From Owenia fusiformis (Eukaryota; Annelida; Polychaeta; Sabellida; Oweniidae), in NCBI GenBank assembly GCA_903813345.2, contig CAIIXF020000001.1, positions 14,775,915 to 14,839,914 on the forward strand: a DNA stretch of 64,000 bases. Reading direction: 5' to 3'. Below are positions 1-64,000 of this stretch, in pieces; within the stretch, counting starts at the first letter, position 1; each line of letters starts with the position of its first letter. The translations under genes were made by a program, and so were the position numbers. The notes beneath the pieces were generated by a model. The model was not told the DNA's origin. It was given only the letters and a program-made list of their open reading frames with translations, and did not search any database.

Positions 1-2331
1 CTAGATTTAAAAATGAATATATGATAAATGTGTGACAGGTTGCCAATAGTTATTTTTAGAAAGTTACTTAACCTGAGGTTGAGCTCCTGTAAGACTGGTG
101 GTGCATACATGTATTAATCAGCTATTTATTCTAAATCCATGATGAAAATTATATAAAATAAGCAGGTATTATTTCGGGACATCATATACCTTTGATGTCA
201 TTTGCAACTTTTCCGATAGTTAGTGTAATCAATTTGTTAATTCGATTTGAGCACTACTACTGTATACATGCTGGCATCTACAATGTGTACTTGTATAATT
301 TATATCATGGCTGTAAAAAAATTACTTGATATATTAGCTCATAAAGCTGATGGAGAATTCAGAAATTTAACTTATATTGTAATATAAAGATGGAAGATGT
401 ATTTACTGTATGACAGTTTTCATTTTCAACCATGTTATTTTGACCAAATATTTGTGTAGTTTCAATTGTTTTATACATGGCTTTTAATTCCCATTTTGTA
501 AATGCATGGGCAAGTTTACTCCTTTTCTGTATCCATTGATCAATAGTTTAAAATCATTCAGTAGATTTGCAACTTCATATATGGAATTGAACATGTAATG
601 AGATGATTAAGGCTTTACTTTTTCATTTTTTGTATTACTGTGTTGATTTATGTCTCCACCAAGAAATCTTTTCATATTGTCAAGGAGGATTGGCTCCACG
701 AGTCGAAGTCGATATTTTCCAACAATGAAAACGGCCAAATGTCATTATTTCTGATTTTATAACTGATAATACAAATTCAAAATAAAGAGTTCAAAAGATT
801 TGAACCAATATCTCGATCATTTCGTGTGAGTTTTGGAATGTTTGGTGGCTGTTGGAATTCAAATTTTCATCCCCATATATGGGACAGAATATCGATGTTG
901 CACTCTGGGAGCCAATCCTCCTTGATACTGTTTAGCAAACATTTTTCTGACTGACAATGTAATTCATTGTTTATCTGTTTATTTGTTGCATTCCCAGGTG
1001 ATGACATTTTGTCATGTTCATGCTTTGTTTTACTTTGCAGTATTACAGTATTAATAGCAAATCAAATGAACTATTAATTACTGTGCAATCAATTTGTACA
1101 TGCAAATACATGTAAGAACATTGCATAACAATTACTGTCAGACTTGTTTATTTCACTTAAGTACTTTAAAACTTAAATTAAAAATCTCTTATTTACCAAT
1201 CAACAAAGTCAACATGTTCTTAATAGATTTTACCATTAACATTAATTAGCTAAATTCTGCAAAGGTGAAGTCATCAATCATCAAAATTATTTGAAATTCA
1301 AATTATTGAATACTATACTTAAGAAACTGAATAGAATATTAAAGATGATAATGTACAATAAAGGACAGTTGATCTGCAATGTATCTTGGCTCAGAGGTAA
1401 ATATCTTCTAGAAGAATTAATATTTGCTATAGTCTCGCATTAAGCCCCTACACTCTCATCACCTTTCTGTACTGTGTAAGAAAGAGAGTGTTGGTGGGGG
1501 GGGGGGTTCAAGTGAAAGAAAGTCCAAATGTTTCACACTAATACTAGAACACACCTATATTTTGTTTTCTTTTGTTAGTCAAAGAAAATATTGGGACTTA
1601 AAGTACTGTTATAAAAAGTTGTAAAACTATGATACTAATAAAGTATGCATAGACAGTAGAAAAACCTGCAAGACGATACATATACTGTACATTAAAATAT
1701 ATTTTAATGTGATGTCTGGTGAGGTCAAAATATAGATGGGCAAATCTTGATCAAGCCATTTGCCCACCTGACCTTATAAATGAAAATTCTGACTGAAAAT
1801 GAGAACAAAGTTGTATAAGGCACTGTATTTGAACATGGGCTTTCAACTATTCAAGTATGGAATCTGTTAATATGGAACAGTTGAATCCAATCAAGATCAA
1901 CTTTCAAATGTAATGATTGAGTATGTGGGAGCATCCTTAAAGGAGATTCACAACTCCTTAGCTAAGTGTAGATTTTGACTTTGGGCCACTACGCAAAAGA
2001 TTTCAGTGGCATACAGTGGCTTTCAAGCCCCTGCACACACCAAGCCACGGGGATTTGAATCCTTCCTGATTTTTGTTTGCTTATGTTATGACGCCTTTAC
2101 ATTCTCATTGAATAAATCATATACTGGATTTACATTTTTTATTATAATTCATTGTTATGTTTTTTTATGGTGCGTGTAATGATTTTAAAGATATTATATG
2201 GTAATTGATGGTCTATATTTGTATCAAATTGGGACGTTTTGACATGGTTAGTATTTGAGATCGCTTTTTAATTGGTTAGTATTGTCTAGACTGTTGTCAA
2301 TATGTACGCATGATATCCTATCCTAACATTT
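1..2331. other. Intergenic stretch, no gene recognised
   Basis: AT-rich sequence without a recognisable exon. Apart from the element at 675-930 it holds a fragment near 1000-1033 resembling the right end of the repeat family at 2332-3142, a G-run near 1494-1507, and an AT palindrome near 1692-1714. No RNA gene was seen. Confidence 0.5.
675..930. mobile_element. Short inverted-repeat element (MITE-like)
   Basis: The 17 bases CAAGGAGGATTGGCTCC at 681-697 recur as an exact inverted copy at 908-924, giving an element of about 250 bp with no coding capacity. A stretch near 12272-12306 resembles its right end. Class is uncertain because the target duplication is not clear. Confidence 0.6.
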
Positions 2332-3142
2332 TTATGTCACCACCAAAAGTGGTGACATATTGTTATGGTCTCCGTTTTTTTGCGACGGCGGTTGGTGGTT
2401 GGCTCCGGCGGTTGGTGGTTGGCGTCTGTAACAATTTCTTACAATTTCCTATAACTTAACAAATACTGTTTAGACTGACTTCAATTTTTTTCTAAATCAT
2501 CTACATGTTCTCAGAAGTTCAAATCTGACTTTAGATTTGACATTTGACCTTCAATGACCTTTTCAAGGTCAAAAAGGTCTTTTTTCAACTTGCTTCACAT
2601 TGACTTAATTTTTTTTTTAAATCATCTACATGTTCTCAGAAATTCAAATCTGACTTTAGATTTGACATTTGACCTTCAATGACCTTCTCAAGGTCAAAAA
2701 AGGTCTGTTTTCAACTTGCTTCAAATTGACTAAATTTTTTTTTCAAAATCATCTAAGTGTTCTCAGAAATTCAAATATGACTTTAGATTTGACATTTGAC
2801 CTTCAATGACCTTCTCAAGGTCAAAAAAGGTCAAAAAGGTATTTTTTCAACTTGCTTCAAATTGACTAATTTTTTTTTTCAAGATCATCTACATGTTCTC
2901 AGAAATTCAAATCCGACTTTAGATTTGACATTTGACCTTTAATGACCTTCTCAAGGTCAAAAAAGGTCAAAAAGGTCTGTTTTCAACTTGCTTCAAATTG
3001 ACCAAATTTTTTTTTCAAAATCATCTACATGTTCTAAGAAGTTCAAATCAAACCTTCTTAAGGTCAAAAGGTATTTTCCAACTTGCTTTAAATTGACCAA
3101 ATTGTTTTAGGTGGTGACATTTTGTCATGTTAATGCCTTGTT
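2332..3142. repeat. Minisatellite-bearing repeat element, copy A
   Basis: The left end is a short hairpin (GTCACCACC, four A, GGTGGTGAC-like). The right end carries the inverse, GGTGGTGACAT, followed by a tail ending GCCTTGTT. Between them about five diverged units of roughly 130 bp repeat an AACTTGCTTCAAATTGAC core, a T-run, a CATCTACATGTTCTCAG block and a TTTGACCTTCAATGACC block. Copy B at 53456-54852 shares both ends and the unit. There is no open reading frame, so it is a non-autonomous element of unknown class that expands by internal units. Confidence 0.75.
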
Positions 3143-3212
3143 ACTTTTGTAATCACTTTCAATATACCAACCACATTACAGATCGATAACAAAAACTGCA
3201 ACCCACGCTTTT

Positions 3213-4042
3213 TATCGCACTTTGAAAAAGTGCTATATTGTCGTCATCTTGTGCTGTTGGGCGGGCGGGCGGGCGGGCGTGCGGGCAGGGGGCACATAAA
3301 CCAAATCTTGTCATCAAATTTCCAGGATAACTGCTTACCTGTTCGACTTGAAATTTTTACAGATGCAAGAGCAGACTAGTACCAAGATCTGATTAGGTTA
3401 AGGGCATGCTGGGTAAACTACGTGGCGGCGATTTTGAATTTTTCAACAAATCTTGTCATCAAAATTCCAGGAAAACCACTTATCCGTTCAACTTGAAATT
3501 TTTACAGATGCAAGAGCAGACGATTGCCAAGATCTGATTAGGTTTATGGTATGCTTGCTGAATTACATGGTGGCCATTTTGAATTTTTCAATTTGGCGGT
3601 CATTTTGAATTTTTTAACTTGCTCCAAATTGACCAAATTCTTTTTTAAAAAACATCTACAAGTTCTCAGAAGTTCAAATCTGACCTTAGATTTCAGATTT
3701 GACCTTCAGTGACCTTGTAAAGGTCAAAAATTTGATTTTCTAAATTGATATTTTGGATTTCAATTTAGGTCAGCTTAATTAAAAAAGACCTACTGAGGTC
3801 TGAAAAAGTGAAATTTTCAAGGTCGAAAGGTCATCAAATTAGGTCACAAACAATGTTATCTAAATTTTCCCAAAGTTCAAGACTACAAATAAATTCTTGT
3901 CATCAAAATTGCAGGAAAACCGCTAACCTTGTCAACTTGAAATGTTTACAGATGCAAGAGCAGACTAGTGCCAAGGTCTGATTAGGTTTTGGCCATGCTG
4001 GGTAAATTGCATGGTGGCCAGTTTGCTCTTCAAAGTGCGATA
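3213..4042. repeat. Second minisatellite-bearing element with TATCGCACTTTG ends
   Basis: It starts with TATCGCACTTTG, which folds with the neighbouring AAAGTGC, and ends with the inverse CAAAGTGCGATA. A GGGC microsatellite lies near 3257-3290. A unit of about 100 bp beginning AATCTTGTCATCAAA and ending near GATCTGATTAGG occurs about three times (near 3303, 3450 and 3893). Between them, at about 3614-3725, sits one unit of the other family's minisatellite. No coding capacity. Confidence 0.65.
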
Positions 4043-4852
4043 TTTATCACTGTGTGTCTTGTTGAATCAAACAGTGAGCCTATAGATAAGTATGTATCTC
4101 TCCCGTATGACTGAAAGCATTCACCGTGTGGTATAACAAAAGGAGATAGACAGCATTCACTTATTCCAAAAGTAGTTCTAATAACATAGCAATAAAGAGA
4201 TTCTACAATAGATAAAGTTCACAAATATGTACCTCTGAGGGTGGTATGTGGAACTGTTTACAGTTCCTGCTTCAAGAAGGGGAAATCGTAATATGACTTG
4301 TAAAGCTTATATATCAGTATATACCTCAGAGGGTCGTGTTTGGAACTGTAAACAGTTTTTGCTCCCAAGGAAAATTTGAAGATGACTTAACCCCCTTCTG
4401 TTCCACTTTATCCATTAGCAAAATGAGAAAGACAGAAATGGTTGTCCAGAAGTATTTCTTATAATATTCCTTATTTATCTAAATATGATTCTACAATAGA
4501 TAAAGTTTGCATGTACCTCTGACTCTGAAGAAACTCCGAATGATTCCCCCTCCCTATTTCATTCAATAAATAAGGGAGAAGGACTGAACTTTACTCACTT
4601 ATTCCAAAATCATTTCTTCATATATCCCCTTTACCCATGAAGAAATTTTTCAGTTGATACAGATTTCATGTGCAGTTGAGCATAATTCAAAGGTTTGTGT
4701 GAGACCCCCCCCACATGGAAAGTGATGGAGGTTTTGACAAAATAAAGATTGGGCTATCAAACTCAAACCTATTGAGTCAATTTCCCCACACTGGAAGCAA
4801 TAATAGAGAGTCAAATATAGTGAAAATTCCTATTATTAACTTTCGAAAGTCT
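4043..4852. other. Intergenic, diverged direct repeats
   Basis: No gene seen. ATTCTACAATAGATAAAGTT followed by a TGTACCTCTGA block appears near 4200 and again near 4489, suggesting an old direct duplication with a period near 290 bp. Confidence 0.4.
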
Positions 4853-5190
4853 CAAAGCCATATCAAAAATACAAAAAAGTATTTTATCATTGCATTACTT
4901 ATTACAATGTCAGACATAGCTTAGAAATGAGTTTTGAATACTACTTGGAGCACTATAACTGCCTATTATTTCTCTGAAGCTGCAACAGTAAAATCGGTAA
5001 GACTAAAAAGGGGTAAGGGGTAGGGGTCAACAAAGCCATATTAAAAATACAAAATAGTACTCAATCATTACATTCTATATATTACAATGTCACCCATAGC
5101 CTGGAAATGATTTTTGATTACTACTTGGAGCACTATAACTGACTATTATTTCTCTGAAGCTGCAAAAATAAGATTGGTGAAACTAAAAAA
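4853..5190. repeat. Two-unit tandem repeat, period about 178 bp
   Basis: CAAAGCCATAT begins at 4853 and again at 5031. Both units continue through a TACTTGGAGCACTATAACTG block and a TATTTCTCTGAAGCTGCAA block, with scattered differences. It is non-coding and shows no sign of recent homogenisation. Confidence 0.7.
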
Positions 5191-6039
5191 ATAACGAAAA
5201 TATACTTTTTATTTGGATAAATTATATTTTCTCCCAAACCAATCAACATATCTCTCTATAATTTCAGGATCCACTGATCCACTGTACTGGTGACATATTA
5301 TGTGAAATCAGTACTATCTGAGGTACTATGGCAAATATTTAATTGATTTTATTTACTGAACACAGCTGGCTCAAAAGCCCGGTAGAGTAAGATTTTATAG
5401 AATGACAATCTAATAACCCCCTCAAATATTATTCTAGGGGGGGGGGTAAAGGCTCAGAATCATTCGTCCACAAACTAATACGACCCAGACATATGTGAAT
5501 TGATGCTGAATTAAGTTATCTATCAGAAAAATTATGTCAAACAAGTGGCTCTTGGACTTCCCAAAATCACCCTTGGTATACGCAGCTAACGAAAATTGAC
5601 CGGTACGGGTCAAAAGCTGGACCGGTACGGGTTAACGGTTTTATTTGAATTTTAAAACAGCCATAACTTGCTCAATATTGACTTCCTCGTGTCTAATTTG
5701 AAATATATGATGCCTCCCGATGCTTTTAAGTACATGTACCCCAATTTTTTACAGATTTTTAAACGGACCAAAACTCTCTAAATGCGCATTTATGCTATTT
5801 TCTCTCTAGAACGACTGTCTCATTTTCACGATTACTTTTATTTAGTACTTTTAACATATAAGATCTATTTTTCCCCATCAAGGTATGATGTAAATGACAT
5901 GCTATTTAGTATTTACATCTTGTGAGTTCCAATGACGCCCGTTTGATTTTATAAAAAATGCCAAACTTTGTGACAAAGAATTTCCTCTTGCTTGCAGCGA
6001 GAAGACGGACCGGTTCGGGGCAATAGAGATACCCATATA
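5191..6039. other. Intergenic, no gene recognised
   Basis: The only structure noticed is GGACCGG or GACCGG followed by TACGGGT, repeated at about 5598-5632, with a related GGACCGGTTCGGGG near 6008. This might be the remains of an inverted-repeat element, but its ends could not be fixed. Confidence 0.35.
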
Positions 6040-6805
6040 ATTGGTCGGTTGGAAAATGTTGTGTTTTTACACATTTCCTTTGATCATTTCCTCCCTTGTC
6101 GTCTAAGAGTGTCGAGGATTTTTAAGAGCATGTGTTTCTTTAAACAGTTCAATTAAGGTCTGTTGAAGATTTAATACTTATTCACATTTTGGCTATAATT
6201 TAGAAAATCATAAGTGTACGTTGTCAACTCGAATGTACGTTGTCCCATTGAACTTACTCAATTCACAATTAACCCTAATGCAGACAACGTATTTTTCATG
6301 ACGCTAACAGACAGGGGGGTCAGATGACGAATAATCAAACAGGCTGGAAGCAGACTCCGTGGCAGTGCTAGTCTTCAACATATTCTATTCCGAGACACTG
6401 GATGGGAGTTTGGGCTGGAAGCTAACACCAAATGGAGAAAAATTAACCACCACCACAACAATACTTTCATAAAATAAAAAAAAAGCAAAAAGGATACTTG
6501 AACATGTTCGTTTAAGATCATTTGTTACTCTTAAAAACCTTAATGAATTTTGAAATGAAATCATTACATTGTTTAATATTACGTATATCTCATGAATTTC
6601 AATTACAGGGACAACGTACATTCGAGTTGACAAAGCACATTTCTGATTTTTTTAGATTTCAATAAATACTTGAATATTTACCTATTACGAACCTACATCA
6701 CACCTGCATCATTGTATTTGCTTCAAATCAATTAAATAGGGACATCGTACATCTAAAGTGTACTACTGTATATTTTGACACTGTACCTTGTCGATGATTA
6801 GGCGT
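6040..6805. mobile_element. Relative of the DNA transposon at 40908-43054
   Basis: Bases 6190-6805 follow the same order of blocks as 41355-43054: GTTGTCAACTCGAATGTA, a GGGACAACGTACA block with inverted relation to it, a GTGTACTAC block, and the terminal CTGTACCTTGTCGATGATTAGGCGT. Bases 6040-6130 match the inverse of about 42720-42790. It is shorter and diverged, so it is a non-autonomous or decayed copy without coding sequence. Confidence 0.6.
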
Positions 6806-7688
6806 CGTACCATGTGGAGATGAAGTTATAGTTAATAGTTATACAAGTAGCACTCAATAACGCAAATACGAGTAGGTAGTTACCAGTTTCACCACCAGGT
6901 GGCTCGTTCGGGTCAGATAGCATGGCGGGCATATAGAAGTTCCCTTTAACTAAATTACATCTGTTTTACTCGTAGTAGTTCAAATTTCATATAACCCTTA
7001 TGTATCTAATAATCAACCCAAACTAGAAGTCACATTTTCGAAAAGATTTAATTTTCAAAGCTGATTAACAATTTTCGAAACCTTTTTCTACATGTACTTT
7101 TACATGGAGATTTCAAATATGACATCACTTTGATTGAACTTTGAATATTTATGACGTAAATCAAGATTATTTTTACATTGGAATTTTTCACTCACAAATT
7201 TGGTCCGCAATGACAATAACGAAACCATAATTCGTTATTTATAGTCCACCCTGGGCATTCTGTTCTGGCTACTGGACTACTAATACTATCGAAAAAAATA
7301 TAGTCCGTTGGAATTCGTCCGTCGGTAATTTTGTCTTTTCCAGCTCCAGAAATAACAGTCGATCGTTCGTCAAATGAACAATATGAAAATTGGCAAGGTG
7401 AATTAATTACTGTGATTAATTATAATTAACGATTTATAAATGAGATATTTCCTATATCTTACACTGCTTGTATTGCGCAATTCAGTTAGGTAAGAGAGGC
7501 CAAGAGAGGAACATACATTTGACGGTAAGCGTACCAACAACTTACATTATCTCAAAACTTGTGTTCGAGGAAGAAGTCAACAAAAAAACATGTAGGCTAA
7601 GCAACATGAAAAAAGCTAAACATAAAGTGAATCAAAATTAAAACAAGCTCTGCTTAATATTTACAGAAAACCAAATTACAAACAAATT
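6806..7688 (+). promoter_or_regulatory. Region upstream of the CA-vWA gene
   Basis: This holds the 5' flank of the secreted CA-vWA protein gene, whose ATG is at 7689. A TATA-like TTTATAAATG lies near 7430. No upstream exon was recognised. The transcription start cannot be placed from sequence alone. Confidence 0.3.
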
Positions 7689-7755
7689 ATGGTATCCTTG
7701 TGTATTTTGGCCGTGTTACCTCTTTTAGTATCTTCGCAGTCCAAGCAACCATTCG
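7689..7755 (+). CDS. CA-vWA gene exon 1: signal peptide
   Basis: The ATG opens MVSLCILAVLPLLVSS, a typical cleavable signal peptide with no basic residue before the hydrophobic core, followed by QSKQPF. The exon ends in phase 1 at CG|GTAAGT. This start was chosen because it supplies the secretion signal and its phase fits the next exon. Confidence 0.75.
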
Positions 7756-10700
7756 GTAAGTTACCATATGCATGAATGCATGCATTTTTGAACGTCTACT
7801 ACTATGACATTATCCAGCGTTTGATGTATGGCGAATATCAAAATCTAGCTAGAAACTGTATAATTGGTCAAAACCGGGTCACATTTCATGGCAGAGGCGT
7901 AGCTAGCCCATTTTTATGGTTGGCCTATTAGTATAAAGAATGCATGCGTTGTTTACGGGTGTGTAGGCGTTAATTACGCTCGTGTAGATGTAAAATTACG
8001 CCCGTGCACATTTACAGGCGTGAACTTACGGCGTTAAAATTATTAATTACGGGCGTTAAGACTGTTATTTTACACGCGCTGAGAAACATCTTCACGCCCG
8101 TGGAGTTTATTTTTAGCGCCGTAAATTATGAACCAATCAGAACCTTACTTACATGATGATTTAATGCATCCTTGCTAAAAGAGCAACTCCGAGATACTTG
8201 CGCTAGTAAACTTTTTCGTCAGCACGGGCGTAATTTTACATCTACACGAGCGTAATTAACGCCTACACACCCGTAAACAACGCATGCATTCTTTATACTA
8301 ATAGGCCAACGTAATTTTTCGTCAGCACGGGCGTAATTTTACATCTACACGAGCGTAATTAACGCCTACACACCCGTAAACAACGCATACATTCTTTATA
8401 CTAATAGGCCAACCATACATTTTGCGAGTGTACGCCCGTATGATTTCCCGGTTTTATCAAAATTAACAAAACGATGGTTCCATAAAATAGGAAGATCCCG
8501 AGTGTTGAGAAGATAGGGGACACACTAAACACTCTTAATTTAATGAAGGAAATATGTATTGTTTGATCATTTTGACATAGCTTTTTAAAAGCATTGAATT
8601 AACTGTATTAACAGATAATATTCGGGAAACAAAATAGACAGATTGAATTCTATATAATCATGCCATCGGCGATCGAAGCCGTCTATCAAGGCGATTTTAT
8701 TTTTTAGGCTACCTAAAACTGTATGTATGAGGCTCATTGTTTTAAGCTTTTGTGGTCATTCTCCATGAAATATTATTATTTTTTCTGTGTTTGTTTTTAT
8801 CTAGCTCACAAGATGATTAACAATAAAAGAACAGTTACACGACCGTCTCAACTCCATTTCGGATCTTAACAACTGTACGTGATTCTATAGAATAAATTCT
8901 ATCTTTCTGTTTTTTGCATTTTTGCATTTGCGAACATGTCAATAACAGTATCAATGTTTATATCGTGTTCCCTATGGATATGTATCATGGCCAAGGAAGA
9001 AAGTCTTTCCTCGTTCATTGTGGAACGCAAGTATGACTTAATGAATAACAGGATCAACGGGATCAATGCCGGGAGCTCTTGCTGGGGCCGCCATTGAAGA
9101 ATACACAACTACAATGTCAACTCAACTGAAACGAAATAAAATTCTCTAATTATCAGTAGGTAACTGATTCAAAACAAAGAAAATGAAATAATCGAGAACT
9201 TTTTTATGTATTAACACGAGTCTTCATAGATCTCCTATCGATTTCTATCTCTTGGTAAAATATTTATTTTTCATCACAATTAATCAGGTAAATTTTATTT
9301 TTCCTTAAAATTTGACAGTACGCCTGGGCGTACTTGGCGTACACGTAGCTACGCCACTGCATGGAATATCTGATTTTATCCCATACTTAGTGGTGTTATA
9401 GGTAAATTACATGCAGGAATATAATTGATATTTGAGGTGAGCGGAAGATATATATATCTCCCGCTGAGCGGAGCGGGAGATATATATATCACCCGCTCAA
9501 CAATCCCCGGTAATTTCGTTTTATGCTAAATAAAAACCTTTGGAGTTTTTAAAAAACATTAAATGTTAATGTAGTTATAATTTGTAATTATTACATGAGG
9601 GTTCCAAAACATTAAATGCATATATAATCTACTTATCTTCAAAATCTGCCAAGCGTGGGATAAATCAGTTATTTAATGCTCAATTTTTGATACATACACC
9701 TGTATCAAAAACCTCCATTAAATAACCTCTATTTACACCCTTGCCCAAGTCTTTCTAATCCCGATATCATCCCTGATATCGCCCCTGTCCCAAATGTGTG
9801 ATTTATCACTTGCTATTATATGTATACCTGCCTGATATTGCTCTGACCATGGTATAATATCTTTTATTTATCTTGATTAAAAAGAAAAAAAGACACCGAC
9901 TTAGGCAAGGTCCTGGGCAAGGCTAGTATTCACCTCGGTAGAGTTAAATATTTGTTTAGTATTCTTGTATAAAAGTCATTTCATTATAAATAATCAATAT
10001 TCAATTCTTTTTCAGAATTTACTGGAGAAAATGGTAAGTGTATTGTACTTATATATGGAATATGCCCACGTCTCACTTCATAAAATCATAGAACATGTAC
10101 ACGCTATCTTATGATCTAAGAGTCGGAGAGTCGGAAATACTACATACTGTTGTAAGCAAACTTTTTCAAAAGAGCGCGACGGTGAACTGTTAATATATTA
10201 GAAATAAAAGATTCATTTTCCTTATTCAGTCATGCTTTCTCTCTCTGGTGAAAAAAACAGATTTCATATTCATTCAGGATCCCCATACCTTGGATGATGT
10301 ATATAAAGATAAACCCAAAATAGTTTTTAAATTTATATGTACTTTTTGACTATGCTCATCTTCGACTTCCAATGAAGCAACTGAAACCTTGTGAATCAAG
10401 ATGGACTATGTTTGGCTCAATAACAAACGATGTAATCTTGGTGTATTATTTGATCTGCTCTACAGGCGTGGATTCCTGGGGAGAAGATACTCCTCTCTGT
10501 GACACGGGAACGCGACAATCTCCCATTAATATCATCCACGAAGATACTGTTATCGATCGCTCATTATACTCGCTGCAGTTTTATAATTTAGACTCCAAAG
10601 TACGAAATAATATAGCGAATGATGGAGTTAAAGGTAAGGCAATTTATTTGAGTAGCCCTACGGTAATTTTGAATTTAGACTTAAATTAAGAACCCCGAAT

Positions 10701-13700
10701 GCCCGAAGGCAAGATTGCCCAAGCCATATCACTACATTCTGATACTCAGACCATCTCTGCTATGCACAAGAATTCTAGAAGGAAACTGAGAGAAGGCTGT
10801 GATATCTCACGATGTATCACTTCGACTATAATCTAGTATATGTCATTCCGTATTGGGTTGGGAAAATCGAAATCTGGAAACACCTTGCTTGCTATATATA
10901 CAGGCCGGGCCGAAAAAATTGGAACATTTTTCCATCCAGTGTAACTTTTTTGTTAGTCATTTATTATCTCCAATACTTCTGGAAATTGAAATACAATTCA
11001 TGATATTGATACACAAGAGACACATTATACAGAACATGACCATGACAATCCAAAAATGATTGTACATACATATTTTTATCTTTTTCAATTCATTTTCATC
11101 TTTTCTCATTTTTACAAATAATTATTTTACCAGTATCCGAATTTTTGTGGATTGAACTGCAATAATAAAGAAAATTGAATAAATAGAAAAATGTTCCAAT
11201 TTTTTGGCCCATCCTGTATACAGGATGATCATTAAGAAAGATCAAATGTGCTCTAAATTTTGTAAACATAAATGAATCTGGCTCATTTTCTTACAGAATG
11301 TTGATCTATTAATTATTCATACCGGCTTAAAAATCACCAAAACTGTGTTGGATATAATACCAAATATAAAGAACACCTAAAATAAACATCTGAGAAAATA
11401 AGAATGTAGGAAGAATGCATTGAATATAACAAAATATGGCGGTATTTCCAAAGTATAAAACCATGAAGAAAGAAAACATCATAATATTTTCTTTCTTTTT
11501 TTGACTGCTCCTCGACATGGGTTGCCATGATTACCATAGAACGCAGAATTTAAATGTAACGTGTTGAAATTAACGTTTTGTACAGTGGGGGACATAAAGA
11601 ATTACAAAAGCTATTGAAATTACATGCTGTCGCACATGTAATAAATTCTTACCTCAGTGTATTCAGTGCTCTATTTTCTCCGTCCTAGTAAGTCCAGATA
11701 TAGTGGAATTCGTGTCCACAATGACAAATAAGAACTTAAACATGACACGTGTCAACATGACACGTGTCAGCTTTCAAATGCTGTTCCGCCATTTTGAAAT
11801 CTGTCACGAGTAAATAAGGTATGAGGTTCCATATCCATCCGCCAAAAGGTATGACCCCTATATAGTCCATTTAAAAACTCGTGGTATTGTTCTAAATAAC
11901 GCCATAGTTGGCTTCTAGGGTGGTATCAAAATAAAGAGGAGGAGTTCCACTTTCATTTGAATTACGAAAATAGCGATGTAGGTCAAAAATAGCTCCGACG
12001 TGAGCATGTTTACTACGCGTTTGCCCATCATATCAGAATTGAGGAAGTGGTAGCAAACGCGAGTCACAATAAATGGACGCTGATATCTCAAAAAGTAACC
12101 TGACTCCCTGTAATTTGATGTAGATCAATCGAACGCCTATATGAACAGGTACATTTTGATATATAACACTATGGGGGGTAAGCGTTTTATAGTTGGTCAC
12201 GAACGCCATATGTGCAAAGTATTGTTATGAATTTTCGAATTTGGTGTTGGATTACGGTACTCATACCATAAGGTTACCTGATGTTGCATTCTGGGAGTCA
12301 ATCCTCTTTGGATCACAAACATGGCGATTCATGAAAACATTCATTCGATGTGGTAGGGATTTGTCCATCATTTGCAGGTATGAAGCTTTGGATTTATTTA
12401 TTGTGCTACTTAAAGTGAATGGGAATTATTTTTCTACAGCTTGGGAGAGTTTGAGACACGAAACTTAGAATTTAGCTCATTGTGACAACTTTTGAGGGTT
12501 GAGTTATATTTTTTGTCCCCACTGTATGTATAGTTATTAGATCAACATTCTCTGAGAAAATGAACCAGATTCATTATTGTTTACAAAATCAGAGCACTTT
12601 TGATCTTTAGGATCACCCTGTAGATCAAAGAAAAGGCTTGAGTTTAAAGTTCAAGGTCACGCCAAAGGTCAAATTTCAATGTATAACTAGTATTCTTTAA
12701 AATTTTAAAGCTCAACGTGCCTCTGTTTGGGGACATGAGAAGGTCAAAGTAAGGTGAAATGGCAATATTCCCAAGCGCTGTGTGGCTCCTGGGGTCATGG
12801 AATGTCAAGGTCATTTGAAGTCAAATATCAAGTGGAAATTTCAGAAAACTTATACCATGCTTTTGAGTTCATAAAAGGCCAAGCTTGTATTTTAGGTAAT
12901 GGGTACTAGATAAGTACTCGAAACGTCAAAGATAACAACTCATTCACATTTTGAATTCATTACTAATATATATTCCCTCGACAATTATAAACGTGCAAAA
13001 TGTTGAATAATGATTGTTTCCAGTAAGAATTGATATTGGTGAGAAGCAGAACGTTTTTGCATATTTTGGTGGGCTGCCTGGAGTATACAGACTGAGAGAC
13101 GTGAATATAAATTGGCCAGCCAGTCACCTCATTGACGGATATCGGGCAGACTTAGAAGTAAATATAAAGTACTTCTTCGTACTTTGTTTGATCTCGATTT
13201 TGTTAATGTGGTTAATTAAAGGTAGAATCGAAGAAAGAAGCAATTGCTTCTAAAATTGTCTCACTTCGGCCTTTACGGTCCATTTTTTCAATATTTTCGA
13301 ATATTATCAGAATCACTTCTAATATTTGTAACCTCAAAGAAGTTTTAACATTTCTCATAGCCACCGTCTTTGCGATTGATGCTGGTCATTACTAATATAT
13401 ATTCCCATCAATCACTGCGATTGATGCTGGTCCATATATGGCTAATCTAGCCACAAGCCTCTGTGACTCCCCCTTACTCGACTTAAATACCTTTTCACAC
13501 ACTTGTTGTACCTAGGGGAGGGGGGGGGAGCTAGACTAGCATTTGGCGTTTCAAGTCTGTAACAAATATTACAAGTTTGCAACCATTTTCAATGAAATTA
13601 AACCATGTGGTGAATTTATAGCTGACATTACGTGGGTACAATGCTGAGCTGTACAAGAGCATTGATGACGCTGATGGAAAGAAAGATGGTATAGCTTTGT

Positions 13701-16700
13701 TTTCTGTTCTTTACAAGGTAAGATCCCTTGGTTCTATGTGTCCAAATTGTTTGTGTTTCCACCAGGATAGACAAAATTGCTTAGTTCCTACCTACATTTA
13801 CATGTAGCTTTCAGCGGGAGTTACAAAATCGATGTGCTGTAGCTTGCATCTTGTAGAATTTTTAAATTTTTAATACATTTTAAAAGCAACGGTTTTAAAT
13901 CCATATATTTTCAGACTTTCACACTTGATTTGAACTGAAATTGTCGAATTCGTATGATTTGTTTTACTTTTTGAAACAGATATCATCAGCTCACAATTTC
14001 GTTCTGGAACCTTTGATATCTTCTTTGAAGAACATCAGAGACTTTGGTATGTATCATATATTAAGGATGGCGATGGCTTTCTTTTATCTTGGCTTTAACA
14101 TGTCTTATTTTTACATACTTTTAAATAAATAGGGATATTTTCTTTTAAGTTGTGCCTTAAACCAGTTCTCACAACTGTTTTTACAATATGAACTTTTTAT
14201 TTCTGTGAGTATTTAATGTTTTAGGTAACGAAGTCGATATAGAAAGGGGATTACTTCTGGAGGAACTTTTACCAGCCAGTGCAAGATCTTCTTATTACCG
14301 CTACAATGGGAGCATTCCCCATCCACCATGCACGGAGACTGGATACATTTGGTATGTCTTTGCCGACCACCTTTACCTCTCAGAGAATCAGGTACGAAAA
14401 TCACACTAAATGGTAAAAAACACTTGCCTACTTCCAAATCAATAATAAGTAGCAGCAAATGACAATATTCGGTAAAATAGAATTGATCCCCTTCCAGTTA
14501 AATGAGCTCAAGATGCTTCGGGATAGTAATGGTAACCGTATGGATAACCTGTTCCGACCTGTGCAAAGTTTAGAAGGACGAATCGTTTCTAGACCAGCCT
14601 TCCGAATACCAAGGGTCGATTTTCTCAGTGATTCTGACAAGGCACCACCAACTAAAAAAGAATGTGAGTAACAATCAGGTATCCAAAGCTAAGTTCATGA
14701 AGAGAAATGAAAAAGATATACCTCTATTATGGATACTCATGGCCGATCAATGTAAGCTACTCGCTTGCATCATTTTGTACCCTCACCCTTTTCTAGCTTG
14801 CCTTGATGTGTTCTTTGTAATTGACGAGAGCTGTTCAGTATATGAGGATATACCAAAGGTTAAGCAGCTACTGCTTGATGTAGTGGATAAGACTATCATT
14901 GGAAGGAGGTCTGTGTTGATGTCATTGGTGAGGTAAATAATCATTAGTATAGTTATTTTTAGTGTTAATATAATACTTTGTATGCGATGTACCAACATCA
15001 TACAAAATTCTTCGAATATAAAATGTAGATTCTGTTTCAGGTACCATGACGATGTCAACTTGAATTTTTACCATCTGAACACAACAAACAACGAAGTGAC
15101 CAAGAAGTTTATTGAAACACAGCCTCTGGGCCAGACTGCTTCTTGCAAGACTCAGACATACGATGCGTTGAAGTTCAACTCAGAATTGTAAGTTACATCG
15201 GCTTCAATGTCCATCTTAGTTTGGCTATGTCATTTCCGGGCAAGTAACATTCTCATGCCGGCGATGATGAACTCCCCGGGATGTACGCATATTAAGCAGT
15301 CCCTACTCTAACGAGAAGTATCATTCTCGCGGCAATTACTCTTCTATACTCCTCAAAATAAGTTAAGGACCAGTCTTTTTCCTCATGGGTTTACATGTTT
15401 AACCCCATGTATCTTAAAACTCAATTTTCTAAACCCGAAACAAAAGAAAAACTGATATTGTAAATGGATATGTACTTTGACTCTATTCTCTATATTTCAG
15501 GTAATTTTCAATTTAATCTCTCTATCAAAATCAGATTTTTGGATATATTTTCGGTAAAACATTTATTAAAAATAATTTCTGAGTAGACAATTGAATTGTT
15601 TTACTTTCTGCATGTTTGGTATTAAGCTTACTTTGTGAGAATTACAGATAATAGAGCATCAACGTATTTTGACAACTCATTTTTGACCCCTGTGTTATTT
15701 CAATGGGAGGTTTATTGAGAAATGATTTTGACTTTTGAGATTCATAACTTTGTAAAACCTGGAGAAACAAATCAATTTCTTGTTGTAGACAAGTTAGCAA
15801 ATTCAGTTGTCTATTTAAATTCCATTTTTGAGAGCAATTGAATGTATGAATATTTTCTCATATGACTTTTGGCAACCCAACCACTTCCCATTGGTTTACA
15901 TTGGTTCTGCCATTTTTATTAAATTCCTCAAATTTGACATCAATTTTTGACATATTGAAACGGAGAGATTGAATTGAAAATTTTCTGAAATATAGAGAAT
16001 AGAGTCAAGGTACATATCCATTTACATTATCAGTTTTTCTTTCGTTTCAGGCTTTGCAAATATAAGAGTTCAAACAGAGATGGGGTTTAACATGTAAACC
16101 TATGAGGAAAAAGACTGGTCCTTAACTTTTTTTGAGGAGTATATTTCCATGGTCAATTTACATTGTAGTTTCTTCCGTTTGGGCAAAAATGCATCGGACA
16201 AATACACCGGAGTCAGGTCTAATTCAATTGCCAAGGATGTTTTGTTTGTGATCACCGATGGCGTATCGATTCCAATAGGCAGACGGAGTCGTAAGTAGGC
16301 TAATGAATAAATGAATTGGAAAGGCAGAACCGCCATCCGAGTTCATATTATTTCAATATGATGAAAATTGATCTGTGTAATCATTCTCTTTTTCCTTAAC
16401 GGAATGACTATAATAAAATGTTTATTTGACAGAGGCATTGAAACAGGCTCAAAAGATTAGGATATCAGGGGTGAAAATGTTTACAATTGGGTTACATAAC
16501 CAGAAGGAGCGAGACGGCTCCCCCGAACTACTAGGCTTCGTCAATGATGATGCGAATCACGCGTTCAGTATAGACGACATTGATCTAGCGGATACTGTTG
16601 CAGGAATTATCAACTCGGCAGACCCTTGCTTTTCTACCACCACTCCTAGGCCAACTACCACAACTACGCTTCCTGAAAGAGAAATTGGTAGCTATCTGAC

Positions 16701-19700
16701 TTGGCTAGACTTGGCTATCGTTATTCTTTCCTTTTTATGTCCCCACCACATAGTGTGGAGCCATATTGTCGGCCTAAGCTCGTTCGTCTGTTTGTCCGTC
16801 CATCCACCTGTCCGGCAGTTTTCTCCAAAACAGCTAGAGATATCACCTGAAGATTTTCAGGGATAACTTATGAGTGCATAGTGCATACAGATGTGGATAA
16901 AACTTTTTTAACTCGATCTCTACTTCCTGTTGGCCATTTTGAAGTCAAATGCTAAAATCCCTGTCTGCAAACTATAAGAAAAGCGGCTTCACACATTGGT
17001 GATTCACTCGATTACGCTGGTTAACGAAAGAAAAAAGAAAAGTCGTATCTTCGAGGTTCCGACATTTTATTACCGTTTCTTGAACCAGCGTAATCGAGTG
17101 GATCACTAGTGTTCACAGTTGCTTTTCAAACTTTAACATCTTGTTCAGCTCACTTCATTCTACATCTGAATAGGGGTTGGACCTGTTAGCTCAGTCATTT
17201 TCACTTTAACTATTTAGCAGCTTTATAAATAATTTAAGGTGTGATATGTTGTAAAAGACTATGTTATTGTTAAACAGTAGTTGTATGCAATAATTTTGTA
17301 AAAAGAAATCAGCAAAAACTACTTTTTTATTGCCGGTGTAAAAGGGTAGGAGGTCCTATCAAATTATGGTCCTTCTCTCCATTGATTTATATGGTGACCT
17401 AAATACAACTCTTTCCCTTATCTTATACACAATCAGGGCCAGTAAGGGCAGTTTAGAAAGGGGACCATAATCCCCAGGGGACCATAATTTCTTTCACACC
17501 GGCCATTTTGGATTTTTCCACCCTAAAATCTTGTCTGTAAATGGGGATTTCCAAAATTCAAACGCAAATATCTTTGGAAATACAGTAGGTAATATGTAGG
17601 TAAAAGAAAAAAATTTACCCTTCTTATTTTGATGATAATCATATTATTGTAACATCTTAAGAATATGGGTTTTGTTACTCTAGATCTGTTCTGCAGGGGA
17701 TCTTTTGAAGATTGATAGATTAACATGAGGCTCAATATAGGTTTTTATAGTTTTTAATGGCTAAATAAATTAAAACTTAAGGAATTTTCAGAAATATGTC
17801 TGTTTGATCTTTTAAAATCAAAGTATTAACTATAGAAATCTACAATATAAGAAAATTTCAAAGTGGGCTTTTTGAGAAAAGGACACTTTAGTAAAGCTAT
17901 ATTGATAGCGGTTTATAATGGCACTCAATGGGGATTTTCTAGAATTTAAATGCCAATATCTTTGGAACTAGGAAAAAGAAAAAATTTAACCCTTCTTATT
18001 TTGAAGATAATCATGTTCTTGTAACATACTGCATGTGCTGGGAATATGGGTTTTACTACCCTGCGTGCAGAGTCTAGTTAAACTACAACGAAGAAGACAA
18101 AGTTCTCTTTTAAGAAGTGAAGTCAAACGAATGCAAACAGGGTAGGGTTTTACCGTTTTTTAACTTTTCTGCAGGGGGTCCTGTGAAGATTGATAAATTA
18201 ACAAGGGGCTCAATATACGGTTTTTAATATTATAGTTTTAAAGGCTAAATACATATTAAAGTAAGAAATTTTCAGAAATACGTCTTTATATAAATGTAAG
18301 TCGGCATGTATTCGACAGTTAATGTACATACATGATGTATGCATCAACGTGTGACTTAAATATCAGTTCATGACTATCATATTTGGCTTTCAAAAATTAA
18401 GTTGGAAGTTACAGTGGTAGGAGATTAACGAAAACGTCAATCACATCCAAATATCCGAACGACGTCAAGTATTAACAATACACTTTTCGTGCATCTCGAA
18501 CAAGGCAAGGTTCTGTGATCCAGCAATGTGCATTCCGAAAGAAAAAATCACAAATATCAACAAATTTCTTTGAGTAGGATATTACATTCGAAATTCACAA
18601 TTTTCAAAATCTTTGTTTTAACCAAGAATTGTAAGAACTTGAAACATGTTGTTAGTTTTTCAAACCGCATATCCTCATTTACGTTCTTTCACAAGGATGA
18701 ATCCATTTGAAAACAAGGATTTTCTCGATTATTCTTCAAAACTACCCTTGAAATATAAGTATGTAGGATATTACAGTGTAAATTGACACGCATTTGTTTG
18801 CTCCATATCATGAACAAATAAATGCAGTACCATCTTTGAATATTTGAAAACAGAAAGTTAATTCTGTATGTAAACAAGAAAAAATACATTTATGGTTGGT
18901 TCATAATGAAAAATGACAAATAACATACATCTTTTGAAGTAGGGGTATAAAGGGACACAGTGGAAAATCAGAAATTTAGGCCATATCCCCAAGATTGCTT
19001 CACCAATATGTAACAGAACATCAAAATTATCATTTACACGTTTGCTGATAGGTGCAATTGTGGCACCATTCTTAGTAAATATTGATGAACATACGAAAAT
19101 CTAATGTTGACTAAGTTACTTGACTTGACCGTTCAATTTTTTTAGTAACAAATTTTGACATTGGAACAACGACCAAGACTCCAACCACAACAAAACCACC
19201 AATTGCATTCAGTTGCCGAGATAAGTTAGACATCATATTGATAATCGATACGTCTCAGAGTTTGTTAAACAAAAAACAGAGAACAAGTCTAAAGGTTAGC
19301 AGAACGGCTGAAAAGGAATGGGAATATAGGCAAGGTGATAATATGACGTCTGAAAACCTCAAAACAGTCAAGGAGTTTTTGAGAGAATTGCTCGATCTAT
19401 ATGTAATCGGTAAGCTTTTATGGGACTAAAAACGTATCTAGTGTCTGCTAAAATATTTAGTTGGTGCAAGTCTGAGTACGGCTACTACGTGCAACTACAA
19501 GTAGATACTATACTAAATACAATAAAAACTGAAGGATCCATTTCCCAAGTATACTTTGAAATCAAATCTATCTTTAATCCTAGGACACGGTGCAACACAC
19601 GTGGCAATTCTGACATTCGACGAAGAGGTTGTCTTACATCAAAAGCTTAATGACACAAAGAATAGGGAAACCACGATCCAAGCGCTAATGGGCATTAAAG

Positions 19701-22670
19701 AGTGGACTGGAAAGGGCACAAGAACTGACGAAGCTTTATTTCAAGCGAAAAAGTATGTATCAATGTTTCAACCTTATTTAGAACAAAGGTTCTGATGGTG
19801 TCACATATACATGTACATCATCACCGTTCCACAACTAGTTACTTTGACGGAACGAGTTTTTTATTTTCTCGGTTTAAACCGACTTATAAGTCAAGTTGCA
19901 GATAATTTGGCACAAAGCTTGAAAATATAGTCTTGCTTTAATAAGTTTCTTCGATTTAAAATTTGTTTCGTTGATGAAGCTGCAATTCATATTTAGTCCC
20001 TCGCTTTTGTTACCCTATCACACCAAACTAGTTTTCACTACGTTCTCAAAACGGGCGTCAACTGTGTACGAACGGAATGGACGTACTTAGAACCGTTTGG
20101 GGTCTATTTACAAACTTCATCGAACGTACCCGAACGGGTAGGTCCTCTAGAACTTAGAACATGCTCAAAATGTTCTCGTTGTCGATACGTTCTACAATTA
20201 GAACGAGTGACAACGTACTAACGACGAGCTGGACGTACTACGAACGGAACCGTCGTACTTCAATCCTACTAGGGATGTTTTAACAACGAGTTGAACTGTC
20301 TGAGGACGTATTGAGAACGAGGTAGAACTAATTGCAAACCGGTTTAAACTGATTAAGAACGTTTTTAAGACTGCTTATGAACGAGTTAGCAAAAATATAG
20401 CTATCACACCAACAATTAAGTTGCCACTGCGTTCTTTAAACTGGTTTTAAACTGTGTGCGAACGGAATGAACGTAGCTGCAACTTTCTAAGGTCTATTTA
20501 CGAACTTCATAAACGTTCTCAAACGGGAAGGTGATTTTAGAATTTTGAAATGATTCAAAATTCGATGGCGACCATACCGTTCTGTAATTAGATCGTGTGA
20601 CAAAGTACTTCAAACGAGATGACCTACAGGAACGTAATATTAATTGCCGTACTTCAACCCTAATAGGGACGAGTTAACTTACGACGTTGTGCAATCGGAT
20701 ATCAATTTGTAGTGCATGTACATACCGACATGGTGCGACCTGGACGAACTAGGAATGAGATGGACGTATTATGAACGAAGTGGCTAATTATTTTTGACAT
20801 ATTTCACGACCACAGCCAGACTTAGCCCGTTTTACGGATTTTTCGTAGGACTGGAAAGAACGGTTGAGAACTAGTTTGGTGTGATTGGGGCCTTACATTG
20901 ACGAAAGTCTATTATATTACCAATGTATGTTACTTTGACGACTTACGTCAATGTAACAAAAGCGATGGTCTAAATGCATAAATTACAGCTTTATTTAAAA
21001 ATCAAATTCCAAACCGAGAGCAATTCTAAAAGCTATACTATATTGCCTAACTTTGTGCCAAACGATCAATCGCAACTTGCCTTATAAGTAGGTTTCAATT
21101 GAGAAAACAAAAACACGTAACAAGGAAGTTCATCCATTTTGCTACATCGACGTTCCGTCAAAGTAACTAGCTGTGGAACAATGATCATGGCCCACCATGG
21201 TGAGGTCACCGAAACTAGATTCCAATTTCTTTAATTTCATTCGGACTTAACTATAATCAGGATCAATGTATAAACAGTAAAACATTTTTTAAAATAGAAT
21301 ATTGTCCTCTCGGCCTGACAATCGTCCAGAGGCTGCCGATTTAGTGATTTTGGTAACAGATGGGGTCGTAACACCATGCTGTGAAACACATGAACGTGGA
21401 TGCTGCAGGTACGAAGTGTGTAAACCGAGCATCACTGGGAACCCATGTTTGAGCAAGGATGGAGCCATAGAGGTGAGTTGAATATGCATGGACCTACATC
21501 ATCAGTGCAATATATAGGGACAAAAAAGATTGGCCTTTTAAAGTAAAGTTTTTAAAAGTTCCTCACTCTGCGTTGTAAAATTAAAAACTTTACTTTAAAA
21601 TACCAATACTTTTTGTCCCTACATCTCGACACTGATGATACGCCTTGACAATATATAACCTACATAGGTTTGGCAACTGAAACCACTTGACATTGCTATG
21701 AAAACCAAAGTTTAATAGTGTGACAATGCAGGACTGTACGTTCTTAACAACAGATGTATGCTTATTGAACAGGGCATCATCATATCTAATTATCATAATT
21801 GATTCCCTAAATTGCAAAATATATTTCAGAGAGTTACAAATGTGTCCGAAGAAATACACGCTGATTTCAAGGAGGCAACCTTCATTGTACTTTCTCTGCC
21901 TAATAAACCGGAAGTTGTAAAAAAAGCTAAAAGGAACAAGAGAGGTGTACCAAGTAAAGCGACTAAAGATATTGGTAAATATGACAACTCTCTGGATGTT
22001 TGTGAAGTCTGTATTTTCCTCAACTACCAATTCACGATAGAAATACGACATGACAAACAGTAGTCTAAATTACCTTCCAACCTAATCTAGTGCTATAGAG
22101 GACATACACAAATCGTTAATCAAAATGTTTAGTATGCAATGGCAGTACAACTTTTTAAGTTTTTGTAAGCCAATGGTTGGCCATCGTGGCAAGCCACGCC
22201 CTCTCCATCTCTATCCTTCTGGAGATCTGCGATGCAACAGAGAGAATGATGGTTGGCCACGTAATTACTTAATTGATGTATTGTCGTTGTTTTGTTGTTT
22301 CAGCATTTAAGATGTATAAGAATATAGTTGGCAAAGGAAATGAAATGAATATTGTGAACTTTACCAAATTTGATGAGTTAGAGCACAGGATGAAGGATGT
22401 TAATGACAAAATATGCGAAGGGATAAAAAACAAATGTAAGGGAATAAGTTCACGTTCACTCTTAAAATGACACATATTAACAATTTCTTTTGAAGCAAAA
22501 ATATAGGTACGGTTGATAAATATGAATAATGAAACTGAAATCTTGTCTCTTGTTTAGAATTGCTTACTAGCAACCAATATACGAGCAATTAAAGTTATTG
22601 TATTTATTTGCTATTTGATTATCATTCTATTTATTTATTTGTATCCACAACAGACTCCAACAACCTATAG
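7689..22670 (+). CDS. Secreted pseudo-carbonic anhydrase with two vWA domains (18 exons)
   Basis: Joining 18 exons with GT-AG introns and consistent phases gives a 2,445-nt CDS for 814 residues. Residues 1-16 form a signal peptide (MVSLCILAVLPLLVSS). An alpha-carbonic-anhydrase fold runs from about 23 to 285 and is recognised by the ENGVDSWGE entry, CDTGTRQSPINI, GYIWYVF and FRPVQ motifs. The positions matching human CA2 His94, His96 and His119 are Asn112, Asn114 and Thr131, and Thr199 is Pro215, so hydration of CO2 is not expected. vWA1 (about 297-490) has MIDAS D304-x-S306-x-S308, Thr377 and TDG419-420. Thr/Pro linkers follow. vWA2 (about 543-800) has D549-x-S551-x-S553, GKGTRTDEA and TDG, plus a Cys-rich insertion and an RNKR basic site. 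There is no transmembrane segment. Likely an extracellular divalent-cation-dependent binding protein; the actual ligand is unknown. Confidence 0.85.
7890..9360. mobile_element. Inverted-repeat element with GCAGWGGCGTAGCTA ends and a nested foldback
   Basis: It begins GCAGAGGCGTAGCTA at 7890 and ends with the inverse TAGCTACGCCACTGC at 9360, with ATG flanking both sides, in intron 1. Inside, the block 7919-8010 (ending in ACGCCCGTG) recurs inverted at about 8217-8308 and again, in tandem with that copy, at about 8319-8413. No transposase was recognised. The rest of intron 1 (to 10015) holds a small hairpin at 9436-9500 and nothing else recognised. Confidence 0.65.
9436..9500. repeat. Short hairpin with ATATATAT arms
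   Basis: GAGCGGAAGATATATATATC is followed by the inverse of itself ending CACCCGCTC, with GAGCGGAGCGGGAG in the centre. It is an imperfect palindrome of about 65 bp in intron 1 and may be a small foldback element. Confidence 0.5.
10016..10033 (+). CDS. CA-vWA gene exon 2: 18-nt microexon
   Basis: Between TTTTTCAG and GTAAGTG lie only 18 nt. With a phase-1 G on either side they encode EFTGEN, which completes the start of the carbonic anhydrase fold (family pattern Y-x-G-x-x-G-P-x-x-W). Both splice sites are strong and the phase matches exons 1 and 3. Confidence 0.7.
10466..10633 (+). CDS. CA-vWA gene exon 3: carbonic anhydrase N-terminal part
   Basis: Encodes GVDSWGEDTPLC, then DTGTRQSPINI, the alpha-carbonic-anhydrase hallmark near the N-terminus, and runs on to NDGVK, where the proton-shuttle His64 of human CA2 would be close by; no His is present there. 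Phase 1 at both ends. Confidence 0.9.
10901..11216. mobile_element. Tc1/mariner-like MITE
   Basis: Ends are CAGGCCGGGCCGAAAAAATT and the inverse of a close variant (AATTTTTTGGCCCATCCTG), followed by a shared ATTGGAACATTTTTC arm, and TA flanks both sides. The element is 316 bp, has no transposase and lies in intron 3. Confidence 0.75.
11221..12620. mobile_element. Tc1/mariner-like element with long (about 85 bp) inverted repeats
   Basis: The arm from CAGGATGATC at 11221 through AATGTTGATC near 11304 recurs inverted at 12540-12620, with TA on both sides. It starts four bases after the preceding element ends. A second element (11583-12524) sits inside it. No transposase domain was recognised. 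The rest of intron 3, to 13023, contains only AAGGTCA-type repeats with no gene. Confidence 0.75.
11583..12524. mobile_element. Nested TA-flanked inverted-repeat element
   Basis: CAGTGGGGGACATAAAGAAT at 11583 pairs with ATTTTTTGTCCCCACTG ending at 12524, flanked by TA. It carries a 91-codon open stretch at 12193-12468 with no recognised domain, and two near-adjacent copies of ATGACACGTGTCA at 11742-11768. It lies entirely inside the element at 11221-12620, so it is younger. Confidence 0.65.
13024..13157 (+). CDS. CA-vWA gene exon 4: zinc-site strand with Asn-Asn
   Basis: Encodes VRIDIGEKQNVFAYF, then YRLRDVNINWPASHLIDG and ends YRADLE. It aligns with the family F-H-F-H-W-G...S-E-H-x-x-D-G...E-L-H strand, where both zinc-binding His are Asn (112, 114) and the SEH Glu is Ser. 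Acceptor CAG at 13021-13023, donor GTAAAT, phase 0 end. Confidence 0.9.
13622..13717 (+). CDS. CA-vWA gene exon 5: third zinc position lost
   Basis: Encodes LTLRGYNAELYKSIDDA followed by DGIALFSVLYK, matching the carbonic anhydrase segment E-L-H-L-V-H-W-N...D-G-L-A-V-L-G-V-F. The third zinc histidine is Thr131. It is exactly 32 codons, phase 0 on both sides. Confidence 0.88.
13980..14046 (+). CDS. CA-vWA gene exon 6: carbonic anhydrase helix
   Basis: Encodes ISSAHNFVLEPLISSLKNIR then DF. It corresponds to the helix (N-x-x-L-x-x-L-x-x-I) between the core strands of alpha-carbonic anhydrases. Acceptor AAACAG, donor GTATGT, ends in phase 1. Confidence 0.8.
14225..14391 (+). CDS. CA-vWA gene exon 7: carbonic anhydrase TTPP region
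   Basis: Encodes GNEVDIERGLLLEELLPAS, then YYRYNGSIPHPPCTETGYIW and YVFADHLYLSENQ. The family motif S-L-T-T-P-P is S-I-P-H-P-P here, so the catalytic Thr199 is Pro215. The fold is recognisable but the active site is not kept. Confidence 0.9.
14498..14663 (+). CDS. CA-vWA gene exon 8: end of carbonic anhydrase fold
   Basis: Encodes LNELKMLRDSNGNRMDNLFR, PVQSLEGRIVSRPAFR and a Lys-rich tail. It matches the family Q-L-x-x-F-R...N-x-R-P-x-Q-x-L-x-x-R end. Donor GTGAGT; ends in phase 1. Confidence 0.88.
14797..14932 (+). CDS. CA-vWA gene exon 9: vWA1 start with MIDAS
   Basis: Encodes CLDVFFVIDESCSVYEDIPK, VKQLLLDVVDKTIIG and RRSVLMSLV. The hydrophobic strand followed by D-E-S-C-S is the vWA MIDAS motif DxSxS. 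The donor AG|GTAAAT leaves AG, which pairs with the G of the next exon to make Arg. Confidence 0.85.
15041..15187 (+). CDS. CA-vWA gene exon 10: vWA1 middle
   Basis: Encodes YHDDVNLNFYHLNTT and later QTASCKTQTYDALKF, in which a Thr serves the MIDAS. The strand Y-H-D-D-V-N-L matches the family S-L-V-x-F-x-x-x-V. Ends in phase 2. Confidence 0.88.
15347..16141. mobile_element. Palindromic TA-flanked element in intron 10
   Basis: The left arm from TACTCCTCAAAATAAGTTAA to the ATTTTCAATTTAATCTCTC block (about 15347-15525) recurs inverted at about 15960-16141; TA flanks both ends. The middle (15526-15960) shows no coding sequence. The element ends only 27 bases before the acceptor of exon 11 and fills most of the intron. 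Confidence 0.75.
16169..16290 (+). CDS. CA-vWA gene exon 11: vWA1 TDG strand
   Basis: Encodes FFRLGKNASDKYTGVRSN then SIAKDVLFVITDGVSIPIG. V-L-F-V-I-T-D-G is the vWA strand carrying the last MIDAS Asp (419). Ends in phase 1 before GTAAGT. Confidence 0.88.
16433..16687 (+). CDS. CA-vWA gene exon 12: vWA1 end and Thr-rich linker
   Basis: Encodes QALKQAQKIRISGVKMFTIG, then a GFVNDDANHAFSIDDI segment typical of the vWA end, a single Cys (ADPCFS) and the linker TTTPRPTTTTTLP, a probable O-glycosylated spacer. Ends in phase 1 before GTAGCT. Confidence 0.88.
16688..19145. other. Intron 12, repeat content
   Basis: It holds a dispersed-repeat fragment (GTCCCCACCACATAGTGTGG, 16738 on), a hairpin at about 16990-17120 with GATTCACTCGATTACGCTGG arms, a small inverted-repeat element at about 17331-17508 with GCCGGTGTAAA ends, and a direct duplication of about 400 bp (17540-17800 and 17932-18290). 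A CCTGCGTGCAGAGTCTAGTT repeat near 18060 recurs near 63813. The rest, 18300-19145, shows nothing recognisable. Confidence 0.5.
19146..19409 (+). CDS. CA-vWA gene exon 13: second linker and vWA2 start
   Basis: Encodes VTNFDIGTTTKTPTTTKPP, then FSCRDKLDIILIIDTSQS, the MIDAS DxSxS of the second vWA domain, then LLNKKQRTSLK and a helix NLKTVKEFLRELLDLYVI. Ends in phase 1 before GTAAGC. Confidence 0.88.
19584..19752 (+). CDS. CA-vWA gene exon 14: vWA2 middle
   Basis: Encodes HGATHVAILTFDEEVVLHQK, then WTGKGTRTDEALFQAKK. G-T-R-T-D-E-A-L supplies the MIDAS Thr. Ends in phase 2 before GTATGT. Confidence 0.88.
19822..21183. mobile_element. Long foldback MITE in intron 14
   Basis: The ends CACCGTTCCACAACTAGTTA and its near-inverse (TAACTAGCTGTGGAACAATG) are flanked by ATCAT on both sides (19817-19821, 21184-21188). 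The two halves are imperfect inverted copies of each other along nearly 190 bp. A second, shorter member is at 33680-33963. A separate element (20013-20892) interrupts it near its centre. Non-coding. Confidence 0.75.
20013..20892. mobile_element. PIF/Harbinger-like non-autonomous element nested in the foldback MITE
   Basis: Ends are CCCTATCACACCAAACTAGT and the inverse ACTAGTTTGGTGTGATTGGGG-type end with CC, flanked by TTA (20010-20012, 20893-20895). Removing it with one TTA rejoins the host foldback to match the sister copy at 33.7 kb. A second partial copy of its left end (CTATCACACCAACAATTAAG) starts near 20401, so it may itself be a tandem. Internally it carries many AACGNNNT-type short repeats. 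No coding sequence. Confidence 0.7.
21298..21472 (+). CDS. CA-vWA gene exon 15: vWA2 TDG strand and Cys-rich insertion
   Basis: Encodes ILSSRPDNRPEAADLVILV, TDGVVTPCCETHERGCC and RYEVCKPSITGNPCL. The TDG supplies the last MIDAS Asp. It is followed by six Cys within about 30 residues, an insertion not found in ordinary vWA domains and likely disulfide-bonded. Phase 0 end. Confidence 0.85.
21497..21650. repeat. Hairpin MITE with ATCATCAGTG ends
   Basis: ATCATCAGTG, then TAGGGACAAAAA and TTTTAAAGTAAAGTTTTT, recur inverted within 150 bp. It is a short foldback element in intron 15, about 180 bases before the next exon. Confidence 0.6.
21830..21974 (+). CDS. CA-vWA gene exon 16: vWA2 strand and basic site
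   Basis: Encodes RVTNVSEEIHADFKEATFIV, LSLPNKPEVVKK then AKRNKRGVPSKATKDI. A-T-F-I-V-L-S-L is a vWA core strand. RNKR (752-755) fits a furin R-x-K/R-R site inside a Lys/Arg-rich loop. Ends in phase 1. Confidence 0.82.
22304..22435 (+). CDS. CA-vWA gene exon 17: vWA2 end
   Basis: Encodes FKMYKNIVGKGNEMNIVNF then TKFDELEHRMKDVNDKICEG and IKNKC-type codons. The pattern N-F-x-x-F-D-E-L followed by an amphipathic helix ending in I-C is the usual vWA C-terminus. Donor GTAAGG, phase 1. Confidence 0.85.
22654..22670 (+). CDS. CA-vWA gene exon 18: short terminal exon
   Basis: After the acceptor CCACAACAG, 17 nt complete a Tyr codon and encode SNNL then TAG. The phase fits exon 17, but such a short exon is not certain. 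Reading through exon 17's donor instead would meet a stop within about ten codons. Confidence 0.55.
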
Positions 22671-23674
22671 ACGTTCGACCTTTACAATTTTGGTGGCATA
22701 TACTGTCTTGCCTGGTTGATTCATGATGGAACGGGATCAAAGAGCGAACATATTGAATCTATGTTGGATATTGTGCACAAAATACGCTGTGAAAGATAAA
22801 TGTATGAATAAAGTAAAACTAAATATATCCTATCTTGATTTCTTGTTAACTAGTACTCGTTTTGCAAATAGGAAGTTATTGTTAGGCCTATTGTTAGTCA
22901 GGACGTAATCGCGGATATCTTTATCCATGTTAACTAGGCTACAGAATGACTAACAGATCATTGTCTGTATTTGACTTAAGATTGAATTGCATCAAATATG
23001 AGGAAAGTAAACATGTTACCTGTGTGAAAACATAGATCTCATAGATCATTCAAATATCTAGATGGAGCCGAGTCTTTTTTGGGACAACAGGCAATCTTAG
23101 TATACTAAGAACAGTAATTATTTCAACTTGAAAGCAAAAGGCTTGCGCTCAATGCTGTTTCATACAAAATATCAAAACAATTTCAGCTAACACCCTATAT
23201 TTTCTTCGAATCTTGATCCCAGACCTAAATTTACAAACAGAAGATAGCAGAAAACGTTCATGAAAAGTTAACACTTGTGAAAAAGTTTTTTAAATTTCCC
23301 GCGATCAGTAAACACATGCGCATGCGTAGTCGCTTAGCTACCGTATCTTGATTGAAGACCCCTTCAAATAGTGTTGAATTGTTAATACTTTCTAATTTAT
23401 TATTGTTGTATAAAATAGGCACTCACTTCCTTGATTTCATAACTTTTCAAAGGTCAGACAAAGGTGATTTGCTCAAATTAGTAATACTAAGATGGTCTGG
23501 TGTGGTTTACCGTAAAAATCATTTTTATAAATGCAAGTTAATTTACAGTCCTTCCAAGCGGTCCTTACTCAATCAAGAACGGGAGCGTGAATAGTGCTAA
23601 GGAAAGTCGCTGTCAGAGGTCCTGCTTATTTTCTCAAAAACCAACTGTTTAAGTTCTCAAATACACTTGTCATC
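22671..23674 (+). promoter_or_regulatory. Intergenic region: poly(A) signal, then arginine kinase promoter
   Basis: AATAAA at 22807-22812, about 140 bases after the stop, is the likely poly(A) signal of the CA-vWA gene. Near the other end, TGCGCATGCG at 23317-23326 matches the NRF-1 core palindrome. The spacing (about 350 bp before the ATG at 23675) suits a promoter of the arginine kinase gene. No TATA box is evident. Confidence 0.5.
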
Positions 23675-23825
23675 ATGGCAGATGAAAGATACGATGAGTA
23701 TGTGAAAAAATTGGAAGAAAATGAGTCGAAGTCCTTGATGAAAAAACATTTTTTGCCTAACAAAGATGCGGTGAAAGATCTGAAAACTCCTTTGGGTGGG
23801 ACAATCTGCGACTGCATAAAATCTG
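23675..23825 (+). CDS. AK: Arginine kinase exon 1 (domain 1, N-terminal)
   Basis: Encodes [34 protein letters not shown] and [17 protein letters not shown]-x-L-G-G-T-I-x-D-C-I-x-S-G is the typical end of the phosphagen kinase N-terminal domain. Its 151 nt equal the length of domain 2's first exon. Phase 1 end at TG|GTAAGT. Confidence 0.92.
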
Positions 23826-26800
23826 GTAAGTAAACTCAAAGTAGGTTCTAAACTAGAAATTTTAAATTGTTATTTTATCTGCCTTATATCTTATATCGTT
23901 GTGAGAATAGTGTTCCTTTTACATAGCTGGTAGCTGCAAAGACTAGATTACAGTAAAATTTTAAATGGAACTACAGTCTACACCAGGAGGAGTGAGTAGC
24001 TCCCATAATTCTTTCATATTCTATCGTATTCCGGGATTCCCCATTACATCATCTCTTGCATCATCTCCAATCAAATTGCAGGATTCGATCACGTGAACAA
24101 TCATGAGCACGTGCTCTCTCAGTGCTTCGCATGCGCAGAGTTAAATTTGAAATCGTTGGAATGGCGTTAACATCAGTTCAACATCATCATTTCAAACCTA
24201 CGGTAATACTATTGAAGTTACTCGATCCATACTTGTAGAGAATACTCATAAAACTACAGTGAACATTTGGAGATCCATTTCAACGGCAAATTGAGGCCTG
24301 TTTATAAAATTTGTTTTCGAACGTGCTAATATGATAGGGCATCTTTGGGAAATCTCCCCCCCTGAGTCTACACTGTACTTTGAATCATGGGCTTTCAAGA
24401 GAAGGGTATGCAACCTTATCTTGTTCCAACGCCATTCTCTTCATTTCTGGTCTTGGAGGGGATCCATTGAAACACATGTTATTTTTCAAAAGTCGAAATT
24501 TAACGGCGTTAGGTACGCATATATTTCTTACCTCTATCTAATCGGGGAAATGCTGACTGGTTATCGCAGGGGGTAAAAAGAAAGAAGATATTCTGGATTT
24601 TGAAGCCCTGTGATCGGAGGATAGGAAAGAGTACAATTACATATACTGTAAAACGGGTATTGTTAGCGAGGGGAAATTTTTAGCGATCGCTATAGTTTCG
24701 CTAAAAATTCAATTCGCTAAAATAAACCGGGGTTATAAACCGGGCGCTAAAATTTGCAAATTCCCGGGAAACTACATGAATACTAGTATTTAAGGAGCTT
24801 TTGTTCAGTGCTCGACTTCCGGTTTCTAATTTGAAAAAGGTAAATATTTTTAAATCGTATGTTTCTTTCAATATCTGAAGGATAAATAGCCATCCATCCA
24901 GTTTAGTTTGGATCAATACCATGTGCGTTAGATGTCTTACATTTTGGTAATTCCTCTGTCATGTCCGTTATTCATTCTTCTGCCATAAATGATAAAATTT
25001 CTAATGCATTTCGCTAATTTGATTTTTTTAAGATTAATCTTCATTTCGCTAAAATTTCCCGCGCTAAAACCCCCTAAAATTGAAAAATCGCTAAAATTTC
25101 CCGGTGTCAAAATTACCCGTTTTACAGTACCTACTTCAATCACTAAAATATTAGTTTCTGATGATAGCTTTTCTTTTGCATCAGGTAAATTAAGATGAAA
25201 GGAATACCACATTGATATGTGCATGTCTGAGAAAAGTAACAACTTTTTGCATTCTTATTAGGAAACATGTTCATACCTCGATAGGATATTACATACATGT
25301 ACAGACTATACTGCTTTAGTTTGGTTGCTGATCAGATCTAGAACCCCAAATGTACAGGGAGATTTAAATGATCTTATTGTCACAAATGATCTGCTATGAC
25401 CTATTCCTTGTCATCCTGACTCGGTGACTGTTAACAAACGCATAATAACCAACAAATCAATGATGCATCATGAATCTCTGTATAATCCAAATGCTACAAG
25501 TACATGTTAAAGTTTATAGGAAATTACAAAACAAGTCCCAGGAATTGTCAAGGCTTCCTTATATGCTATAATTAAATATAAAAATGAAGGAAGCTTTTTT
25601 AATAAAACTTTATGATAAAAATGACAGTCAAAAGAAGAAAGATACTCTTAAAAACTGTTTTTCAATGTTTTGTGCAGAGTTCTAATAATCTCAGGAGCAC
25701 TACTTTTTCAATGTTACCTCTGAGAACCTGGTCATAACAGAGTTGAACCATCCAGTATTGAATTTCTCTCCCTTCTCCCGAGTTCAACCCAGTCTGACTC
25801 GAATATATAAATCAATTGTCTCTTGTGCCAGACTAGGGCTGTGCCGGAACCGGTTCGGACGGTTCGGAATCGGAACCGGAACTTGGTCTCACGGAATCGG
25901 AACTTTCGGAACCCCTTTTGGTTCACAAATGAAAATAATTATGTATGAGTGAGTTCGACGGCGATCATGACGATATCGTCGTCCAAGTTTGTCAGGTTAA
26001 CACTTACCTTTCCTGTCAAGCAAGTTTGAATGTTTTTACGAAAGAAATAGACTCTAAAATCACTTCGACGCCAAGTATAAAAGGCAACCAAAAATATAAA
26101 CGAATACGAAACTACTCGAGGAAAATCTGTCATGGGGAAGATAATTTCTTCTAAATCAATTAATCTGATATTGTAAGAGTTAAAATGTAATTAATTAACG
26201 CTGTTAGATTGTAAGACGTCATGGAAAAGTAAATTTATTCATTTATCTATGAGTATTTTCGCCCCGTCGATTCCTACTTCCAATGAAATCCGAAGGTCAA
26301 AGTTCGTAAAACAAAACTTGATTTCTGTTGATTTCTCCGCTATTTATTTTGTTTATGCGAGTAATACACATGCAAATTGGATGTAGTTTGAAGGAAAACA
26401 TCACTGGAGGAACAATGGTCACGGATATTAACGATTCAAAGCAAGTACTAAGGTAAGGGTCCGATATTGTTCCGAAACCCTTCGGAACATGATATTAAAA
26501 TTCCGAATTCCGGTATTTTAACAAAAGTCCGCGGTTCGGACCGATTCCGGTCGAATGGCACGGCCCTATGCCAGACTGCCTCTAAGACATAAGAATATAA
26601 GAATCAATGAGAGTCTTGGATCTGCAGACTTTAGAAAACTGAACTACAACCCCCCCCCCCCCCCAGTGGCCAGCCCTTTTATCATTGATTATAAATTATA
26701 TGTTGATTGTCTCTGGCAAGTCATTCTTTTTCTTTCTGATCAGGAAGTATGACTCCAAATTCCTCTAAAACGCAATCTATAATATCGCCAGGTTTTGTAG

Positions 26801-29800
26801 TAGGCTTTGATATAATGACTCTTGAAAGCCTAGTTGTTGCCTTACCCACTTAGTAGGATTCGACTGATCAGAAGAACAAAATCAATAGTAATAGTTTATG
26901 ATAAGATAGTGAATCCAGGAGATTTTAACTTTGTTTGACCTTGTTTGATGCAACACCTAGACCAGTGATCTATTTATAGTGTGAGGTCATTATACCATTT
27001 CAACACTCCCTTGAATACTGATAAGTTGTGGAATTTGGATAGTTGAAATACTGGATAGCATTGATGCACTCATGAAAAGTCAATGGAAAAATGGGCCATG
27101 ATAGAACACAGCTAACTTATTCACAAGAGAGTATGTCATAAACACTTAATAAATAAATGGTGTACATGGGGCATCAGAAGGATTTGCCAAGGGGGGAGTG
27201 GCGACTTGGATATGGATGGGTTTAGTGTAAATCTAGGGGGATTGGGGGGCATGCCCCCAGAAAATTGTCAAATTTAGACACTCTCTGGTGCATTCTGAAC
27301 ATATGAACATCACAGTTTTCTGATGTAGTATCCATGGAGAGAGATCCCTGCTAAATTGAAGAGTTTTTTTCATGACTATGATTTATGAATTCCTCACCTA
27401 CATCATGTCAGATATCATAACATATATGTCAGTATGTTGCTTATTGAGTTGAAATGATAATTGTCATGATGCAAGTTAATGCACATATTGCCTCTGCAGC
27501 AACTAATATGGATAAATGGAGCTATAATATTCAAGTCCTCACAGCCTCATATTTACTTTCCATATTGTTAAAATAATTTTAGTTTATCAGAATTTGACAC
27601 TTTTTGCTATGGTAAGGTAGCATTTCAAGGCCAAGAGTTGGAAACTATTGGCAGCATGTTTAACACAGCTTAGATATACTGTATCCTGTGTACATACTTA
27701 TTAGCTTAGAATAAGGGAAACAGAGAGATGCTATGAATATCAGAATGGGTATGGACTATGATAGGAGAGATGTATCTGAATGTTATCCTGGGATGTGGTA
27801 TTCTCTTCTCAGCATTCTATACTAGGGCTATAAAATTAAATTATGGCCAATAAAATACACTGAAAATGTTTTCCCAGCTATGCATGGGTTATTGATTTTG
27901 GCCCTGTTATTCTCAGTTTATATATTGTTCCCGCATGGTGCCACACAGTGATTCTATTGACTATTCGATCTTAGACAATAAGATGAAAGTTAGCATCTTT
28001 ACCAAAGTACAGTAAAACCTGCTTTTGAATAGGGCCTATATTAAACATTGGAGGTGTTGATGTATTATTAGATGTCAAGATGTTACAAGGGATTCTATGA
28101 ATGGTATGAACAGTTTATCTCCCAGTTGCCAAAGAGGGTTTGTGTAGGAGTCTAGAAGAAAATACACTAAAACCTGTATATTCGGACACATTTTTAATCT
28201 AAACATCTCTCAAAATGAACACTTTTCTTGATCCCAATTTTGTAATCTTCGATTGACTCACATATGTAAGATACCTTGAAATGTGAACACCTGCTAATCC
28301 AAACACCTTTTGCTCGTCCAAGTAGCATTTAGATTTGACAGGTTTTAATGTACATGTAAATGATACCGTAAACGGTAAACACATCTTGAATTAGATGTTT
28401 GTCATCTCAATCCAGGGTAGAACAATGCATATTACTCATAGAAGGATTAGGCAAAAATAGCCTCTAGTTCTTAGCGGATTTTGAAATTCATCTGGTCGTA
28501 AGGTATTTCAAAATCATAACTGATTGAGTCAAGATAAAAAAAAAAGAATGAATATCAATGATGCTCATTAAAGAAGGGACATTAAAATATTGGAAAGGTA
28601 CACATTGATAATTCCCCCTCCCCTGCAAGCAATAGTTAAGATGCAATGCATAGAACCTAAATGCTTGTTTAGTTCAGTAAGACACATGTTTAGAGCGTGA
28701 TGTAAAACATCAGTCAGCTGCTCTGTGTATTGATATAGAAAAATTCATGTCACGAACATGTTACAATTTCTTCCTGATTTTAAGTTAATCCCCCACTTAA
28801 AACCTACATGTTTGTTATATCTTTTTGAAATTTTTCCGGTTTTCAATGTCACCTTCAGTTGTAATGTACCATAGTTGATGAACTAGGCCTGGTGCTGCAG
28901 GACCAGCTGGTAGCTTCCATGACAGTTATGTTCATTTTCTCATGCACGTCATCAGACTATTGTTTCTAATAGCTTTCAAGTACAACATAAAGTAGGTTAC
29001 ACATATAGTTACATGCCAATCTGCATGTATGCATATTGAGCCGAAGGTATGGTTCAAAATGACCTTCTAGACCGTTCAACTGTTTTAATATCCTTGCAAT
29101 ACATGAAGATGATTGTGAAATATATATCTGTACTTTAATAGTCATGATAGTGATTGCGAAATTAATGATAACACAACACATATATCATCATTTATTTTTA
29201 CCATCAGTTTGATGCAAATATGTTATGGTGGCTCTGACATTTTAAATTTTAGAACCCTTAAATCAAATATTAAATTGATTGTGAACCTGTAATTTAGTAT
29301 GTCTATCACAATAGAATGGAATGACTCTCAATGGCGTTGTATTTATTTGTTATTAGCAACGCAGCCACCCTTCACTCAATACTTCATGTATGATCATAAT
29401 AGCTGGCTAAAAAGATTATTGATGAAGGTATTATACGCACATAATACCTTCTTATTTGATCTTATATTGTGGCATTAATAAGTTGTACTGGTAGTATATT
29501 GGAATTTAGGGACACTTATTTAAATCTAATGTATTCATGTGCCTTGTTTCAAGGGTAGTGTTAAAGCTGTTGTAGATACTAATACACACTGAGTAAATAT
29601 TATGATTCCTAAACATTGAAATTCTGAATCACATCATGCACATAGACATAGCGAATAAAATATAAAATGAGGAAAGCTAGTGTTGCATATATCTATGGTT
29701 ACTGAAGGTTGGCATAAGGTCAAATATAACTGATGTTTAAAGAGAAATGAACATTGCTCTTTTACAGGCCATTTAGAATTGCCATGGTGCTACCCTGATG

Positions 29801-32800
29801 CTTCAACTTTTATGGTAGTTATATCAGGCCTAAATTTAAAATTGGCCGTTATATGTTTTATCTAACTAATGTCTACTTCTACCTAAAATAGAATCCCTAA
29901 AATTAGACAGCTCTCAGTGCAGATACTATATTTTGAAAAGATATGTTGAAATGTTATCAATATATATATTATAAGCTAACTCTTAACCAGTGGCAATTAA
30001 TGTGAATTGGATCATACATGTACATGTATGTATATCAGGTAAATGTGTTGTACTTGGTAACTTGTAAGTTCATAGGCAAACATGTAATATTATATACATG
30101 TACGTGACAATATACTAGTCCATACATCACGACATGTACCATATTGAGACATGTCTACTGTAAACTTGATATTGTAAAACTTCAAGTAGAGTAAAGTAAA
30201 ACTTCAAAATGTAGTTAGGCCTTACATAAAAGTGTTTTATGAGTGTGGATGTTTCCTGTATGAATTCCTGAATGAGGTTGAGTGATTTGTTTATTTGAGA
30301 TCCAAATAATGAAACAAAAATGGATTTTAAAAATTAGGAGGCAGATTGACACAATTACATTATTAAGAAGATTATCAAATAAATTAAAATATTACATGTA
30401 CAGTAAAACCTGATATCATAACAATATTTGAGCAATTTTGTATGAAACATGTGAAATTTTATGAAAAGTGTTCAGATTAGACAGGTTATTTTTCAAAGAT
30501 GATTGTTCAATGTTCAAATTGAAAGGTGTTCACATTTCAAGTTTTTTTAACATGGGAGTCAATGGGAGGAAAAATAGGAGCAAAAAAGTGTTCAGAATAG
30601 GAGGTGTTCAGATATAATATACAGGTTCTATATATTCAAATTCAGACCCTTCAATTATTCTAATGGGAAAGCACACCGATGTACCAAAATCTGTACCTCA
30701 ATTAAGAGCTCTTCAGCATGGGAGGTAATTTTGTAGTCATTCTGAACTATCACTAAAAGACTATTGATTTTCTCTTAGAAGGACTATATAACATAAGGCA
30801 GGCTAGCACGTAATTAATGGCAGAAGTATATTCATTGTATGGCTCTCCTATCTATTGCTGAATTAGTAGCTCATTAACTCAAATTTCAATCCCTTAACCA
30901 TTGACATAATTCATTAAATATTGTTTGTTTAGCGAAAAATTGAACTTCAGATGAAGTATATCATGTATATCTATAGGCCATGCACGTTCATAGATTCAAT
31001 TTTGCAGTTCCTAAAAGTATCAAATCAAGTTTTTGACACTTTTTACACAGTCAGAGAGAATGTTTCTGGCAAAATTCTGGGATTTCAAATACTTGAAGTT
31101 GGGAAACCGGAAGGGCTTACCTTTTTTAATTCCCGAATCTCACCGAATCTCTCCAAAATTAGCTCATCTTGGTGACTGTAAATTGCACAGCTGTATTCAA
31201 TGGAGTCTTGTCATATTCAATCAGCCTCAATTTTAAAGTGTATATTTTATTTTTAACGTGATTTCATCGTTTTTTGTCGACTGGTAAGAATATGCGGGGC
31301 AAATGGCAAGATGGTTGACTTTTGACCTGACCTACACCGATGGCGGTGACGTCATTAATTTTATCTATACAAATTCTATTTGGTCACGTGACCTTGTCCC
31401 AGAATTAAGTCCGACTTTTTTGTCAGTCGACCTACATTTAGTAATAATTATCGCTTTTCAGAACAATTCAGGAAACAATATTTTCTATCTACGTCGATTA
31501 CAAAGCATCTAAGGTACGTAAATTTATATGAACAACTGAGTCAATAGGGATAAATAGCCCAACGAGAGTCGGCGGTCTTGAAAAATACTTGGATCTGGAT
31601 GCCAGTCCTGGTATAGATATAGTTCCAGGGCAGTTCGAAGAACGTATTAGATGTCCGTGACTTTTTACGCTTATATTTTATAATTCCCTTCTCGTTACAG
31701 TTTAATGTTAAATAATGCTTTTTTGGCAGCTTTTGTTTTTTGCATTATAATTTTTGAATAACCTTAGTGCAACTTTTCTAATTAGTCAAATTGCCAGATT
31801 CTCTTAATCTCTGTTATTTGCTCTAAGATCATTAAATATCATTGCTGGAGTTTTCTTATGTTAGAATGCATCACATGTGTTGTTATCTGCCAAATTTTGA
31901 ATATTATCTCACTGGCTCTTAAGGAAAAACACCCGAACCAAATGTGTCACCAATCCTTAGTGGGTTCATAATTTTCAAATATGTGTGTCTACTAATACTT
32001 TGTCTAGCAACAAGCCCTTGTCACCCCCTCCCCCATCTAGACACCTCTTCACAAGTGCGAGTTGTATTGGTGAAATAGTCCATAGTCCATAGTCCCAGAA
32101 GTAATACTGCCTCATACTAATAATGATGATGTACCAATATGTGTGAAAACTATGATATCATGGTTTTTAATGATATCCATAAAAATAATATTACTTGATT
32201 ATTTCCTGTTATTCCACTAATATTGACATAAGTAGTAAGGGATATGCTCTATGGAATGTATTATTCATTCTTCAGAGGTACTGAAAGGGAACATATGCTT
32301 GAGTTCCCTTTACATTGATTCACTTAGAATGCCATTAAATCACTGTCTATTTAAGAAAAATAATACAGCATCCTTCTAAATTAACCTACAAGTCACAGTG
32401 ATCTCCCCGGCATTTAAGCAAGTGGGCGCAGCACCCACCTGAGATTTTGACAATAGGCTTGCACCGACCTGAAAATCCCAATGCACCCACTTGAAAATGA
32501 GAAAATTTTGACCAATTTTGGTCTCAATTGTGAAAATGAGAATTTTGCACCCACCTGAGAAAAAGAAATCCTGGGGAGATCACCGAGTCTGTACCATGCT
32601 TAGGATTTTGATATGCATTAAACAATAGCCTCAATATACTTCATGTCATTGTGAGTTTCCTTTTTAGAAACCAATTTTTCTATCAGAATATTGTCCTTAT
32701 ATTGAAATTTACAACTTGATGTAGAGAATTCTAAATCATAAATAGATATGGATAAGTTTGTATCACAGTGAATTATAAGATTTATCATGTATCTTTTTAG

Positions 32801-35800
32801 CTCTTACTCAGAATTGAAACTGTACCAATAGTATAAATCAGCTTGTTCTTAGTTGGAGATGTTTCAAATTACACAATGTGTACAGTTCTTCTTAAATACA
32901 TGTAGGTTCCAATAGATATAGTGTTGGAATTCTTAAACAGTAACTCTCTAATATTATCAGCTTTTCCTAAAGCACATCTATTGCGTTTCTTGAAATTGGG
33001 ATGAGCATAAGTAGCATATCAAGAGTTGGAAGAAGGAAAATCGTTAATATTGGGTGTGTAGCCCTGCAAGATCATTTAAGTGTTTCCCTTGTAATAAAGT
33101 CTGGTTCATACTACTGAGATTGTTACTCCAAATGATCATAAGATAAAATTTACTTATATTGCTCTCTTTAAGGTGTAAAGCTGGCTAGTCTGAGTTAATC
33201 ATCTTGATTAAACTACAAGATATTGAATAAAGATAATTCACCAGTAAATACATCAGGAGTGCATACACATATTCAGTAGATGTTGAAATCAATAGTAAGT
33301 CATGATTGACGATTCAAGATGCTGTGGCTCGCTGCCTGCTTTGTATTTGCCTTGAAATAGAACTAATCTGATATCAGCAGCTTTAACTAATAATAGATGT
33401 ATAGGAATTACTTAACTTAATGTATGTTAACCTTTCAGATATATTGACTTGTAATATGAAAAATATAAATATACCTTTAATGGTGTTTGGAGAGAAAAGA
33501 ATAAATAAGGTTAGGTTGACTTTTGTGAAGTAATACATGTATTAGAGTAAACGGCAGGTTCAATCATTGCTTCATTTTGACAAAAAAGCTCCATAAGGAA
33601 GGACTTTTGAGATACACAGTTACAAAATGTTGATACATGTAGTTACATTTTCCTTCATTGCATCTCCTCACTACACTTGCACTGTTCCACAACTAGTTAC
33701 TTTATATTACTAATGTATGTTACTTTGACGACTTACGTCAATGTAACAAAACCGATGGTCTAAATGCATGAATTACAGCTTTATTTAAAAATGACATTCC
33801 AAACCGAGAGCATTTCTAAAAGCTAGACTATATTGTCTAACTTTGTGCCAAATAATAATCTGCAAGATGACTTATACGTAAGATTAAATCGAGAAAAAAA
33901 AACTTGTATCCAGGAAGTTCATCCATTTTGTGTTCCGTCAAAGTAACTAGTTGTAGAACAGTGCCTTTGGAGAGTTTGACTTAAAATCCAAAAAAGGCTT
34001 TGCGCAGTTGTTTGGTACTGCTCTCTCCAATATGTCTAATGTGTTTCTCCATACTCAAATAAATATTTAAAATCTATATCTAAAAATCACCAAATTCAAG
34101 GTAATAAAGAGCTGCCAAATTAAATAGTGTAATAGTGTATTTTGCATATTCATATTTTATTGGTTCCAAAATATCTTAGTCTATAAGGGTGCAATATCCT
34201 GATTTTATAAGTTTTGCCCAAAACACCCTTGATAATTCGTTCTTTTGACAGGATGCTAATTTCAACAGTAACTTTCAACAGGATGACATCTAATTTTCTA
34301 AATTTTGAAAGGGTGCTGATGCTGAGCCTAATGATAGCTCCAACGCTGGACTGATCACTGCATACTTTGGTTGGGCGGTGGTTCTGGAGGGTACCTACTG
34401 AAGTTACAGTAGTCTTTTCATTGCATCTGCTTGTACAGTTCACTTGTTCACTAGAATCACTTGTTTATTTTCAAATGTTTGATTGTAGGAGTAGATAACT
34501 TGGACAGTGGCTGTGGAATATATGCATCCGACCCCGAAGCTTATGAGACATTCGCTGCAGTCTTCGATCCCTTGATCAAGGATTATCATCGCAAGGAGGA
34601 AGTTGCTCACCCCCAGTCCAACTTTGGTGATCCTGAAAATCTTGGAATTGGAGATGCTGATCCAGACAACCAGTTTGTTGTGTCAACCAGAATCCGTGTT
34701 GGTCGCTCTGTCAAAGGAATTCCTTTCCCACCATGCATTACAAATGAGGTAATATGATAAAATCTTAGAGGGAATAAAGAGGGAAAGGGCATTGTAAATT
34801 TGTCGATTTGATACTGCTTTTATATCTCTTTAACAAGATATTTTCATCATCGTCAATCGTCATCATGAAGTCCCGGATCTTCATGCTTTGTGTTCTTAAT
34901 GTTTTCAGCAAAGGCAGGAGGTTGAGACTAGAGTTTGTGAAGCTCTGAATACAATGCCTGGTGAGCTGGCTGGCAAATACTACTCACTCACCAAGATGAC
35001 TCCAGAAGAGAACCAGACTCTAATCGATGACCATTTCCTTTTCAAGAATGATGACAGGTTAGTTGAACTCATGTGTATTTTGTAATCATTGAACCAAAGC
35101 AAAATCTAGCATCTATTATTTTCAGTACAAGGTATGCTCAGCTGCCAGGAAAATAAAAAGCTTTCTAGATAAAACCAATGTTGATCAGTTTAATGACTTC
35201 TTGGTATAAATCAAATTTCAAGCCTGAAATCAAAGTTTTCTTATTTATCGATTCCCCATATAATTACAGTGTAGATTGACCAATGTACCTCATGTGTGTA
35301 GGCCTATTGTATTATAAGATAATTAAGCTTAGGAGATGGGAACATATGGTCTTGATGACATATTTTGCAAGAAAATTGACTCCTAATAGGTAGGGGTATT
35401 AATTAAGAGTGCATAATCATTCACTGTATGGTAGTGTAATATGAGAAATAACAAGTACCAGTGTGTAGAGATGGATGAAAAACAAGTGAGAGTACAAGCA
35501 AGTAGATTTGAAATCCAGCACTATGTTACTAGCAGAGAAGAAATTGTCCAAGCTCATTATAATGTCCCAATATTGCAATATATCTAAGTCAATGTTTTAA
35601 TTCTTTCCCAAATTGTCCTAACACTTTACAATACAAGTGAGGCAAATGTAAAAATTACATTATTGGCCTCCTATAATATATGTTATGCAGGCCAAAGGAT
35701 GAGTCTGGGAATGAGTCTGGATATCGACTTAGAAAATATTGAAAATTGTAATGTCTGCAAAAACAACTCAATCACACATAGTATTAAACTTCAATATCTT

Positions 35801-38800
35801 ATCCTTCTTCTGAGAGCACAAAAATATCAATTTGTATCATAATTAATGAAGAATATTGGCATCAAAGAGAATGCATATGACTATGCCACTATTGAAAAAA
35901 AATTCAAGTGCAAATACTAAATGAATAATTTATACAATAAGTTTGATGCATATCCTCCAAAACAGTGCTTACTTTCTTTGTAAAGACATTGATTGGTATT
36001 TCTTGATAAGTGAATTGGTGTTTATCTGAGTAATCAGGGGATTATAGTCACTCAAAGTTACTGAGCATCCAGTTTTGACACTTCAATTGTGTTGGTGAAA
36101 TTATACATATTTCAGTCAAATTCATGCTGAGCACAACATTTTGGTTTAAATTTTATAATCTCTATTCATGACCCTGGTGATGAAGAGTCAGAATCAGTCA
36201 AAAAACCCAAACCAGAAAACTGTGCTCATTGTGAAAATTAAAAGTGAAGCTACTTTTTTCTGATATTTCTTATACAAAATTGCAGCCATCTTGCTTTTCC
36301 CACTTCAAATTAAACTGGCGGGAAATTCAAAAATTTGAAAAAATTAAATCATAAAATTTATTTAAAAAATATGATTTAAAAAAAATTCTTCATGGGTCTT
36401 TTAAGAATTTTCTATTTTAAATGTCATACATGTTGCAATTGGTGTTTTTTCTATGATAATGATTACCGGATTTTCTCGCATATAAGCCCTGGGCGTATAA
36501 CTGAAAGAAGGGGTAATTTCGTCTGTTATTTTACCTCTTATTTTTCGCCCATGGGCGTATAAGTGCACTACTTTCGATTTTTGGCCCAGTGGGCGTAAAG
36601 GTTAGAAGAGCTGATGAATACAATGGACTACCGTACCTACTGTTGTAGTCCTACCACATGTTTTGTAAGAATTATAAAGGAAATGTCACCTACAACCTTG
36701 GACTTAATGTTGAAACAAGCATATATGCGAGAAAATTCGGTATTTGTTTTCTGTTAGAACACTCATTTTGACTCTCAGCAGGGGGTTAATTATGCATCAA
36801 AACTCTTGAAAAAGTAAATATACTTAACAAATATAATTAGGACAGTTATAAAATTCATATTTCACATACATTTAACTGAGGGGCCAAAAGGGCATAAATC
36901 CAGACTCATCCTTTGGTAATATATATGCTTATTTAAATGTATACCATATTAATGTGGCCGTGTTTCTGTATTCCAGGTTCCTCGAGTCTGCTGGAGGATA
37001 CAAAGCCTGGCCAGAGAGTCGTGGAATTTTCCACAATGACAGCAAGACATTCCTGGTCTGGTTGAACGAGGAGGATCACATCAGAATCATTTCAATGCAG
37101 AAGGGAGGAAATATTGATGAAGTCTTTGCCAGACTGATTAAGGTAAGTTGACCTGCAGTAATAAAGGCCTCTGGCCTACTAACAATTATTCATTCTAAAC
37201 AGAGAATATGGAGAGATTTGCTTGTGGATTTCCTTAATGAAGATATTGTTTTCAATGAAAACTGATGCAGTTGTTTAATGTTGGATGAATTACAATTTAT
37301 TTTACAATTCTAGCACAAAATACAATTTTATTACAGGCTGTAAACCACATCCAAGATAATGGAGGTATTGAGTTTGCACGCACAGATCGCCATGGTTACC
37401 TTACATTCTGCCCCACAAACATTGGCACCACCCTACGTGCCAGTGTGCATGTTAAGATCCCTCTGGCCAGTAAGCATGCAGACTTCAAGGAATTCTGTGA
37501 GAAGAGGTTCTTGCAACCAAGAGGTATGTAAAAACTGATTCCTTAGGAAACACCTGCCAGTCTGGCTGACATGAAAACAACAAGCAAAATAATATAAGAA
37601 ATTGAAATTTTGACATTACATGAAAATTATGAAAACGGTTGCCAACTAGAGAAACTTGTTTTTTTGCCTGTCACTTATGAAACCCTTGGGCTTAACCACA
37701 TGTAGCACGGTCATCATTAGACTAAGGTAAATAATGTCCAGCTGATCCTCCTTTATGTTTTAATGAAGTATAAATAAATTTGGTCTTGAATAAACTGAGA
37801 TTCTCACATATTTCATTTATTCCGATAGAAATATGATATATTCTCGGGGGTATTTCAAATTGAGATTTGAAATGTAACTGGATATATGTTACCTCTTAAA
37901 CACTCACCCCAGTTTCTGCAAGTTTAAGTTATGATTTACAAGTGAGACCATAACAAGCAAATTCAAGATAGGTATGTTGGATTTCTCTGCAGTTTGAGAT
38001 GAAAAATGAGACAAATTTGACAAAAACATTGTGAAAATCATTGGATCAGTCATAGAAATAGCATCATCTAGCAAATAAAACAACAGAAAAGCAATTGAAA
38101 TACAGATTTGGGTAAAAATTACAGGTAAGGCTGCCTGTTCATTATGGTAACATAATTATTTTATTCCTTTGACAGGTATCCATGGAGAACATACAGAGAG
38201 TGTTGGAGGTGTGTATGACATATCTAACAAGGGACGTATGGGCATGACGGAGTTTGACGCTGTTAAAATCATGGCTGATGGTGTCAGAGATCTCATTGCA
38301 TGGGAGAAAGAACTCATGGTATGTATATCCAATGTAATACCTTTTAAAAAGAAAATGCGTGTATCACTACAGATAATGCCTATCACATGATGCATATAAC
38401 CTATCGCTTGCTTGTCAAAATTTACAGAAATTTTAGGGTAAATTATTTTGTCAAGCGGGATAAAAATGATATCACTACCATTCCCAATATGTGTTTGTCA
38501 TGAAGCATGCTTGTACAACTGATGGCAATTATTTATCACCACAAATGCTAACCAACAGGCCTCTAGTGAAGGAACTGCTGAACCCGAGGAAGCTGCACCT
38601 GCAGCAGAAGCTGCTGTAGTAGCAACTGAAGCTACAGAAGAGAAAGTAGATGAACCAGCAGCAGAAGAGCCTGCAAAACCAGCAGATGAGGAGGCTGGTG
38701 GGGAACAGGTGACCATCATGCCCCACCCCAAACTAACTAATTATTTATATCCTTATTTATGTGTTGTCTTTTACTTGAACTGTACTGTGTTTGACTGTCT

Positions 38801-41800
38801 TAAAATCACTCACCATATTAAGATTTAACCAATACTTTTATCTACAAATAAATCCCTGATATTACTGTGGCTCCATATCCAGTGATGCCACAAGAGAGCA
38901 ACTTAAGACATATTGTTGGAATCCTATAGGTGATTGGTTTTAACATTTTATTGTATGCTGTCGTATAGAAATGTTTTATTGAATCAGATGATATCGTATA
39001 TGCAGTTTCAGCAAATAACAGGCAAAATTCTGCAATATGATATCATTTGAATCATTTCACTTTTCTCTCATTCGAAGTAATACTTAATTTAATTGGCTGA
39101 AATATACCTAGTAATTTTTAAGAAATACACAACAAAATAAGTATATTATTAAAAAATGAGAGAAGGTAACCTTACTTATTAAATATTTTAAAAATACTTG
39201 ACTGTTTCTATTTATACACAATCAACTAATTCTACCAATGCATTAATTTTTCTCATAATATCTTCAATATTTTAGATGGATATATTTATAAGTTCTTCAT
39301 GAGTTAAATCTGATATTTAACAGTGAACAACCTTTATATATTTCATCAATAGTATTTTCCTGTTTCATAAATAGATCCCCTGACTCTATCAAGGAGAACA
39401 AAAGAAAAAATGATGTTTTTTAGAAGAACCTGCAACATTTTTTCATTCTCTTTATCCGCATGATTTCTAATCTCATCCAAGCCTCTATTTTATGTTTCCT
39501 TCATAAGAGGTCTCAGTTACCTTGAAATTGTACCAATGGCTTTGATAGCCTAATAGGATTATCCCTCTAATCCATAAAATGTTTAAGTCTTTGTATACAA
39601 ACCTATATATGCCTAACTACTACTTAAACATCTGTAGTCTTCATCCTCCGATCACAGGGCTTCAAAATCCAGAATATATTCTTTCTTTTTACCCCCTGCG
39701 ATAAGCAGTTAGCATTTCCCCGATTAAGAACTCACAATCTGATTCTGCGACAGATATCATGTATAAGTCATTGCGCATAATTAGATCACATGATTCAGTT
39801 TAATCGGGCGCTTCTAAATTGGTTATAGCAGGGGGAAGAAGGATTCTGTACACCTGGTAAGGAGGATGGTAGTCTTCTAATCATCTTGTTATATGCCATG
39901 AAATATTAGACTTGTAGTTCTGTACAACAGTAAAACCTGTAAATTTAACACCTGTCTAAAGTGAACGCTTATTTTTGGTTCTACCTCCTTGATCTATGTG
40001 TCATTGGTAGTTTTAACAATCTCAGCAAGCAAAGTATTGCTGAGATGACAGACATGTTCTCTTCAGTGGTGCGAGTACTGATGCTAGTTGATTTAGAAAA
40101 ATTAGTTTTGTTTGTCTGTCTGGTAGATATTTTGTCTAGAGGAAATCTCATTCCCAGCCAATAGCGTTCACTTTAGACAGGTTTTACTTTAAGTTAAAGG
40201 CACATGTAAATTGTTTACACTTTAGAGGCACTGAATTTGTACTAGAACTGAATAAGTATATTACATGTATTATTAGATTAGATCTTATTATATATGATGT
40301 ATAATTGTTGTATTTTCACTAAGATACACAATATTAACGATTTTCTCTATAAATGCTACGTCCAAATAGCTGTATTGTGGTATAGCTAATGTATTAGATG
40401 CAAATTAACAAACATTGATGATAATGACTGTTATTTTAACACTGATGCTTAGTGCATATCTGACTTTCTCTATTTTGTATATAGGCCTAATCACGGTGAC
40501 TCAATGAAGTCAATTCACAGCCAATTCAGAATAATTATTAGTTCTTATTAGTTAAAAATACCCTCTTACTTTATTTACCTAAACATGCTTTTAAGTAAGG
40601 GCTCAGTTTCTAACCCCGATTATGATAACTTTTTACTGTTGACTTTGCAGCAAACCTTATTTTCTGTAAATACCAGCAGTGGGGTGCTATTATAAAAGGT
40701 GCATTTCGTATACATTGAAAAGACGCGTAATTCACATTTTTCGAGCAAACCTTTCTTTGCTTAAGTTGTATGCACATATTGTATCAAAGTCTAATGATGG
40801 TACAAGTTGTTGTTTGGTGTATCTTAAAGTTTGGGACTGAGCCCATTCCATTTAGGTTTGAACAATATAAATTTCTAACTTCATGATTCTAATTGTACCC
40901 CCTTATAACACGCCTAACCATCGACAAGGTACAGTCACGTGACAGTGACAAAATATGCCGTAGTACACTTTTGATGTACTATGTCATTTCCGCCATTTTA
41001 TATCGCCATTTTCTAGAATGAGGAAGCGAGGTAAGAACTAGCATTGATTTGATCAATATTGTGTCAGTTCATTATCAGGCAGTTGTTGCATTCGATTTGT
41101 AATTAAGTTGCAAATATGCATATCTATTTCAAATGATCCTCAGCAACTTCAATATCTTGTTATAGATCTACCCAGTACGTCAGGGATCTCTAAATCTTGA
41201 CTGAATTTCGCAAAATTCTCTCTAATTTTTGTTTTGCTATGCAAATAACAGCCAAACTACGACTAACACAACTTAAGATAAGTATACAAATATACATCCA
41301 GAGTTAATGAAAAACCGCTTTTTACTTTGGATGCTACTACGAAAAACAGATAATGTATGTTGTCAACTCGAATGTATGTTGTCACATTGGCCTTACATAT
41401 CTCAATTCACAGTTAATTTTACATGAATGAAATGCTATAATGTACGTGTAATAGAAGGAACATATTTGATAATAAAGTAATGATTTATAATAATAGGGCT
41501 GGCATATCGAAAAATTTACTCTAATATTTTGTCCGTTAATCAATAAAATTGTCATTGATATGATTAAATTTCAATGTTACTAATAATTTTTTAGTATTCC
41601 ATAACCCTGGCTTTTGAACTTCTGCACTTTCCCCCCTAGGCAGACATATACCAATTTCTCCATAGTATGTGTCATATATCATATTTAAGCTTATCCAAAG
41701 TTACATTGATTTGCCAAATATGATGGTTCAAATGGTAAAAAGTAACAGGCATTTCAAAAAGTAGCGTTTTGCCAAAAAGTCCATTTCAGTATCCTGGAAA

Positions 41801-44800
41801 CAGCCCTGACCTGAATGTGACAGAAAATATGGATGCTATTCTCGAAGATAATATATGGATATCGAGTTCTAAAAAGATGACGTTTAGGGTAGATACTCCA
41901 AGGAAACTCTTCTTATGCCTTAAAAAGGTTTTATGAAGATTACAAAACGCCATATCCCTATTTGAAGCCAGTTTAAGATCATATATGGAAAGTATTGCTG
42001 CTGTTAACATGGCGGCTAAGGAGACACACCGACTATTGTTTTGGTGTAAAACTGACTTTAATTTTGTCCAAACACTAACTTTTGAAATTCCTGTAACTTT
42101 TTCCATTTGTGAGTTGAACCATGATACTCGGCAAATTAATGTAACTTTGGATGAGCTTTAAAATGATATACGACACATACATGGAGTCATTGGTATATGT
42201 CTGCCTATGGGGGCCCATAATTTCGGGACACCCTGTAGCATAAAGTCATCTTGGATTAGCTAGTAAAGATCTCTCCATGAACTCCTTAAGATTATTAAAA
42301 TTCATAAAAGTGCAACTAAACATAACGTAACGTACCAACGTCGAGTGGTTAAAGAGGTCGGAAGAAAACACGCCGTGGTCACATATTAGTCACCATATTA
42401 ATACTTTCATAAAATAAAATAGCATTCAACGAAAAAATCCCTTTTACCTGTTTATCTGTACTAGGGATACAGGAGCAAGTTCGTTGAACATCACTTGTAA
42501 CGCATAAAACCCTTAATGCATTTTGAAATTAAATCATTGCAATGTTTAATATTATAACTCATGTATTTCAATTACAGGGACAACATACACTGTGAGTTGA
42601 CAACGACATTTCTGATTTTTTAAATTATATCAAATGCATGAATGTTTATTAAATGTTCACCTGTCCTAAACTGTGTAGTTTAGAGAAACACATTCTCATA
42701 AAAATATTCGACACTCTTAGACGTAATGGGAGAAAATTATCAAAGGAAATGTGTAAAAAACAACATTTTTCCAACCGAAGAATCGTATGGGTAGACTAAC
42801 AACGAAAAAAATCGAGCACTGCTCGAAGATCTTTTAACGTTATTAGAAAAATAAATGTCTTCGAAATCGAATGCACGCGAAATCAAACATAAAATCCTTT
42901 GTGTTCTCCTAAAATTTATTTTTGAAAACCTGCATCGAACCTACATCATGGTCTTCGCTCAAAATCAGTTAATAGTGACATAGTACATCAAAAGTGTACT
43001 ACGGCATATTTTGTCACCTGTCACGTGACTGTACCTTGTCGATGGTTAGGCGTGTATAAATGAAATAAAGTGTGCAACATGTGAACATTTGTATGTATTT
43101 CAATTTCAGTGTTCACTCTCTGGTGATGATATGATCAAAATCTTGGTTGACTCCAGTTCTAAGTCTCTGCTGAAGACATATCTCACACAGGCTGTGTATG
43201 ACAAAGTGAAAGACCGCAAGACTGCTCTTGGAGGCACTATTGCTGACTGCATGAGATCAGGTATGGAACCATTGCTCTGGCTATTTATTAATGAAATAGA
43301 ATAGTTGTTATTCCTTGAGTATCAAGGTAATTCTTAATGTTAGGACAATCTGAACAATGGCCTCGAGAGGAAAAGAATAAGAATACTTGCGACTGTCATT
43401 TTTCATGGAAATGTGGTCTGGGGATAAGACAGTGGCTTTTACTAGCAGAGAAATAAATAGAGAAATGATGAGTGGGTTTTGTTAAAGAGAAAAGATACTG
43501 CATGTATCCAAAAATTATTTTGGTCAGGAGAAAAATGCTTAGAACCTGCAGGAGCCAGTGGTGTACCCTTTACTTAACTGTAACATGTAAGTAAGTCCAC
43601 TGTACTTAAAGATATGTTTACTTCCAATATGTTTGTCAAACTTCATTTTGCTGTATTCTTCCAGGTGTTGAGAATCTGGACTCTGGCACTGGCATCTATG
43701 CCTGTGACCCTGAGGCTTATGAGACCTTCAAAGAGGCATTTGACCCCATCATTATGGACTATCACAAATGCAAGTCTATTGCCCATCCTGAGGCTGGACA
43801 GTTTGGAAATACGGATGATCTTGGTTTCACTGATCTAGACCCTGACAACAAATATGTTGTTTCCACTCGTGTACGTGTAGGGAGATCATGTGAGGGATAC
43901 GCTTTCCCACCCACTATCAAAACAGAGGTATGTTAATATCAACAATTTCAAACAAAAATTATAAATTGAGGTGAATAATGGCAATAAGGGTGAAAACTTC
44001 ATAAAGATCAAAAATCACCAAGAATAAATCAAAACAAATCACAACAAATCAAAACAGCAGCCAATCTCAGTCAGCGGGGATCATTAAGCACACCACCCTA
44101 AATTGACACAAATTATTGAAATGTTGTGAAAATACAAATGTGTTGATAATGAAAAGCAAATTTTTCATTTGCTTCAACTTGTTAAAATTAGTCCTAGTTT
44201 CTATATGTCTTATCTTGTTATGGAAGTATGGGAAAATATATTCTATCCTTTATACCCCTTAATTGACCTAACTATATTTTCTCCCACTCAAAGGCACGTG
44301 AGGAGATGAAGTGTAAGATGGTGGAGGCATTTGATACATTCGAGGGAGAGCACAAGGGCAAGTACTACCCACTAGAGGGTATGTCACCCGAGGACCAAAA
44401 GAAACTTACAGAGGATCATTTCTTGTTTAATGACTCTGACAGGTAAGTGCAGGAGTAGTGATGGGGCCATATATAGGTAAGGGCAAGAACTGGAATAAGA
44501 TGTGAGGGCCATAGATACTAGGTTAAAGATTGGAATTGATTTTAACCATAGCGGAAGGCCATAGGTTAGGTTAAGGATTGGAATCAACGTCCAGTGTCTG
44601 TATTAACTAGAGAAGGGTCGGTCACGGTTCGGTTCGGTACGATTCTCGGTTCTTGTCTCTCGGTTCGGTCGGTTCTTCAATCATATACTTAATAAGGTGG
44701 GCCTCATAAATTGCAATTGGTGCCACAAATATGGCAAGATAAAAAGGTGTTTCACTTTTATTTTGTATTATTAGGGGATATAATTTTATTTTCAATCTTA

Positions 44801-47800
44801 TAAATGATCAATATGGAATGATGATAGCTGATAATCATTGAATTTTTATGGAATTAAATAACTAGAATTGAACTATTTGGAGATGGCTATCAACAAGTCG
44901 CTTGCCCCGTATTAGATGGGAGGGATTTCTTTTTAAACTGGGTCTGGTTGGGTAAGACCTTTCAATATGTTTCCTCACGGCAGATGTGTTTCCTGAAAAC
45001 TTAAATCAAATCACGTGATACAAGATGGAGGGTGGAAAATAAATTTGCTCGTTCCGGGAAAAGTCCAAATTGTGCATATCTAGGAGATAATTATACACGT
45101 TATATGGATAAATATTATATATAAACCAGTGATCTCCCCAGGATTTTTTCATAGCAGGGGGGGATTTTTTAACAAGTTTCGCCGCTCGCTTCGCTCGCAT
45201 GATTTTTGTGCCAATTTTTGCCGCTCGCTTCGCTCGCTATATAAACACCAATTCTCAATTAGAAAACCTTTTATTTAACAATACATGATAATATGCTTGT
45301 AGTGTCATGACTATTCATTGTTCATTGTGTTTCCTTGAAGTCTTCTGTCCCTACATCTTCTGGGGTGCATGTCAAACCACCTCCCCCATGCTGCCTCAAA
45401 ATCGAACACCTCTTCCCTTGGTCCATTTATGATAATGTTGAGGACCCTGTCCACTGTTTCTACTTTCATTCTATTCTTTAGATAAGTCTTTTTAATTTTA
45501 CCCATTTTTTTTTGAATTTCCCGCATAAAGAACCGGAAGTCGAACTTCTTTATCATGACAACCATCAAAAGCATGATTTGAACATTAATTCGTTCGCAAT
45601 TATAATAACTAAAAATAATACTTCATTGTCAAATTGTAGTTTTAGTCGTTTTTATGTTTGTTTTATTCCAAATTGGCGATTTTGATGATCGGTGATCATA
45701 TCATTCCGCGTTGCAGTATAGGGGTAATCTGCGCCAGGTTCAACTGTTAACTTTTTCTAATTTTCTGAACGCACGCATCAAATGAACGATTTTGATAGGT
45801 TAGAATGTTTTGGGCGCATGCGCATACGTAGTCAAATCAAGTGATCGAACCGAACCTGGGGCAGATTATGTCGATGACGCACGATTAGTAATAGATAATT
45901 TGATTGGATATTTCGTAACTAATCATGAGTTTTGAGCCAATCAGAAGACATTTAAGATTCGGCCTTCGGAATGGCAAATCGGGAAAAACTTTTTGAAAAC
46001 TTTTTGAATTTTATGTGATTTCGTCGAATATCCAGGAGAATAAAATAATGTACGTAAGTTTTGAAGTAGCGGGGCGCTTAGCAGGGCGGGCTAAGCAAGC
46101 AGGGGGGGGGAACAGGGCGGGGAAAACGAGTGAGCAGGGGGGAGCGCCATGCAATTAGATTCTGGGGAGAACCCAGTAAACATACCGTTTTTGGAACAAG
46201 TGAACTTTCAAACAAGCCTGCGCTGTCTAAAGAGCATAAACCATGCCACCAAAGAAAACACATGGATTTTCGAAAGACGAAATGGAGGACATATTGGATC
46301 AATATGTGCAAAAACAAAATGCCAGCATAATAGAGACGGTCAACAATGCAGTTAGAGATTCGTTGAAAGTCGAATTAGGAGAAGTTGCGAAAGCTTTGGA
46401 AAATGTAAGTGCTATTTCCACTGAGAATGCAAATGCAATAAAGACATGTAAAAATGACATTCGAAACATTGAAGCCAGGCTAACGTTGACAAATGAACAA
46501 TTGGCAAACACAGAAAGTCAATTGAAATCGGCTATGATCAAACTTGAAGACAAACAATTGGAAATGGACGTCTATTCGAGGCGAAGTAGTCTCCACTTCA
46601 AAGGAATCCCTGAAGCTGAAGGTGAGAACTGTGAAAATTTGATAAAAACTTTCATAAGGGATAAACTAGGCTTAGATTCGGAAAGCATTAAATTTGAAAG
46701 GGTACATAGGATACCCCTAGGTCCTAAAAGTAAATATAAGTATAACAGAATGATCACAGCAAAATTCAACTGGTATAAAGATCGTGAAAGTGTTTGGAAC
46801 AATAGATATAAACTCAAGGACCATCAAGGCTGTTATATAGAAGAAAGCTTTCCCGCTCAGGTAGAACGAAATCGTAAGATCTTGCTCCCAGTTCTGAAAT
46901 TAGCAAAGGAACAACCTAACATTAAAGCGTCCCTGATCGCTGACACCTTAGTAATTGAGGGCAAAAGATACAAAGTTCAAGACCTACACCTCCTACCTGA
47001 AAATATAAACCCATATCTTACATCTATCCGGAGAGTAGGAGATATAATACTATTCAACAGTGCCACATCCCCACTCGGAAAGGGATATCCATGCTCGTTT
47101 ACAGAAAAGGGCAAAATCTTTAACTCAGTGTCCCAGTATGTTGCATATCAACAAGCCATTGAATTTCAAGATGTAGATTCTGCTCACAGAATCATGAATT
47201 GTCAAAACCCAGCAGTGTGCGACAGAATTGGCAAAAATGTGCAAGGTTTCTCACAAGCCCTATGGGGAATGAAAGAAGATAGTGTCCAGGAAAGAGGGGC
47301 AACCCTCAAGTTCAACCAGAACCCACATCTGAGAGTAGCCCTTGAAGCCACAAATGGTTCAACTATAATTGGTGAATGCAACCCATATGATCTCGTATAT
47401 GGCAATGGGTGCAAAATAACTGATATCAAAGCAGGAAAACCTGAGGAGTGGAGTGGAAAGAATGCTGGGGGACAAATAATCCAGCGCGTAAGAGACAATA
47501 TGAAGTAAGTTGTACCAGACGAAACATTTATTCTTTGTATTTATCAGCAAAAACTACTTGTTAGACTGAGTAGAATTATCTCTTGGATAGCTTAGAAACA
47601 GTCCCTTTTTCAATCAAACAATTGAATATTTCTTGTTTATTATGAAATACATATATTCAAAGGGACAAATGGAGCTACAGTGGCCTGGTAATGTTAAAAA
47701 AGAGAGCAATATCATTAGCTAATCAGAAACCTAGCAGATAGTGATAAAGGACTCTTGCTGAAGACTATTGTTTACAAAATACATATTCCTTTTAGTTTGT

Positions 47801-50800
47801 AATTTGCTTGTAATACATCCAGTGTACTGGAGAAATAGTTGAAAAATATTTTCTAGAATGTAACAATCTCAACATTAGATCATTCATATAGCTCATTTCA
47901 ATAGCTTTGCAGTTAAAACTTGCACTGCCTGTTTACATGCACATTACTTATGAAGGGATATTGCTGCCCTGAGATGGTCAACCGATCGGCCAATGAAATT
48001 AGCGCTAGCTTTCTTTAAGGTAGTTGCACAATAAGCAGAAAATACATCAAATAGACTACTGGCAATATGAGATTTCAGAAAATATGACATAAAATCTTTC
48101 ATATTGTGGAATTTATGGTTCACAACTGGATCTGCACTCATAGTTAGAAGAAAGAGTCATGCTCTCTCATTTTAAATTAAGATTTACCATGGATAATTAA
48201 GCATAAACAATTATTTTATAACATTACCGAATGTTCAACTACCTTAAGTTCTGTTTCTTCTAAAAAATGTTTGGAAATGTGTTCAGAATATGATTTTGAA
48301 AATTATGTTTCTGAAATACATGAATTATTCTGGTAATTTATGTTACCTAACAAGGTGATTTTTATTTTAAATACTAGTCTTGTAGTAAAATGCACAAAGG
48401 ATGCAAATAAAGGACTTTTTCTTTTCTTGTATCAGTGAAAATAGGGAAAGGGGTATACTATAAGGGGATGTGTTGGAGGAATGAAATTTCAATGAACACT
48501 GGAAAGCAGTTACATTTGCATTGTGTGTGCAGCGTTTACTACATAGACAAGGGGTAAGATAAAATTTTGTAGTGTGAACTGTCAAGGCCTTTGTGACCCA
48601 ACAAAAAGAGTAGATGTCTTCAATTACTTGAAACAAAAACAAATGGATATTATATGCTTGCAAGACATCCACTCTTCTAAGGAAACTGAAACAGCTTTTG
48701 AAAAGGACTGGGGAAACAAGGCTTTTATTAGTTCCTATAAAACCAACAGTAGAGGCGTAGGCATCTTTATAAGGGAAAATCTAGACTATAAAATTTACAG
48801 TACAGATATTGATGTAAAGGGAAATTTTGTTATACTAGACATTGAGATAGAGGGTAGGAGATTTTCACTAGTTTCATTATATGGACCCAATACTGATTCA
48901 CCTTCCTTCTATTCAGAACTGAAAAGCAAACTAGAAACTATTGAAAATGCCTCTATGCTCTTGATGGGAGATTGGAATCTAGTTTTAGATACTGATCTCG
49001 ATACCTTGAACTATAAACATATCAACAATCCAAATTCAAGAAAAAAGGTTCTAGAGCTATGTGAACAATTAGAACTATATGATATTTGGAGGGAATTAAA
49101 TCCTGAGGAGAAAAAATTCACTTGGGTAAGGAAAAAACCACGTCAAATGGCAAGACTTGATTTCATTCTTGGAACAGAGGACTTTATTAATTTAACACGG
49201 AGTTGTCGTATTTCACCGAGCTATAGATCTGATCATTGTTTAACATTGCTAACCATCGAGAACAATCTTCCAGAAAGGGGTAAAGGTTTCTGGAAATTCA
49301 ATTCCTCACTACTGAAAGACCCTGTTTATATCTCTTTAGTTAAAGAAACCATCCAAAACATTAAAACTCAATACGAAATCAAGGCAGATATTTCAAAATC
49401 AGAAACTACTGCAGATCTTTCAATAAATGATCAACTCTTTTTTGAAATGCTTAAATTGGAGATTAGAGGCCAGACTATAAAATATTCTTCTCAGAAGAAA
49501 AAATCGCGAGAGAAAATTCAGCGTGATCTAGAATACAAACTTTTAGTTAAAGAAAAAGAAATAGATAATCTCATTAATAAAGAGAAATTTCAAAATGGAA
49601 TATTTGAGAAAGATATTGAAGAAAAATATGATGAGTTAGAAAAAATTAAAAGTGAAATGAAAGAATATAGAGAACACTATGTGAAAGGTCTTATGACCAG
49701 GGCAAAATTAGAATGGTACGAATTTGGTGAAAGGGCGACTAAGTATTTCAGTGGTTTAGAAAAAAGAAATTATGTAAATAAATTAATTTGTCAGGTGGAA
49801 GTTGATGGGGAACTGATAACAGATCCAAAACTTATTCTTTTGGAACAGAAGAAATTTTACGAAAACCTTTACAAAAGTAAAATACAAAATAATGAGGAAA
49901 ATAATGACTTCTTTTTAAAAAATAACAATGCCATTAAAACCTTAAGTGAAGAACAGAAACAATCTTGTGAAGGCCTTTTAACCGAAAAAGAATTGAAATT
50001 TGAATTGAAAAGTGCAAAAAATGGAAAATCCCCGGGATCGGATGGTTTTAACGTTGACTTTTACAAATTCTTTTATCCTGATATAGGAAAATACTTACTC
50101 AAATCGTTAAATGCAGCCTATACACTTGGCGAATTATCAGTGACACAGAAACAAGGGATCATAACATGTCTACCCAAGGTGAACAAAATCAGAAAATACT
50201 TTAAAAACTGGAGGCCAATCTCATTATTAAATGCGGATTATAAACTCCTCTCATCAGCCTTAGCAACAAGAATGAAGTCAGTTCTGCCGCATATTATTTC
50301 TATAGATCAAAAAGCATATCTAACGGGTCGAGAGATGTCAGAAAACACGCGTCTAGTCTATGATGTTATAGATCATCTGAATCGAAAAGGACACCGAGGG
50401 CTATTACTATTAGCAGATTTTGAGAAAGCCTTTGATAGTATCGAATGGGTATACTTAGAAAAATGTCTGAAAAAATTCAATTTTGGGGACGGATTCCTTA
50501 AATGGTTCAAGATTCTATATAATGAGTCTGAAAGTTGCGTTATAAATAATGGCTTCTTTTCAAGTTTTTTCAAATTAAAGCGTGGCTGTCGGCAGGGAGA
50601 TGCCCTCTCCTGCTATGCATTCATCCTAGCTCTGGAACCTTTATGTTTAAAACTTAAAAACGACAAAGACGTTGAGGGTATTAAAGTTTATAATGAAGAA
50701 GTTCAAATGGGAATGTATGCAGATGACACTTTTGTATTTTTAGATGGTACAGCAAAATCACTAAGACGCTGCCTATGTATTTTTGATATGTTTTATGAAA

Positions 50801-52497
50801 CGTCAGGATTAAAGTTAAATATAGAGAAAACGTCAGCTATCTGGTTAGGTAGTAAACAAGGTTCTAAAGAAATATTATGCCAAGAGATTCCACTTAAGTG
50901 GGAAACAAATTTCAAACTTCTTGGAATACACCTATCTTCTGATTTAAAAGATGTAGAATCTCTCAACTTTGAAAACAAAATTACTGAAATGCAAAATGTT
51001 ATAAGTAGGTATAAAAGAAGAAATCTATCCTTAATGGGAAAAATTACTGTACTCAAATCCTTTGTGTTGCCGAAGGTAGTACATTTGTTCCTTGTCTTGC
51101 CAAAATTGTCAAACCCCTGCCAAACTAGAATCAAACAATTATTTACTTCTTTCATTTGGAACTCAACAGTTGCAAAAGTAAGTTTTTCACAAATTGTACA
51201 AGATTTTGACGACGGAGGCTTAAAAATGATTGATCCCAAGATCTTTGAACATTCACTCAAATTGACATGGTTGCAAAAACTTCAGAAATCTGGCACATGG
51301 CAAGACATTGCACTTAATATTTTAAATGTGAATTCAAAACGTGAACTCTTTGCATATGATTCCAAATCCTTAAAGAAAATAGAAGAAAATATTTCAAATA
51401 AATTTTGGAAAGATCTTGTTTACACATTTAGAATATACACTGAACAAAAAGAGAAAGAGGCAAAGAATGATTCAAAATTGAGTGCTGAACTTGCTATGTG
51501 CAACACTTGGGCAAAGCTTACAAAGAACCAAAATGTCCAAAAAATATTGAAGAATGTAAGAGTCAATGGAGAGACAATTGTACTACAAGATATGTTTCAT
51601 CAGTCAAATAGAATTCTGAATCAAGAGGAATTCAATGAAAAGTTCAATACAAACATTAATTTTCTTGATTATTTGAGTCTCAGAAATACAATTCCTAATC
51701 AGTGGTTGAGCGATATTAAGAAAAACGGCGATAGTTTAAATAACTTTGAAAGACAAAAACAACACATAAAAAAGTTCATGGGCCAAAGTAAGATAAGTAA
51801 AATTATATATTGGGAACTTATAAAAAGTGAAGAGACAAACATAAAGTACATCACTGGTTGGAATAAAGATCTGAATCTGTTACTTAACAAAGAAGATTGG
51901 AAAATGATCAATAGAATCAATAAAGTCAGCAATTTTGAACCAAAATTAGCTTCTTTCAATTTTAAAATTCTTCATAGATTTTTGGCCACCAACACATACT
52001 TGAAAATGTGTGGATTAGCAGAATCAGATCTGTGTACTTTTTGTAAAGTAGAACCAGAGTCAATTTGTCATCTCCTCTATGAGTGTAAAGTGATAATGGA
52101 ACTCATAGTAGTCATTAAAAACTGGTTACCAGAGGAATTGACAGGACTTTGTACAAAACAGAATATTTTAATAGGACCAGTATGTATAAATGATAGAACA
52201 ATTATCCTGACAAATATGTGGAGTATATTTAAAAGATATGTGTACCTATGCAAATACTCAATGTTAAGACCTACCTTTAAAGGATTTAAAGCAAATGTAA
52301 TATCTTATTGTAATATTGATAAGCAAATAGGCAGAGAAAAAAGGTGGGAAATTATGGGTACTAGATTAGATTAGACTAGTGTGGTTAGATGCCTTAAAAA
52401 AGAATATGATGGAAAATTGTGTGATTTCTATGATATTATGAATATTGTATATGTTAATGTAACTGCTTTCAAATGTTTTCTATGAATAAAAAAGGAA

Positions 52498-52528
<31 letters not shown>

Positions 52529-55500
52529 ATATGGATAGCACAGATGTCCTTCAGTTGGGAATAACAGTGCAGTGGGCTAGGGGGGTGTTTACCCAAATTC
52601 TCAACCTGACTTAGGGCCTGGGGTAGGACACATGAAAAAGTGTATATATCAGTCATAAAAATGTTACTATGAGCGGTAATAGAAGGCAGTTACAAGATAG
52701 GGAATGAATGGAAGTCTAATAAAGATCGTAGTCTTAATTTTTCAAATTGAAAAAAATTCACAAAAAGTTTCAATCACAAAAATTGGAAACCTGCAGCGTA
52801 TTTCAATGTCGTGGTGCACAACCTACATAGGGTAGACGTATTCTCATCGTAGAAACCGAGTACTTCCAAGCATCAAACTTCGGCATTGCGGGGAAAGGCT
52901 CTATTATGGTTTTACTAGCTCTTTGCCTAAGACTTCGAAAACTGTCCGCCATTTTTAAAACACAAGAGTTCCCGCGCAAAATTAATTCACGCTCGCAAAT
53001 AGAATTATGTTCCCTCGAGACGTGGAAGCACAATGAAATATCCAAGGAGACGATTTTGTTACCGTATGGATCGTTTAAAGTTGTTCAATTGTCGTTTAAA
53101 TGGTACTTTCATTCGCTATTTAGATGAAATAGAGCTATAATTATTTGCGCAAAACATTGGTATTCATGTTACACTGTACGAAAATAGAGTATTTCCCCGG
53201 GAATGATGCAACCGTTCTGGACTCGGTTCTTGGTGATCAGACGGTCCCAGTAGAACCGTGAGGTCAAAAACCGTGGTTAATCGAACAGAACCGTAACCGA
53301 CCCTTCTCTAGTATTAACCCTAGACGTGTGCTGAGTGAGTTTACTCGCTGTGACGTCACATTCCATGTAGACGATCAGCGAATTTACTCCTCACTTGATT
53401 ATGTTGAAATTGTTTGCAAAAAGTCAGAAGTCATTACCTTAATTAATTTGCTGCTATTATGTCACCACCAAAAGTGGTGACATATTGTTATGGTCTCCGT
53501 TTTTTGCGACGGCGGTTGGCGTCCGGCGGTTGGCGTCCGGTGGTTGGCGTCCGGCGGTTGGCGTCCGGCGTCTGTAACAATTTCTTACAACTTCCTATAA
53601 CTTAACAAATACTGTTTAGACTGACTTCAATTTTTTTCTAAATCATCTACATGTTCTCAGAAGTTCAAATCTGACTTTAGATTTGACATTTGACCTTCAA
53701 TGACCTTCTCAAGGTCAAAAAGGTCTTTTTTCAACTTGCTTCACATTGACTAAATTTTTTTTCAAAATCATCTACATGTTCTCAGAAATTCAAATCTGAC
53801 TTTAGATTTGACTTTAGATTTGACATTTGAGCTTCAAATCTGACTTTATATTTGACATTTCACCTTCAATGAAAAGGTCTGTTTTCAACTTGCTTCAAAT
53901 TGACTAAATTTTTTTTTCAAAATCATCTAAGTGTTCTCAGGAATTCAAATCTGACTTTGGATTTGACTTAAGATTTGACATTTGACCCCCAATGACCTTC
54001 TCAAAGTCAAAAAAGGTCAAAAAGGTCTTTTTTCAACTTGCTTCAAATTGACTAAATTTTTTTTTCAAAATCATCTACATGTTCTCAGAAATTCAAATCT
54101 GACTTGAGATTTGACATTTGACCTTCAATGACCTTCTCAATGTCAAAAAAGGTCAAAAAGGTATTTTTTTATCTTGCTTCAAATTGACTAAATTTTTTTT
54201 CAAAATCATCTACATGTTCTCAGAAATTCAAATATGACTTTAGATTTGACATTTGACCTTCAATGACCTTCTCAAGGTCAAAAAAGGTCAAAAAGGTCTT
54301 TTTTCAACTTGCTTCAAATTGACTAATTTTTTTTTTCAAAATCATCTACATGTTCTCAGAAATTCAAATCTGACTTAAGATTTGACATTTGACCTTTAAT
54401 GACCTTCTCAAGGTCAAAAAAGGTCAAAAAGGTCTTTATTCAACTTGCTTCAAATTGACTAATTTTTTTTTTCAAAATCATCTACATGTTCTCAGAAGTT
54501 CAAATCTGACTTTAGATTTGACATTTGACCTTCAATGACCTTTTCAAGGTCAAAAAGGTCTTTTTTCAACTTGCTTCAAATTTACTTAATTTTTTTTCAA
54601 AATCATCTACATGTTCTCAGAAGTTCAAATCTGACTTTACATTTGACCTTCAATGACCTTCTCAATGTCAAAAAAAGTCAAAGAGGTATTTTTTCAACTT
54701 GCTTCAAATTGAAGAATTTTTTTTTCAAAATCATCTACATGTTCTAAGAAGTTCAAATCAAACCTTCTTAAGGTCAAAAGGTATTTTCCAACTTGCTTTA
54801 AATTGACCAAATTGTTTTAGGTGGTGACATTTTGTCATGTTAATGCCTTGTTCTTCAATTGTGATGGTTTTGATAGTTGATGGTGTTGTTAACATTCACA
54901 CAACATAATATTTTAACAAAAGTTAAATAGACACAATAATTAATGAAACAAAAGTATTTTTGAACTTTATATTTCAAAAATATTGACCGGAAGTGAACAT
55001 TTTTTTTTATTTTTTGGATTAAATTGAAGAATACTGTAGATTGGGTTAATTTGGCACTACTTAATTTGGTGATTTTGCCATTTTTGGCATATTGGCGGCT
55101 ATTTAATTTGGCGGATATGCAAAAAAAATTTAATTAACTTATGCGTTGTTTGCGAATTTTATGTTAATTTTTTCTTTTGAGGACCACTGGCAATATTCAC
55201 CACGTTTGTACATTTTTGTGAGATCATCCTTTACATTTTGCACCTCGATTGATGCTGCTACTATACTGCACTTTTCCTTTCTAGTTTTTCCCTGAGTATT
55301 AATAAGTGACTGACCAGTTCTGAGCCAATTTATGAGAGACATTTTTTCATATTTTTGGAAAAAACTAAACCGGAAGTGACCTAAATACACTCGACGAAAT
55401 ACCCTAGATAATTCCCGGGGATTCATTCTAAATTTTGGCGAAGATTTATATTGGCGAATTTTTCAATTTCGCCAAATTCGCCAAATTAAAGCGGGTGCCA

Positions 55501-58500
55501 AATTAACCCAATCTACAGTACTCATCAAACATGAGGAAATTGATCACAATGTATGATCAGGTGATGATATAGTTTAGTTTAGTTTATTTATTATTATTTA
55601 TTTATAGTGGCCAATCTTATAATTCAATATAATATAAAAAAAATTAATGACAATTTTACCCAGGCTATGCTCTGTTTGTTAGGTTCCTGAAATCAGCTGG
55701 AGGCTACAATGACTGGCCCAAGTCTCGTGGAATCTACCACAATGACAACAAGACATTCTTGGTGTGGTGTAATGAGGAAGACCACATCAGGATTATCTCC
55801 ATGCAGATGGGAGGCAACTTGGGAGAGGTTTACAGTAGACTGGTAGCTGTAAGTAACCATCTCATAATAGGAACTGTATGCTCAGTGTCTTCAATATAGT
55901 CAATATTCTTACATTCTTTCATTATCTAGATTTGATATCCAAATATCACTTTGAAGCTAGGCTTAATATCATCATTTTTACAAGAGTAATATTTATGTTA
56001 GATAAATATTCACCATTGAGTGGGCGATTATGTAGCATCATTGTCTGTCTGTCTGTCTTTCCATCTGTCAGGGGTGTAACTTATATAATAGTGTACTAAT
56101 AGTGTATAATAGTGTGTAGTTTTCTTCAAATAGATGAATAATGATAAAATAAGAATAGAAGTTACAAATTGTAGATGATATGACAGATGCTATTGATAAG
56201 AGCCTAACATATTTGCTTTCTTTTATTTTATTTATCATATTGCATTGTATTTATTAATTCATAAAAATGACATACATATATCCTAGTAGTAATAAGTTGG
56301 TATTGTAAATTGCATTTTTAATCCCAGGGAATCAAACACATGGAGAGCAAGACCAAGTTTGCTACCAACCCCAGACTGGGCTATCTAACATTCTGTCCCA
56401 CCAACCTTGGAACTACATTGAGGGCCAGTGTCCATGTTAAGATCCCACTCTTTTCACAGCACAAGGACTTCAATAAGATGTGTGCCAGTTGGAATCTACA
56501 ACCAAGAGGTACAATGCATTTATAAACATCTGTAGTTGTTTTGTTCTATAACTTAGCCTGCTGGGAAACTCAACATTGTTAAAGTTCTGTCGATTCTATA
56601 AATACAGAAGACATTTTTTAAGAAAAAAGACACAGATGAATATTGTAAGCTTGGAAACTTGAAGGTTTTGAAACAAACTAAATGCTCTAGGTTGCAATAT
56701 AAGAGAGATGTTTAACTACTAGTATCTATTACTTTATAGATTTCATTCCACTTTTAGTGATAATCTGATTAGATGTTGTTGCACTAATGTTTGTTTTAGG
56801 TATCCATGGTGAACACACAGAGTCAGTAGGTGGAGTTTATGACATCTCCAACAAGAGACGTCTTGGTCTCACAGAGTACCAGGCTGTCAAAGAAATGGCT
56901 GATGGCGTCATGAAAGTCATTGAAATGGAGAAAAAATTGGAAAGTGGTGAAAAGGTGGGCGAGAAAAAATCAAGTTCCTGTGTCCTGATTTAAATCCCTG
57001 TAGGGCTAGTATTAGTGGGTCTGAGAGACAGATTCATCAATTATAGACAACAAGTCAATGAATTTCAATGGAGATTTGGGATTTGAGACTGAAAGGGGAG
57101 CCCAGGAAATTGAAATGATCATCACTGGGAAATATGCTGATAAGGTTTAAAGACTCAGACTAACTATGCTTGGGTCCCAACTGTGCTGCATGTAATTCAC
57201 ATAACCCACCTGTAGTCTACACCCATCATTGAGCCTGTATTCAAGTTATGAAATGCTTAAATCAATGCAATCTTTTGTACTGAAGAATTACATTTAATTG
57301 TCTATATTTTCATGGTTATTTGTCTTATTTATTCCATATTACTCAAATGTCTTTGTTATATGCAGCACTGGTTCTGAACCCTTTGCAAAGTGGATGTGAT
57401 TTTCCCCTAGCTTAGAAAGGCGTTGCTCTTCAAGTGTTGCATGAAACAATATGTTGCTGTGTGGTATTTGAAGATTTAAATCGTAGTGTAAATTATGCTT
57501 GCAATATATTCTATTATAATTGTATATAAGATATTTAAAAGATATTTACTCTGTATATATGGAGAGCAGCGCCTTTTTGACCAAACCTTACTAACCTGAT
57601 TTACCAGTAATTAATGCAATTTAATATCATGCCATGAAAATGGAAAAATCAAGGAATTATTTTATGTCAGTATAAACACAAAAATTGATTTTTCTTCTGC
57701 ATGGTGGCAAAACTATAAGAGGTTTCATTTTGGAAATTATGTTTCATAGTTAGAAGTGATTTATGGTAAGGTTTGAATATACTATATCATGTATATGGAA
57801 ATCCATGGTAATTGGCACTTGCATCCTCGTGATCTCACCTGATAGCTTTACTATTACTTATTTAAAACCATTTTCTGTTGCTTGAACCTTTACTTATATT
57901 TTCCAACACTTTGCCGAAAACTTCACTCTTGCCTCCAGCTTTTATAAAGCTGTTAATTTGCCAAATCTCATTATTTCTGCTCCTGAAATATTGCCAAATT
58001 TCATCATATTAGAAAATATTTATTAATGGGTGAAAATGATCTGAGGTTTTGACAAGACAATGTCTTCTCCAAGTTATTCAACTGTCAATGTACTTTTATG
58101 TAGAGGGACCACCACGATTTAGGCTCATTGTAAGCTTCATGATGCATGGATTGTGTGAATTTAAGTTTGTAAATAGATATACTCGTATAGTTAATATAGC
58201 AAGTACTTGTACAATGGCATACCAAGTAGTTTCTTGTTTTGGGGCACACGTTTTTGCAAAATATATGTTGATATGCTTTGTTTTTGTACAGATTATATAT
58301 TCTCAGATACTCTTTTGTAAATTTAATGCATGTTTTGAAAACTATTTTTTATCGCATAACGGACATTTTGTACTTACAACTTCTGAAAATCTTCTATATT
58401 TTCAATAATTTACTGTTTAAATCTTATTTTTTGTATTATGTTTCCCAAACTGCCCTGATTTGACTCTACCATGAGGCATACCTCTTACACTTCAAATGAT

Positions 58501-58736
58501 CTCAACTGATTGAAGCTAAACCTAATGTTGTCAAATGTTACGTCCTTATGTTTCCATTATGTTGCCAAGGTAGATACCCTGGTTACCATAATGTTGCCAT
58601 GGTTACCATGATGTTGAGAGGTTTACTCTTATCCTTGCAGGTCCAAAGTGGACTGTCCACCCCCATGCTCCTCCTGCTAGCAGGCATTCCCACTGTAATA
58701 GTAATAGGCGTACTCATTAAGAAGTTCTGGTCATGA
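23675..58736 (+). CDS. AK: Two-domain arginine-kinase-like phosphagen kinase (14 exons, alternative C-termini)
   Basis: Phosphagen kinases move phosphate between ATP and a guanidino compound. The joined exons give 788 residues with the spliced tail or 769 with read-through. Domain 1 (about 1-352) and domain 2 (about 403-757) each have six exons of nearly matching size, joined by a 50-residue linker. Both keep LDSGxGIY, STRxRVGRS, the NEEDH Glu (219, 622), the CPTN Cys (267, 668), the LRASVHVK Arg and HGEHTES Glu (309, 710), so both should be catalytic. They resemble arginine kinase ([12 protein letters not shown]) rather than creatine kinase (CPSN). The position of Arg193 in chelicerate arginine kinase is Lys196 in domain 1 and Asn599 in domain 2, and Val65 is Cys or Thr, so the exact substrate is less certain. 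ATG at 23675 is the first in-frame Met after a stop at 23588. C-termini are discussed at 56800 and 58641. Confidence 0.9.
23972..24377. mobile_element. Probable TA-flanked inverted-repeat element
   Basis: TACAGTCTACACCAGGAGGAG-like and, inverted, TACAGTGTAGACTCAGGGGG-like ends bound about 400 bp in intron 1. The arms are short and mismatched, so the call is tentative. Confidence 0.4.
24535..24625. repeat. Dispersed repeat fragment shared with 39640-39740
   Basis: AATCGGGGAAATGCTGACTGG, minus its last base, followed by TTATCGCAGGGGGTAAAAAG and CCCTGTGATCGGAGGAT, occurs here and inverted at 39640-39740. It is half of the imperfect palindrome described there. Confidence 0.65.
24646..25127. mobile_element. 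TA-flanked MITE, CTGTAAAACGGGTA ends
   Basis: CTGTAAAACGGGTA at 24646 pairs with TACCCGTTTTACAG ending at 25127, flanked by TA. Internally CGCTAAAAT-type blocks repeat in both orientations. It is 482 bp, about the same size as the element at 55034-55518. Confidence 0.75.
25834..26568. mobile_element. hAT-type non-autonomous element (735 bp)
   Basis: The ends TAGGGCTGTGCCGGAACCGG and, inverted, TAGGGCCGTGCC pair, and the 8-bp target duplication TGCCAGAC is exact (25826-25833, 26569-26576). Both subterminal regions are dense in GGTTCGGA or GGAACCGG words, as in hAT elements. No transposase was recognised. Confidence 0.85.
28165..28350. mobile_element. TA-flanked MITE, CAYTAAAACCTGT ends
   Basis: CACTAAAACCTGT at 28165 pairs with ACAGGTTTTAATG ending at 28350, flanked by TA. 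Its 186 bp contain AATGAACAC/GTGTTCA-type words. Related ends bound the elements near 30398 and 39928. Confidence 0.65.
30398..30632. mobile_element. MITE of the CAGTAAAACCTG group
   Basis: CAGTAAAACCTGATATC near 30400 and, inverted, AACCTGTATATTATATC near 30632 bound a 230-bp stretch containing AAAAGTGTTCAGA words in direct repeat. Ends are diverged, so limits are approximate. Confidence 0.5.
31240..31660 (+). promoter_or_regulatory. Possible intronic regulatory patch
   Basis: A CpG-richer stretch in otherwise AT-rich intron has a full cAMP-response palindrome TGACGTCA (31347-31354) and GGTCACGTGACC (31382-31393), and a good donor AAG|GTACGTAAAT near 31512. It could be an alternative promoter and untranslated first exon for arginine kinase, or a transposon remnant. 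Weak evidence. Confidence 0.25.
32398..32584. mobile_element. Short inverted-repeat element, GTGATCTCCCC ends
   Basis: GTGATCTCCCCGGCATTT pairs with AAATCCTGGGGAGATCAC over 187 bp. The middle repeats GCACCCACCTGA in direct orientation. The same GTGATCTCCCCAGGATTTTT word lies near the 5' end of the LINE at 45126. Confidence 0.6.
33680..33963. mobile_element. Foldback MITE, sister of 19822-21183
   Basis: CACTGTTCCACAACTAGTTA pairs with TAACTAGTTGTAGAACAGTG. Its interior matches the right half of the element at 19822-21183, including TTACGTCAATGTAACAAAA. It lacks the nested insertion, so it serves as the empty-site reference. 284 bp, non-coding. Confidence 0.75.
34489..34748 (+). CDS. AK: Arginine kinase exon 2 (domain 1)
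   Basis: Encodes [37 protein letters not shown] and [19 protein letters not shown]. LDSGxGIY is the guanidino-specificity loop. STRIRVGRS carries two Arg that bind ATP phosphates in the family. Phase 0 end at GAG|GTAATA. Confidence 0.93.
34909..35057 (+). CDS. AK: Arginine kinase exon 3 (domain 1)
   Basis: Encodes [35 protein letters not shown] and [13 protein letters not shown], the family segment K-Y-Y-x-L-x-x-M...D-D-H-F-L-F. The 149 nt equal those of exon 10. Ends in phase 2. Confidence 0.92.
35058..36976. other. Arginine kinase intron 3
   Basis: 1.9 kb without coding sequence. It contains the MITE at 36466-36740 and nothing else recognised. Confidence 0.5.
36466..36740. mobile_element. 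TA-flanked MITE, CCGRATTTTCTCGCATATA ends
   Basis: CCGGATTTTCTCGCATATAA at 36466 pairs with TATATGCGAGAAAATTCGG ending at 36740, flanked by TA. It is 275 bp. GGGCGTATAA and GCCCATGGGC words repeat inside. Confidence 0.75.
36977..37142 (+). CDS. AK: Arginine kinase exon 4 (domain 1)
   Basis: Encodes [40 protein letters not shown] and [20 protein letters not shown] holds the catalytic Glu219. Lys196 stands where chelicerate arginine kinases have Arg193. Phase 0 end. Confidence 0.94.
37337..37523 (+). CDS. AK: Arginine kinase exon 5 (domain 1, active-site Cys)
   Basis: Encodes [20 protein letters not shown] then [17 protein letters not shown] and LQPRG. CPTN carries the reactive Cys267 of arginine-kinase-type enzymes, and TLRAS an ATP-binding Arg. 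Phase 1 end. Confidence 0.94.
38176..38318 (+). CDS. AK: Arginine kinase exon 6 (domain 1, C-terminal)
   Basis: Encodes [37 protein letters not shown] and [18 protein letters not shown] carries Glu309, and the D-I-S-N-K...T-E-x-x-A-V pattern ends the catalytic domain. Phase 0 end, so the linker exon can be used or skipped in frame. Confidence 0.93.
38559..38708 (+). CDS. AK: Arginine kinase exon 7: Ala/Glu/Pro linker
   Basis: Exactly 150 nt, phase 0 at both ends, encodes 50 residues such as [20 protein letters not shown] and [18 protein letters not shown]. It is low-complexity, acidic and probably disordered, a tether between the kinase domains. No other role is visible. A cassette-type exon, so a shorter linker form is possible. 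Confidence 0.8.
39643..39870. mobile_element. Imperfect palindromic element, CATCCTCC ends
   Basis: The left arm CATCCTCCGATCACAGGGC to CCCCGATTAA and the right arm, inverted, CATCCTCCTTACCAGGTG to GCCCGATTAA follow the same order with mismatches. Half of it recurs at 24535-24625. Non-coding. Confidence 0.6.
39928..40190. mobile_element. MITE with CAGTAAAACCTGT ends
   Basis: CAGTAAAACCTGT, followed closely by TGTCTAAAGTGAACGCT, pairs with AGCGTTCACTTTAGACAGG and TTTTACTT near 40190. About 260 bp, same end group as 28165-28350. Confidence 0.65.
40908..43054. mobile_element. DNA transposon-like element, 80-bp inverted repeats
   Basis: ACACGCCTAACCATCGACAA at 40908 through a GTACACTTTTGATGTACTATG block recurs inverted up to 43054, with TATA on both sides. 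Secondary inverted blocks (GTTGTCAACTCGAATGTATG) lie inside. It is 2.1 kb, has no recognised transposase, and ends 55 bp before the first exon of domain 2. A shorter relative is at 6040-6805. Confidence 0.7.
41604..42235. mobile_element. Nested element with about 100-bp inverted repeats
   Basis: TAGGCAGACATATACCAAT to AATATGATGGTTCAA (about 41638-41732) recurs inverted at about 42110-42207, with diverged outer ends and TA on each side. It lies inside the element at 40908-43054. A 106-codon minus-strand open stretch between the arms has no recognised domain. Confidence 0.65.
43110..43260 (+). CDS. AK: Arginine kinase exon 8 (domain 2, N-terminal)
   Basis: Encodes [34 protein letters not shown] and [16 protein letters not shown]. 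Its 151 nt and phase 1 end match exon 1, but it opens in phase 0 with Cys instead of Met because it follows the linker. Confidence 0.92.
43665..43927 (+). CDS. AK: Arginine kinase exon 9 (domain 2)
   Basis: Encodes [36 protein letters not shown] and [20 protein letters not shown]. The specificity loop is LDSGTGIY, with Thr at the position of Val65 of chelicerate arginine kinase. Counterpart of exon 2 (263 vs 260 nt). Confidence 0.93.
44294..44442 (+). CDS. AK: Arginine kinase exon 10 (domain 2)
   Basis: Encodes [37 protein letters not shown] and [12 protein letters not shown]. Counterpart of exon 3 with the same 149 nt and the same phase 2 end. Confidence 0.93.
46243..47508 (+). CDS. LINE ORF1 protein with C-terminal NADAR-like domain (421 aa)
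   Basis: Residues about 25-105 form a coiled coil (heptad Leu/Val with many Asn and Lys). Residues about 108-185 match the L1 ORF1p RRM-like domain ([20 protein letters not shown], then [14 protein letters not shown] and [14 protein letters not shown]), and about 186-255 the C-terminal RNA-binding domain ([16 protein letters not shown]). Residues 267-420 are extra. [66 protein letters not shown] and YDLVYGNG follow the NADAR/YbiA order (S-N-F...S-E-H-Y...Q-A-x-K-F...W...K-F-x-x-x-x-x-L-R-x-x-L-L). NADAR proteins hydrolyse the N-glycosidic bond of ADP-ribose derivatives. The SEH Glu is Gln here, so activity is uncertain. The ATG has an ACCATGC context. Confidence 0.82.
   Translation: MPPKKTHGFSKDEMEDILDQYVQKQNASIIETVNNAVRDSLKVELGEVAKALENVSAISTENANAIKTCKNDIRNIEARLTLTNEQLANTESQLKSAMIKLEDKQLEMDVYSRRSSLHFKGIPEAEGENCENLIKTFIRDKLGLDSESIKFERVHRIPLGPKSKYKYNRMITAKFNWYKDRESVWNNRYKLKDHQGCYIEESFPAQVERNRKILLPVLKLAKEQPNIKASLIADTLVIEGKRYKVQDLHLLPENINPYLTSIRRVGDIILFNSATSPLGKGYPCSFTEKGKIFNSVSQYVAYQQAIEFQDVDSAHRIMNCQNPAVCDRIGKNVQGFSQALWGMKEDSVQERGATLKFNQNPHLRVALEATNGSTIIGECNPYDLVYGNGCKITDIKAGKPEEWSGKNAGGQIIQRVRDNMK
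47509..48546. other. LINE inter-ORF spacer
   Basis: About 1.04 kb between the ORF1 stop and the opening of ORF2, with no long plus-strand reading frame. That is long for an L1-type element, where the ORFs are usually close or overlapping. Nothing else was recognised in it. Confidence 0.5.
48547..52374 (+). CDS. LINE ORF2: AP endonuclease and reverse transcriptase
   Basis: The frame opens after a TAG at 48544; no ATG lies between it and the endonuclease core ([12 protein letters not shown]), so initiation is non-AUG or by reinitiation. Counting from GTG at 48574 (1,266 codons): the endonuclease has VNCQGL, LQDIH (28-33, usually LQETH), GDWN (132-135), ARLDFIL and SDH (219-221). The reverse transcriptase has [27 protein letters not shown] (614-622), GCRQGDALS and YADD (715-718). 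A CCHC knuckle lies at 1154-1171 (CTFC, H, C). The enzyme nicks target DNA and copies the LINE RNA there (target-primed reverse transcription). Layout and motifs fit the L1/Tx1 group. All catalytic motifs are present except the Glu to Asp change, so it looks intact. Confidence 0.9.
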   Translation, partial: TRGKIKFCSVNCQGLCDPTKRVDVFNYLKQKQMDIICLQDIHSSKETETAFEKDWGNKAFISSYKTNSRGVGIFIRENLDYKIYSTDIDVKGNFVILDIEIEGRRFSLVSLYGPNTDSPSFYSELKSKLETIENASMLLMGDWNLVLDTDLDTLNYKHINNPNSRKKVLELCEQLELYDIWRELNPEEKKFTWVRKKPRQMARLDFILGTEDFINLTRSCRISPSYRSDHCLTLLTIENNLPERGKGFWKFNSSLLKDPVYISLVKETIQNIKTQYEIKADISKSETTADLSINDQLFFEMLKLEIRGQTIKYSSQKKKSREKIQRDLEYKLLVKEKEIDNLINKEKFQNGIFEKDIEEKYDELEKIKSEMKEYREHYVKGLMTRAKLEWYEFGERATKYFSGLEKRNYVNKLICQVEVDGELITDPKLILLEQKKFYENLYKSKIQNNEENNDFFLKNNNAIKTLSEEQKQSCEGLLTEKELKFELKSAKNGKSPGSDGFNVDFYKFFYPDIGKYLLKSLNAAYTLGELSVTQKQGIITCLPKVNKIRKYFKNWRPISLLNADYKLLSSALATRMKSVLPHIISIDQKAYLTGREMSENTRLVYDVIDHLNRKGHRGLLLLADFEKAFDSIEWVYLEKCLKKFNFGDGFLKWFKILYNESESCVINNGFFSSFFKLKRGCRQGDALSCYAFILALEPLCLKLKNDKDVEGIKVYNEEVQMGMYADDTFVFLDGTAKSLRRCLCIFDMFYETSGLKLNIEKTSAIWLGSKQGSKEILCQEIPLKWETNFKLLGIHLSSDLKDVESLNFENKITEMQNVISRYKRRNLSLMGKITVLKSFVLPKVVHLFLVLPKLSNPCQTRIKQLFTSFIWNSTVAKVSFSQIVQDFDDGGLKMIDPKIFEHSLKLTWLQKLQKSGTWQDIALNILNVNSKRELFAYDSKSLKKIEENISNKFWKDLVYTFRIYTEQKEKEAKNDSKLSAELAMCNTWAKLTKNQNVQKILKNVRVNGETIVLQDMFHQSNRILNQEEFNEKFNTNINFLDYLSLRNTIPNQWLSDIKKNGDSLNNFERQKQHIKKFMGQSKISKIIYWELIKSEETNIKYITGWNKDLNLLLNKEDWKMINRINKVSNFEPKLASFNFKILHRFLATNTYLKMCGLAESDLCTFCKVEPESICHLLYECKVIMELIVVIKNWLPEELTGLCTKQNILIGPVCINDRTIILTNMWSIFKRYVYLCKYSMLRPTFKGFKANVISYCNIDKQIGREKRWEIMGTRLD
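53319..53455. other. Intron sequence between hAT element and minisatellite element
   Basis: Short unique intron stretch, with nothing recognised. Confidence 0.4.
53456..54852. repeat. Minisatellite-bearing repeat element, copy B
   Basis: Same ends as copy A (TATGTCACCACC; GGTGGTGACAT... GCCTTGTT). A GGCGGTTGGCGTCC tandem of about 15 bp repeats four to five times at 53509-53575. Then about nine units of roughly 130 bp follow (AACTTGCTTCAAATTGAC core), against about five in copy A, so copy number varies within the family. Non-coding; in arginine kinase intron 10. Confidence 0.75.
55034..55518. mobile_element. TA-flanked MITE, CTGTAGATTGGGTTAATTTG ends
   Basis: CTGTAGATTGGGTTAATTTG pairs with AAATTAACCCAATCTACAG, flanked by TA, 485 bp. 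Repeated TTGGCG/CGCCAA words and an ACCGGAAGTGAC block recall the interior of 24646-25127. It ends about 160 bp before exon 11. Confidence 0.75.
55683..55848 (+). CDS. AK: Arginine kinase exon 11 (domain 2)
   Basis: Encodes [40 protein letters not shown] and [20 protein letters not shown] carries Glu622. Asn599 replaces the Arg193 position. The acceptor TTTGTTAG follows an 11-kb intron. Same 166 nt as exon 4. Confidence 0.93.
56328..56508 (+). CDS. AK: Arginine kinase exon 12 (domain 2, active-site Cys)
   Basis: Encodes [38 protein letters not shown] and [15 protein letters not shown]. Cys668 is the reactive residue. Counterpart of exon 5 (181 vs 187 nt). Phase 1 end. Confidence 0.93.
56800..56993 (+). 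CDS. AK: Arginine kinase exon 13, read-through form ending in a CaaX box
   Basis: Encodes [37 protein letters not shown] and [15 protein letters not shown], which complete domain 2. If the donor inside (AAAAG|GTGGGC at 56954) is not used, translation goes on as [12 protein letters not shown] and stops at TAA. The last four residues, CVLI, are a CaaX box: such proteins are prenylated on the Cys (a terminal Ile or Leu favours geranylgeranyl) and anchored on the cytosolic face of membranes. Two Lys precede it. The alternative, spliced use is at 58641. Confidence 0.8.
56994..58640. other. 3'UTR of the CaaX form or intron of the tail-anchored form
   Basis: No further exon recognised. A clear AATAAA was not found here, so the CaaX transcript may simply keep this intron and share the distal poly(A) site. 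GTTGCCATGGTTACC with related ATGTTGCC and GGTTACC words lies at 58557-58615, just before the next exon. Confidence 0.45.
58641..58736 (+). CDS. AK: Arginine kinase exon 14: tail-anchor exon
   Basis: After TCCTTGCAG, 96 nt in phase 0 continue the frame from exon 13 cut at 56954 and encode [17 protein letters not shown] then [14 protein letters not shown] and TGA. About 19 hydrophobic residues followed by KKFWS form a single C-terminal membrane helix with a short basic tail, the layout of tail-anchored proteins. A moderately hydrophobic helix with a basic tail is common on the mitochondrial outer membrane, which would suit an enzyme handling ATP, but ER is possible. Isoform length 788 residues. 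Confidence 0.75.
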   Translation, partial: VQSGLSTPMLLLLAGIPTVIVIGVLIKKFWS

Positions 58737-60725
58737 TCAAGACACTATAGACTTAGTCACATGACCATCACATGACCACACACAGTGACACCTATGTTTG
58801 AGAATGAGAATCACGTGATAAGCAGTTCAACACAATGACAATTTATGATCTGAATTAGACGACAGCTCAAAACCTGTAGTCACAGTCATATGTTAGTTTG
58901 ATTGATTTTTTGAGTTTGGACACTGAAGTAGGAAATAGGTTTTTGCTTTGAGGATTTTGGGATTTGATTACACTTTTCGGCAAATGCAATTTGGAAAATC
59001 TAATCTAAATTCACCTGCATGTGTAATCTTGCATGACTTATTCATCTACATTTTCTCTCATCCTTTGTTGTTCTTCCAATTGCCTTTAACATGATGAGTG
59101 ATTCATGAGCCATTGCTTTTCACCCTGATTGTTTAAGCCACTTTGTGTTCTGTATTGTTTGCATTTCTCTTTATTTTGCTTATTTCCCCATAAGGGACTC
59201 CTGACTGGTTTTGGTTTGTAATGTTAAACATATCTTTGTAACAAATGATCAAATGTTAAATGTTTTTCTTATTCTTAGTTAATTCTTGAATTTAATAATA
59301 GTTTCATTTTGATTCTTTGGCCTTGTAACTTAAATTCATGATGTGTTTGCAACTTTCAGATCTAATGCTGTAAGGTCACACCCATACCTAAAGGAGTCTA
59401 AATGTCCCACAAAACTTGTTTACTAACATAGTTAAAGCACTAGGCCTATTTATTTATTACTTATTCAAAGTAGAAAATGAAAACATTTTAAGGAAAGATG
59501 TTTGAACTTGTGACTTTTTCAATCTTACATTTCTGTATTCTCAGTAAATTCTACTTATCATATTGGGACTTGAAAGTATGAGAGCAATTGTAGATGAAGT
59601 ATTAGGAAAGTTGTGTAATGATATTGCCAAAAATGTAGATTTTGCCTGGTCAGGAATTAGGCCATAAAATTTTGAATTATTTATTAGTGATATTAAAATA
59701 TTGTGCATGTGTATGTGTTTGAAAGAGCTCGGGGCAGTGCTATTGGGATCTGTTTATGGTGAGCTTGTGCAGTCTTGAGTGTGTAGCGATTAGTGTGTCT
59801 TGTATAAGATATATGCAGCATGCATTGTTTATATGCAGGGGATATATGTACTACAGCGTGCATGATTTATGTAGCATGCAGGGGATCAACTTGATAGGTA
59901 TTTCCTGAGAGACGATAGGACATTATCTAAGGTTTTTTTAACACACCATAAATGGATAATACAGAACTTGTCTATAAAATATGTTTGCTCCAGATGTAAG
60001 GCTGTAAGGTAACTTCCTAATACAGTAAACGTTTAGCCTTACATCTCGACATGTATCCAATATACCACTACACACCCTCCTGTCTGACCATTTGTTCATA
60101 AATTGTGTGTCATACTTAAAAATGTACCAAATTGTTTGCACTGAACAATTTTTGTACTCCTCTATTATCATATCTGAATTTGATTAAACTTAAACACATA
60201 TCACTGTATTATTGGTTTGTGGTGATATAAAATCATGTATTGAATTGCGTCTTGCATTATTTCCAAAATGTTTAATTTAGTGCCCTAACATCAGTATTAG
60301 TAGTGTACTCACTGGCGAGGTAAGCTTTGTAATAGTGAAATTTTATATTTATCTCCATACAGTTAGTCTAAATTATAGGTTTACAATAATTGCCAAACAC
60401 ATGGGAAACCTAGTTACACCATTCTTATTTATTGTTTATTTAAAACTATAAAAACTCCAAAATATTGTGATAGTAAAATTAGTGAACATGCCAAAGGTAT
60501 GTCTTTAATTCCATAATATACAGAATGTAAAAACACTAAAGATGTCAATAAATGTATACTCCAGACAATTTGTTGCCTTTGAATTCCTCACCAAAGAGTT
60601 ATTTTTATTATTTCCAATGCTATGTACATGTTTGAATTATTATATACTGTAGTAAGTGGCTTTCACAAGGGCCTTCATGTTTTGCTTTAACACTGTTTTG
60701 TGTGGGAAATAAACAATAGAAATCA
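58737..60725 (+). other. Probable 3'UTR of arginine kinase
   Basis: No open gene. AATAAA occurs at 60545-60550 (in CAATAAATG) and at 60708-60713 (in GGAAATAAACAA), either of which could end the transcript. That gives a 3'UTR of about 1.8-2 kb. A small hairpin (ATGTAAGGCT with its inverse) lies at 59994-60048. Confidence 0.45.
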
Positions 60726-60777
60726 AAAATGCATGGGTTTTGTTATAGTGTGTACGAATATACAATCTCTTATAGAT

Positions 60778-61302
60778 CACACCGGAATAGCCTAACTACG
60801 GTAAATTCAGGCACGGTTGTCACAAATGGCGAACATTACCGTCGCTTCAATGGTTTAATGACTTGGTCCTCATTTCATGGGATTTTATCGTCGCTAATTC
60901 TGTGCATGCATTAAGCTCTTGTGACAATATATCATATGAAATCCCATTTTCGATCAAATTGGGTCGTGAATCGCCACAACATAGCGTTTTCGATATTGTC
61001 AATGACAACGGAATCTGAATTTGAGTAATTTAGAAAGATAACGGCATATGGTAATTACAGTGTCCGTTGTCCCGTTTTTCATTTCGATTGGTTAAATTAA
61101 GACTTTATTTCGATGGTAGAACATTATTAACTGTACAATGAGTATAAAGACACTTTGATTGATTGTTGTTCCAAATTAAAGGAATTTAGTCTAGGTGCTC
61201 TATTAAACATAAAGTTCATGAAAATATAATTGAAGCGACGGTTATGTCCGCCATTTGTGACAACGGTATCCAACTTTACCGTTGTCCGGCTATTCCGGGG
61301 TG
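60778..61302. mobile_element. Inverted-repeat element, CACMCCGGAATAGCC ends
   Basis: CACACCGGAATAGCC at 60778 and CACCCCGGAATAGCC (inverted, ending 61302) open arms of about 75 bp that include GTTGTCACAAATGGCG and ACCGTCGCTTCAAT. AGAT flanks both sides. 525 bp, no coding sequence. Confidence 0.75.
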
Positions 61303-64000
61303 AGATGAAATACTGTTTCATTATTTGACTGTGCTCGACTGTACATACCAGCTTGTACATAGGATACCAATAATTGCATGCCCAATTCAGGCCACTGGAG
61401 ACATTTTATATATATTATTTATTATATTGGCCACAGAAGAATCCCAAGGTTCTGAACTTCATGTTGCATAATCCCATTCGGTGCCTACACGCAGCAATAG
61501 CAAAAATGCAAGAATTATAAAAAAGATGGCGAACTAGTCTAGTCCGCTAGTCTAGCTACAAGCTTGTATGACCCCCCTCTACTTGACTAAACACCTCACA
61601 CAGTTGTGTTGTGCAAGGGCTTGTACATAGCGAGACTAGTCTTCCACTAACGCGATCATCAGCTCCGTGCCTCGCGAACTACGTACCTTCCACTCGAACC
61701 AAAGTTCTCAAAACGCGAATATCGATTCTTTAGTGGTGAACCACCAATTCCTCTTTCCCGAACATATTTCTCCACTCGCGAACTGATTTCCCACATCGCG
61801 ATCGGGAGCCACAAAGCTGTTTGTTTAGCGATGGGGAATTCGAATGTGATGTTTCGAAGAAATGGAGGACGAAGTGGCTCAGATAATCGGAGTTGCCTCC
61901 ATTTTGGTCTGTAACGCGTTGCAGCCTCGTTTTGAACAGCTACGCGTGGCTGCGCCGCGTCACCTCAACCCACCTTGATATTGAGAAAGATTCATATTAC
62001 GAAACAATTGTTGGTAATGGCACGCTCGTCACGCTATCACACCCACCCGGCTCATTATCGGTAGCGTAACTGCGTGTACCAAGGGTGAGATATGGAGTGT
62101 TAACATACCGTATTCAAATAACATAATCAAGATATGACCGAAATTACAAAGCCAAAATTCCATGTGTAAGTGATGAAAACGAAAATTTTCGATTCTTGTC
62201 AAGTAATTTGAAAGATAGGTACAGTGTAAGCATCACGATGATTTTTATGGACATTACAGATTGACACTAATCCAGGGTATGATGTTACACCCCTGGGAGG
62301 TGTTGCAGATATCTGTGGATGTAGATTGCCCGAGACTGGCCTGCAATGCAATTTAGTCATAACAACTGAAAAAAGGATTCTCCATTGCGATCGGGAGAAA
62401 AATGAGCGTTGATGCGGCTACTGATTAATGCGGGCATTAACTATTGCTAACTATAGCCAGCAAAATGTCCAGAACACTAGCCATATACATTCATCTCCAG
62501 CTAGATCTAAAGATGCCTTGGTAGTCTGATGATGCATCCTCAGAAACTATCTAATGAAATTAATTTGTTCCCATGTGACGTCATTGATTAACGTAAATAA
62601 GATATAATTCACGTGAAATTCATCAATATTACTAAACATCCCCGATAGATAGCCATTGGACATATTTTATTCTAATCATAGTGATTCCCAAGCTGGGAGC
62701 GATCGATGGACTATATTTAGCTTTCGCCTACTCAAAACGATACTGACTAGTGATAAATATAGATCTGAGAAGGTTATAAATAGACCACAACCACTGTTAT
62801 ACTGCGTAGACTTCCACAAAATGCACCGGGTTGCTTTCTGTGATTCATATGCATATACTCATTTGTTTTATGCACTTAATTGATATCACATGTGGTATGT
62901 TTCGCAATCCCAACTTTCTACCACAATAGTTGGATATCGTGAATGTCATGAGTGTCCTGGTTATGGGTATCAGAGCCGTCATGCTGGATTACTCTCGAAA
63001 GTGATTCAGTGAAATACGCCCTAGATTGAAGATACTGGTCGTCCAGTTGGTCCAAACCCCGATCCGAACCCACTGGTCCCAAATGCGTAAATAGTCCTTT
63101 GATCTAAAAAGATACTGAAGAATCGTAATATCTCACAAGATATCCCGAATAGAGTACACGCTGATGTCCAAAAGAGCATCAATCCGCATGTCAAATGTTC
63201 CCAAATATCAATAGTACGATTAAATAAAGATCAAATCTCAAATGAATATTCTTGATCTTCGATACACTACAAATCGAAATCAAACGATTATAATTACAAA
63301 CCACGAAGTCTTGTTTTTTACACTTCGATTGCTTTAATATTATCAGACACTAAATTAGACAAATACGTTGTTCCAATCAAGAAAACACAAGCGATAATTC
63401 TCCGTCTATGATATAGCTGTAATTCACTTGGAACTGTTCATTGTGCCTGGACAATACGAGCGTTAATCAACACGTCAGCAGGCATCTTTACCAATAAGGC
63501 CAATCAATGAATTAAACCACACACTCAGAATCTACAAAAACAAACGGAAGACTGACAAACAAACAGTAACTATCGTGAGAGATCATAGCCTTCCATCATT
63601 TTGCTATTGCTAGTTGAAAACAAAATATGAAACGAGTATCAGAATCTGAACAATTGCAAATAGTTACCGACCCGTGACATTTGACAAACAGACAAACAAG
63701 GCAGTAAAATGCAAAATGTCACAACCTGCCATTTGTTACTGGCGCCGAACTCCGACCACCGAACTGCGTCCTCAAAAATTTGTAAAGTAGCGAATAAGTA
63801 AGTTCATATACCCTGCGCGCAGAGTCTAGTTATAAACTAAAGAAGAAGCTCTCTTTTAAAAAGCGACGTCGAACGATTGCAAAGAGTAGTTTAAGTCCAT
63901 TGTTGTTTCAAGAATTTACTTCAAGTAAACTTGCATTTCTCGAAAGTTAGTAACTTTGCGAAATCAGTAACTTTGGAGCTTCATAGTGTCCATACGGTGC
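61303..64000. other. Downstream stretch, no gene recognised
   Basis: 61640-62090 is richer in CpG (CTCGCGAACT repeated, CGCGATCG, ACGCGTGG) and might be a promoter of a gene outside the window. At 61540-61625 there is a dispersed-repeat fragment like those near 13435 and 31999. The block near 63813-63885 (GCAGAGTCTAGTT) repeats the one near 18064. No exon with clear homology was found on either strand. Confidence 0.4.

Follow-up and report, generated by a model that had tools for sequence, protein, structure and literature searches.

Phosphagen kinases sit next to ATP users and producers, and their placement in animals is usually credited to N-terminal signals, separate genes or binding partners. 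Among other enzymes, ALDH3A2 is tail-anchored and ALDH3B1 is prenylated, the two kinds of tail being carried by different genes. The ALDH3 enzymes, which are not relatives of the kinase described here, resemble what is proposed for it in that a soluble catalytic core is placed at membranes by different kinds of C-terminus.

For metazoan phosphagen kinases, a first prenylation signal was reported from a feather star (Chouno et al., 2015, by its title as cited in PMC6429109). These enzymes, from Tropiometra, share with the present proposal a prenylation signal on the arginine kinase of an animal; the title makes no mention of a second, transmembrane ending, unlike the gene described below. The arginine kinases of Trypanosoma brucei are located in the flagellum, glycosome or cytosol, TbAK2 by means of a C-terminal PTS1 tripeptide, and TbAK1 carries a 26-residue C-terminal extension, according to the accessible part of PMC3679164; the flagellar enzyme is treated beside acylated proteins in that of PMC4517888. 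Terminal signals thus direct these trypanosome enzymes to different places, which resembles the present proposal, whereas three different genes serve in T. brucei (PMC4517888) and a single one would serve here. Neither a CaaX box nor a transmembrane tail is described in the accessible parts of the two articles (PMC3679164, PMC4517888).

Two fused complete kinase units, as found here, are known from arginine kinases of the clams Calyptogena, Solen and Corbicula, to judge by titles, and of the sea anemone Anthopleura (PDB 4rf6). In the two-domain enzymes of Solen and Corbicula, D62 is replaced by G (title cited in PMC6429109). In its accessible text, a 2025 structural review of arginine kinases contains neither "membrane" nor "mollus" (PMC12467219), and a transmembrane or dual-tailed arginine kinase was found in none of the literature titles and abstract openings searched, subscription journals lying mostly outside that coverage.

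Here we describe an arginine kinase gene from the annelid Owenia fusiformis, contained in a stretch of 64,000 nucleotides that was analysed as a whole and is called the window below. This one gene may equip the core of a two-domain arginine kinase with either of two C-termini, a CaaX box or a tail anchor, a reading to which we give not quite an even chance.

Gene structure and kinase core

The gene occupies positions 23675-56954 of the plus strand and consists of 12 exons, positioned through homology and splice sites, that provide 707 codons before the tail in one open frame. Domain 1 begins at the ATG of exon 1 (23675-23825), continues through exons 2 (34489-34748), 3 (34909-35057), 4 (36977-37142) and 5 (37337-37523), and ends in exon 6 (38176-38318), which carries the phase-0 donor of the bridge intron. 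Domain 2 begins in exon 7 (43110-43260), runs through exons 8 (43665-43927), 9 (44294-44442), 10 (55683-55848) and 11 (56328-56508), the last of these with the CPTN loop, and is completed by the last catalytic exon, exon 12 (56800-56954), which ends ...EKKLESGEK. The domains share 61% identity over 347 aligned positions. Within each of them the intron phases 1, 0, 2, 0, 1 are repeated, and the bridge intron between them is also in phase 0.

Pfam places two stretches each of PF02807 and PF00217 in the kinase, so that a single frame encodes two complete ATP:guanido phosphotransferase units. For the C-terminal half, the best PDB matches were the two-domain taurocyamine kinase 4wo8 (top), the two-domain arginine kinase 4rf6 and single-domain arginine kinases; the N-terminal query likewise retrieved 4rf6, 4wo8 and arginine kinases, and both halves of 4rf6 and 4wo8 were matched. 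The best single-domain matches are arginine kinases, but the C-terminal half matches a taurocyamine kinase best, and arginine specificity and activity are putative. NLDSG is read in both domains (exons 2 and 8), and the residue numbered D62 in the clam enzymes presumably lies within it; its equivalent seems to be kept in both domains, unlike in Solen and Corbicula.

The frame here continues past the catalytic end by either of two routes. Of 49 PDB matches, 23, including both two-domain chains, stop 0-3 residues past the match to the catalytic end, although chain ends are a rough guide only because constructs can be trimmed. The chains of 4rf6 and 4wo8 stop 2 and 1 residues past it, whereas the kinase here runs on. 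The remaining 26 extend by at least five residues and comprise creatine, lombricine and glycocyamine kinases, the arginine kinases 3ju5 and 7ews, and bacterial protein-arginine kinases. The many short chain ends would suit a kinase that is plainly soluble and uses neither tail, its mRNA ending in another exon. However, a frame open beyond the catalytic end has to terminate at some point, and by the controls given below each of the two ends available to it is unusual; we consider a plainly soluble product very improbable.

Several other elements were observed in the window. Upstream of the kinase, at 10324-10686 and 14574-14933 on the plus strand, there are a carbonic anhydrase exon (PF00194, E 1.1e-8) and a VWA-like stretch below the Pfam cut-off. 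Intron 9 of the kinase gene holds a plus-strand frame (46240-47505) with a C-terminal NADAR domain (PF08719, E 2.4e-26, residues 284-421 of 422), directly followed by an endonuclease, reverse transcriptase and zf-RVT frame (48547-52371, plus strand) with a poly(A) run near 52500. The segment 46240-52371 looks like a LINE whose ORF1 acquired a NADAR domain, and the two frames may form a single element. A tandem array of units of about 136 nt lies at 53590-54820, and translated fragments of like wording occur near 2470-3090. At 55024-55528, about 155 nt upstream of exon 10, two inverted arms of 34 nt, 94% complementary and 437 nt apart, possibly form a short inverted-repeat element. No tRNA was found in the window.

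A CaaX-type ending by read-through

Reading on from exon 12 adds 12 codons and a stop (56955-56993, plus strand, stop at 56991-56993) and yields a product of 719 amino acids ending KKSSSCVLI. This end fits the CaaX rule, with Cys at -4, an aliphatic a2 and a permitted X, at the very C-terminus. Isoleucine is not the best residue with which a CaaX box can end, and at the X position of CVLI we expect it to favour GGTase-I. Together with the basic stretch before it, CVLI makes a plausible geranylgeranylation signal, from which we infer that this form would be prenylated.

The motif was compared with the 3512 frame ends found on both strands of the window for frames of at least 12 sense codons. 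Cys stands at -4 in 123 of them; 32 are CaaX ends by a lenient rule and 14 by a strict one, the target being included in each count, and strict CaaX with at least two K/R in the preceding eight residues occurs at three, the target among them. These counts bear on a reading in which the tail-anchored form alone is real and SSSCVLI is a chance stretch, encoded by the intron before its first stop. Some short tail results from any intron read-through, as such a reading would have it, but strict CaaX at just 14 of the 3512 ends, and at three of them in a basic context, argues against chance, as does the prenylation signal reported, by title, for another animal arginine kinase.

When all 12 exons were read into their introns, a CaaX end appeared at exon 12 only (1/12), which makes a weak control because six of the 12 read-throughs are only one or two residues long. 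A CaaX end was also sought at the end of domain 1, where the read-through of exon 6 ends MPIT.

A putative tail-anchor exon

Joining 56954 to 58641 is a phase-0 splice and leads into a putative tail-anchor exon on the plus strand, the coding part of which (58641-58736) comprises 31 residues (58641-58733) and a stop (58734-58736). The product, of 738 amino acids, would end in a hydrophobic helix followed by KKFWS. The 18-residue core of the helix has a mean Kyte-Doolittle hydropathy of 2.79 and is followed by five residues, and the next best segment in the kinase reaches 0.72. Tail-anchored proteins carry just one hydrophobic helix, no more than about 30 residues from the C-terminus; the arrangement here is the same, and insertion of this helix is putative.

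An alternative reading holds that the CaaX form alone is real, that the DNA after 56993 is 3′ UTR, and that the acceptor and the open frame of the tail exon behind it both arose by chance. The unspliced reading requires no further exon, and the one prenylation signal reported (by title) in an animal relative is also on its side. The frequency of such exons speaks against it. Across both strands, 84 AG sites score at least as high as the target acceptor, a count from which the gene's own acceptors were not removed; 35 of them open a frame of 18-80 amino acids, of which five pass a lenient tail-anchor rule and a single one, the target exon, passes the strict rule. With less strict settings, a scan of plus-strand positions 1-61000 found two tail-like frames among 81; they score 2.06 and 2.79, and the higher score is that of the target.

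Composition also separates the exon from its flanks. Its GC content is 49%, compared with 33% in the flanks, and exceeds that of every 96-nt noncoding window within 56994-61000 (maximum 47%); elsewhere in the 64 kb, 2.8% of 96-nt windows attain it. The synonymous codon choice is matched in 5.6% of stop-free noncoding windows. This difference from the flanks in GC and in synonymous choice is a further argument against a chance frame in a 3′ UTR. The codon score lies above the noncoding mean and is equalled by 8.6% of stop-free noncoding windows, and it may reflect composition alone because it does not single out the reading frame: equal scores are obtained in the third forward frame and in one reverse frame. 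This point favours the chance frame. Codon use is no proof that the exon is coding.

The intron after domain 1 was searched for a second tail exon, with the tail as a tblastn query on the window and with a scan for Y-rich acceptors, and none was found there. In the tblastn search the only match below E 0.1 was the tail itself, and the next best (0.19) lies outside that intron. KKFWS was also considered as an ER retrieval motif, a reading that was dropped because the lysines sit at -4 and -5 and because a tail anchor has its C-terminus on the side of the membrane away from the cytosol.

Splice sites and transcript 3′ ends

The putative alternative intron (56955-58640, plus strand, 1686 nt) begins at AAG/GTGGGC and ends at TTATCCTTGCAG/GT. 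By a matrix built from the other 11 donors of the gene, its donor is the lowest of the 12, at -2.15 bits against 1.3 to 13.0, and 41% of the GTs in the window score at least as high, as would be expected if the CaaX form alone were made. A generic animal matrix, with frequencies set by hand, conflicts with this measure: it gives the donor 7.82 bits, above three of the other 11 and level with one (7.83), so that it ranks among the best 1.7% of 6846 GTs and first in 56800-57000. That the best donor at exon 12 is also in phase 0 counts against an unused site. A middling donor could suit a regulated choice, and it also suits a weak or unused one.

The tail acceptor is strong, falling in the top 1.2% of 6859 AG sites and ranking second of the 169 AGs in 56961-60600. 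The acceptor that outscores it, at 59279, opens a frame of 20 residues, which is a further point for an mRNA that ends in another exon altogether and encodes a soluble kinase.

Neither AATAAA nor ATTAAA was found in the 1647-1648 nt that separate the CaaX stop from the tail exon, nor anywhere else in the putative intron, whereas a Markov model predicts 3.3 for the stretch between stop and exon; no signal at all was obtained with a probability of 0.0355 in 2000 Markov runs, and 7% of windows of equal length also have none. The first AATAAA downstream of both stops is at 60547-60552 (plus strand) and is a candidate poly(A) signal for both forms, and ATTAAA occurs at 59692 and 60183. The CaaX form would consequently need a retained intron or a variant signal, of which AATATA at 57503 is an example. 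As far as these motifs go, the tail-anchored form would have an ordinary 3′ end, and a CaaX form made through a retained intron would use the same one.

The lack of a canonical signal ahead of the tail exon is the main point in favour of the tail-anchored form being the only real one, and the strength of the acceptor and a GC content unlike that of the flanks point the same way; weighed with the rarity of CaaX ends, this reading seems to us improbable. The same 1648 nt free of canonical signals after the CaaX stop oppose the view that only the CaaX form is made and that a 3′ UTR follows it, which we hold to be unlikely.

One kinase with two candidate endings

By the frame-end and tail-anchor controls, neither tail looks like chance, and we return to the reading in which the two endings would be alternative products of one gene. 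If the donor at 56955 is used, exon 12 would be joined to the exon at 58641, adding the hydrophobic helix with its short basic tail; the helix would then enter a membrane after translation, as tail anchors do, leaving both kinase domains on the cytosolic side, and its target would be the outer mitochondrial membrane or the ER. If the donor is skipped, exon 12 would be extended by 12 codons, and the basic stretch with CVLI would lead to prenylation. The purpose of such an arrangement would be to position phosphoarginine-driven ATP regeneration at two membranes. Both transcripts, the prenylation, the insertion of the helix and this two-membrane purpose are what we infer from the locus. That splicing picks a prenylated or a tail-anchored end for the product of one gene, and so provides ATP regeneration at two different membranes, is possible and is put forward tentatively, with slightly more doubt than the reading with two endings itself.

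The earlier note, made from the letters of this DNA, had described the gene, its coordinates, the phase-0 junction and both tails; the coordinates check exactly, and the controls argue against chance. Its further claim, that alternative splicing sends one kinase to two membranes, is unproven, and the two-tailed arginine kinase as a whole is credible but unproven from sequence. The note had also regarded a choice between a lipid and a membrane tail as new for phosphagen kinases. This holds in part: that a metazoan arginine kinase bears a signal for prenylation had been reported in 2015 (Chouno et al., title), and a C-terminal targeting signal is known on TbAK2 (PMC3679164, accessible part), while no precedent for a transmembrane tail or for a choice of tails was found in titles and abstract openings. 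A lipid tail on an arginine kinase is thus already reported, and the splice choice between a CaaX box and a transmembrane tail may be new.

Relatives were sought with exact patterns of the exon-12 peptide, which capture close relatives only. The search of viral_contigs returned 24 pattern matches and no relatives, and that of genome_contigs 147 pattern matches and seven relatives, all of them in records with bacterial titles. At the four of these seven bacterial loci whose C-terminal end was recovered by motif, neither a CaaX nor a hydrophobic tail was present.

The layout of the gene may also bear on its origin. Domain 1 ends at a phase-0 donor (after WEKELM) in a place nearly equivalent to that of the exon 12 donor, although the two are four codons apart and the intron after domain 1 yielded no tail exon. 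Had the ancestral single kinase possessed such a donor with a tail exon beyond it, duplication in tandem could have allowed one copy to be spliced, in frame, to the copy that followed. In this way the phase-0 donor that closes the kinase unit may have enabled the gene fusion, an idea that we put forward because domain 1 joins domain 2 through a donor at nearly the same place.

If true, a transmembrane tail on an arginine kinase, together with a splice-directed choice between a lipid and a helix, would be a direct way to post one enzyme at two membranes, and the idea of a spatial phosphagen shuttle would become testable through the swap of a single exon.
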